NCBI GenBank assembly: GCA_018064825.1
Contig: JAGHUL010000118.1
Coordinates: 1-37,796, forward strand
Origin: Candidatus Colivicinus equi
GTDB lineage: Bacteria > Bacillota_I > Bacilli_A > Erysipelotrichales > Erysipelotrichaceae
DNA length: 37,796 nucleotides
Reading direction: 5' to 3'
Part shown: piece after piece, positions 1 through 37,796 of the stretch
Layout of the letters: each line of letters starts with the position of its first letter
Position numbering within the stretch: the first letter of the stretch is position 1
Made by a program: the position numbers and the translations under genes
The notes under the pieces: model-generated
What the model saw: the letters and a program-made list of their open reading frames with translations, nothing else
What the model was told of the DNA's origin: nothing
The model's database searches: none

Positions 1-321
1 AAAGAACTAGCTGAAATATATACAACAGCAGATGTTTTAATTAATCCAACTTATGAAGACAACTTCCCAACTGTAAATATGGAAGCACTAGCTTGTGGTA
101 CACCAGTCATCACATATAAGACAGGTGGTTCAGCAGAATCAATAAACGAAGAGTGTGGAAGTGTTATTGAAAAAGGAAATCAACACGATCTTTTATTAGA
201 AATAAAAAGAGTATGTGAAAGAAGTTCGTATACAAAAGAAGCCTGTATTGAACAAGCTCATAAATATGATATGTATGAAAAGTTTGATGAATATGTAGAT
301 TTATATGAAGAATTAGTCTAA
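1..321 (+). CDS. GT4-family glycosyltransferase, C-terminal part (5' end outside window)
   Basis: The reading frame is open from base 1, so this is the tail of a longer gene. The visible 106 residues match the donor-binding half of a GT-B fold GT4 glycosyltransferase: an ADVLINPTYED stretch, then NFPTVNMEALACGTPVI, the usual nucleotide-sugar contact region, then a GGSAE turn and a C-terminal helix. An internal ATG at 79 is not the start, because the conserved region begins before it. It presumably adds a sugar to a lipid-linked intermediate in the cytoplasm; donor and acceptor cannot be read. Its stop overlaps by 9 bases the stop of the leftward gene 313-1266, with no terminator between them. 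Confidence 0.85.
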   Translation, partial: KELAEIYTTADVLINPTYEDNFPTVNMEALACGTPVITYKTGGSAESINEECGSVIEKGNQHDLLLEIKRVCERSSYTKEACIEQAHKYDMYEKFDEYVDLYEELV

Positions 322-1266
322 ATCATCTTTAGTCCAAATATTATATACTTCATCATTTCCTCTAATAGAAGAAATGTAATTATTAATACAAGATGTGCTG
401 TTGCCGAAATGTAACTTTGATTGAAGGCATATATCAATCATTGCGAAAAGGTTCACCATCTTTTTTCTTTTATATGACCAATCTGAAGCATTGAACTTAT
501 TGTTATCATAGCCTTTATCGTTTTTATCACATAGAGTATATATCTTCGTATTTGGTAGTAATTTTGATATCTCTTCTACATATGAATAATCATCTGATAA
601 AACAAATAGATTATCGATATTGTCACAACATTCTTTAATTCTATTAGCTACAGTTGTTATGTTGTTTACAACACCTTTTTCATCAAGTTTGTCCCCACCT
701 CTAAGTTGAACAGAATAATATTCATTAGGAAGATTTAATGAAGTAATAATATCATTAACTTCTTTTCTTGTTTTATCGTTATATCTTAAAGCAAAGTCTG
801 CTATCTTTCCAAATTCATAGAAAGTTGGTCCACTAATCTCTAATTCTGGCCAATCAATTTGTTCGACAGTTGAAACTTTTTTACTTATAGCAGTTCTAAA
901 GATATCTTGAGTCAAATAATCTACACTATTGTTTTTCTTTAGTTTATTAGCCTGTTTAGTTTCTATTAGTTTTAATAGTGGATTAGATGAATAAAATCTA
1001 ATATTATATTTTTTATTTAATTCATCATGATTCATTTCACAGAATGGTTCAAAGAATTCTTCCCATCCATGTCCACCAGCGAAGTTGGCGTCATCTGCGT
1101 AAAGAATAAACTTAATTTGATGTTTGTAGCAATACAACATACATTGCATCATTGCATCCACTTCAGAGTGAAATCCTGCATAAGAACCCACATGATAAAT
1201 AATCTTCTTTGAAAAAGAATTATTTATTTCGTTATAGATTCTTAGTCTTTCCTTGTGGTCTAACAT
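313..1266 (-). CDS. fucosyltransferase-like GT-B glycosyltransferase (NodZ/GT23- or GT11-like)
   Basis: This 317-residue soluble protein is the only minus-strand gene in the window. Residues 187-193 (QLRGGDK) resemble the HxRRxDK motif of alpha-1,6/alpha-1,2 and protein O-fucosyltransferases, which contacts GDP-fucose. Residues 221-226 (FVLSDD) match the following F-x-x-(S/T)DD strand. Residues 287-303 (FGNSTSCINNYISSIRG) match the C-terminal FxxS..S....LRG element. The substrate is inferred; no GDP-fucose synthesis genes are visible here. I chose ATG at 1266 rather than TTG at 1269. There is no Shine-Dalgarno (SD) sequence; an extended -10 box (1282-1274, minus strand) lies 7 bases upstream, predicting a leaderless mRNA. 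The gene is divergent from 1303-2436 and converges on 1-321. Confidence 0.6.
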   Translation of the reverse strand: MLDHKERLRIYNEINNSFSKKIIYHVGSYAGFHSEVDAMMQCMLYCYKHQIKFILYADDANFAGGHGWEEFFEPFCEMNHDELNKKYNIRFYSSNPLLKLIETKQANKLKKNNSVDYLTQDIFRTAISKKVSTVEQIDWPELEISGPTFYEFGKIADFALRYNDKTRKEVNDIITSLNLPNEYYSVQLRGGDKLDEKGVVNNITTVANRIKECCDNIDNLFVLSDDYSYVEEISKLLPNTKIYTLCDKNDKGYDNNKFNASDWSYKRKKMVNLFAMIDICLQSKLHFGNSTSCINNYISSIRGNDEVYNIWTKDDLD

Positions 1267-1273
1267 CAAAATT

Positions 1274-1282
1274 ATTATATCA
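1274..1282 (-). promoter_or_regulatory. extended -10 promoter, predicted leaderless, for the 1266-313 gene
   Basis: On the minus strand this reads TGATATAAT, a perfect extended -10. Seven bases separate it from the ATG at 1266, so transcription would begin about one base before the start codon. There is no recognisable -35 and no SD. It lies back to back with the plus-strand box at 1286-1294. Confidence 0.6.
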
Positions 1283-1285
1283 AAA

Positions 1286-1294
1286 TGATATACT
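1286..1294 (+). promoter_or_regulatory. extended -10 promoter, predicted leaderless, for the 1303-2436 gene
   Basis: It reads TGATATACT (extended -10, one mismatch to TATAAT). The predicted transcription start near 1301 coincides with the ATGATGATG run at 1297-1305, and no SD is present. This argues that translation starts at 1300 or 1303, not at the in-frame ATG at 1285, which would lie upstream of the transcript. Confidence 0.5.
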
Positions 1295-1302
1295 TAATGA
1301 TG

Positions 1303-2436
1303 ATGAAAGCACTTGTGGTTACTGATTTATCTTTCCCAACTGGTTCTGCTATGGCAAGCAGAATCAAGTCTTTTTGTATGCTTTTTAAAGACTTGGGATA
1401 TGACGTACACATTATAGCTGCCAAGACTGATAACGACCACAAAACTGACATAATATATCGAGAAAAAAATTATTCGTTTGAAATTGTAAAATCAAATAGA
1501 TCTGAACAGATACAATCGTTTGTAGGAAACGAAAATCTATTAAGCAAAGTTGAAGAATACTTATCAAATAACATTGTAGAGTTTGCCTTCTTTAATAGTT
1601 TGGGAGCTCTATTTAACGATGTATTAGAACTATGTAAAAAACATAAGGTCAAAACTATTCTTGAACAATGTGAATGGTATGACGTATCAAACTTTAGATT
1701 TAAAGATCTTGATCCTAGATATATTAGATTCAATAAGAATATTAAAAACAACTTCTCAAAAGTTGATGGAATAATATCTATTAGTAGATTACTAAATGAT
1801 TATTATTTATCATTAGGCGCAAAATCTATTAGAATACCATCAATCTTTGATGTAGAGAACTCTATTTACAACACAGGACTAAATAACAAAAATGTTAAAC
1901 TAATCTACACAGGTAGTGTAGGTAAGTCAAAAGAATTCTTAAAACCAGTATTGGAAGCGATGTTAGGCTATGAAAATATAACTCTAGATATATATGGTCT
2001 AACAAAAGATAAACTATTAAGTAACCTTGACAATGATGAGGGTTTACTACATAAACTGGGTGATAGAGTAATTATCCATAAATGGGTATCAACAAACGAA
2101 CTATATGAAGCCATAAGTAATTCTAATTACCAAATCTTCATAAAACCTGAAAGAAGATCATCAAATGCTCAATTCCCAACAAAACTAACTGAAAGCATGT
2201 CTTTTGGCACTCCAGTTATATGCAATAATACTGGAGATATTGGTTTATACATAAAAGATAAAGAAAATGGCTTTATTTGCGATGCGAATAATGTGTCTCA
2301 AACATTTGACGCAATCAGCAAATTAACTAATGAAGAATATAATAAACTTAGAGTTAATGCTAGAAATACTGCATTAAAATATTTTGATTATCGAAACTAC
2401 ATCCAAGATGTAAGGAAACTTATTGAAGAGCTATGA
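1303..2436 (+). CDS. GT4-like glycosyltransferase
   Basis: GT-B fold glycosyltransferase of about 377 residues. The N-terminal Rossmann half starts MKALVVTDLSFPTGSA and contains the acceptor-side glycine loop. The C-terminal half starts at the strand KLIYTGSVGKSK and has the donor-site segment FPTKLTESMSFGTPVI, with E297 as the second acidic residue of the GT4 EX7E motif; the first glutamate is replaced by alanine, as in other FPTKL-type members. It is cytoplasmic, with unknown sugar specificity. In-frame ATGs exist at 1285, 1297, 1300 and 1303; 1303 is preferred because the -10 box at 1286-1294 overlaps the upstream extension. The stop overlaps the start of the next gene (ATGA), so the two are translationally coupled. 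Confidence 0.75.
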   Translation: MKALVVTDLSFPTGSAMASRIKSFCMLFKDLGYDVHIIAAKTDNDHKTDIIYREKNYSFEIVKSNRSEQIQSFVGNENLLSKVEEYLSNNIVEFAFFNSLGALFNDVLELCKKHKVKTILEQCEWYDVSNFRFKDLDPRYIRFNKNIKNNFSKVDGIISISRLLNDYYLSLGAKSIRIPSIFDVENSIYNTGLNNKNVKLIYTGSVGKSKEFLKPVLEAMLGYENITLDIYGLTKDKLLSNLDNDEGLLHKLGDRVIIHKWVSTNELYEAISNSNYQIFIKPERRSSNAQFPTKLTESMSFGTPVICNNTGDIGLYIKDKENGFICDANNVSQTFDAISKLTNEEYNKLRVNARNTALKYFDYRNYIQDVRKLIEEL

Positions 2437-3284
2437 GTACAACAATAGATAACATATTAAGTATTCTTCCAGATAAACTTTACTTACAACTAAAGTACTT
2501 TTATCGTTTCCATAAGTTTCCAAATTTAAAGAATCCTAAAACATATAACGAGAAATTGCAATGGTTAAAACTATATGATAGAAGGCCTATATATACAACC
2601 ATGGCCGATAAATATGAAGCAAAACAGTATGTCGCATCAACAATTGGTGATAAGTATATTGTTCCTACATATGGTGTATGGAACAAATTTGGAGAGATAG
2701 ATTTTGATTCTTTACCTAATCAATTTGTCTTGAAATGTACGCATGATTCTGGTGGAGTTGTCATTTGTAAAGATAAGAGCAAATTTGATATAGAAAAAGC
2801 AAAAGAGAAAATTAACAAGTCGCTAAACACAAACTATTATTATCATTCTAGAGAATGGCCTTATAAGGACATAAAACCAAGAATAATAGCAGAAAAATAT
2901 ATTGAAGATGAAAGCGGAGATTTAACTGATTATAAGTTCTTTAGTTTTGATGGAGAAACTAAAGCTTTATATGTTGCGACTGACAGGCAATCTAAAGAAG
3001 AAACTAAATTTGATTTTTATGATGATAAATTCATTCATCTAGATTTAGTTAATTCTCACCCAAATTCTTCAAAGGAAAACAAGAAACCAAAACAATTTGA
3101 AGAAATGATTCTTTTAGCTAATAAATTATCTAAAGGATATCCACATATTAGAGTAGATTTCTATGAAGTTAATGGAGAAATCTATTTTGGAGAGTTAACG
3201 TTCTATCATATGAGCGGTTTTCAACCATTCTATCCTGAAAAATGGGACTATATCTTTGGCGAATGGATAAAATTAGATAAGTAA
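2433..3284 (+). CDS. TupA-like ATP-grasp ligase (teichuronopeptide-type amino acid ligase)
   Basis: This 283-residue protein matches the ATP-grasp TupA-like family, named for the enzyme implicated in adding polyglutamate peptide to teichuronic acid in alkaliphilic Bacillus. Visible hallmarks are the N-terminal NPKTYNEKLQWLK and DKYEAKQYV segments, the FVLKCTHDSGGVVICKD stretch (about 98-114; K101 as nucleotide-binding lysine, then a glycine loop), and the C-terminal HIRVDFYEVNGEIYFGELTF block (238-257), whose D242 and E254 fit metal ligands. The expected activity is ATP-dependent amide ligation of an amino acid or peptide to a uronic-acid or amino-sugar glycan; the substrate is not determinable. 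It is coupled to the upstream GT through an ATGA overlap. No terminator follows. Confidence 0.75.
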   Translation: MSTTIDNILSILPDKLYLQLKYFYRFHKFPNLKNPKTYNEKLQWLKLYDRRPIYTTMADKYEAKQYVASTIGDKYIVPTYGVWNKFGEIDFDSLPNQFVLKCTHDSGGVVICKDKSKFDIEKAKEKINKSLNTNYYYHSREWPYKDIKPRIIAEKYIEDESGDLTDYKFFSFDGETKALYVATDRQSKEETKFDFYDDKFIHLDLVNSHPNSSKENKKPKQFEEMILLANKLSKGYPHIRVDFYEVNGEIYFGELTFYHMSGFQPFYPEKWDYIFGEWIKLDK

Positions 3285-3324
3285 AAGTAGTTTTTGCTTA
3301 AATGCATAATATATGTAAATATAG

Positions 3325-3330
3325 TAAAAT
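3325..3330 (+). promoter_or_regulatory. -10 box, predicted leaderless promoter of the PglF-like gene
   Basis: TAAAAT ends 6 bases before the ATG at 3337, which places the predicted transcription start at the ATG itself. No SD precedes the start, and no convincing -35 is seen. The region is very A/T rich, so chance occurrence is possible for any single box. Confidence 0.4.
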
Positions 3331-3336
3331 TAAGAT

Positions 3337-5271
3337 ATGCGAAGAGATCGTAGTTTTAAGTTTGAACATTGGCAAATAATCTCAATCTTTTTGATGATTT
3401 TTGATGCTTTATCAATAGCTTTTGCTTATTTCTTCTCTTTATGGTTAAGATTTGACTTCAAATTTGATTCAATAGAACCGAATTATATTAGAATATTCAA
3501 TAAAACAATCATATTATATGCACTTTTCTGCATAATTGTTTATTGGATTTTAAACAATTATCGTAGTATTTGGCGTTTTGCGAGCTACAACGAATTAATT
3601 AGAATATCTGCAGCTGTAGTAATTTGCTCAATAGCACATTATGAAATGGTAACTAGATTAGTGTTTAGGATGCCTAAGTCATATTTTGTCATTGGTTTTT
3701 TAATTCAATTAATACTTGCTATAGGCATTAGGTTCTCTTATAGGATTGTTTTGTTATTAAGAAGAAATAAAACCGAAGATAATTGTTCAAATATTATGGT
3801 TATTGGTGCTGGTGATGCTGGGCAACAGATTATCAGAGATGTTAATAGCCATGCGAGTGGGAATAATAAGGTTGTTTGTATTATTGATGACAATACAAAC
3901 AAACACGGAAGGTATATTGACGGCATCCCTGTTGTAGGTGGTAGAGACGACATTTTAGACGCTGCTAAAAAATACAAAGTAGATGAAATTTATTATGCAA
4001 TTCCTACCGCTACAAATACGCAAAAAAGAGACATTTTGAATATTTGTAGAGAAACTGATTGCGTTATTAAAATTCTTCCTGGTATTCAACAAATCGTTAA
4101 TGGTGATGTTTCGATAAATACATTAAAGAAAGTTGAATTAGAAGATTTATTAGGTAGAGATACTATCAAAGTTAATAACGATGAAATATCTGGTTATATA
4201 AGTGGTAAGGCCGTTATCGTTACAGGTGGTGGAGGATCTATTGGATCTGAGCTTTGTAGGCAAGTTGCCGCAAACAATCCTAAGCAATTAATCATTTTTG
4301 ATATATACGAGAATAATGCGTATGCAATTCAAAACGAGTTAAAGAAGAATTATCCTGAATTAAATTTAGTTGTATTGATTGGATCAGTAAGAGATTCAAA
4401 GAGATTAGACAATGTTTTCGCTAAATATCGTCCTGACATTGTATATCACGCAGCTGCTCATAAACATGTTCCACTAATGGAAGATTCACCATGTGAATCA
4501 ATTAAGAATAATGCGATAGGAACATTTAAAACGGCATATGCAGCAGTTAAATATGGTGCTAAACGTTTTGTATTAATCAGCACTGATAAAGCAGTTAATC
4601 CAACAAACATTATGGGTGCTTCAAAACGTCTATGTGAAATGGTTATTCAAACATTTGATAAGTTGGTGAAAAATGATACTGCAGATAAACTAAGTTCAGT
4701 TGAAAATTGCTTCTCTGTTGGTGGCGCAAACAAGCTTACAAACAAGACAGAGTTTGTAGCGGTTAGATTTGGAAACGTCTTGGGATCTAATGGTTCTGTT
4801 ATTCCACTATTCAAAAAACAAATTGAAATGGGTGGTCCAGTTACAGTAACTCATCCTGATATTATTAGATATTTTATGACTATACCTGAAGCTGTGTCTT
4901 TAGTGCTTCAAGCAGGAGCATATGCTAAAGGTGGAGAAATCTTTATATTTGATATGGGCGAACCAGTTAAGATTGATACACTCGCTAGAAACCTAATTAA
5001 ACTATCAGGATTAAAACCAGATGAAGATATCGAAATAGAGTATACTGGATTAAGACCTGGCGAAAAACTATATGAAGAAAAGCTGATGGCAGCTGAAGGA
5101 AACTTAAAAACAGATAACGATTTAATCTATATCGCAAAGCCTCTAGATATTGACGAAGATAAATTTTTACAAGATATTAAGGAATTATATGAGGTAGCGT
5201 GCGATAATGAAGATAAAATATTTGATGTTGTAGCTAGAGTTGTTACAACATACAAGAGAGAAGGTGTTTAA
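3337..5271 (+). CDS. membrane-bound NDP-sugar 4,6-dehydratase (PglF/CapD/EpsC type)
   Basis: A 644-residue enzyme of the long PglF/CapD class. About four membrane helices lie in residues 13-141. A first Rossmann domain begins VIGAGDAGQQ (155-164), and the catalytic SDR domain begins with the NAD loop TGGGGSIGSEL (296-306). The active site is STDKA (415-419) followed by M426-GAS-K430: methionine replaces the usual SDR tyrosine, as described for PglF. Expected reaction: UDP-GlcNAc to UDP-4-keto-6-deoxy sugar at the inner membrane face, feeding the aminotransferase 1 base downstream. Residues about 441-470 form a 30-residue insertion before FVAVRFGNVLGS that I do not recall in standard members. 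The C-terminal HPDIIRYFMTIPEA and GLRPGEKLYEE blocks are intact. Confidence 0.92.
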   Translation: MRRDRSFKFEHWQIISIFLMIFDALSIAFAYFFSLWLRFDFKFDSIEPNYIRIFNKTIILYALFCIIVYWILNNYRSIWRFASYNELIRISAAVVICSIAHYEMVTRLVFRMPKSYFVIGFLIQLILAIGIRFSYRIVLLLRRNKTEDNCSNIMVIGAGDAGQQIIRDVNSHASGNNKVVCIIDDNTNKHGRYIDGIPVVGGRDDILDAAKKYKVDEIYYAIPTATNTQKRDILNICRETDCVIKILPGIQQIVNGDVSINTLKKVELEDLLGRDTIKVNNDEISGYISGKAVIVTGGGGSIGSELCRQVAANNPKQLIIFDIYENNAYAIQNELKKNYPELNLVVLIGSVRDSKRLDNVFAKYRPDIVYHAAAHKHVPLMEDSPCESIKNNAIGTFKTAYAAVKYGAKRFVLISTDKAVNPTNIMGASKRLCEMVIQTFDKLVKNDTADKLSSVENCFSVGGANKLTNKTEFVAVRFGNVLGSNGSVIPLFKKQIEMGGPVTVTHPDIIRYFMTIPEAVSLVLQAGAYAKGGEIFIFDMGEPVKIDTLARNLIKLSGLKPDEDIEIEYTGLRPGEKLYEEKLMAAEGNLKTDNDLIYIAKPLDIDEDKFLQDIKELYEVACDNEDKIFDVVARVVTTYKREGV

Positions 5272-5272
5272 A

Positions 5273-6457
5273 GTGAAAGTAAAACCTTTTGAAAAACGTG
5301 TATTATTATCCAGTGCCACAATGCATGGTGATGAACAAAAATACGTCAAGGAAGCATTTGATACTAATTGGGTAACAACAGTAGGCGAAAACATTAACCA
5401 ATTAGAAAACGGTATAAGAGATTTACTAGGCATGCAAGGTACTGTCGCAATGGCATCTGGCACTAGTGCTGGACATTTTGCAGTTAAACTTGCAGATGTA
5501 AAACAGGACGATATTGTTTTTGCGCAATCTTTAACATTTGATGCAACAGTAAATCCGGTTACTTATGAAAAAGGTAAATTGATATTTATTGATAGTGAAA
5601 GAGATTCTTGGAATATGGATCCAAAAGCATTAGAAAAAGCTTTTGAAAAATATCCAGAATGTAAAACAGTAATTACTGTTAATCTATATGGCGTTCCATC
5701 TAAATTAGATGAGATTAAAACAATTTGTGATAAACATAATGCAGTTTTGATTGAAGATGCTGCCGAATCTTTAGGTGCTTCAATTAATGGCAAGATGACA
5801 GGAACTTTCGGTAAGTATAATATCGTAAGTTTTAATGGCAACAAGATTATTACTACATCAGGTGGTGGTATGCTTGTAACTGATAATTTAGAAGATGCAA
5901 AAAGAGCGCGTAAATGGGCTACCCAAGCAAGAGACAACGCGCCATGGTATCAACATTCAGAATTAGGATATAACTATAGAATGTCTAATATTGTTGCAGG
6001 TATCGGTAGAGGACAGTTATTGCATCTACAAGAACACATCGATAAAAAGAAACATATTTATCAAAGATATAAAGAAGGATTAAAAGGTTTACCAGTGAAG
6101 ATGAATCCTTATCTAGAAAACAGCGAACCAATATTCTGGTTAAGTTGTTTGATTATTGATAAAGATGCGATGTGTAAACATAACAGAACTGATTATGAAT
6201 ATTCATATGTTCATGAAACAGGTAAGACATGTCCAGATGAAATTAGAGACAAACTAGAAGAAATAAACGTTGAAACTAGACCTATCTGGAAACCTATGCA
6301 TCTACAACCTTTATACAAAGACAACGATTTCATCAAATTAGATGAAGATGTAGCTGCTGATATTTTTGATAGAGGCATTTGTTTACCATCAGATATTAAG
6401 ATGACTGATGAAGAGCAAGACATTGTTATTGAGGTTATTAGAAGCTGTTTTGAATAA
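5273..6457 (+). CDS. DegT/DnrJ/EryC1 aminotransferase, PglE-like (UDP-4-keto-sugar aminotransferase)
   Basis: PLP-dependent sugar aminotransferase of 394 residues. Key elements are the phosphate-binding MASGTSAGHFAVK segment (60-72), ED162AAESLGA for the pyridine-nitrogen aspartate, and FNGNK191IITTSGGGM, where K191 is the Schiff-base lysine. It should convert the 4-keto product of the preceding dehydratase to a 4-amino-4,6-dideoxy sugar using glutamate. The start is GTG at 5273, immediately after the upstream stop and 8 bases after an AGAAGG SD. An in-frame TTG at 5240 would lie inside the upstream gene and has no SD. Residues 300-330 (DKDAMCKHNRTDYEYSYV region) look like an insertion relative to shorter homologues, although this is common in the PglE/Per group. 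Confidence 0.9.
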   Translation: MKVKPFEKRVLLSSATMHGDEQKYVKEAFDTNWVTTVGENINQLENGIRDLLGMQGTVAMASGTSAGHFAVKLADVKQDDIVFAQSLTFDATVNPVTYEKGKLIFIDSERDSWNMDPKALEKAFEKYPECKTVITVNLYGVPSKLDEIKTICDKHNAVLIEDAAESLGASINGKMTGTFGKYNIVSFNGNKIITTSGGGMLVTDNLEDAKRARKWATQARDNAPWYQHSELGYNYRMSNIVAGIGRGQLLHLQEHIDKKKHIYQRYKEGLKGLPVKMNPYLENSEPIFWLSCLIIDKDAMCKHNRTDYEYSYVHETGKTCPDEIRDKLEEINVETRPIWKPMHLQPLYKDNDFIKLDEDVAADIFDRGICLPSDIKMTDEEQDIVIEVIRSCFE

Positions 6458-6459
6458 CT

Positions 6460-7116
6460 ATGTATAAGAATTTCTTTAAAAGATTATTTGATTTTGTTTT
6501 ATCTTTAATGGCGTTAATTATATTATCGCCACTTTTTATTGTTTTAATTATTGTGAATGCCATTAAGATGAAAGGCAATCCTTTCTTTGTCCAAGAAAGA
6601 CCAGGATGGCATGAAAAGGTATTTAAACTTATTAAGTTCAGATCTATGACAGAAGAGAAAGATGAAAATGGAAATTATTTACCAGATGAAGTAAGATTAA
6701 CAAAATATGGTGAATGGTTAAGAAATACATCTTTAGACGAAATTCCTGAATTAATTAATATATGTAAAGGCGATATGGCCATTGTCGGTCCTAGACCATT
6801 ACTGGTTCAATATCTTCCTTTATACAACGAGGAACAGCATCATCGTCATGATGTTAGACCTGGTTTAACAGGACTAGCTCAAGTAAATGGCAGATTCAAT
6901 TTATTGTGGCAAGAAAAATTCAAATACGATGTTGAATATGTTAATAACATAACTTTAATGAATGATATAAAAATAATAATCAAAACTGTAAAGTGCGTAA
7001 TTAAGAAAGAGAACGTTGAAAACGAAGAAATGGGATCTTGGTATCCGTTTTTAGGGAATGATGTTGAAGACCAACAAATAACCTTAAGAAAAGCAAAGGA
7101 AAAAAAGAATGGTTAA
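6460..7116 (+). CDS. small (PglC-type) phosphoglycosyl transferase
   Basis: A 218-residue monotopic phosphoglycosyl transferase. A single N-terminal re-entrant hydrophobic helix (about 12-34) is followed by FVQERPGW, KFRSM (59-63), the catalytic D93-E94 dyad in SLDEIPELINICKGDM, VGPRPLL (109-115) and the RPGLTGLAQVNGR segment. It transfers a sugar-1-phosphate, probably the diamino- or amino-dideoxy sugar made by the two preceding genes, to undecaprenyl phosphate on the cytoplasmic face, and so primes one of the two glycans encoded here. It starts 3 bases after the upstream stop with only a distant AGAAG as SD. It overlaps the next gene by 8 bases. Confidence 0.93.
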   Translation: MYKNFFKRLFDFVLSLMALIILSPLFIVLIIVNAIKMKGNPFFVQERPGWHEKVFKLIKFRSMTEEKDENGNYLPDEVRLTKYGEWLRNTSLDEIPELINICKGDMAIVGPRPLLVQYLPLYNEEQHHRHDVRPGLTGLAQVNGRFNLLWQEKFKYDVEYVNNITLMNDIKIIIKTVKCVIKKENVENEEMGSWYPFLGNDVEDQQITLRKAKEKKNG

Positions 7117-8113
7117 AGAAATAGGAAGTTATCAATCAAACATAATATTGCAAGATGATAATAACGGTTTTTTTAATGATGAATTAGTTTGGTTTATTTC
7201 TGGAAGATCTGCATTAGATTATATTATTAAAGACATAAAATATAAAAAAGAAACGAAGAAAGCGGCGTTGCCATCGTGGTGTTGCGACTCGATGATAGCT
7301 CCGTTTATTATAAACAATATTGATGTAGATTTTTATGATGTAATCATAGAAGACGGAAGATTAATAAAAACAATTAATACCGACGCAGACGTGTTATTAA
7401 ATATTGATTATTTTGGTTTTGAGCATAGCGACGTGTCATTTCCCGGAATCATAATTAACGATATTACACACTCGGTTTTTACTGATATTGATGAAATAAG
7501 TGATTATAAGTTTTGTAGTTTGAGAAAGTGGGCTGGCTTTGTAACAGCTGGTTTTGCTTATTCAAAAGATGGTTTCTCTGTTGCTGCCTACAATGACACA
7601 AATGACGAATATGTTTTGATGAGAAAAAATGCTATGAAGGGAAAAGAGAATTATTTGCACGATATCTCAACATCAAAAGATTATTATGATATTTTTGTTA
7701 GAAGCGAAGAACAATTAAATGACTTATATGGTTTTGCAGGAACGATCCAGGATATTAATGATGCAAAACATCTAAATGTTGAACATTTAATAAATAGACG
7801 CAAAGAAAATGCTAGAGTATTATTAAATGAGTTTAAAGAAATCGCCATATTCAAAGAAATAAACGATAATGATTGCCCGTTGTATTTTCCAATTATTGTG
7901 CCAAATGGTGAAAAAGAGAATTTAAGAAAATATCTAGTACAAAAAAATATATATTGTCCAACTCATTGGCAACTAACAAATTTGCACAACATAAGCGATA
8001 AAGCAAAGTATATTTATGATAATGAATTAAGTTTAATTTGTGATCAAAGATATTCGGTTGAAGATATGCGACATTTAATTAATGAGATAAAAGAATATTA
8101 TAAAGGAATATAA
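7109..8113 (+). CDS. PLP-dependent DegT-like enzyme, small divergent aminotransferase
   Basis: A 334-residue protein that looks like a shortened fold-type I PLP enzyme. FISGRSALDYII (29-40) resembles the cofactor phosphate-binding start of DegT proteins, ALPSWCCDSMIAPF (53-66) the following substrate-binding strand, IINDITHSVF (115-124) the aspartate/histidine strand that contacts the pyridine ring, and CSLRK140WAGF supplies a candidate Schiff-base lysine. Overall identity to classical DegT enzymes appears low and it is shorter than the 370-400 usual. It may aminate a second sugar or modify the PglE product. A good AAAGGA SD lies 7 bases upstream. One base separates it from the GNAT-like gene, suggesting that the two act together. 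Function is inferred only. Confidence 0.6.
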   Translation: MVKEIGSYQSNIILQDDNNGFFNDELVWFISGRSALDYIIKDIKYKKETKKAALPSWCCDSMIAPFIINNIDVDFYDVIIEDGRLIKTINTDADVLLNIDYFGFEHSDVSFPGIIINDITHSVFTDIDEISDYKFCSLRKWAGFVTAGFAYSKDGFSVAAYNDTNDEYVLMRKNAMKGKENYLHDISTSKDYYDIFVRSEEQLNDLYGFAGTIQDINDAKHLNVEHLINRRKENARVLLNEFKEIAIFKEINDNDCPLYFPIIVPNGEKENLRKYLVQKNIYCPTHWQLTNLHNISDKAKYIYDNELSLICDQRYSVEDMRHLINEIKEYYKGI

Positions 8114-8114
8114 T

Positions 8115-9155
8115 ATGTTGAAAGTATTTACTCTACAAGATAGTAAAGAATGGGATGAAACAGTAAAAACATTTTGTAATCATGATGTTTATTATTTAAG
8201 TGGTTATACAAGAGCGTTTTATCTTCACGGAGATGGAATACCTATGCTTTTTTTCTATACTGACAATAACATTAAAGCAATTAATGTTGTAATGAAAAGA
8301 GATGTATCGAAAGACAATCATTTCATTAACAAACTTGAACCTAACAAATACTTTGATTTAACGACACCATATGGATATGGTGGATGGCTAATCGAAGGCG
8401 ATGGTTCGATTGATGGATTAATTAACGAATATAAAAGTTGGTGTAAAGATAACTCAATAATAAGCGAAGTAATAAGATTTCATCCTATATTAGCAAATCA
8501 AGAAAGGGTTAGAGAATATTATGATGTTATGGATTTAGGCAAAACAATAGCCATAGATTTATCTAACGAAAACGAAATATGGAATAATTTTTCTAGTAAA
8601 AATAGAAATGTTATTAGGAAGGCAATAAAGAATAACGTCGTAATCAAGAAAGGAATGAGTAAAGAACTACTTGAATCGTTTAAAGACGTATACAACCAAA
8701 CAATGAATAGAGATAATGCGGATGAATATTATTTCTTTAAACAAAATTTCTATGACAGCATAGAAAACGATTTAAAAGATAATACTGATGTGTATTATGC
8801 AGAATATGAAGGCAAGATTGTTTCTTCATCAATTATTCTAAAAGAAAACAGCAGATTAAGTTACCACTTATCGGGATCGTTGAAAGAATATGGAACGCTT
8901 GCAGCATCTAATTTGTTATTATACGAAGTGTCAAAGTGGGGCGCACAAAATGGATATAAGACATTTCATTTAGGTGGAGGCGTAGGTTCAAAACAAGATA
9001 ATCTATATTCATTTAAAAAGGCATTCTATAAAGGTGATGGATATCAATATAGTATTGGTAGAATGATATTCAATGAGCAATTATATAATGAACTTGTTAA
9101 ACTAAGAGTTGGTGAGGAATTAAGACAAAATTTCTTTCCGTTATATAGAGCATGA
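8115..9155 (+). CDS. FemAB-like/GNAT-fold acyltransferase
   Basis: A 346-residue cytoplasmic protein with the double-GNAT organisation of FemAB-like proteins (the GNAT acetyltransferase 6 type). The second GNAT half is clearest: WNNFSSKNRNVIRKAIKN, then the strand DVYYAEYEGKIVSSSIIL, YHLSGSL and LHLGGGVGS-like KTFHLGGGVGS, where FemX-type enzymes bind the acyl donor. It could transfer an acyl or aminoacyl group to the amino sugar made upstream. No PglD-type hexapeptide acetyltransferase is seen in this cluster, so it is a candidate for that missing N-acylation step. SD AAAGGA is present. Its stop overlaps the next ATG (ATGA coupling). Confidence 0.7.
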   Translation: MLKVFTLQDSKEWDETVKTFCNHDVYYLSGYTRAFYLHGDGIPMLFFYTDNNIKAINVVMKRDVSKDNHFINKLEPNKYFDLTTPYGYGGWLIEGDGSIDGLINEYKSWCKDNSIISEVIRFHPILANQERVREYYDVMDLGKTIAIDLSNENEIWNNFSSKNRNVIRKAIKNNVVIKKGMSKELLESFKDVYNQTMNRDNADEYYFFKQNFYDSIENDLKDNTDVYYAEYEGKIVSSSIILKENSRLSYHLSGSLKEYGTLAASNLLLYEVSKWGAQNGYKTFHLGGGVGSKQDNLYSFKKAFYKGDGYQYSIGRMIFNEQLYNELVKLRVGEELRQNFFPLYRA

Positions 9156-10243
9156 AAATATTATTTTTAGCAAATGATGATGAGGGACTATATAAGTTCC
9201 GCAAAGAATTAATAGAAACATTATTAAAAGATAATGAAGTTTTTATATCTCTTCCATATGGGAATTATATTGAAGATTTAAAAAAGATGGGATGTACATT
9301 CATAAAAACAGAATTTGAAAGAAAAGGTACAAATCCAATAAAAGATATTAAGCTTATAAGTTTTTATAAAAAGATAATTAATAAAATAAAGCCTGATATT
9401 GTTTTAACATATACTGTTAAGCCGAACGTCTATGGCGGGCTTGCTTGCCAAATGAATTGCATTCCATATCTAACAAATATTACGGGTGGAATAGGTTCAA
9501 ATCAAAAGGACGGCTTGGTACAAAAAGTTGTTCAGATTTTATATAAAATCGGTTTAAGAAAGTCTAATAAAGTATTCTTCCAGAATAGTTTTAATATGAA
9601 TATTATGCTTGATAAGGGCCTTGTTAAAGAGGAACAATGTAAACTAATTCCTGGATCAGGTGTTAATTTAACAGAGTATAAAGTATTACAATATCCTGAA
9701 AATGATACAGTTGATTTTGTGTATGTAGGAAGGATAATGAAAGAAAAAGGTTTTGATCAATATATTGAAGCCGCAAAATATATTGGAAAAAAATATAAAA
9801 ATACCCGTTTTCATATTTGTGGCACTTTTGAAGATGACTACAAACAAATAGTTGAAGAATTAAATGGAAACAGTATAGTTATATATCATGGGTCAGTAAA
9901 GAATATGACTGAAATATATTCAATTATTCAATGTACCGTTCATCCGACATATTACCCAGAAGGATTATCTAATGTGTTGTTAGAATCTTCAGCTAGCGGA
10001 AGGCCAATCATTACGACAGACCGTCCAGGATGTAGAGAAGTAATAGAAGACGGAATAAATGGATTTGTGGTAAAAGAGAAGGACGCTAATGATCTTATAG
10101 AAAAAATAGAAAAATTTCTATCGCTTTCTTTAGAGGAAAGAAAACAATTAGGAATAAATGGAAGAAGAAAAATAGAAAAAGAATTTGACAGAAATATCGT
10201 TATAAATAATTACTTACAAGAAATAAATAAAGTAAAACAATGA
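9152..10243 (+). CDS. GT4 glycosyltransferase, PglA-like
   Basis: GT-B enzyme of 363 residues beginning MKILFLANDDEGLYKFR. The N-terminal half contains TYTVKPNVYGG and NITGGIG, typical of PglA/WbpZ-like transferases that act on Und-PP-linked diamino sugars. The C-terminal half has FVYVGRIMKEKGFDQYIEAA and the EX7E donor motif at E270-E278 (EGLSNVLLESSASGRPII). It probably adds the second sugar onto the PglC product at the cytoplasmic face; donor identity is unknown. It is coupled by 4-base overlaps at both ends to its neighbours. No strong SD is visible, so it likely depends on upstream translation. Confidence 0.85.
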   Translation: MKILFLANDDEGLYKFRKELIETLLKDNEVFISLPYGNYIEDLKKMGCTFIKTEFERKGTNPIKDIKLISFYKKIINKIKPDIVLTYTVKPNVYGGLACQMNCIPYLTNITGGIGSNQKDGLVQKVVQILYKIGLRKSNKVFFQNSFNMNIMLDKGLVKEEQCKLIPGSGVNLTEYKVLQYPENDTVDFVYVGRIMKEKGFDQYIEAAKYIGKKYKNTRFHICGTFEDDYKQIVEELNGNSIVIYHGSVKNMTEIYSIIQCTVHPTYYPEGLSNVLLESSASGRPIITTDRPGCREVIEDGINGFVVKEKDANDLIEKIEKFLSLSLEERKQLGINGRRKIEKEFDRNIVINNYLQEINKVKQ

Positions 10244-11289
10244 AAAGGGTATTATTTTTTATTTGCACATTAGATGATGGCGGAGCACAAAGAGTCGTAT
10301 CTATTCTTTCTAGTAATATGGCAGAAAGAGGTTTTGATGTCGAAATATTAAAGTACTATAAAAGCGAAAATATCTACCCATTAAGTAACAAAGTAAAAGT
10401 AACTACGGTCGAAGAAAACACAAAAACAAGAAACATAATAAAAAATATAAAATGGATGAAACATTATTTTAAAAGCAATGCTGATGTGATTGTTTCGTTT
10501 TTAGCTAAATATAATATGATGGCTTTATTGGCAAACAAGGGAAACAATATTCCTATTATTGTAGCTGATAGAAATGATCCACGTTATGTTCCAAATGGAA
10601 AAGCATTGAGATTGTTAAGAAACTTATTATATAAAACGGCTGATAATGTGATTGTGCAATCAACAGATAATTATAATTATTTTTCAAACATAATTAATAG
10701 ATGCGAAGTGATTATGAATCCGTTTTCTAACAAAGATATGGTTGGTGTTGCGTTGAATGCCAATAAAGAAAAAACGATTGTATCAGTAGGTAGATTAGAG
10801 AAACAAAAAAATCAAGAATTGTTGATTAGAGCATTCAAAAAAATAAACATTCCAGATTATAAACTGATAATATATGGAGAAGGTTCTTATCGCGAAAGAT
10901 TGGAGAGATTGATTAACGAATTAGAATTAGAAGGTCACGTACTTTTACCTGGAAGCAGAAAGAATATTTTAGAATTAATTAAAACTTCTAAACTGTTCGT
11001 TATGTCTTCGAATTATGAGGGCATGGCAAATGCTTTAGCTGAAGCGATGTGTATAGGGTTACCAGTAATAAGTACAAAAATATCTGCTGCTTCTGACCTA
11101 ATCGAAGATGATAAAAACGGTATATTAGTATGCATAGGCAACGAGGAACAATTGGTTAATGCGATGTTGAAAATAATCAACAACAACGATTATGGGAAAA
11201 TGCTTGCAGAAAATGCCACAAAAATATATGAGAAACTTTCGGCAGATGTAATAACAGATAAATGGATAGAAATTATTGAAAGCATTTGA
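10240..11289 (+). CDS. GT4 glycosyltransferase, PglH/PglJ-like
   Basis: GT-B enzyme of 349 residues starting MKRVLFFICTLDDGGAQRVV, with the GGA(E/Q)RV glycine loop common to GT4 transferases such as PglJ/PglH. The donor half contains IVSVGRLEKQKNQELLIRAF and EGMANALAEAMCIGLPVI, with E260 and E268 as the EX7E pair. It likely adds the third sugar of the repeat unit. Its ATG overlaps the upstream stop (ATGA), and a 146-base gap follows, so it appears to end the coupled run that starts at 3337. Acceptor and donor specificity cannot be read from sequence. Confidence 0.85.
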   Translation: MKRVLFFICTLDDGGAQRVVSILSSNMAERGFDVEILKYYKSENIYPLSNKVKVTTVEENTKTRNIIKNIKWMKHYFKSNADVIVSFLAKYNMMALLANKGNNIPIIVADRNDPRYVPNGKALRLLRNLLYKTADNVIVQSTDNYNYFSNIINRCEVIMNPFSNKDMVGVALNANKEKTIVSVGRLEKQKNQELLIRAFKKINIPDYKLIIYGEGSYRERLERLINELELEGHVLLPGSRKNILELIKTSKLFVMSSNYEGMANALAEAMCIGLPVISTKISAASDLIEDDKNGILVCIGNEEQLVNAMLKIINNNDYGKMLAENATKIYEKLSADVITDKWIEIIESI

Positions 11290-11339
11290 TTCTAAAAGCG
11301 CTTAATTTATCACCTATATGAAGAATAAATAAAACGAAA

Positions 11340-11345
11340 TATAAT
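11340..11345 (+). promoter_or_regulatory. possible -10 in the 11290-11435 gap
   Basis: TATAAT lies in the longest intergenic gap of the window, 91 bases before the formyltransferase start, which has its own SD (AAGGA, about 11424-11428). No matching -35 at 17 bases was found. If real, the mRNA has a conventional leader of about 84 bases, unlike the short or leaderless starts elsewhere. Otherwise the gap shows no gene, and only the short palindrome AAGCGCTT near its start. Confidence 0.3.
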
Positions 11346-11435
11346 AGAGAATAGGAAGATATTAATAGAATTTGGCTTCGATTTATATATCGTGTGGCCA
11401 TCATTTGAATATTTTGTGAATTAAGGATATCAAAT

Positions 11436-12335
11436 ATGAAAACAGTATTAATAGGTTCAGTTACTACAAGCAAATTATTATTAGAAACAATGATAGAAAT
11501 GAAATTTCCTATTTCATATGTTTTTTCACTAGATGAACAATATTCTGAAAACGTTTCTGATTATTGTCCAATTCATTTAACCGCAAAAGATAATAACATT
11601 CCGTATAAAACATTTAAGAAAATAAACGATCAAGAAAACATAGAAATAATTAAAGAACTAAATCCTGACTATATCTTTGTTATAGGTTTGTCACAACTTA
11701 TTGGCAGCGAAATAATTAAGTCCGCAAAGGTCGGATGTGTTGGTTTTCATCCAGCACCACTGCCAAAATTCAGAGGAAGAGCTGCTAATGTTTGGCAGCA
11801 ACTCCTTGGCATGAAAGAATCAAAGAGCACATTGTTTTTTATTGATGACGGAATAGATTCAGGGGATATCTTAGGACAAGAAACATACTATATAGGTGAT
11901 AACGATTATGCTCAAGATGTTTGTGACAATAGTGATATTGCCGCTGTAAAAGCCGCTAAGAAAGTATTCCGAGAAATAATGGATGGCACCTTAAAACCAA
12001 TCAAACAAGATCATTCAAAAGCAACATACACATTAAAAAGAACACCTGAAGATGGTGTAATTGACTGGAATTTACCAATTGACGAACTTCATTTGTTTGT
12101 TCGTGCGATATCAAAACCGTATCCGGGTGCTTTTTCTATGTACGACGGAAAACACAAAGTGATAATTTACAGAGCAGATAAATTGGATAACAATCTATAT
12201 TATGGTTTTAATGGCCAAATAGCAAACATTGACAATAATTACATTGATATTGTTTGCAATGGAGGGTTGTTAAGAGTTACAGAATTCGATAACGTAGATA
12301 ATGTTAAGTTGATTGTAGGGCATAGATTTAAATAG
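11436..12335 (+). CDS. Fmt/ArnA-like sugar N-formyltransferase
   Basis: A 299-residue N10-formyltetrahydrofolate-dependent formyltransferase. The core loop GFHPAPLPKFRGRAA holds the catalytic histidine H105. GIDSGDILGQ (139-148) supplies the catalytic aspartate D141, equivalent to ArnA D140. A C-terminal Fmt-C-like beta domain starts near PEDGVIDW and YPGAF. The asparagine two positions before the histidine in Fmt and ArnA (NxH) is glycine here (G103-F-H105); I recall similar GFHP variants among sugar-modifying relatives. No tRNA-binding basic loop is obvious, so initiator-tRNA formylation is unlikely. Likely role: N-formylation of an amino sugar. The adjacent PIG-L deacetylase may expose the amine. 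Confidence 0.8.
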   Translation: MKTVLIGSVTTSKLLLETMIEMKFPISYVFSLDEQYSENVSDYCPIHLTAKDNNIPYKTFKKINDQENIEIIKELNPDYIFVIGLSQLIGSEIIKSAKVGCVGFHPAPLPKFRGRAANVWQQLLGMKESKSTLFFIDDGIDSGDILGQETYYIGDNDYAQDVCDNSDIAAVKAAKKVFREIMDGTLKPIKQDHSKATYTLKRTPEDGVIDWNLPIDELHLFVRAISKPYPGAFSMYDGKHKVIIYRADKLDNNLYYGFNGQIANIDNNYIDIVCNGGLLRVTEFDNVDNVKLIVGHRFK

Positions 12336-12343
12336 GAGGATAT

Positions 12344-13006
12344 ATGAAAATATTAGTTATAGCTCCACATCCCGATGACGAAGTATTGGGTTGCGGCGGA
12401 ATAATTTCTAGATTTGCAAAGGAAGGACATCAAGTGTTTGTTTGTATAGCAACAAAAGGGTGTTTACCATTATTTGATGAAAAAGATAATATTATTGACA
12501 AGAAAGAATGTTTAGAAGCTCACAAAATAATGGGCGTAAAAGATACTATTTTTTTGGATTTCCCTGCTGCAATGTTAGAGACTGTTCCTAGAAATGAACT
12601 GAATAAAGCATTTATTGAACTAATTCAAAAAGTAAAACCTGAAGAAGTATATATTCCTCACAAAGGCGATATGCACATAGACCACAAGATGATTGTAGAT
12701 GCGTGTATGGTTGCCTTACGTCCAAGATATGAGCATATTGTCAAAAGAATATATGCATATGAAACACTATCGGAAACAGATTGGGACATTCCGAACACTG
12801 TTAATGCCTTTATTCCAAATGTTTATGTTGACATAGTTGATGAAATCAATAACAAAGTAAACGCTATGAAAGCATATAAACATCAAATATGTAAATGCCC
12901 AAATCCAAGATCTAAGGAAGGCATTGTTTCATTAGCTCAGCATAGAGGAATGACGGTTGGAATGAAGTATGCTGAAAGCTTTATGTTAATTAGAGATATT
13001 AAATAA
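12344..13006 (+). CDS. PIG-L/LmbE family N-acetylglucosaminyl deacetylase-like
   Basis: A 220-residue zinc-dependent deacetylase. The signature APHPDDEVLGCGG (7-19) provides the metal ligands H9 and D12 and the catalytic D11. HIDH (111-114) gives the third ligand H114. These enzymes remove N-acetyl from GlcNAc-type sugars in nucleotide- or lipid-linked form. The best SD of the locus (AGGAGG, 12334-12339) overlaps the upstream stop, so the gene is co-transcribed with the formyltransferase. Together they suggest replacement of an acetamido by a formamido group. Which sugar is treated is not known. No terminator follows in the 64-base gap. Confidence 0.9.
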   Translation: MKILVIAPHPDDEVLGCGGIISRFAKEGHQVFVCIATKGCLPLFDEKDNIIDKKECLEAHKIMGVKDTIFLDFPAAMLETVPRNELNKAFIELIQKVKPEEVYIPHKGDMHIDHKMIVDACMVALRPRYEHIVKRIYAYETLSETDWDIPNTVNAFIPNVYVDIVDEINNKVNAMKAYKHQICKCPNPRSKEGIVSLAQHRGMTVGMKYAESFMLIRDIK

Positions 13007-13055
13007 GATTGATTGGAAATAAAATTCATCATTTTATTAGAATAGACAAAAATAA

Positions 13056-13061
13056 TATAAT
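13056..13061 (+). promoter_or_regulatory. -10 box, predicted leaderless promoter of the Wzy-like gene
   Basis: TATAAT lies 9 bases before the ATG at 13071, with no SD. A weak T-rich -35 candidate lies about 18 bases upstream. It would start a transcript covering the polymerase and flippase genes. Confidence 0.45.
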
Positions 13062-13070
13062 TATTAATGT

Positions 13071-14252
13071 ATGTGGTCTACAAAAAAATATATTGATTTA
13101 GTAATTAATTGCTTATTGTTTCTTGTGGCAATCAATTTTTTGCATTATGGACAATTATTCCTCCCAGTAATATGTTTAATATTATTTATAGATAACAAAT
13201 TCAGTTTTAAAGTTAATAATTGGTTAACCTTCTTAATTTTGGTATTATTTGGAATATCCTTCTTTTTATTTTCGTTTAAACTAGGATTTTATAGCACCAT
13301 GGGATTTTGCTTTCCAATGGCATATTATATTGGAAGTAATATCTTAAAAAAAGATAAAAAAACCATAAAAAAAGTAGTGTATATTTTGGGATTTGGTATG
13401 GCGCTACACGTAGGCCTCAATATAATAGCAGATCTTAGTCTCGATGGTCTAAATATGATTAATTCAGTAAGCCATTACGATATATGGACACAGAGCAAAG
13501 TGCCAACTACATCAACAGCAGTCCTTACTGTTTTTGTGATATCGCTTTTATACTACTTGTTAATTCACGAAGACAGCAAAAAATATAGAATTTTAGGAAT
13601 CACGCTATTTGTTATTGTCATGATATATGATCTAGCGTTAGGAAGAAGAACGCCTATTATTATGGTGCTTATTTGCTTACTGGTATCGTTGTTTTTAGAT
13701 GCTTGTATTTTTAAGAACAAAAAAATTAATTTTAAACCAGCAATTGTTGCGTTTATTAGTTTTGGTTTGATAATTGTATTATTTGCACTTATTTATTTCC
13801 TAAATTTATTTGGCTTAAAAGAATATATAGATAATTTCGGCATTGTAAAAAAATTTGTTGAATATGGTTTAGATACAGGAAGACTAGACATATTTTTTAA
13901 GGCAATTAAATTAATGCCTGAACATTTATGGGGCGGTCAAGAAATACATGATATTCTGGGTATTCAAGTTCATGATTTGTGGATGGATACATATGACTAT
14001 GCAGGAATAATACCGTTTGCTTTATTGGTTACTCATTCAATAATGTTTGTTGTAACATTCGTAAAAGTTCTAAAAAGCAAGAGGGTATCTAATGATTTTA
14101 AATTGTTTATTTCATCGTTATTTTTCGCAATAACCCTGCAGTTATTCTTAGAACCGATTATGAGTGGATCATCATTATTCATAATTGACACAATAATAGT
14201 AGAGGCTTGCATAGAGAAAGTGATTATATATGGGAAAGAACATTACGAGTAG
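13071..14252 (+). CDS. wzy: O-antigen/capsule polymerase (Wzy-like) membrane protein
   Basis: A 393-residue protein with about 10-12 hydrophobic helices. The long loop between about residues 256 and 318 contains DTGRLDIFFKAIKLMPEHLWGG and HDLWMDTYDYAGIIPF, corresponding to the R- and H-containing periplasmic loop of Wzy/WaaL-fold polymerases; LGRRTPIIMVL is also typical. Wzy polymerises flipped Und-PP-linked repeat units at the outer face of the membrane. The assignment rests on topology, the loop motif and the flippase immediately downstream (23-base overlap), since sequence conservation in this family is low. A WaaL-type ligase is the alternative, but the Wzx partner favours Wzy. Confidence 0.75.
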   Translation: MWSTKKYIDLVINCLLFLVAINFLHYGQLFLPVICLILFIDNKFSFKVNNWLTFLILVLFGISFFLFSFKLGFYSTMGFCFPMAYYIGSNILKKDKKTIKKVVYILGFGMALHVGLNIIADLSLDGLNMINSVSHYDIWTQSKVPTTSTAVLTVFVISLLYYLLIHEDSKKYRILGITLFVIVMIYDLALGRRTPIIMVLICLLVSLFLDACIFKNKKINFKPAIVAFISFGLIIVLFALIYFLNLFGLKEYIDNFGIVKKFVEYGLDTGRLDIFFKAIKLMPEHLWGGQEIHDILGIQVHDLWMDTYDYAGIIPFALLVTHSIMFVVTFVKVLKSKRVSNDFKLFISSLFFAITLQLFLEPIMSGSSLFIIDTIIVEACIEKVIIYGKEHYE

Positions 14253-15504
14253 ATTTGCGAAAAATGCATCTTGGATGTTAACTGGGCGTATTATTCAAAT
14301 GGGCCTTGTTTTTGTTACAACCATGTTCATCGCAAGATATCTTGGCCCAACAGATTACGGTTCAATTCAACACACATATTCATATGTCGCTTTCTTTGCT
14401 CAAGTGTGTGCCTTGGGAATGAACGAAATAGTTGTAAAGGAGTTAATTGACAACAAAGAGAAAAATGATGAAATTTTAGGTACAATGATTGTCTTTAGGA
14501 TGGTAATAGCAATCGCATCAATCTTTGTGCTATATGTGCTAATAACAGCCATTAAAAAAAGCCCAATATTAGTATTATTAACAGTACTCCAATCATTATC
14601 ATTAATATTTCAAACATTTGATTGTATAACATATTTCTATCAGTCAAAGTTGATGGCACATAAAACTGCAAAAATAAATATTATAGCGTATACACTAACT
14701 TCAATATTTAGAGTCGTTTGTCTTCTTTTAAAAAGAGATGTTAAATGGTTTGCTTTTGCAGTTTCACTTGACTATATAGTAATTGCGGTTTTATTGCTCT
14801 ATGTATATTTTAGGGACGGGTATAAATTTAAGTTTTCTATAAACACAGGTAAGATGTTGCTTGCTAGAAGTTGGCACTATCTATTTGCTGATATTATGGT
14901 TGCTGTATATGGACAAGCGGATAAACTCTTGCTTGGTGGCTTATTAGATGATAAAGCGGTTGGATTATATTCGGCTGCTACTCAGTTATGTAACGCTTGG
15001 CCAATAGTGTTAATGTCAATTATAGACTCTGCTAGTCCCATAATAATTGAATTATTTAAAGAAGATAAACAAGCTTTTAAGAAAAAACTAAAACAATTAT
15101 ATGCTTCTATATTCTATATAGGTGTTTTTGTAGCTATAGCACTCACAATCCTATCTAACTTTATTATCACGACAATATATGGAGTTGATTATTCAGAAGC
15201 TTCTATATTGCTGAAAATATGCTCATGGAATACGATTTTCGCGTATTTAGGCGTATCTAGAACGATATGGATGCAATGTAACGACAAATTAAAATACGAA
15301 AAACAAATAGCTTTAGTAGGTGTGATAGCAAATGTTGTACTAAATTATTCTTTAATTAAAGTGTTTGGTGCCATAGGAGCAGCGATAGCACTAACATTAA
15401 CCCAATTTATTACTAATTTTGTAATGGTATACATATTAAAACCTACGAGGGAGAATGCAAAATTAATAATTGAAGGAATCATTTTAAAAGATGTTTTTGA
15501 ATAA
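14230..15504 (+). CDS. wzx: Wzx-type polysaccharide flippase (MATE/MOP superfamily)
   Basis: A 424-residue protein with about 12 membrane helices and the family N terminus NASWMLTGRIIQMGLVFVTTMFIARYLGPTDYG cut here as ASWMLTGR, FIARYLGPTDYG and SYVAFF. The central motif ADIMVAVYGQADKLLLGGLL matches the TM7 region of Wzx proteins. It flips Und-PP-linked repeat units across the membrane for the adjacent polymerase. It overlaps the wzy gene by 23 bases, a sign of co-translation, with a weak GAGAAAG SD. It would serve the PglC-primed glycan, since both lie in the same module; this link is inferred from position only. Confidence 0.92.
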   Translation: MGKNITSRFAKNASWMLTGRIIQMGLVFVTTMFIARYLGPTDYGSIQHTYSYVAFFAQVCALGMNEIVVKELIDNKEKNDEILGTMIVFRMVIAIASIFVLYVLITAIKKSPILVLLTVLQSLSLIFQTFDCITYFYQSKLMAHKTAKINIIAYTLTSIFRVVCLLLKRDVKWFAFAVSLDYIVIAVLLLYVYFRDGYKFKFSINTGKMLLARSWHYLFADIMVAVYGQADKLLLGGLLDDKAVGLYSAATQLCNAWPIVLMSIIDSASPIIIELFKEDKQAFKKKLKQLYASIFYIGVFVAIALTILSNFIITTIYGVDYSEASILLKICSWNTIFAYLGVSRTIWMQCNDKLKYEKQIALVGVIANVVLNYSLIKVFGAIGAAIALTLTQFITNFVMVYILKPTRENAKLIIEGIILKDVFE

Positions 15505-15507
15505 ATA

Positions 15508-15513
15508 TATAAT
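15508..15513 (+). promoter_or_regulatory. -10 box, predicted leaderless promoter of the 15521 GT2 gene
   Basis: TATAAT sits in a 16-base gap and ends 7 bases before the ATG at 15521. There is no SD, and any -35 would lie inside wzx. The gap is nearly pure A/T, which weakens the call. Confidence 0.35.
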
Positions 15514-15520
15514 ATAAACT

Positions 15521-16261
15521 ATGAATAGACCAAAGAAAATTACAATAATTACAGTTTGCTATAATGCTGAAAAAACAATAGAAGACACTATTAAATCAGT
15601 ATTACAACAAACATATACAAATTATGAATATTTAATCATTGATGGGAAAAGCAAAGATTCTACTTTAGACATCATTAATAAATATTCTAATGATAAACAT
15701 ATTAAAGTAATATCTGAAAAAGATAATGGTCTTTATGATGCCATGAACAAAGGTGTGGCAATGGCTACTGGAGATATTATCGCGACTATAAACAGTGATG
15801 ATATTTTATATGATCAAAATGTATTCCAAACAGTAATTGATAACTTTGATGAAGAGACAGATATTGTATATGCAGATATCTTATATTGTGATGAGAAGCT
15901 AGATAAGACAATTAGAGATTATATATCTGGCGAAAAGAAGAATGACTATTGGTGCCCAGCCCATCCAAGTATGTATGTTAGAAAACAAACATATGATTTG
16001 ATAGGAAAATATAACATAGATTATAAGATATGTTCTGACTATGATTTTATGATTAGATGTAGTCAAAATAATGTTAAGTTCAAATATTTAAAAAAATATT
16101 TTGCCAAAATGAGATATGGCGGCGCATCAAATGGATTAGTAGGATATGTAAAAAACTTCTTTGAATGCTTTAAAGTATTAAGAACAAATAACGTGTCATT
16201 CCCTTTAACAAAGACCGTAATCAGAACTTTCCATACCATTGGTCAAATAATTAAGAAATAG
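15521..16261 (+). CDS. GT2-family glycosyltransferase
   Basis: A 246-residue GT-A fold transferase of the WcaA/GT2 type. ITIITVCYNAEKTIEDTI begins the Rossmann-like half, the variant DGKSKDST loop follows, then EKDNGLYDAMNKG and TINSDD, the metal-binding DxD equivalent. CPAHPSMYVRKQTY and CSDYDFMIR give the acceptor-side segment with the likely catalytic aspartate. It is cytoplasmic and unanchored. The upstream Wzx/Wzy set and the downstream GT2/DUF2304 pair leave its glycan assignment open. The missing SD and close -10 suggest a leaderless mRNA. Confidence 0.85.
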   Translation: MNRPKKITIITVCYNAEKTIEDTIKSVLQQTYTNYEYLIIDGKSKDSTLDIINKYSNDKHIKVISEKDNGLYDAMNKGVAMATGDIIATINSDDILYDQNVFQTVIDNFDEETDIVYADILYCDEKLDKTIRDYISGEKKNDYWCPAHPSMYVRKQTYDLIGKYNIDYKICSDYDFMIRCSQNNVKFKYLKKYFAKMRYGGASNGLVGYVKNFFECFKVLRTNNVSFPLTKTVIRTFHTIGQIIKK

Positions 16262-16266
16262 TAATG

Positions 16267-16275
16267 TGCTAAAAT
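16267..16275 (+). promoter_or_regulatory. extended -10, predicted leaderless promoter of the 16285 GT2 gene
   Basis: TGCTAAAAT is an extended -10 ending 9 bases before the ATG at 16285; the predicted transcript starts 2-3 bases before the ATG. No SD and no -35 at usual spacing are present. Confidence 0.5.
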
Positions 16276-16284
16276 TATAAAGAA

Positions 16285-16950
16285 ATGAAAACATTAATCA
16301 TTATCCCAGCACATAACGAAGAAGCAAATATAGAAGCATTAATAAAAGATGTATGCAAATACAATTATGATTATCTAGTTATTAATGATTTTTCTAGTGA
16401 TTCAACAGCCGAGATATTGGATAGAAACAACTTTAATCATCTGGATTTACCTATCAATTTAGGAATCGCTGGAGTAACTAGAGTTGGTTTTAAATACGCT
16501 TATGATCATGGCTATGATTGTTGTATGTGTATTGATGGAGATGGTCAACATCAACCATCATATGTTGAACCAATATTAAAACAAATCGAAGCAGGCGATG
16601 ATTATGTAGTTGGTTCTAGATTTGTGCAAGAGAAGAAACCATTAAATGCTAGAATGTTAGGAAGTAGAATCATTTGTGGCTTAATCAAAATAAAAACCGG
16701 AAAAAAGGTTACAGATCCAACTAGTGGTATGAGAGCATTAGGAAGAAACGTAATCAAAGAGTTTAGTGAATCAATGAATTTCTATGCTGAACCAGATGCG
16801 CTATGTCATTTGATTCATACAGGATATAAAGTATCAGAAGTACAAGTTGAGATGAAAGATAGAGAGGGTGGCGTATCTTATTTCCATAGCCCATTTAAAT
16901 CTATCTATTATATGATTGCTGTTATGTTATCTATTTTATTTATTCAATAA
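16285..16950 (+). CDS. GT2 polyprenyl-phosphate sugar synthase (DPM1/ArnC-like)
   Basis: A 221-residue GT2 enzyme with the DPM1-like pattern: IIIPAHNEEANIEALI at the N terminus, VINDFSSDST, NLGIAGVTRVGFKYA, then the DGDGQH metal-binding motif and SGMRALGRN. Only one hydrophobic segment is present, at the extreme C terminus (about 205-221). This fits transfer of a sugar from NDP-sugar to undecaprenyl phosphate for use outside the membrane, or direct glycan transfer. The downstream DUF2304 protein is a standard neighbour of this subfamily. The mRNA is predicted leaderless. Confidence 0.85.
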   Translation: MKTLIIIPAHNEEANIEALIKDVCKYNYDYLVINDFSSDSTAEILDRNNFNHLDLPINLGIAGVTRVGFKYAYDHGYDCCMCIDGDGQHQPSYVEPILKQIEAGDDYVVGSRFVQEKKPLNARMLGSRIICGLIKIKTGKKVTDPTSGMRALGRNVIKEFSESMNFYAEPDALCHLIHTGYKVSEVQVEMKDREGGVSYFHSPFKSIYYMIAVMLSILFIQ

Positions 16951-16961
16951 GAGGCAAAGAT

Positions 16962-17312
16962 ATGAGTGTAGGATTAAGAATCGGATTACTAGTTGCATCA
17001 TTAATAGCATTTTTATTCGTATTAATATTTGTTGTTAAGAAGAAGCTAAACATTAAGTATTCAATTGTGTGGATGTTATGGTCTTTGTTGTCACTTATCA
17101 TGGCAATATTCCCAAAAACATTTTATGAACTTGCAAAAATTTTAGGAATTGAACTTCCTGTTAATGCTGTATTTTTAATTATGATTGGATTACTATATGG
17201 CTTAACTTTCTATGTATACTGCATGATCTCTAAACACAACGAAGAAATAGTAAAGTTAACATATGAGGTTGCAAATCTTCATAAAGAGTTAGATGATTTA
17301 AAGAAAAAATAA
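16962..17312 (+). CDS. DUF2304 small membrane protein
   Basis: A 116-residue protein with three hydrophobic helices (about 5-26, 33-50, 67-89), the conserved core YSIVWMLWSLLSLIMAIFP, and a C-terminal coiled coil rich in E, L and K (91-116). This is the DUF2304 family, regularly found directly after a DPM1-like GT2, as here (11 bases downstream, AGAGG SD). Probable role: membrane anchor or partner for the GT2, or part of a polyprenyl-phosphate-sugar flipping unit. That function is inferred from conserved neighbourhood rather than experiment. Confidence 0.88.
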   Translation: MSVGLRIGLLVASLIAFLFVLIFVVKKKLNIKYSIVWMLWSLLSLIMAIFPKTFYELAKILGIELPVNAVFLIMIGLLYGLTFYVYCMISKHNEEIVKLTYEVANLHKELDDLKKK

Positions 17313-17320
17313 CAGTATAT

Positions 17321-17326
17321 TATAAT
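17321..17326 (+). promoter_or_regulatory. -10 box, predicted leaderless promoter of the DUF2142 gene
   Basis: TATAAT lies 9 bases before the ATG at 17336, within a 23-base gap and without an SD. The same spacing is seen at 13071 and 16285. Confidence 0.4.
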
Positions 17327-17335
17327 AAATAATAG

Positions 17336-19366
17336 ATGAGTAAGTTATCTATTCTAAAAGATAGAATAAAAGAGAACTTTATGAAGAATAAAGTTCTTTT
17401 AATTGTTTTTAGCGTTATTTGGATTGGCACTATTGTTTTAACCTTGTCGTTTTATGATTCATCTTTAGGTAAAGAACCAGTAGGTGGTCAAGACTATAGC
17501 CATACATATAGACTTTATAACAATAGAAAACTTGTTCAAACTATTCCGACAGTCGATGGAAGCAAAGCTATATCAATTAAGTACGCAACATATATTAGAA
17601 ATAACAAAGGCAATGTGTACGTAAAAGCGGTTGGATCGGATACAAATAATGTATATTTAGATACAAAAACAAATGTAAAGTCTATGCAAGACAATGCATA
17701 TGTAACATATTCGCTAGATAACGCTTTAGATTCAAATGTTGATAAACATATTATTGTAACATTAACATCGGATAGTAAATTTGAGTCGTGTGCTGGCGTG
17801 TATTACTCGTTTGATTCGTTCTTCGAAGATAGCGAGATGCTTTTTAATGAATACCAAATGACGGGCGAATCTGCTATTAAGTTTCTAATCGACAATGACA
17901 CCTATACTGCATTCTATAAAGGTGTAATAACAGCTGTCATTATTTCTTTCTCTTTATTGATATTGATTCTGTTATTATTAGATCCAAAAGAAGAAAAGAT
18001 GTTCACATGTATGATTCTTGTATTTGGACTTGTTTTTGCATGCATAATGTCACCAGGCGCAATACCTGATGAAAACAATCATTACGAAACTGCTTTACAA
18101 GTATCAAATCTTATGATGCATGGCTATGACAACAATAAAGACATAGATAAAGCGTATATTAATTATGATTCATTTGGAAGCTTCATAAATGTTAGCTATT
18201 CGTACAACAGGTTTATGAGAGACATGAATAAACCGCTCATACTAAAGGGCAAAATATATGAGATAGAAGAAAAAGATAAATATCTTTTTAGATATAACTA
18301 CGTTATCCAATTTATTCCACAAGCAGCAGGCATTTCTTTAGCTAGATTATTTGGTGTTAATATGTTAAGAACATATTATGCAGGAAGAGTATTTAATTTG
18401 TTGTTCTATGCGCTGTGCGTATATATCGCAATAAAAAATACCCCTGTACACAAAAGGTTGTTTGGAGTTCTTTCGATGCTTCCAATCTTCATTCAACAAG
18501 CAGCATCTATGTCTTATGACTGTTTCATATTTGGATTGACATTTATTTCAATATCATTCTTTATGAAATGGAAATTTGGTAGTGAACAAATTTCGAATAA
18601 AGATATCGCAATCGTATTCTTTGTTAACTTAGCCTTAGCTCCCGCAAAGATTGTATATGGATTCTTTGCATTATTGTTCTGGCTAGTACCAGCAGAAAAA
18701 TTTGGAAACAAGAAGAGAAAAACAATCTCGTTATTAATCATAACTTGTCCAACGATATTTATTATCTTGCAAAATATATGGTTTAGAATTCAACCATTTG
18801 TTGAAGACTTCTTAGATCAATTCAAAGTATATGCAGAAACTATTTTAAGAGAAGACTCTGGATATGAACACAATGGTGGCTACACATATTCAACAACTTT
18901 TATTCTTCAACATCCAATTCAAACAATATCAATAATCTTAAGAACAGTTAGATTCTGGTTATCAACTTGGTTCTATCAATCATTAGGAAAAGCGTTAGCT
19001 GGTGTAACATTGATTCTTCCAATGACATATGTTCGTATAATACTTATTTTCATTGGCTTAGTTGCTTTAAGAAAAGAAAACTATACTATGACATGGCCAG
19101 TTCGTGGCGCATTTTCTCTTGTTTGTTTAGGTGTAGCTTTCTTTATCATCTTAGGAATGCTTTATGGTTGGACACTTACAACTGATACTATGATTCAAGG
19201 AATACAAGGAAGATATTTCTGTCCATTACTTCCTTATTTCTTCTCGATGTTTAACAACAAGAAAATACAAATACCAGAAAAAATAGATAAATACGTTATT
19301 TACGCATACATCCTATTTATGTTTGAAATTATAGTGTATGTATTATCTTATACATTTGTGAATTAA
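17336..19366 (+). CDS. DUF2142 polytopic membrane protein with an extra N-terminal extracytoplasmic domain
   Basis: A 676-residue protein. A first membrane helix (about 19-39) is followed by a roughly 150-residue beta-rich extracytoplasmic domain (40-193), a second helix (196-215), then the DUF2142 core with about ten more helices. The family signature SPGAIPDENNHY (239-250) lies in the first core extracytoplasmic loop, where GT-C transferases carry catalytic acidic residues. A GT-C-like role using Und-P-sugar from the upstream GT2 is plausible but unproven. Residues 63-155 of the N-terminal domain resemble residues 58-148 of the Wzm permease. No SD; leaderless start predicted. Confidence 0.82.
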   Translation: MSKLSILKDRIKENFMKNKVLLIVFSVIWIGTIVLTLSFYDSSLGKEPVGGQDYSHTYRLYNNRKLVQTIPTVDGSKAISIKYATYIRNNKGNVYVKAVGSDTNNVYLDTKTNVKSMQDNAYVTYSLDNALDSNVDKHIIVTLTSDSKFESCAGVYYSFDSFFEDSEMLFNEYQMTGESAIKFLIDNDTYTAFYKGVITAVIISFSLLILILLLLDPKEEKMFTCMILVFGLVFACIMSPGAIPDENNHYETALQVSNLMMHGYDNNKDIDKAYINYDSFGSFINVSYSYNRFMRDMNKPLILKGKIYEIEEKDKYLFRYNYVIQFIPQAAGISLARLFGVNMLRTYYAGRVFNLLFYALCVYIAIKNTPVHKRLFGVLSMLPIFIQQAASMSYDCFIFGLTFISISFFMKWKFGSEQISNKDIAIVFFVNLALAPAKIVYGFFALLFWLVPAEKFGNKKRKTISLLIITCPTIFIILQNIWFRIQPFVEDFLDQFKVYAETILREDSGYEHNGGYTYSTTFILQHPIQTISIILRTVRFWLSTWFYQSLGKALAGVTLILPMTYVRIILIFIGLVALRKENYTMTWPVRGAFSLVCLGVAFFIILGMLYGWTLTTDTMIQGIQGRYFCPLLPYFFSMFNNKKIQIPEKIDKYVIYAYILFMFEIIVYVLSYTFVN

Positions 19367-19375
19367 TGGAGAATT

Positions 19376-20476
19376 ATGAAAGTAGTAATAGCAACATGTT
19401 TTCAATCTAATGAAGAGCGTGTAAATTCGATTGCGAATGTTTTTAGAAAAAGAGGCGATGAGCTTAAATTAATCACCACCAACTTTTTACATAAAACAAA
19501 AAAGCCAAGGGAAGATTATCCAAAAGGATATGATTTAGTGCCAACCATTAAATATAAGAAAAATCTTTCTTTAAGAAGAATGCGTTCGCATGAACAATTT
19601 GCTTCAGATACTTTCTTGTTGATTAGAGAGTATAAACCAGATTTGATATGGATAGAAGCGCCATGTAATAGCTTAATTAGCTATGCAAAAAAATATAAGA
19701 AAAAACATAAAGATGTAAAAATCATCATCGACATGATTGATATGTGGCCAGAATCACTTCCAATTAATATCAATAAGAATTCATTCCCATTTAATCTATG
19801 GAGAAACATTCGTTCAAAGAATATTGACTGTGCCGATGCTGTAGTAAGTGAATGTGATTTATATAAAGAAATACTAGAAAAAGAATATAAAGGGAATATT
19901 AATACTATACATTGGTGTAGAGATTCTCGTGCAATTCATTCAGAACTAGATTTACCTAGTGATGAATTATCTTTATGTTATATTGGGTCAATAAACAACA
20001 TCATCGATATAGATAAGATATGTGACATAATTAAATCTTCAAATAAGGATGTGGTTTTACACGTAATTGGGGTAGGCGAAAGTAAAGATAAACTAATTCA
20101 AGAAGCTAAGAAGATATGTAGAGTAATAGATTATGGCGAGACTTATGACGAAAAAATAAAAGAAGAAGTATTTAGTCAATGTCATGCTGGAATAAATATA
20201 TATAAAGATAATTTATATATTGGTTTAACAGTTAAATCAATTGATTATCTTCAATACGGTTTACCTATTATAAATAATATTAAAGGTGATACATGGAATT
20301 TAATTGAAGAAAATGATATTGGTGTTAACGTAACTGATAACTTTAAATTATATGAAAATAAATTAATCGAACTTAGAAAGAATTCTAAGAAGATATTTGA
20401 TGTATATGAAAATAACTTCACCAAGGAAGTATTTGACAAAAAATGCACAGATGTAATCAATGAGGTTTTAAAGTGA
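19376..20476 (+). CDS. GT4-like glycosyltransferase
   Basis: A 366-residue GT-B fold protein. The N-terminal half (MKVVIATCFQSNEERVNSIA) has MIDMWPESLPI, which resembles the D-x-W-P(E/D) segment of WbpH/WbuB-like GT4 enzymes. The C-terminal half has LCYIGSINNIIDIDKI, then GINIYKDNLYIGLTVKSIDYLQYGLPII, a divergent donor site in which the usual EX7E is not clear (K/D residues occupy it). GGAG SD lies 5-8 bases before the ATG. The stop overlaps the next start (GTG inside the last codons), so it is coupled to the rhamnosyltransferase-like gene. Confidence 0.8.
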   Translation: MKVVIATCFQSNEERVNSIANVFRKRGDELKLITTNFLHKTKKPREDYPKGYDLVPTIKYKKNLSLRRMRSHEQFASDTFLLIREYKPDLIWIEAPCNSLISYAKKYKKKHKDVKIIIDMIDMWPESLPININKNSFPFNLWRNIRSKNIDCADAVVSECDLYKEILEKEYKGNINTIHWCRDSRAIHSELDLPSDELSLCYIGSINNIIDIDKICDIIKSSNKDVVLHVIGVGESKDKLIQEAKKICRVIDYGETYDEKIKEEVFSQCHAGINIYKDNLYIGLTVKSIDYLQYGLPIINNIKGDTWNLIEENDIGVNVTDNFKLYENKLIELRKNSKKIFDVYENNFTKEVFDKKCTDVINEVLK

Positions 20477-21384
20477 AACTAATTGTATTGATGTCGACAT
20501 ATAATGGTGAAAAATATCTAAGACAACAATTAGATTCTTTAGTAAATCAAAAACTAACTCCAAATAAAATCTTAATTAGAGATGATGGCTCAACAGATAA
20601 GACATTAGATATTATTAGTGAATATGAACAAAGATATTCTTTTATTGAGCACTATCAAGGTCAAAATAAAGGACCCGCAAAATCATTCTTTGAATTGATT
20701 AATAAAAGTGAAGATGCGGATTATTATGCATTATGCGATCAAGATGATGTGTGGTTTGAGGATAAGCTTTCTTCGGCTATCGAACAATTAGAAAAAGAAG
20801 ATAGCACAACCCCACTATTATATTGTTGTAGATATACATTAACAGATGAAAATCTAAATCCAATAGAAAATAACATTTCACGTTTATATACATACACCGA
20901 CTTTGCGCATTCATTGTTATATCAAACATCTCCTGGATGCACATTCGTTTTTAATCATGAAGCTAGAAAACAAATAATAAAATACGACATTGAGAAAAAC
21001 TATTGCATAATTCATGATTCGATTATTCATAAAATAGTAACAATGTTTGGAAAGATGATACTAGATAATAATAGTCATCTATATTACCGTCAACATGGTG
21101 ACAATGCTATTGGTTTATCAGGAAACAAGGTTAAAGCGTTCAAAAACAGAATAGAACATTTTACTAGTGGTAAAAGTAAGAACACTAGAAGCAATATGGC
21201 AAAATCATTATTAAAAGTGTTCGGTGATGAATGTTCAAAACAGGATAAAGAATTAATGGAAATAGTTGCGAATTATCAAGAAAACAAAGCTTATAAAAAA
21301 GAATTATTATCAAATCCATTGTTCAAAGTTGATTCTATTAATTACTTATTCTACAAGTTGCTGGTGTTAGTAAACTACATCTAA
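20473..21384 (+). CDS. GT2 glycosyltransferase, rhamnosyltransferase-like
   Basis: A 303-residue GT-A enzyme. LIVLMSTYNGEKYLRQQLDSL, RDDGSTDKT, NKGPAKSF and the CDQDDVW metal-binding motif are the standard run of RgpB/WbbL-like rhamnosyl- or glucosyltransferases that build rhamnan-type wall glycans. HDSIIHK and the later YRQHGDNAIG segment match the acceptor side. The presence of rmlACBD 4 kb downstream makes dTDP-L-rhamnose a reasonable donor, by inference. Start GTG at 20473 overlaps the previous TGA and has a GAGG SD 8 bases upstream. The ABC exporter follows directly. Confidence 0.88.
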   Translation: MKLIVLMSTYNGEKYLRQQLDSLVNQKLTPNKILIRDDGSTDKTLDIISEYEQRYSFIEHYQGQNKGPAKSFFELINKSEDADYYALCDQDDVWFEDKLSSAIEQLEKEDSTTPLLYCCRYTLTDENLNPIENNISRLYTYTDFAHSLLYQTSPGCTFVFNHEARKQIIKYDIEKNYCIIHDSIIHKIVTMFGKMILDNNSHLYYRQHGDNAIGLSGNKVKAFKNRIEHFTSGKSKNTRSNMAKSLLKVFGDECSKQDKELMEIVANYQENKAYKKELLSNPLFKVDSINYLFYKLLVLVNYI

Positions 21385-21387
21385 AGA

Positions 21388-21396
21388 TGATAAAAT
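21388..21396 (+). promoter_or_regulatory. extended -10, predicted leaderless promoter of wzm
   Basis: TGATAAAAT, an extended -10, ends 10 bases before the ATG at 21407. No SD or -35. The same nine bases recur at 26853-26861 upstream of rmlB. Confidence 0.5.
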
Positions 21397-21406
21397 TTAG
21401 AAAGAT

Positions 21407-22825
21407 ATGAATAAAGAAAAACTTAAAAAGATATTTACTTCTATTTTTGCGACATATTGTGCTTTAGTCGTATCTTTTTATTTTTTGGCTGGAGATCAAA
21501 TAAGATACAGACAATCTCGTAGCGAGATTCAAATGTTAAATCCAAACCAATCTACTGAAGAAATAGTAGCTGGTAGAACTGTTATACAGAATTTTGTGAA
21601 CTTGGTTGACAGATTAAAAAGTGTATCATTTAAAATCACGACTTTTTATAGAACTAATGTTGGTACATTACATGTAGAAGTAAGCAGTGGAACAAAACTT
21701 CTAATGAAAAAAGACATAGATATATCTAAATTAGAAGAAGGTGAAGTAATTACACTAGAAAGCGATAAATACATCACTGGTTTAACTGGAAAATTAGTTA
21801 CACTAACCTTCACCTCAACAAGCGATAAAAACGAGGGTATCGCAATATTAACTAACGGTAGTGTAGCTCGTGGAAGCTATATTGATAATGGTGAGCATAT
21901 AAGTGGTAATATCTGTTTTTCAACGACAGGTCAAGAATATATATTCACGGGTCAATGGTATTGGTATATAGTAGGCGGATTTGGAATCATGCTTGTAGCA
22001 ATTTTATATGTTTCATATAAATGCTTTATCAATAAGAAAAAGAATTATTTAATTATCGCAATCAATGTAATTGATAGATATCAATTCTTGATTCATCAAT
22101 TGGTATTAAGAGATTTTAAAACAAAATATAAAAGATCGGTATTGGGCGTTTTGTGGAGCTTCTTAAATCCATTGCTAACGATGACAATTCAATATTTTGT
22201 ATTTTCTAATTTCTTTAAATCAGATATTGCGAATTATCCGGTATATTTATTGACCGGTGTTATTAGTTATAGTTTCTTTAGTGAAGCGACTTCAATGTGT
22301 TTGACTTCAATATCTCATAACGATAGGTTAATCACTAAAGTATATGTTCCAAAATATATATTCCCATTATCAAGAACAATTTCTTCATCAATCAACTTGA
22401 TTATCTCAATTATTCCGTTGTTGCTAGTAGTACTATTAACTGGACTTACATTAAAACAGTCGGCGATATTATCTTTGTTCTTCTTTTTGTGTTTAATAAT
22501 ATTTGTGCTCGGCTTTGGCATGATTCTTGCGACATTGATGGTGTTCTTTAGAGATATTCAATTCTTATGGAGTGTAATCTCTATGATTTGGATGTATGCA
22601 ACGCCAATCTTCTATCCTGCATCAATCATTTCGCCAAAGTATAGTTTTATTCAAACTTTTAATCCTTTATATCAATGTATTAAAAACATTCGTATTTGTT
22701 TAATAGACGGCATATCTCCAGAACCTAGAGCTTACGCTTATACTTTTGCAATGGCATTCTTCTGGTTATTACTTGGTTCTTTAATCTTCAAGAAAGAACA
22801 GGATAAATTTACTTTATATTTGTAG
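21407..22825 (+). CDS. wzm: ABC polysaccharide exporter permease (Wzm) with fused N-terminal extracytoplasmic domain
   Basis: A 472-residue permease, far longer than the usual 260-270. Residues about 228-472 are a complete ABC-2 type Wzm/TagG domain: LVLRDFKTKYKRSVLGVLWSFLNPLL at its start, split here as VLRDFKTKYKRS and LGVLWSFLNPLL, then six helices and NPLYQCIKNIR. Upstream lie a helix (8-28), a beta-rich 155-residue segment (29-185) and a second helix (186-205). This topology places the extra segment outside the membrane while keeping the Wzm N terminus inside. The segment resembles the DUF2142 N-terminal domain. The protein exports a lipid-linked polymer with the Wzt ATPase 8 bases downstream. 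No SD; leaderless start predicted. Confidence 0.9.
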   Translation: MNKEKLKKIFTSIFATYCALVVSFYFLAGDQIRYRQSRSEIQMLNPNQSTEEIVAGRTVIQNFVNLVDRLKSVSFKITTFYRTNVGTLHVEVSSGTKLLMKKDIDISKLEEGEVITLESDKYITGLTGKLVTLTFTSTSDKNEGIAILTNGSVARGSYIDNGEHISGNICFSTTGQEYIFTGQWYWYIVGGFGIMLVAILYVSYKCFINKKKNYLIIAINVIDRYQFLIHQLVLRDFKTKYKRSVLGVLWSFLNPLLTMTIQYFVFSNFFKSDIANYPVYLLTGVISYSFFSEATSMCLTSISHNDRLITKVYVPKYIFPLSRTISSSINLIISIIPLLLVVLLTGLTLKQSAILSLFFFLCLIIFVLGFGMILATLMVFFRDIQFLWSVISMIWMYATPIFYPASIISPKYSFIQTFNPLYQCIKNIRICLIDGISPEPRAYAYTFAMAFFWLLLGSLIFKKEQDKFTLYL

Positions 22826-22832
22826 GTGTTAT

Positions 22833-23582
22833 ATGACAGAAAAGATGATAGAAGTTCAAAATGTTTCTATGAAATTTAGAATGTCGGATGAACCTTTAAA
22901 TTCATTAAAGGAAATTTTTACGTTGAAGTTAAAGGGCAAACTAAACTACAAAGAATTCATGGCTCTAGATGATGTGTCTTTTGTGGTAGAAAAAGGTGAA
23001 ACATTAGGTCTAATTGGTTCTAATGGTGCTGGTAAATCAACGACCCTAAAAGTTATATCAGGAATATTGAAACCTACAAAAGGAAAAGTAATTGCAAGAG
23101 GCAATATTGTTCCAATGCTAGAGCTAGGCGCTGGTTTTGATTTGGAACTTACTGGTAAAGAAAACATATATTTGAATGGCGCTATTTTGGGCTATTCAAA
23201 GGAATATCTAGAATCAAAATATGATGAAATTGTTGAATTCTCTGAACTAGGCGATTTCATTGATATGGCAATTAGAAACTATTCATCTGGTATGATGGCT
23301 AGATTGGCGTTCTCAATAGCATCAGTAGTTCAACCAGAAATACTAATTGTCGATGAAATATTAGCAGTAGGTGATGTAGCTTTCCAAAAGAAATCAAGAG
23401 CTAGAATGATGGAACTTATGAATGGCGGTGCAACAGTGTTATTTGTATCTCATGACATAGATCAAATTAAAGAGATGTGTGATAAAGTTATCTGGCTTGA
23501 TCACGGTAAAGTTGTTATGTTTGGAGATACCGAAAAAGTATGTAAAGCATATATCGAATCTCAAGAAAAAGGCAAAAAATAA
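22833..23582 (+). CDS. wzt: ABC polysaccharide exporter ATPase (Wzt/TagH type), no C-terminal carbohydrate-binding domain
   Basis: A 249-residue nucleotide-binding protein. Walker A GSNGAGKST (62-70), a Q-loop region NIVPMLELGAGFD (91-103) typical of Wzt/TagH, signature YSSGMMARL (150-158), Walker B ILIVDEIL (170-177) and the switch histidine in LFVSHD. The protein ends soon after the NBD (KVVMFGDTEKVCKAYIESQEKGKK region), so it has neither the Wzt C-terminal cap-binding domain of E. coli O9a type nor the TagH extracellular extension. It energises export with the Wzm upstream. A weak AGGTG SD precedes the start, and the stop overlaps the next ATG (TAATG). Confidence 0.95.
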   Translation: MTEKMIEVQNVSMKFRMSDEPLNSLKEIFTLKLKGKLNYKEFMALDDVSFVVEKGETLGLIGSNGAGKSTTLKVISGILKPTKGKVIARGNIVPMLELGAGFDLELTGKENIYLNGAILGYSKEYLESKYDEIVEFSELGDFIDMAIRNYSSGMMARLAFSIASVVQPEILIVDEILAVGDVAFQKKSRARMMELMNGGATVLFVSHDIDQIKEMCDKVIWLDHGKVVMFGDTEKVCKAYIESQEKGKK

Positions 23583-25333
23583 TGAATGTTCTATGTGTTT
23601 CAATTACATTTATTCCGTCTGTCATTTTGTGTGGGCATTCACAACTTGGTTATCTAGATAAAATCGGAAAAATAAATTATAAATTTGTAATATCACATTT
23701 CATTAATAAGAAGAATATTGAATGGGCTGATGTAATTGTTTTTTTGCGTAGCGATACGGACTTAGATATGTATGTTTCTAAGATTGCAAAAAAAGCAGGG
23801 AAGCATCTTGTTTATGTGTTAGATGATGACATCTTAAATGTTCCTAAATATTTAAGTAGTGCTCCAAATTATTTAAAACCATCTACACAAAGACAAATAA
23901 AGACAATTATGTCAAATTGTGATACATTTTTGACAACATCTCCTGTATTGCTAAAAAAATATGGAAGTGGATTTAAGAATGCTTTTTTAATAAATGAACC
24001 ATCATTAAATAGAATTGATAGAAAAGAAAAAAATAAAAAAATAAAGGTTGGCTTTGCAGGTTCTATAGATAGAGCGCAAGATCTTAATCAAATATTAAGA
24101 GACACAATAGAAAAACTGGCAAATAAATATCACGATGAGATAGATATTGAATTTATGGGTGCTAAACCTAAATTCGTTGATGAATTTAATCTAAAACATT
24201 TGCCATATCAAGATGGTTATGATGCATACACAGCTTTTATGTCTAAATGCAATTGGGATATTGGTTTAGCTCCAATGCCAGATACAGAATTCCATAGATG
24301 TAAGTATTTCAATAAGTTTGTAGAATATGCTTCATTTGGTATTGTCGGAGTGTATTCGAATCTAGAGCCATATATTTATGGCATAAAAGATGGCGTTAAT
24401 GGTTTGTTAGTAAACAACACTACTGATGAATGGTTTAATGCGATTGTTAAGCTAATTGAAGATAACAAACTAAGAGAATCAATTTCAAAAGAGTGTTTAA
24501 GACAAGCTAATGAAATATATACTTTAGAAAATTGCTCTAATGATTATTATGAAAAGTTAGTTTTCGGATACAAAAAAATAATTAATAATGTAAAAATACC
24601 TGGCTTAGAATTTGCGAAATTTAGATTCATGGTTGTCAGAGGATTTGAAAAAATAAAAGAAGAAGGAACAAATTTCCCTAACTGGCTAAAGAAGAAAATT
24701 GATAAAAAAATACAAGATCATAAAGATGAAAAACAAGACAATATCAACAAAGGAAAATTACACGATATTGTTTCTAATCAATCGACAACATGCATAATTG
24801 GTCCACTATTTAATGAATTAGATAACGAATATAATAACCGAATTAAGTTTATTGATGATAGTATCAATAGTTATAAGATATACCTATCTGGTGAAAATAG
24901 AATGTGCGAACATGTTATGGTTGATTTTATCGATGATAAACATGTATCAGTTGTTTACAATAGTTACGATATGCTTCAAGCAGAAGAAATCATAAAACTA
25001 ATTGAACAAAGTGGTCACGTACTAATTCATGGTGTTATCAGATTCATGAGTGAGAGATTATCTTCAGATATGTTTGAAATATTTAATTTAAAAAACACAA
25101 ATGTTGTTTGGGATACACACGGAATGATTCCCGAGAAATATCATGAAGACGCGAATTATCGTATTGAACAAATAACCAACAATATAGAACAAACGTTTTA
25201 CGATAAAGCAGATGTTGTATTATGTGATGACGATAATCTAATCGAGCATTTCACAAACAAGTACAACAGAAAACAAAATTTTGTAGTATACAACAAAGAA
25301 ACAAAGGATATTGATTTGAATAAGATTATATAA
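23582..25333 (+). CDS. glycosyltransferase with an additional C-terminal half-GT domain
   Basis: A 583-residue protein. Residues 1-330 form a full GT-B-like unit: an acceptor half with VYVLDDDIL and [12 protein letters not shown], then a donor half beginning [13 protein letters not shown] and ending [19 protein letters not shown] and [14 protein letters not shown] highly charged linker (about 340-395) follows. Residues about 400-583 resemble only the N-terminal half of a second GT4 enzyme: [27 protein letters not shown], a helix [14 protein letters not shown] and [15 protein letters not shown], and the protein stops where a donor domain would begin. It is probably a polymerising or capping transferase tied to the ABC exporter. 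The unmatched half may be a docking domain or decay. Starts at TAATG overlap with wzt. Confidence 0.75.
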
Positions 25334-25353
25334 TTGAATTAGAGGAAAGAAAT

Positions 25354-26235
25354 ATGAAAGGTATTATATTAGCTGGTGGAGCTGGCACTAGATTATATCC
25401 ACTTACAATGGTCACATCAAAACAGTTGTTACCTGTTTATGATAAGCCGATGGTTTATTATCCATTAAGCACATTGATGCTTGCAGGTATCAAAGATATT
25501 CTTGTAATATCAACACCTACTGATACACCAAGGTTTGAAGAACTGTTAGGTGATGGCTCTCAATTTGGTGTCAAGTTATCTTATAAAGTACAACCATCTC
25601 CTGATGGTTTAGCTCAAGCATTTATTATTGGTGAAGAGTTTATTGGTGATGATGCTTGTGCAATGGTATTAGGCGACAACATTTTCTATGGCAATGGTTT
25701 TTCACAACTACTAAATAATGCTGTTAATAATGCCGAAAAAGGTAAAGCAACTATTTTTGGATATCATGTAAACGACCCAGAGAGATTTGGCATTGTCGAA
25801 TTTGATAAAAGAGGCAGAGTCTTATCTGTTGAAGAAAAACCTCAACATCCAAAATCTAATTACTGTATCACTGGCTTATACTTCTATCCAAAAGGTGTTG
25901 CGAAAATGGCAAAACAAGTTAGACCTTCTGCTAGAGGGGAATTAGAAATTACAACACTAAACGATATGTATCTAAAGAAAAAGAAATTAAGTGTTGAATT
26001 ATTAGGCAGTGGCTATGCATGGTTAGATACAGGAACCATGGATTCACTAGTAGAAGCAGCTAACTATGTTCAATTGATATCTAAGAGACAAAACATTGTT
26101 ATTTCTGCTCCAGAAGAAATCGCATATAAATATAAATGGATTTCTAAAAAGAAATTATTAGAAAGTGCAGCTCGTTATGGAAAATCTCCGTACGGCGCTC
26201 ATCTAAAAGCTGTAGCTGAAGGGAAGGCTCAATAA
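25354..26235 (+). CDS. rmlA: glucose-1-phosphate thymidylyltransferase
   Basis: A 293-residue enzyme that makes dTDP-glucose from Glc-1-P and dTTP, the first step of dTDP-L-rhamnose synthesis. The nucleotide-binding loop [11 protein letters not shown] (8-18), [16 protein letters not shown], the metal/substrate motif [26 protein letters not shown] and WLDTGT are all intact. The length is standard. SD GAGGAAAG precedes the ATG. It is separated by only 20 bases from the upstream GT, so it may share that transcript. Confidence 0.98.
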
Positions 26236-26804
26236 TGAAGAAGATTGAGACTCCTATTGAAGGCGTATATATCATTGAGTCAGAATGCTTTGGTGACAAT
26301 CGTGGCTGGTTTATGGAAACATATAACGAAGCCAAGTTTAAAGATATGGGTATAGACAATGTCTTCGTTCAAGACAACATGTCATTCTCTGCTCAAAAAG
26401 GAACACTAAGAGGTCTTCATTACCAAAGAGATCCATATTCTCAAGCAAAACTTGTTAGGTGCACAAAGGGTACAGTTATTGATGTAGCTGTAGATTTGAG
26501 AAAAGGGTCACCTACATACGGGAGATGGACAAGTTGCGAATTAAGTGCTGAAAACAAAAGAATGTTCTTTATTCCTAGAGGAATGGCACATGGTTTCTTA
26601 ACATTAACTGATGATGTTGAATTCCAATATAAATGTGATAACCTTTATAACAAAGAAAGTGAAGGCGGTATAAGATATGACGATCCAACAATCAATGTTG
26701 ACTGGGGATCATTGTTGAATGGAATTGAACCGGTGTTATCTGAAAAAGATAAGAATGCATCAACATTACAAGAATGTAACGCAAATTTCGAATATAAAAA
26801 GTAA
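26235..26804 (+). CDS. rmlC: dTDP-4-dehydrorhamnose 3,5-epimerase
   Basis: A 189-residue cupin epimerase acting on dTDP-4-keto-6-deoxyglucose. RGLHYQ carries the catalytic histidine; DVAVDLRKGSPTYGRW, FIPRGMAHGF and YKCDNLY are the conserved barrel strands, and YDDPTINVDWG is the C-terminal block. The ATG overlaps the rmlA stop (TAATG), with an AAGG SD. An intrinsic terminator follows at 26828-26853, so rmlC closes a transcription unit even though rmlB and rmlD continue the pathway. Confidence 0.98.
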   Translation: MKKIETPIEGVYIIESECFGDNRGWFMETYNEAKFKDMGIDNVFVQDNMSFSAQKGTLRGLHYQRDPYSQAKLVRCTKGTVIDVAVDLRKGSPTYGRWTSCELSAENKRMFFIPRGMAHGFLTLTDDVEFQYKCDNLYNKESEGGIRYDDPTINVDWGSLLNGIEPVLSEKDKNASTLQECNANFEYKK

Positions 26805-26827
26805 TACCCAAACTAAACAAACAAACG

Positions 26828-26853
26828 AGAGGTAGAGATACCTCTTTATTTTT
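26828..26853 (+). terminator. intrinsic terminator after rmlC
   Basis: A 7-bp stem AGAGGTA/TACCTCT (26828-26834 and 26839-26845) closes a GAGA (GNRA) tetraloop and is followed by TTATTTTT. It is the clearest terminator in the window. The promoter for rmlB starts at its last T. Confidence 0.85.
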
Positions 26854-26861
26854 GATAAAAT
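26853..26861 (+). promoter_or_regulatory. extended -10 promoter of rmlB
   Basis: TGATAAAAT, identical to the box before wzm. Here, however, it lies 32 bases before the ATG at 26894, leaving a 25-base leader with a GGAGG SD at about 26879-26883. It shows the same promoter type driving a conventional, led mRNA. Confidence 0.55.
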
Positions 26862-26893
26862 TAAATAAACCAATCAATTGGAGGCTTTTAGTT

Positions 26894-27913
26894 ATGAAAA
26901 TACTAGTTACAGGTGCTGCAGGCTTTATTGGATCAAACTTTGTTTATTATGAATTAGACAAACATCCCGAAGATCAAATAGTAGCTTTAGATTTATTAAC
27001 TTATGCAGGAAATCTTAAGAATTTAGATGGATGTAAAGATAATCCTAATTTTAAATTCGTAAAGATGGACATTCGTGATAGAGAAAACATCAACAAACTA
27101 TTTGAAGAAGAAAAGTTTGATATCGTTGTCAATTTTGCGGCTGAATCTCATGTAGATAGATCAATTGAAGATCCTGAAGTATTTTTAAGAACCAACATTA
27201 TTGGTACTGAAGTATTAATGGATGCATCACTAAAATATGGTGTTAAGAGATACCATCAAGTATCCACTGATGAAGTATATGGTGATTTACCATTAGAAGC
27301 TACTGATTCATTCTTTACTGAAACAACGCCACTTCATACAAGTTCACCATATAGCGCATCAAAGGCTTCAGCAGATTTATTAGTTATGGCATACCATAGA
27401 ACATTTGGATTAAATATGTCTATCACAAGATGTTCTAACAACTACGGTCCATATCAATTCCCAGAGAAGTTGATTCCGTTGATGATTAATAATGCAAGAC
27501 ACGATAAGAAATTGCCAGTATATGGCGAAGGTTTAAATGTTAGAGACTGGTTACATGTTTGTGACCATTGTGCTGGTATAGATTTAGTTATGAGAAATGG
27601 TAGAAATGGAGAAGTCTATAATATTGGTGGTCATAACGAAAGACATAACATTGAAGTTGTAAAAACAATTATTAAGGCATTAGGTAAAACTGATGATTTA
27701 ATAACATACGTTACAGATCGTAAAGGTCACGATTTACGTTATGCAATTGATCCAACTAAGATTGAAACTGAACTAGGATGGAAGCCTAAGTATAATTTTG
27801 AAACAGGTATCAAAGAAACTATTGAATGGTATATGAATAATCAAGAATGGATGGATGATGTAACATCTGGCGATTATTTAACATACTATGAAAAGATGTA
27901 TTCAAAGAAATAA
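26894..27913 (+). CDS. rmlB: dTDP-glucose 4,6-dehydratase
   Basis: A 339-residue SDR enzyme converting dTDP-glucose to dTDP-4-keto-6-deoxyglucose. TGAAGFIGSNFV is the NAD loop, NFAAESHVDRSI and STDEVYGDL carry the active-site T-D-E, SPYSASKA is the YxxxK motif, and CSNNYGPYQFPEKLIP and DWLHVCDHC are family blocks. I placed the start at the ATG at 26894 with a GGAGG SD. The frame is open upstream to a TTG at 26852, but that lies before the predicted transcription start. It opens a new transcription unit with rmlD and probably the genes to 33070. Confidence 0.98.
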   Translation: MKILVTGAAGFIGSNFVYYELDKHPEDQIVALDLLTYAGNLKNLDGCKDNPNFKFVKMDIRDRENINKLFEEEKFDIVVNFAAESHVDRSIEDPEVFLRTNIIGTEVLMDASLKYGVKRYHQVSTDEVYGDLPLEATDSFFTETTPLHTSSPYSASKASADLLVMAYHRTFGLNMSITRCSNNYGPYQFPEKLIPLMINNARHDKKLPVYGEGLNVRDWLHVCDHCAGIDLVMRNGRNGEVYNIGGHNERHNIEVVKTIIKALGKTDDLITYVTDRKGHDLRYAIDPTKIETELGWKPKYNFETGIKETIEWYMNNQEWMDDVTSGDYLTYYEKMYSKK

Positions 27914-27936
27914 GAAAATATACAAGGAGTTTTGAA

Positions 27937-28797
27937 ATGAAGATTTTGGTTGTAGGCGCAAGTGGTCAATTAGGGAAAACAGTCGTAAATGAAATTAAGA
28001 GTAGAAATCACGAATGCATATCATGTGATATTGCAGGCGATGTTGATTTTGTTATGGATGCAACTAACTATGATGAAGTAATGTTCAAAGTTGAAAAGAT
28101 TAATCCTGATGCTGTTATTAACTGCGCTGCTTGGACAGCAGTAGATGCTGCCGAAGATGAAAACAACCAACCAAAAGTATTTGCTTTAAATACAATTATT
28201 CCAAAAACTTTAGCCGATGTTTGTGCAAAGATAAATTGCAAGTTAATGCAAATATCTACAGACTATGTATTTGATGGAACAGGCGAAAGGCCTTGGCAGC
28301 CAGACGATAAAAACTTCGGCCCATTATCTATATATGGGATGACTAAATTAAAAGGTGAAAAATTCGTTTCACAAATAGAGAAGTATTTTATTGTTAGAAT
28401 CGCATGGTTATTTGGTGGACCAATATCTTTTGTAAACACAATGCTAAAAGTTGGGCAAACTCATGATGAAGTTAGAGTAGTAAATGACCAAATAGGAACA
28501 CCAACTTATTCAAAAGATTTAGCTAGATTATTAGTGGATATGATTGAAACAGATAAGTACGGATATTATCATGCAACAAATGAAGGCGGTTATATCTCTT
28601 GGTATGATTTCTGTGTTGAAATATATAAACAAGCTGGATATACAACAAAAGTTATTCCTGTTACAACAGCTGAATATGGTGAAAGTAAAGCAAAACGTCC
28701 GTTTAATTCACGTTTAGATAAATCTAAATTAGTCGAAAACGGTTTTACTCCTCTTCCTGATTGGAAAGACGCACTAAGAAGGTATTTAAGTGAATAA
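27937..28797 (+). CDS. rmlD: dTDP-4-dehydrorhamnose reductase
   Basis: A 286-residue SDR reductase for the last step to dTDP-L-rhamnose. The NADPH loop GASGQLGKTV, NCAAWTAVDAAED, STDYVFDG, YGMTKLKGE (YxxxK) and RIAWLFGG are present, as is the C-terminal RPFNSRLDKSKL block. AAGGAG SD lies 8 bases before the ATG. Its last codons overlap the GTG start of the WbaP-like gene by 8 bases, tying rhamnose supply to the second initiating enzyme. Confidence 0.98.
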   Translation: MKILVVGASGQLGKTVVNEIKSRNHECISCDIAGDVDFVMDATNYDEVMFKVEKINPDAVINCAAWTAVDAAEDENNQPKVFALNTIIPKTLADVCAKINCKLMQISTDYVFDGTGERPWQPDDKNFGPLSIYGMTKLKGEKFVSQIEKYFIVRIAWLFGGPISFVNTMLKVGQTHDEVRVVNDQIGTPTYSKDLARLLVDMIETDKYGYYHATNEGGYISWYDFCVEIYKQAGYTTKVIPVTTAEYGESKAKRPFNSRLDKSKLVENGFTPLPDWKDALRRYLSE

Positions 28798-30133
28798 AAA
28801 CTATGACAATAAAAACAATGCCAAAATCGTGTTGGGATTGATCAACATCATTTTATATGTGCTTGTTTTTGCGATAGATTTAATTATTTTCTATGATCGT
28901 ATAAATTATTATGCAAATGGTTATGCCTTATTTATGTTTATATATACATTCTTCTTAATAATATTTGGAAGATTGTTTGGCATGTATGAATTGGGTGATT
29001 CAACAGTTATTGATTTAGTACTTTCTTCTACAATTACATTCTTATTTACATGTACCATTATTTATTTCATATTATGCTTAATTGCTTTTGATATGTTATT
29101 GGTTTGGCCAGTGCTTATTTTATTTGTAGTAGAAATAGCAATATCTACACTTTTGGTATTTTATGAAAACAAATTTATCAGAGATTCATATCCTGTTGAA
29201 TATGCTATCGCTATTGTTGGCGAAAACCACTATAAGATTTTAGACAAGATTAATAAATATAGAGACATCACAGTTGATGTTAAACAAGAGTATGACGCTA
29301 CAAATGTAGACTTTGATAATTTAGATTCAATACTAGAAAATGTTGAACGAGTTATCACAGTTGATATTGATCATGAACAAAAGAAGAAGGTATTCAAAAG
29401 ATGTTATGAAAAAGGCATAAGAATTTTTGATGTACCAAGTATTACTGATATGTTGATGGCAAGTAGTCAAATAATTCATTTAATTGATACGCCAATAGTA
29501 AAGATAAACAGATTTGGTCCATCGTCTTTTGAGATAATTGCCAAAAGAGCTATTGATATTATTGGTTCACTTTTATTAATAATCGTAACAAGCCCAATCA
29601 TGTTGATAACCGCTGTTGCTATTAAACTTAATGATCATGGTGATGTTTTCTTTAAACAAAATCGTTTAACTAAAAATGGCAAAGAATTCAAGATTATTAA
29701 ATTTAGGTCAATGGTTATGAATGCCGAAGCAAAGACTGGCGCTGTGCTTGCTAAACAAGACGATGATCGAATAACTTCAGTTGGAAAATTCATTAGAAAA
29801 ACTAGATTTGATGAACTTCCACAATTGTTCAACATCTTGAAAGGTGATATGTCATTCGTTGGCCCACGTCCTGAAAGACCAGAAATATATAACGAAATAA
29901 TTAAGGACATGCCAGAATTCAAATACCGTTTGGTAGTTAAAGCAGGTTTAACTGGTTATGCTCAAGTATACGGAAAGTACAATACAACAATGAGAGACAA
30001 GTTATTGCTAGATATATACTACATTGAAAACTATAGTTTGATAGACGATATAAAACTATTGCTTATGACGTTTAAAATTGTATTTGTTGCCGAATCAACA
30101 GAAGGAGTAGAAGATGAAGAATCCGTTAAATGA
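28790..30133 (+). CDS. large polyprenyl-phosphate hexose-1-phosphate transferase (WbaP/CpsE type)
   Basis: A 447-residue phosphoglycosyl transferase of the long class. Four N-terminal helices (about 14-34, 46-64, 80-100, 105-124) are followed by a degenerate Rossmann segment (137-235), a re-entrant helix (about 252-278) and the catalytic domain: FFKQNRLTKNGKEF, KFRSM (304-308), FDELPQLFNILKGDM with the D341-E342 dyad, VGPRPERPE and KAGLTGYAQVYGKYN. It transfers Glc-1-P, Gal-1-P or a similar sugar phosphate to undecaprenyl phosphate. It is the second initiating enzyme in the locus beside the PglC-like one. Start GTG with an AGAAGG SD. It overlaps the next gene by 20 bases. Confidence 0.94.
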   Translation: MNKNYDNKNNAKIVLGLINIILYVLVFAIDLIIFYDRINYYANGYALFMFIYTFFLIIFGRLFGMYELGDSTVIDLVLSSTITFLFTCTIIYFILCLIAFDMLLVWPVLILFVVEIAISTLLVFYENKFIRDSYPVEYAIAIVGENHYKILDKINKYRDITVDVKQEYDATNVDFDNLDSILENVERVITVDIDHEQKKKVFKRCYEKGIRIFDVPSITDMLMASSQIIHLIDTPIVKINRFGPSSFEIIAKRAIDIIGSLLLIIVTSPIMLITAVAIKLNDHGDVFFKQNRLTKNGKEFKIIKFRSMVMNAEAKTGAVLAKQDDDRITSVGKFIRKTRFDELPQLFNILKGDMSFVGPRPERPEIYNEIIKDMPEFKYRLVVKAGLTGYAQVYGKYNTTMRDKLLLDIYYIENYSLIDDIKLLLMTFKIVFVAESTEGVEDEESVK

Positions 30134-31181
30134 TCTTGTGTTTTTAATCCCATCTTTAGATCCAGATGATAAACTTCCAACTTATGTAAAAGAATTAATT
30201 AAAGCTGGGGTCAAACATGTACTGATAGTAGATGATGGATCAAAACAAGAAAACCAGCATTTCTTTGAAGAAATCGCAAACAAAAAAGAAGTTGTTATTT
30301 TAAGACACGTAGTCAATCAAGGAAAAGGAAGAGCATTAAAAACTGGCTTTAACTATGTCCTTGATCAAATGCCAAAAATTAAAGGCGTCATTACCGCTGA
30401 TTCTGATGGTCAACATGCTGTAGATGACACGATTAGATGTGGCACACGGCTTCTTGAAACTAATGATGTTGTATTTGGTACTCGTGATTTTAATGAAAAG
30501 AATGTGCCATTTAAATCAAGAAATGGAAACAAGATTACTACCTTTATTTTCAAGTTGATGTATGGTGTAACAGTACACGATACACAAACTGGTTTAAGAG
30601 CGTTACCAATAGACTTTGTTCGTGAATGTCTAGAACTAACTGGTGAAAGATATGACTATGAAATCGGTATGCTTATTAAAATCGTTGGTGACGAAAGAAA
30701 CATAATAGAAGAACCAATCAAAACCATTTACTATAACGGAAATTCTGGCACACATTTCAAAGCATTCCGTGATTCATTTAGAATCTATAAAGTTATGCTT
30801 AGCAGTTTCTTATTATTTGCGTTGTCAAGCATGTTTTCTTTTGTTGTAGAATTATTAATTTATTCTTTCTCTATTAGAAACGTTTTTAATTCTTTAGATT
30901 TTGCCTTTGGTATTTTCTGCGCAACTGTAGTTGGAAGAGTTATTTCATCGATTATTAACTACACAGTAAACAAAAATACGGTATTTGCTTCATCGAATAA
31001 AAATTCAATGAGAAGGTATTATATTCTTGCTGCTGGTCAAATGTTGGCATCTTGGTTGTTGATAACAATTGCGTTCGACATTATTGGTTTAGATACAACA
31101 TTCCTAAAGGTGTTTGTAGACTTTGGCTTATTTTTAATTGGTTATCGTATCCAAAAGAAGTGGGTGTTTAAAGAACAATGA
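30114..31181 (+). CDS. GT2 (DPM1-like) fused to a GtrA-like flippase domain
   Basis: A 355-residue fusion. Residues 1-225 are a DPM1-like GT2: FLIPSLDPDDKLPTYV, VDDGSKQEN, NQGKGRALKTGFNYVL, then ADSDGQH as the metal motif and DTQTGLRALP. Residues about 228-355 hold four membrane helices of the GtrA family, ending IGYRIQKKWVFKEQ, a typical GtrA C terminus. The protein should make an undecaprenyl-phosphate sugar and help move it outward, supplying an extracytoplasmic transferase; the GT-C-like protein 3 bases into its tail is the obvious candidate. SD GAAGGAG inside the previous gene. Confidence 0.9.
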   Translation: MKNPLNDLVFLIPSLDPDDKLPTYVKELIKAGVKHVLIVDDGSKQENQHFFEEIANKKEVVILRHVVNQGKGRALKTGFNYVLDQMPKIKGVITADSDGQHAVDDTIRCGTRLLETNDVVFGTRDFNEKNVPFKSRNGNKITTFIFKLMYGVTVHDTQTGLRALPIDFVRECLELTGERYDYEIGMLIKIVGDERNIIEEPIKTIYYNGNSGTHFKAFRDSFRIYKVMLSSFLLFALSSMFSFVVELLIYSFSIRNVFNSLDFAFGIFCATVVGRVISSIINYTVNKNTVFASSNKNSMRRYYILAAGQMLASWLLITIAFDIIGLDTTFLKVFVDFGLFLIGYRIQKKWVFKEQ

Positions 31182-33070
31182 CATATTTAGTTATATTGCT
31201 TTATTTAATAATTATTTCTAGTGGCAGTGTATTTGCATGCACATACTTTGACAAGAAATACGAAGAAGTGCTTCCGATTTCTTGTTCTACAATTGTTGTT
31301 TTTAGTTTCTTATTAGGTATGTGTTCACTACTAAAGATTTCAACATTTTTGATTATTGTTATTTCTTTGGTGCTATATGTTTTATCAATAATTAAAATAA
31401 TAAAAAACAAAAATATCAAAGAGGTATTAGGAAGAATATTTACTCCTGGTTTTTTAGTTTATATTGTTTTATTTGTTTTATTTTTATTTGCCTTAAAAGG
31501 TAAGCTGATGGATAGCTTTGATGAATTCTCTCATTGGGGCGATGTTGTTAAGGCTATGACAACAATCAATGATTTTGCTTCTAACAAAGCATCGCATTCC
31601 ATCTTTAGAACTTATCCACCAGGAATGTCATTATTCCAATATTTTTTACAAAAGATTAATACATTACTAACTGGTGAAACATTTAGTGAATGGATGTTAT
31701 ATTTTGCGTATTATACTTTTGCGATTTCTTTCATCATTCCTATTTGTAGTAGTTTCTCATATAAAAGAATAATTGCTCCACTTACAATGATGGCAGTAAT
31801 ATTCTTAGTTCCTTCATGCTTTTATTTAAATGCTTATACTTCAATTTATATTGACCAATTCTTATCGTTCTTATTATGCGGCGGATTAATTCAATTATTA
31901 TGGAATAAGAAACATGATATCTTTTTTGATATTGCTATGTACTTAATTATGTTTATGTTAGTTCTGTCAAAAGATGTTGGATTATTGTTTGCGGTATTAC
32001 TTGGAATAGGCTTCGTTGTTACTAAGGTGTTAGATAGTAAAAAAAGCATATTTAGTAAAGGTAATATTATTGTAATAATAATTACCTTAATAGCAGTGTT
32101 TGCTCCTAAATTGTTGTGGAGTCTAAACTGCAGCATCAATAATGCAACGGGACAATTTTCGGATAAAATTGATTTTATTAATTTAATTGATGTTTTGACA
32201 GGAAGAGATAACTCTTATAGAGCGACTGTACTTAAAAATTATGTTGCTTTCTTTTTAACTGGAACATACATACCTGGAAATACAGGAATTGAAATTAATT
32301 ATACATGTGTAACATTAATAACAATTACTGTTTTATGTATAACAACAAGAAACGCATTTAGAAAATGTTCTGCCAAAAGGGATACTGCATTTATTGCTGA
32401 ATTTGTCGCATTAATATCATTAGTTGTGTTTATTATCGGAATGTGTATTGTATATATGTATAAATTTTCTGAAGCCGAAGCACTTGGCTTGGCTTCCTTG
32501 CAAAGATATTTAAACATAGTGTATTTAGGGATTTGGTTTTATATTAGCGCAAGCATTGTCAGAATTTCAGATGAATTATTAACAAAAGAAAAAATGATTT
32601 GTGCTATATTGGTCTGTTTTATGTCAATATGCGCGCCTTTAGAATTATTGGTGCCTTTCTTAATGAGATCAAATGTCAAGGCATCAATCAATATTAGAAA
32701 GCCATACGAAAGCATAATTAACAAGACATTACAATACGTAGAAAAAGATGATGTTGTTTATTTTATATCCCAAAACAGCGAAGGAATGGACAGGATTATC
32801 TATCGATACGCAATTAGGCCTGCCTATGCAAAGAACAATTATTGGACACTAGGTGAGTCAAGGTACGAAGGTGATGATTATTCGTTAGACATTAGTGTAG
32901 ATGAATGGATTAATGAGTTAAAAGAAGATTATGATTATGTTGCCATATCCACATTAAATGATGATTTTTGTAGAGATTTTTCTTCGGCATTTGAAGATGA
33001 CAATGACATAAGTGAAAATTGTTTGTATAAAGTTAATAAAAAAACTGGTTTATTATCGCTTTGCGAATAA
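31178..33070 (+). CDS. large polytopic membrane protein, probable GT-C-type glycosyltransferase
   Basis: A 630-residue protein with about 11-13 hydrophobic helices up to residue 500 and a soluble extracytoplasmic C-terminal domain (about 500-630). The first large outer loop contains DSFDEFSHWGDVVKAM (112-127), with acidic residues D112, D115 and E116 placed as in GT-C enzymes, then RTYPPGMSLFQYFLQK, similar to the Y-P-P-G loop of oligosaccharyl- and mannosyl-transferase families. It should use the Und-P-sugar made by the fusion protein whose stop it overlaps (ATGA). I cannot name a Pfam family with confidence, and the transferred sugar is unknown. Confidence 0.6.
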   Translation: MTYLVILLYLIIISSGSVFACTYFDKKYEEVLPISCSTIVVFSFLLGMCSLLKISTFLIIVISLVLYVLSIIKIIKNKNIKEVLGRIFTPGFLVYIVLFVLFLFALKGKLMDSFDEFSHWGDVVKAMTTINDFASNKASHSIFRTYPPGMSLFQYFLQKINTLLTGETFSEWMLYFAYYTFAISFIIPICSSFSYKRIIAPLTMMAVIFLVPSCFYLNAYTSIYIDQFLSFLLCGGLIQLLWNKKHDIFFDIAMYLIMFMLVLSKDVGLLFAVLLGIGFVVTKVLDSKKSIFSKGNIIVIIITLIAVFAPKLLWSLNCSINNATGQFSDKIDFINLIDVLTGRDNSYRATVLKNYVAFFLTGTYIPGNTGIEINYTCVTLITITVLCITTRNAFRKCSAKRDTAFIAEFVALISLVVFIIGMCIVYMYKFSEAEALGLASLQRYLNIVYLGIWFYISASIVRISDELLTKEKMICAILVCFMSICAPLELLVPFLMRSNVKASINIRKPYESIINKTLQYVEKDDVVYFISQNSEGMDRIIYRYAIRPAYAKNNYWTLGESRYEGDDYSLDISVDEWINELKEDYDYVAISTLNDDFCRDFSSAFEDDNDISENCLYKVNKKTGLLSLCE

Positions 33071-33115
33071 TATGTGAAATTAAGTGAACGACAGTCTTAA
33101 ATTGTTTTTTAAAAG

Positions 33116-33121
33116 TATAAT
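33116..33121 (+). promoter_or_regulatory. candidate -10 for the 33163 gene
   Basis: TATAAT, with a second box TAAAAT at 33125-33130. The distance to the ATG at 33163 is 41 bases, so this would give a leader rather than a leaderless mRNA. A six-codon frame (ATG at 33135, stop ending 33155) sits in that leader. No -35 was recognised. Confidence 0.3.
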
Positions 33122-33162
33122 TAGTAAAATTGATATGTGGATATATTTATCCTAAAGAGAGT

Positions 33163-33879
33163 ATGAAAAAGTTATATAAGAGAATTTATCATTTATTTAA
33201 AGATAAGAAAAAACGTTATTTGTATCTAATTCTAATTATTTTGCCTTTTTTGATTGCGATTGGTGTAGCAGGTTTTTTTGGCTATAAAAACGTCAAAGCA
33301 TTACTTAATACTAGTAACGATGTTGCAGAAATAGCTAACGAATACAAAATAGAAAATCCTGAATATATTCTTAGAGATAACGCTACACAATTACAATTAG
33401 AATTATTTTCAGAATTAAAGAGCATGTACGAAGGTTCGGCTGAAGAATCTACAGATGTAGATATTGCTACAGCAGTATGTAAGAATTTCGTAGCTGATTT
33501 CTACACTTGGTCAAATAAGGTTGGGCAATATGATGTCGGTGGTATGTATTATGTATTTGAACCGCAAAGAAAAAACATTTATACACAAGCTAGAGACACT
33601 TTCTATAATCGTTTGAGCGATTACATTTCTGAGTACGGTGCTGAAAACTTGTTAGAAGTTGAATCCATTGTTTCAGCGACAGGAAACGAATCTAGCGATG
33701 AGTATATATCTAAGAATCCTGAAACTGGAGTAGAAGATTCACACACTGATGTATATAATGTTAATGTTTCATGGACTTATAAAGCAAACGATAAGTTTGC
33801 GCCTAGTAAATATGCAACTAGTATGAGCTTTGTTGTCATAGAAAATGGTGGAAGATACGAGATAGTTGAGGCACACTAA
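33163..33879 (+). CDS. membrane-anchored extracytoplasmic protein of unknown function
   Basis: I do not recognise this 238-residue protein. It has a lysine-rich cytoplasmic N terminus, one membrane helix (about 24-43), and an outer domain. VCKNFVADFYTWSNK and the final strand MSFVVIENGGRYEIVEAH hint at an NTF2-like or Mce-associated-like alpha+beta fold, but this is weak. It lies directly upstream of the LCP gene (TAATG overlap), so it may assist glycan ligation. The start is placed at ATG 33163 behind a weak AAAGAGAG SD; an in-frame TTG at 33130 would overlap the -10 box TAAAAT. Confidence 0.6.
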   Translation: MKKLYKRIYHLFKDKKKRYLYLILIILPFLIAIGVAGFFGYKNVKALLNTSNDVAEIANEYKIENPEYILRDNATQLQLELFSELKSMYEGSAEESTDVDIATAVCKNFVADFYTWSNKVGQYDVGGMYYVFEPQRKNIYTQARDTFYNRLSDYISEYGAENLLEVESIVSATGNESSDEYISKNPETGVEDSHTDVYNVNVSWTYKANDKFAPSKYATSMSFVVIENGGRYEIVEAH

Positions 33880-36446
33880 TGTTAGATAGAAGAAAAGAAA
33901 GAAAAATTGATTCAAATGGCGATAGTGCTCTACAACCTAGTATACCTGCAACAAAACGCCAACATAATCCAAATAAGAAAAGTAAAGTATCATCACAAAA
34001 TGTGATGTCTATTATTACGGCTGTAATATTAGTATTAGCTCACGTTGCGATTGCGGTAGGCATTATAATTGCATCTAGATATTTTGCCTTAACACCATCA
34101 ATATTTGTTTGTGGTGGCGTGATTATTGGATGCGGGCTAATTATTTTAGATGTCATATTCCTTGTAGGCCACAATCATAAAGATTTAGCATTAAAGATTA
34201 TCGTGTGCATTTTGTGTCTATGCATTGTTGCTGGAAGTACAGTCGGTGTTTATTACTTAAATAAAGTAAATAAGACGGTTGATGATGTATTCTATGATGG
34301 TGAATCAGAACAATACGAAACAATCAGTGGTGTCTTCTTGTCAAAGACAGATCATAAAGATTTATCTGAATTAGAAGGCAAACGTATTGGCATGCTTTCT
34401 GAGACAGGTGAAGGCGTTACTTCAATTGCTGTCGAAGAACTTGATGCTGCTGGTGTATTTACATATTCAATCGTTAATTACTTCTCAATCCTTGATATGT
34501 GCGAAGCACTATACAATGATGAAGTAGATACAATTGCAGTTAATGCTGGTTATAAAGAAATATTAAACTCTGATGAAAATACAAACTATACTCATCTAGT
34601 AGAAGATACATTTGAATTTAATCCGTTCAAGAAAGAAATATTGGTTGAAGCTGGCGGAGCTGATAAGAATTTAGCAAAAGAGCCATTTACAGTTTTGCTA
34701 ATTGGTTGGTCAAGAGTCGAATTAGGTTCGCCTGTTGGACTAGCAGACACAATTATTTTGGCTTCTGTAAACCCATTGACTTATACAGTAAATATGATGT
34801 CTATTGCAAGAGACTCATATGTTCCTATTTCTTGTTATGGTGGTACAAAAGACAAGATTAATAGTGGCAGATCTACTTCAAGAGCATGTTTCATTGACAC
34901 TGTAGAAGATTTAGTAGGTGTAGATGTAGACTTCTATATGGAATTTGACTATGACGCAGTTGTTGCAGTAGTTGATGCTGTTGAAGGTGTTGAAATATAT
35001 AACCCAGTAGAATTTACACTTGATGGTGTTACTGTTCCACAAGGCCAAGTCACTGCTTGGGGCTGGATGGCTTTGCAATTCTGTAGAGAAAGACATGCAT
35101 TTGATGGCGGAGATTTCGCAAGGCAAGAACACCAAAAACAAGTTATCATGGGTGTCGTTGAAAAACTATTAAAGAAGAAAGATATCAACATGTGTATCAA
35201 AGCTATGCAAGATGCCGGTGACAAACTTTCTACAAACTTAACTTGGACGCAATTAACAACATTATTTAACTTATTATTAAATACAAAGAATTATACAGGT
35301 ATGAAGAATTTTGACCTGTTAGATTTCCAAAATACAAGAATAACTGGATACTCATCATGGTATTACAACTATGGTATGCATTTACCATTGTGGATATACA
35401 AGCTGTATGAGGGATCAATAGAGGAAAACTTACATCGTATGAATGTAACGTTAGGTAACGAACCTAGTGATGTTATTCAAGAAGGCAAGATGGAATTCAG
35501 TTGTTTCGAAGGATATGTGAGGCAACCTTTATATCACGAAACATTTGATGAAAAGACAGAAGATGAAGAAATGCCTGATTACTATGCAGATTTAGTAGGT
35601 ATGACTTTGGAAGACGCTTTGGCATGGGCTGATTCTAAGGGAGTTACTTTAGATGTTGAATTCATTGAAGAAGGCTCAGATCAATATGATGAAACTAAGG
35701 ATGGCTTAGTCGTTAAACAGTCACCTAACTATGGTGCATTATGTTCTGACTATCCAACTGGCACTATCGTTGTAATGGGTGGTGGCGTCGTTGAACCTCC
35801 ATCATTCATTGGAAGACCTGTTGAAGAAGCTAAAGCATGGGCTGATAGACATAAAGTTGAATTTGAAAAGATTGTTGGTAAGTATTCTGATGATGAAGAT
35901 GAAATCGGAACAATTTACGATCAAGACTTTGATGATGAAGATATGGTATTAACTGTTTACTACTATGGCGATATTGAAGATGCAAGATTCACTATTAGAG
36001 TCGAAGCAGATGGTGATGGTGAAGTAAGCGGTGGTGGTGAAGGCTTAAAATATGATGAAAAAGTAGAAATCAAAGCTAAGCCTGGATCAAATTCTACTTT
36101 CGAAGGTTGGTATGTAGACGGTGAATATGTATCTGGTGATGCCAAATACACGGTCAAGGTCAAAAATGATGCAAAGTATGTCGCTAAATTTAAATCAAAT
36201 GTTAGTACATATCACGTTGAAGTAATCAACGGTACAGGAACAGGTGATTATAGCGAAGGTTCTGAAATCACTATCGTTGCTAACGATCCACCTGAGGGCT
36301 ATGTGTTTGTTGGTTGGTATAGAAATGATAAGTTAAGATCGGAAGATATTGCCTATACAATTACTGTCACTAAAGACATGATATTTGAAGCTGTGTATGA
36401 AAAAGCTTCTGAGCCAGACCCTGAAGAAGGCGGAGGCCAAGAATAA
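33879..36446 (+). CDS. multidomain LytR-CpsA-Psr (LCP) glycan-peptidoglycan ligase
   Basis: An 855-residue protein. Order: cytoplasmic tail (1-40); three helices (about 43-66, 75-96, 105-127); a solute-binding-protein-like segment (145-265, DLSELEGKRIGMLSETGEGV); the LCP catalytic domain (about 270-430) with LADTIILASV (D290), SIAR311DSYV, GGTKDKINS, CRERHAF and FAR415QEHQK, the arginines and aspartate that bind the polyprenyl pyrophosphate; two PASTA-like repeats (GMTLEDALAWADSKGV and GRPVEEAKAWADRHKV, 573-665); two InlB-type B-repeats (about 703-771 and 777-842, each with F.GWY). An acidic tail PDPEEGGGQE ends it. It should attach glycans from this locus to peptidoglycan outside the membrane. 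GAGG SD; a hairpin follows. Confidence 0.92.
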   Translation: MLDRRKERKIDSNGDSALQPSIPATKRQHNPNKKSKVSSQNVMSIITAVILVLAHVAIAVGIIIASRYFALTPSIFVCGGVIIGCGLIILDVIFLVGHNHKDLALKIIVCILCLCIVAGSTVGVYYLNKVNKTVDDVFYDGESEQYETISGVFLSKTDHKDLSELEGKRIGMLSETGEGVTSIAVEELDAAGVFTYSIVNYFSILDMCEALYNDEVDTIAVNAGYKEILNSDENTNYTHLVEDTFEFNPFKKEILVEAGGADKNLAKEPFTVLLIGWSRVELGSPVGLADTIILASVNPLTYTVNMMSIARDSYVPISCYGGTKDKINSGRSTSRACFIDTVEDLVGVDVDFYMEFDYDAVVAVVDAVEGVEIYNPVEFTLDGVTVPQGQVTAWGWMALQFCRERHAFDGGDFARQEHQKQVIMGVVEKLLKKKDINMCIKAMQDAGDKLSTNLTWTQLTTLFNLLLNTKNYTGMKNFDLLDFQNTRITGYSSWYYNYGMHLPLWIYKLYEGSIEENLHRMNVTLGNEPSDVIQEGKMEFSCFEGYVRQPLYHETFDEKTEDEEMPDYYADLVGMTLEDALAWADSKGVTLDVEFIEEGSDQYDETKDGLVVKQSPNYGALCSDYPTGTIVVMGGGVVEPPSFIGRPVEEAKAWADRHKVEFEKIVGKYSDDEDEIGTIYDQDFDDEDMVLTVYYYGDIEDARFTIRVEADGDGEVSGGGEGLKYDEKVEIKAKPGSNSTFEGWYVDGEYVSGDAKYTVKVKNDAKYVAKFKSNVSTYHVEVINGTGTGDYSEGSEITIVANDPPEGYVFVGWYRNDKLRSEDIAYTITVTKDMIFEAVYEKASEPDPEEGGGQE

Positions 36447-36455
36447 AGGAGATAT

Positions 36456-36482
36456 AGCTAGTTAGTTTTCTAACTAGCTTTT
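36456..36482 (+). terminator. hairpin after the LCP gene, probable terminator
   Basis: A perfect 10-bp stem AGCTAGTTAG/CTAACTAGCT with a TTTT loop (36456-36479) is followed by only a short T run (TTT, then AATG). It could end the LCP transcript. The 4-T tail is short, so read-through into the GtrA gene is possible. An AAAGGAG SD-like sequence at 36445-36451 lies just before the stem. Confidence 0.6.
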
Positions 36483-36491
36483 AATGTGATT

Positions 36492-36938
36492 ATGAAAACA
36501 CACAGAGATATATTTGACCCGTGTTTTGATTGGCCAATAATCAAAATATTCAAGCCGTTATACTTTAAATTCAAGAACGAATTATTATATTTGTTTTGGG
36601 GTTTTGTTAATACTTTAATTGGTTATATATTTTTCTTTTTGTTCCAATATGGCTTAAAACTTGATCCACTAATTGTAACAGTACTAGTTTGGTTAGTTGG
36701 TGTTATATCTGGATATTTCTTATATGCGATATTTGTTTTTGAAGAACATAATACTAGTGTCAAAGAAGAATTAATTAAGTTTGCATCAGGTAGAGTATTC
36801 TCACTGATAGTTGCGGAAGCAGTAACATTTCTAATGGTTAAGGTATTAGGAATTAGTACTTTAATTACTAAGATTACTAGTGATGTTATAACTATTATTC
36901 TTAATTATTTAATTAGTAAATTTATTGTCTTTAAATAA
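36492..36938 (+). CDS. GtrA-family membrane protein
   Basis: A 148-residue protein with four membrane helices after a 30-residue soluble N terminus (KTHRDIFDPCFDWPIIKIF). LLYLFWGFVNTLIGYIFFFL begins the GtrA core, and ILNYLISKFIVFK is the typical GtrA C-terminal end. GtrA proteins are thought to move polyprenyl-phosphate-linked sugars across the membrane. It stands alone, without a GT2 partner beside it; the GT2 at 16285 is a GtrA-less candidate partner within the locus. The start is ATG 36492, 10 bases after the hairpin, with no adjacent SD; GTG at 36486 is an alternative. A further hairpin and the rpmG promoter follow. Confidence 0.85.
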   Translation: MKTHRDIFDPCFDWPIIKIFKPLYFKFKNELLYLFWGFVNTLIGYIFFFLFQYGLKLDPLIVTVLVWLVGVISGYFLYAIFVFEEHNTSVKEELIKFASGRVFSLIVAEAVTFLMVKVLGISTLITKITSDVITIILNYLISKFIVFK

Positions 36939-36967
36939 TTGATTTTTGTAGTAGATTGTGGTGTAAT
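36939..36967 (+). promoter_or_regulatory. sigma-A-type promoter for rpmG-secE-nusG
   Basis: TTGATT (36939-36944), 17 bases, TGTAAT (36962-36967). This is the only promoter in the window where I find both elements at ideal spacing. The predicted transcription start is near 36974, at the foot of the hairpin 36971-36994. Confidence 0.55.
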
Positions 36968-36970
36968 ATA

Positions 36971-36999
36971 AGAGGTTATCAAGAGATAACTTTTTATTT
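36971..36999 (+). terminator. hairpin with T run between GtrA and rpmG (terminator or 5' leader hairpin)
   Basis: Stem GTTATC/GATAAC (36975-36980, 36985-36990), loop AAGA, extendable by A-T and G-T pairs to 10 bp, then TTTTTATTTA. It looks like an intrinsic terminator for the GtrA transcript, but lies just downstream of the predicted rpmG promoter, so the rpmG mRNA would begin with it. Confidence 0.55.
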
Positions 37000-37016
37000 A
37001 CAAAAATGGAGGAATT

Positions 37017-37169
37017 ATGAAAGATAAAAAGAAAATAATTCTTACATGTAGTGAATGTTTATCAAGAAACTATGTAACAAACAAACCAAGTTCAAATACT
37101 TCAAGGATTGAATTAATGAAGTATTGTCCAAAGTGTAATAAACATACTTTACACAAGGAAACAAAATAG
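37017..37169 (+). CDS. rpmG: 50S ribosomal protein L33
   Basis: A 50-residue protein too short for most open-frame cut-offs. [17 protein letters not shown] and [16 protein letters not shown] are the L33 hallmarks. C11, C14, C37 and C40 form the intact zinc ribbon of the C+ paralogue. GGAGG SD lies 5 bases before the ATG. It sits upstream of secE and nusG as in most low-GC Gram-positive bacteria. Confidence 0.97.
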
Positions 37170-37181
37170 GAGGAACAAAAT

Positions 37182-37361
37182 ATGAAATGGTTTAGTGTTA
37201 GTGCAATTACTAAAGAAATTTCTAAAATCAGATGGCCTAAGAAAGGCGATTTAGCAACAAATTCAGTACAAGTAATTATCTTTACTGCATTCTTTGGTTT
37301 ATTCTTTGTATTATGTCAATTCTTAATTTCTGTATTATTGAAGGGCTTAGGAGTAATGTAG
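37182..37361 (+). CDS. secE: preprotein translocase subunit SecE
   Basis: A 59-residue single-span SecE. The amphipathic helix ITKEISKIRWPKKGDLATNS (9-28) holds the conserved WP, and one membrane helix (about 29-53) follows. It stabilises SecY in the membrane. AGGAGG SD precedes the ATG. One base separates its stop from nusG. Confidence 0.96.
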   Translation: MKWFSVSAITKEISKIRWPKKGDLATNSVQVIIFTAFFGLFFVLCQFLISVLLKGLGVM

Positions 37362-37362
37362 T

Positions 37363-37796
37363 ATGGAAGAACAGAAACAATGGTACGTTGTTAATACATA
37401 CGCTGGTCACGAAAACAGAGTAAAAGACAATCTAGAAAAAAGACTAGAAACAATGGGCATCTCAGAAAACCTATTTAGAATTGTGGTTGCTGAAGAAACT
37501 CAAATTGAAGTTAAGAATGAAAAATCAAAAGAAGTAGTTAAGAATATTTTCCCAGGCTATTTATCTATCGAAATGATTATGACAGATGAAGCTTGGTACG
37601 TTGTAAGAAATACTCCAGGTGTTACAGGATTTATCGGTTCATCAGGTGGTGGCGCAAAACCATTCCCAGTTAAACAAGATGAAATGGAAAAGATCCTAAG
37701 AAGAATTGGTCAATCTGACAAATCAATCGAAGTTGACTTCGCAATTGGTGATAATGTTAAGATTCTATCTGGACCATTCTCTGGTATGGAAGGTAA
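37363..37796 (+). CDS. nusG: transcription antitermination/pausing factor NusG (3' end outside window)
   Basis: 144 complete codons are visible before the window ends. QWYVVNTYAGHENRVKDNLE begins the NGN domain that binds RNA polymerase; FPGYLSIEM and WYVVRNTPGVTGFIGSSGG are its core. The C-terminal KOW domain has just begun (GDNVKILSGPFSGMEG). AGGAG SD at 37349-37353 lies inside secE. Housekeeping gene marking the right border of the glycan locus. Confidence 0.97.
   Translation, partial: MEEQKQWYVVNTYAGHENRVKDNLEKRLETMGISENLFRIVVAEETQIEVKNEKSKEVVKNIFPGYLSIEMIMTDEAWYVVRNTPGVTGFIGSSGGGAKPFPVKQDEMEKILRRIGQSDKSIEVDFAIGDNVKILSGPFSGMEG

Follow-up and report, generated by a model that had tools for sequence, protein, structure and literature searches.

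The DUF2142 protein and the Wzm permease of a single surface-polysaccharide locus carry one homologous, so far unnamed extracytoplasmic domain, located at residues 44-187 of the former and 30-178 of the latter. The locus was recognised from gene calls and a Pfam scan of the window, i.e., the whole 37,796-nucleotide stretch of Candidatus Colivicinus equi DNA that was analysed. The domain is predicted to be a jelly roll, and we see roughly an even chance that it is a carbohydrate-binding-module-like (CBM-like) contact module for the exported glycan, placed on both the Wzm exporter and the DUF2142 transferase; that the exported glycan would be the ligand is something we infer. Homology, predicted fold, topology and co-location were all obtained by computation. 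The family has no name, and jelly rolls on glycan-assembly membrane proteins are already known as a kind.

In the window a Wzx flippase and a Wzy-like protein (13071-15504; Wzy match below cut-off) precede a run of forward-strand genes, i.e., a GT2 (16285..16950; Pfam PF00535), a small DUF2304 membrane protein (16962..17312; Pfam PF10066, 3.7e-23), the 676-aa DUF2142 ORF (17336-19366), a 366-aa glycosyltransferase-like protein (19376..20476; Pfam GT1/GT4 matches below cut-off), a 303-aa GT2 (20473..21384), the 472-aa Wzm ORF (21407-22825) and a 249-aa Wzt ATPase (22833..23582; Pfam). dTDP-rhamnose genes follow at 25354-28797, with Rml names given by eye. The first GT2 is probably of the polyprenyl-phosphate-sugar synthase kind, an analogue of lactococcal WpsA / GacI, and the DUF2304 protein we take to be an analogue of WpsB / GacJ. 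The DUF2142 protein exceeds the PF09913 gathering score (141.2 bits vs 30.1, residues 228-633), and its core, predicted to be GT-C-like, covers 18017..19234 (+; Pfam 5e-41). Wzm has the features of an ABC2 polysaccharide permease, namely a PF01061 ABC2_membrane core (22091..22699, +; Pfam 1.5e-17) and an adjacent ABC ATPase at 22833. The nearest named relative, the Erysipelotrichaceae metagenome assembly locus L059, is 84 percent identical in DUF2142 and 85 percent in Wzm, and the 366-aa glycosyltransferase-like gene lies between DUF2142 and Wzm in the 13 loci with both in view. This one locus holds both a Wzx/Wzy-like system (13071-15504) and a Wzm/Wzt system (21407-23582), as would be expected of a two-chain polymer joined outside the cell.

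Both proteins begin in the same way, with a membrane helix, an outer segment of ~145 residues, a second helix and then the family core. An earlier note had placed such a domain at 17453-17914, flanked by one helix on each side, at the N terminus of two membrane proteins that are otherwise unrelated and share a locus, and this arrangement was borne out. The segment corresponds to residues 40-193 of the 676-aa ORF, and the flanking helices are present in both AlphaFold models. In DUF2142 the predicted first helix (residues 19-39; 17390..17452, +; model and hydropathy) is followed by the domain (residues ~44-187; 17465..17896, +), which was delimited by hmmsearch with profile A4 (44-190; the profile includes the window DUF2142 row itself), by modelled strands at 46-186 and by hhalign to the Wzm domain, and then by a second modelled helix (residues 188-215; 17897..17980, +). 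In Wzm the modelled helices span residues 3-32 (21413..21502, +) and 185-207 (21959..22027, +), and the domain between them (residues 30-178; 21494..21940, +) was delimited by a model of pLDDT 92.5, a profile search and Foldseek. The alignable range first proposed by eye, 63-155 against 58-148, captured a real likeness but not the full domain, which is larger (~44-187 in DUF2142 and ~30-178 in Wzm). Placement of both segments outside follows from the lysine-rich N terminus of Wzm and from the DUF2142 P-D-E-x-x-H loop after the third helix, read with the positive-inside rule and GT-C topology. This acidic motif (P244, D245, E246, H249) is invariant in 11/11 aligned DUF2142 proteins and is taken, as in GT-C glycosyltransferases, as the first outer loop of the polytopic core, its outside position coming from topology reasoning.

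The two window domains are only 16 percent identical (24/152). When the DUF2142 segment was searched against its own genome, Wzm was the only match besides itself at E<=1 (E 8.4e-4); the reciprocal search with Wzm residues 1-208 recovered itself and DUF2142 only (E 1.05e-3). Separately built family profiles that included the helices were aligned by hhalign with a score of 116 (E 1.6e-17, probability 98.9). Profiles of the ecto segments only (8 DUF2142 rows, 12 Wzm rows) scored 99.2, nearly the same, and the membrane helices were therefore rejected as the cause of the match. The mutual profile similarity that the earlier note had called for is thus present, since 200 column-shuffled Wzm profiles gave a mean score of 12.8 (sd 2.1, max 20.7) and two reversed-profile controls gave 14.3 and 12.8. 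Single sequences behaved in the same way, with 31 of 96 DUF2142 x Wzm pairs at E<=10 (database size 1e6; best 4.9e-10), and the window Wzm alone matched DUF2142 domains of other genomes (G183, 6.4e-8). Chance or convergent likeness of two unrelated beta domains, which the low identity of the window copies might suggest, was rejected on the shuffle and reversal controls; the matches between copies of other genomes and the strand register described below also speak against it, and we regard it as extremely improbable.

The motifs noticed by eye were upheld in part. S-x-K-x-x-T-(Y/F)-x-R-x-N-x-G occurs in both window proteins, but the third motif of the by-eye pairing was two residues out of register, the 64-row alignment pairing IIVTLTSDS of DUF2142 with VTLTFTSTS of Wzm. 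Across the 64 aligned domains R-x-N-x-G, which forms a loop motif at R88-G92 of DUF2142 (17597..17611, +) and R82-G86 of Wzm (21650..21664, +), is the only widely kept part of the long motif. It is complete in 22/35 Wzm, 12/15 DUF2142 and 2/3 split copies and in none of the ten stand-alone copies; among the latter, L068 retains the R and the G. A glutamine earlier in the sequence is invariant in all 35 Wzm copies and is kept in eight of the ten stand-alone ones.

A shared beta-sandwich had also been proposed, and two independent AlphaFold2 models agree with it in that both are predicted jelly rolls. The model of Wzm 1-208, built on 29 Wzm rows and no DUF2142 row, has eleven strands between two helices (pLDDT 92.5). 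The model of the whole DUF2142 protein, built on 11 DUF2142 rows and no Wzm row, has strands at 46-186 and pLDDT 71-92 in the domain blocks; it reaches 76.4 overall, its core being poor in places (under 50 at 495-522, 539-549 and 609-625). When strand register was compared through the 64-row sequence alignment, all ten Wzm strands from residue 58 on overlapped a DUF2142 strand, and strand agreement was 88 percent over 121 residues, vs at most 66 percent at shifts of 4 or more.

The best Foldseek neighbour of both models in the PDB was the capsid jelly roll 8h2i_bG (Wzm 9.1e-7, DUF2142 2.9e-4). Structure matches at E<=0.001 numbered nine for the Wzm model and one for the DUF2142 model, and 15 PDB chains, several of them from one protein, were common to both top-50 lists when compared by eye. 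Neighbours include CBM6, CBM36, esterase CBMs and the Cwp84 lectin-like domain, as well as capsid and PHR folds. The beta-sandwich/jelly-roll fold of a CBM was hence found, in predicted models only, and it allows a sugar-binding role and does not prove one; the fold is not diagnostic because the best match is a virus capsid, with PHR and capsid folds placed as high as the CBMs. As scaffolds jelly rolls are widespread, and the same capsid and PHR neighbours would suit a ligand-free structural cap that folds, orients or gates the membrane part. Against such a cap, the domain also exists free-standing and has its own gene next to some DUF2142 genes that lack it, and 27 of 30 Wzt-linked Wzm permeases (the best of 53 listed matches) do without it, so that we consider this explanation unlikely.

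The statement that the domain belongs to no named family held for Pfam and NCBIfam, CBM families included, none of which covers it over cut-off. Marginal matches touching the domain (DUF6594, eIF-5_eIF-2B, PHR, DUF928 and others) fell below cut-off and were taken as chance. When three profiles and one protein were searched against PDB sequences, nothing scored below E 0.19, and likeness to the CBM6/CBM36-like jelly rolls is confined to the fold of the models and does not extend to sequence or family. Neither a sugar-binding residue nor a ligand could be assigned to the domain. Among the listed titles and opening lines of abstracts, no description of an outer domain on a Wzm permease was found. 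The passages on DUF2142 that were consulted, section 3.2 of PMC12599335 among them, describe no N-terminal outer domain, and a named family may exist elsewhere.

The domain is real but uncommon. Within the window's family a DUF2142 carrier is present in 8/195 genomes, including the window's own, and all eight also have a Wzm carrier; Wzm-domain matches occur in 14/195, including three weak single matches (G064, G153 and G193; E 0.0017-0.0095) that were not accepted as members. A phylum-wide search with profile A4 found the domain in 4/392 genomes, the window's included, and profile A10 found it in 6/398 genomes of the Clostridia-side phylum, including the centre G560, which had been chosen for having the domain. 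A named scan gave 29 loci, e.g., in Agathobaculum butyriciproducens DSM 100391 and Oscillibacter valericigenes, and the domain is likewise carried by Wzm in Oscillospiraceae and Agathobaculum. Carrier pairing was read, by open-frame length, for 20 selected loci of the 29, in the 20 genomes to which they belong. All eight genomes of the window's family have both carriers, and in all 12 genomes outside Erysipelotrichaceae Agathobaculum butyriciproducens among them, matches fall only in Wzm-size open frames (480-579 aa), with one to three copies. Not every DUF2142 protein bears the domain. PF09913 itself is over cut-off in 4/249 Clostridia-side genomes, and of six passing loci the domain lies inside one protein (G787) and beside another (G670); in the stretches surrounding the other four (L144-L147) every match was at E 0.3 or worse. 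Three genomes gave a single domain match each: in G962 and G787 it is on DUF2142, and in G670 it is encoded separately, next to a DUF2142 gene that lacks it. The genes around the G962 carrier (L129) gave no match to window proteins.

A search on other surface-glycan proteins, as the earlier note had suggested, recovered stand-alone and split copies in addition to Wzm and DUF2142 carriers elsewhere. A stand-alone domain gene adjoins wzm in 11 of 16 Erysipelotrichaceae loci, two of which have identical proteins. The stand-alone copies, anchored in the membrane by one helix, are 173-179 aa long, adjoin the 303-aa GT2 wherever the stretch reaches that gene and lie, in these related loci, between it and wzm (L060:8459-8992, L061:8476-8994, L064:8463-8996, L066:8470-8997, L067:30-563, L068:640-1176, L069:8470-8997, L071:8475-8993, L074:7188-7718 and L077:3468-3986). 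The window, L059, L062, L065 and L075 are without this gene. At its place, with the 303-aa GT2 on one side and wzm on the other, L046 (2030-3019; same as L065) has a seven-helix 329-aa gene. In three genomes the domain is encoded by a gene of its own, whose product has one or two TM helices and which is an immediate neighbour of a DUF2142 gene (L057:8560-9282 in G322, L058:7758-8324 in G383 and L126:9602-10138 in G670); the domain was not found in the adjoining DUF2142 genes. This split and fused pair marks the domain as a module that works with DUF2142. Wzm, DUF2142 and adjoining genes account for most of the carriers found. In G881 the domain is on Wzm and also, as a weaker match (4.7e-6), at the N terminus of a nearby 751-aa nine-helix protein (L128:15155-17407), which has a sub-cut-off Pfam match to DUF983 and no family over cut-off. 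This protein and the unlike neighbourhood of L129 count against a role in glycan contact. A further 877-aa, 14-helix protein (L149:6156-8789, G707) begins with the same TM-outer-TM arrangement, matches the domain marginally (E 0.003) and is perhaps a far member on another GT-C family.

Relationships among the 64 domains were taken from a quick tree in which the long rows are unsure. Thirteen DUF2142 copies form one group (SH-aLRT 90), the distant L129 and L130 lying elsewhere on long branches, and the ten stand-alone copies group with eleven Erysipelotrichaceae Wzm domains (branch starred 97), on which a DUF2142 origin of the Erysipelotrichaceae stand-alone copies was rejected. The match between DUF2142 and stand-alone profiles drops without the helices, from a score of 52.3 to 32.3 and from a probability of 93.7 to 54.6. 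Across 11 loci the mean p-distance is 0.60 for the Wzm domain and 0.25 for the Wzm core, i.e., the domain evolves much faster, and the gap between domain and core is smaller in DUF2142 (0.58 vs 0.47). Such fast divergence of the Wzm domain would be expected if its partner is a variable glycan, and it also fits weak constraint.

These data bear on the proposal that the domain is a docking module, i.e., that Wzm, DUF2142 and stand-alone domains pair or dimerise on the outer face and form an export-decoration complex. One conserved gene block contains both carriers and the stand-alone copy, and the stand-alone copies group with Wzm domains and none has R-x-N-x-G complete, which would suit a partner subunit. 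Divergences of the two domains show a weak excess correlation (partial r 0.31, 154/5000 permutations as high, 11 loci), and the carbohydrate-binding domains of Wzt are jelly-roll dimers, according to the relevant passage of PMC9445017. However, the 12 of 12 genomes outside Erysipelotrichaceae with Wzm-size carriers only, together with G962, G787 and G670, show that in other lineages either carrier can be present alone, which weakens an obligate form of the exporter-transferase docking that the earlier note had offered as a possibility. The Erysipelotrichaceae DUF2142 and Wzm domains also form separate groups in the tree and not matched pairs. The docking explanation is therefore rather doubtful to us, and the stand-alone copies speak for some partner role.

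The domain-bearing exporters also differ in their Wzt. Among 35 domain-bearing Wzm loci the next complete ORF (Wzt) is 241-262 aa in 33 of 33, which leaves no room for a Wzt-type cytoplasmic cap-reading CBM. At 249 aa the window Wzt cannot accommodate the C-terminal carbohydrate-binding module that O9a-type Wzt has, and a C-terminal CBM on Wzt was found neither there nor, by length, in the 33 complete partners. As controls we took the best 30 of 53 listed Wzm matches and measured lengths from stop to stop. Two of these (L151, L152) bear the domain and had been counted in the 33, and L159 was set apart. In the remaining 27 ordinary Wzm loci the Wzt is long in 12 and short in 15, i.e., long Wzt occurs in 0/33 domain-bearing vs 12/27 ordinary Wzm (Fisher 1.2e-5). 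As the rows are related and were chosen by similarity, this alternation is suggestive of, and does no more than suggest, a Wzt CBM and a Wzm domain as strict alternatives. The locus set apart (L159, G587) has a 466-aa Wzm with an outer N-terminal insert of similar size, which gave no acceptable match (E 3.8), and a 442-aa, CBM-length Wzt.

Under the reading that we prefer, that of a glycan contact module, Wzm/Wzt would export the polysaccharide backbone, and the putative GT-C-type DUF2142 transferase would most likely attach a side chain to it on the outer face, as family knowledge and lactococcal analogy suggest. The Wzm copy of the domain would retain or steer the chain as it emerges from the channel, and the DUF2142 copy would offer this chain to the outer-loop active site as the acceptor. 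The exporter exit and the acceptor site face the same polymer, and polymer contact is thus the simplest role for a domain found on both. A stronger version, in which one lectin-like family on the exporter mouth, the transferase and a free-standing membrane-anchored protein captures the polymer at the exit and hands it along the outer face unreleased, we hold only tentatively and think rather unlikely. If true, it would be an export-decoration coupling device in Gram-positive polysaccharide assembly and would put an exit-side reader in place of the cytoplasmic Wzt cap reader.

The closest known scheme is lactococcal. In the portions of PMC12599335 and PMC10821137 that describe it, the rhamnan is exported by the RgpCD ABC transporter (PMC12599335), a second chain, assembled on C55-P by WpsA/WpsB together with other enzymes, is flipped, and the resulting PSP is joined to the rhamnan outside by the GT-C WpsJ (PMC10821137); section 3.2 of PMC12599335 infers wpsJ from DUF2142-containing proteins where similarity fails. 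The window would follow the two-line logic of this system (WpsJ/WpsI/WpsH with RgpC/RgpD), with an ABC-exported backbone, a C55-P side chain started by a GT2-like WpsA plus a small membrane protein, a flippase and outer-face joining by WpsJ, and holds the matching parts (GT2, DUF2304, Wzx, DUF2142, Wzm and Wzt) in one block. It differs in that no domain common to exporter and transferase is mentioned in those portions. Control of chain length or termination, in which the domain would measure or sense the chain at the exit as a co-polymerase does, draws on the similar topology of the TM-domain(-TM) proteins beside DUF2142 here; it is countered by PMC10821137, passages of which name as polymerase WpsH in one place and WpsI in another, and we think it very unlikely.

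The mycobacterial EmbA/B/C proteins are GT-C arabinosyltransferases with jelly-roll outer domains that act on a wall polysaccharide, as is predicted for DUF2142; they are much longer (1034-1087 aa) and show no detected sequence similarity. The DUF2142 model, at pLDDT 76, matched EmbA/B/C weakly (570-783 columns, E 0.016-0.07, prob 0.44-0.69, rmsd ~25), and over Emb and translocon/OST-A chains, the latter probably STT3A, the values were E 0.016-0.07, TM-score <=0.25 and rmsd ~19-27. Emb proteins have an N-terminal jelly roll between TM1 and TM2, for which Pfam presumably holds a family; the proteins scanned gave no Pfam match to it. The C-terminal domain of EmbC is a lectin-like CBM (PMC3044687). 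The Wzt CBM of the E. coli O9a type is likewise a jelly-roll module on a polysaccharide ABC exporter (PMC9445017, same passage), but it sits at the C terminus of the cytoplasmic ATPase and reads the chain cap, whereas the window's domain is on the permease, at the outer face, next to a short Wzt.

A domain common to exporter and transferase offers a concrete and testable handle on how exported and separately built Gram-positive wall polysaccharides meet outside the cell, e.g., rhamnan plus PSP or the group A carbohydrate. With it a Wzm permease is seen to bear a carbohydrate-module-like domain at its outer face, and the domain could serve as a marker for decorating transferases and partner genes in gut Firmicutes (Agathobaculum, Oscillibacter).

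Two further genes were noted. A gene of ~409 aa without TM helices lies between DUF2304 and DUF2142 at L060:3119-4351 and in eight other loci, with L075 probably a tenth; it contains ...VVPGSFVPYNDTVT, is glycosyltransferase-like by eye and is missing in the window and L059. At 33879-36446 the window encodes an LCP-like protein with repeated ...F-x-G-W-Y... units, seen by eye, at its C terminus.
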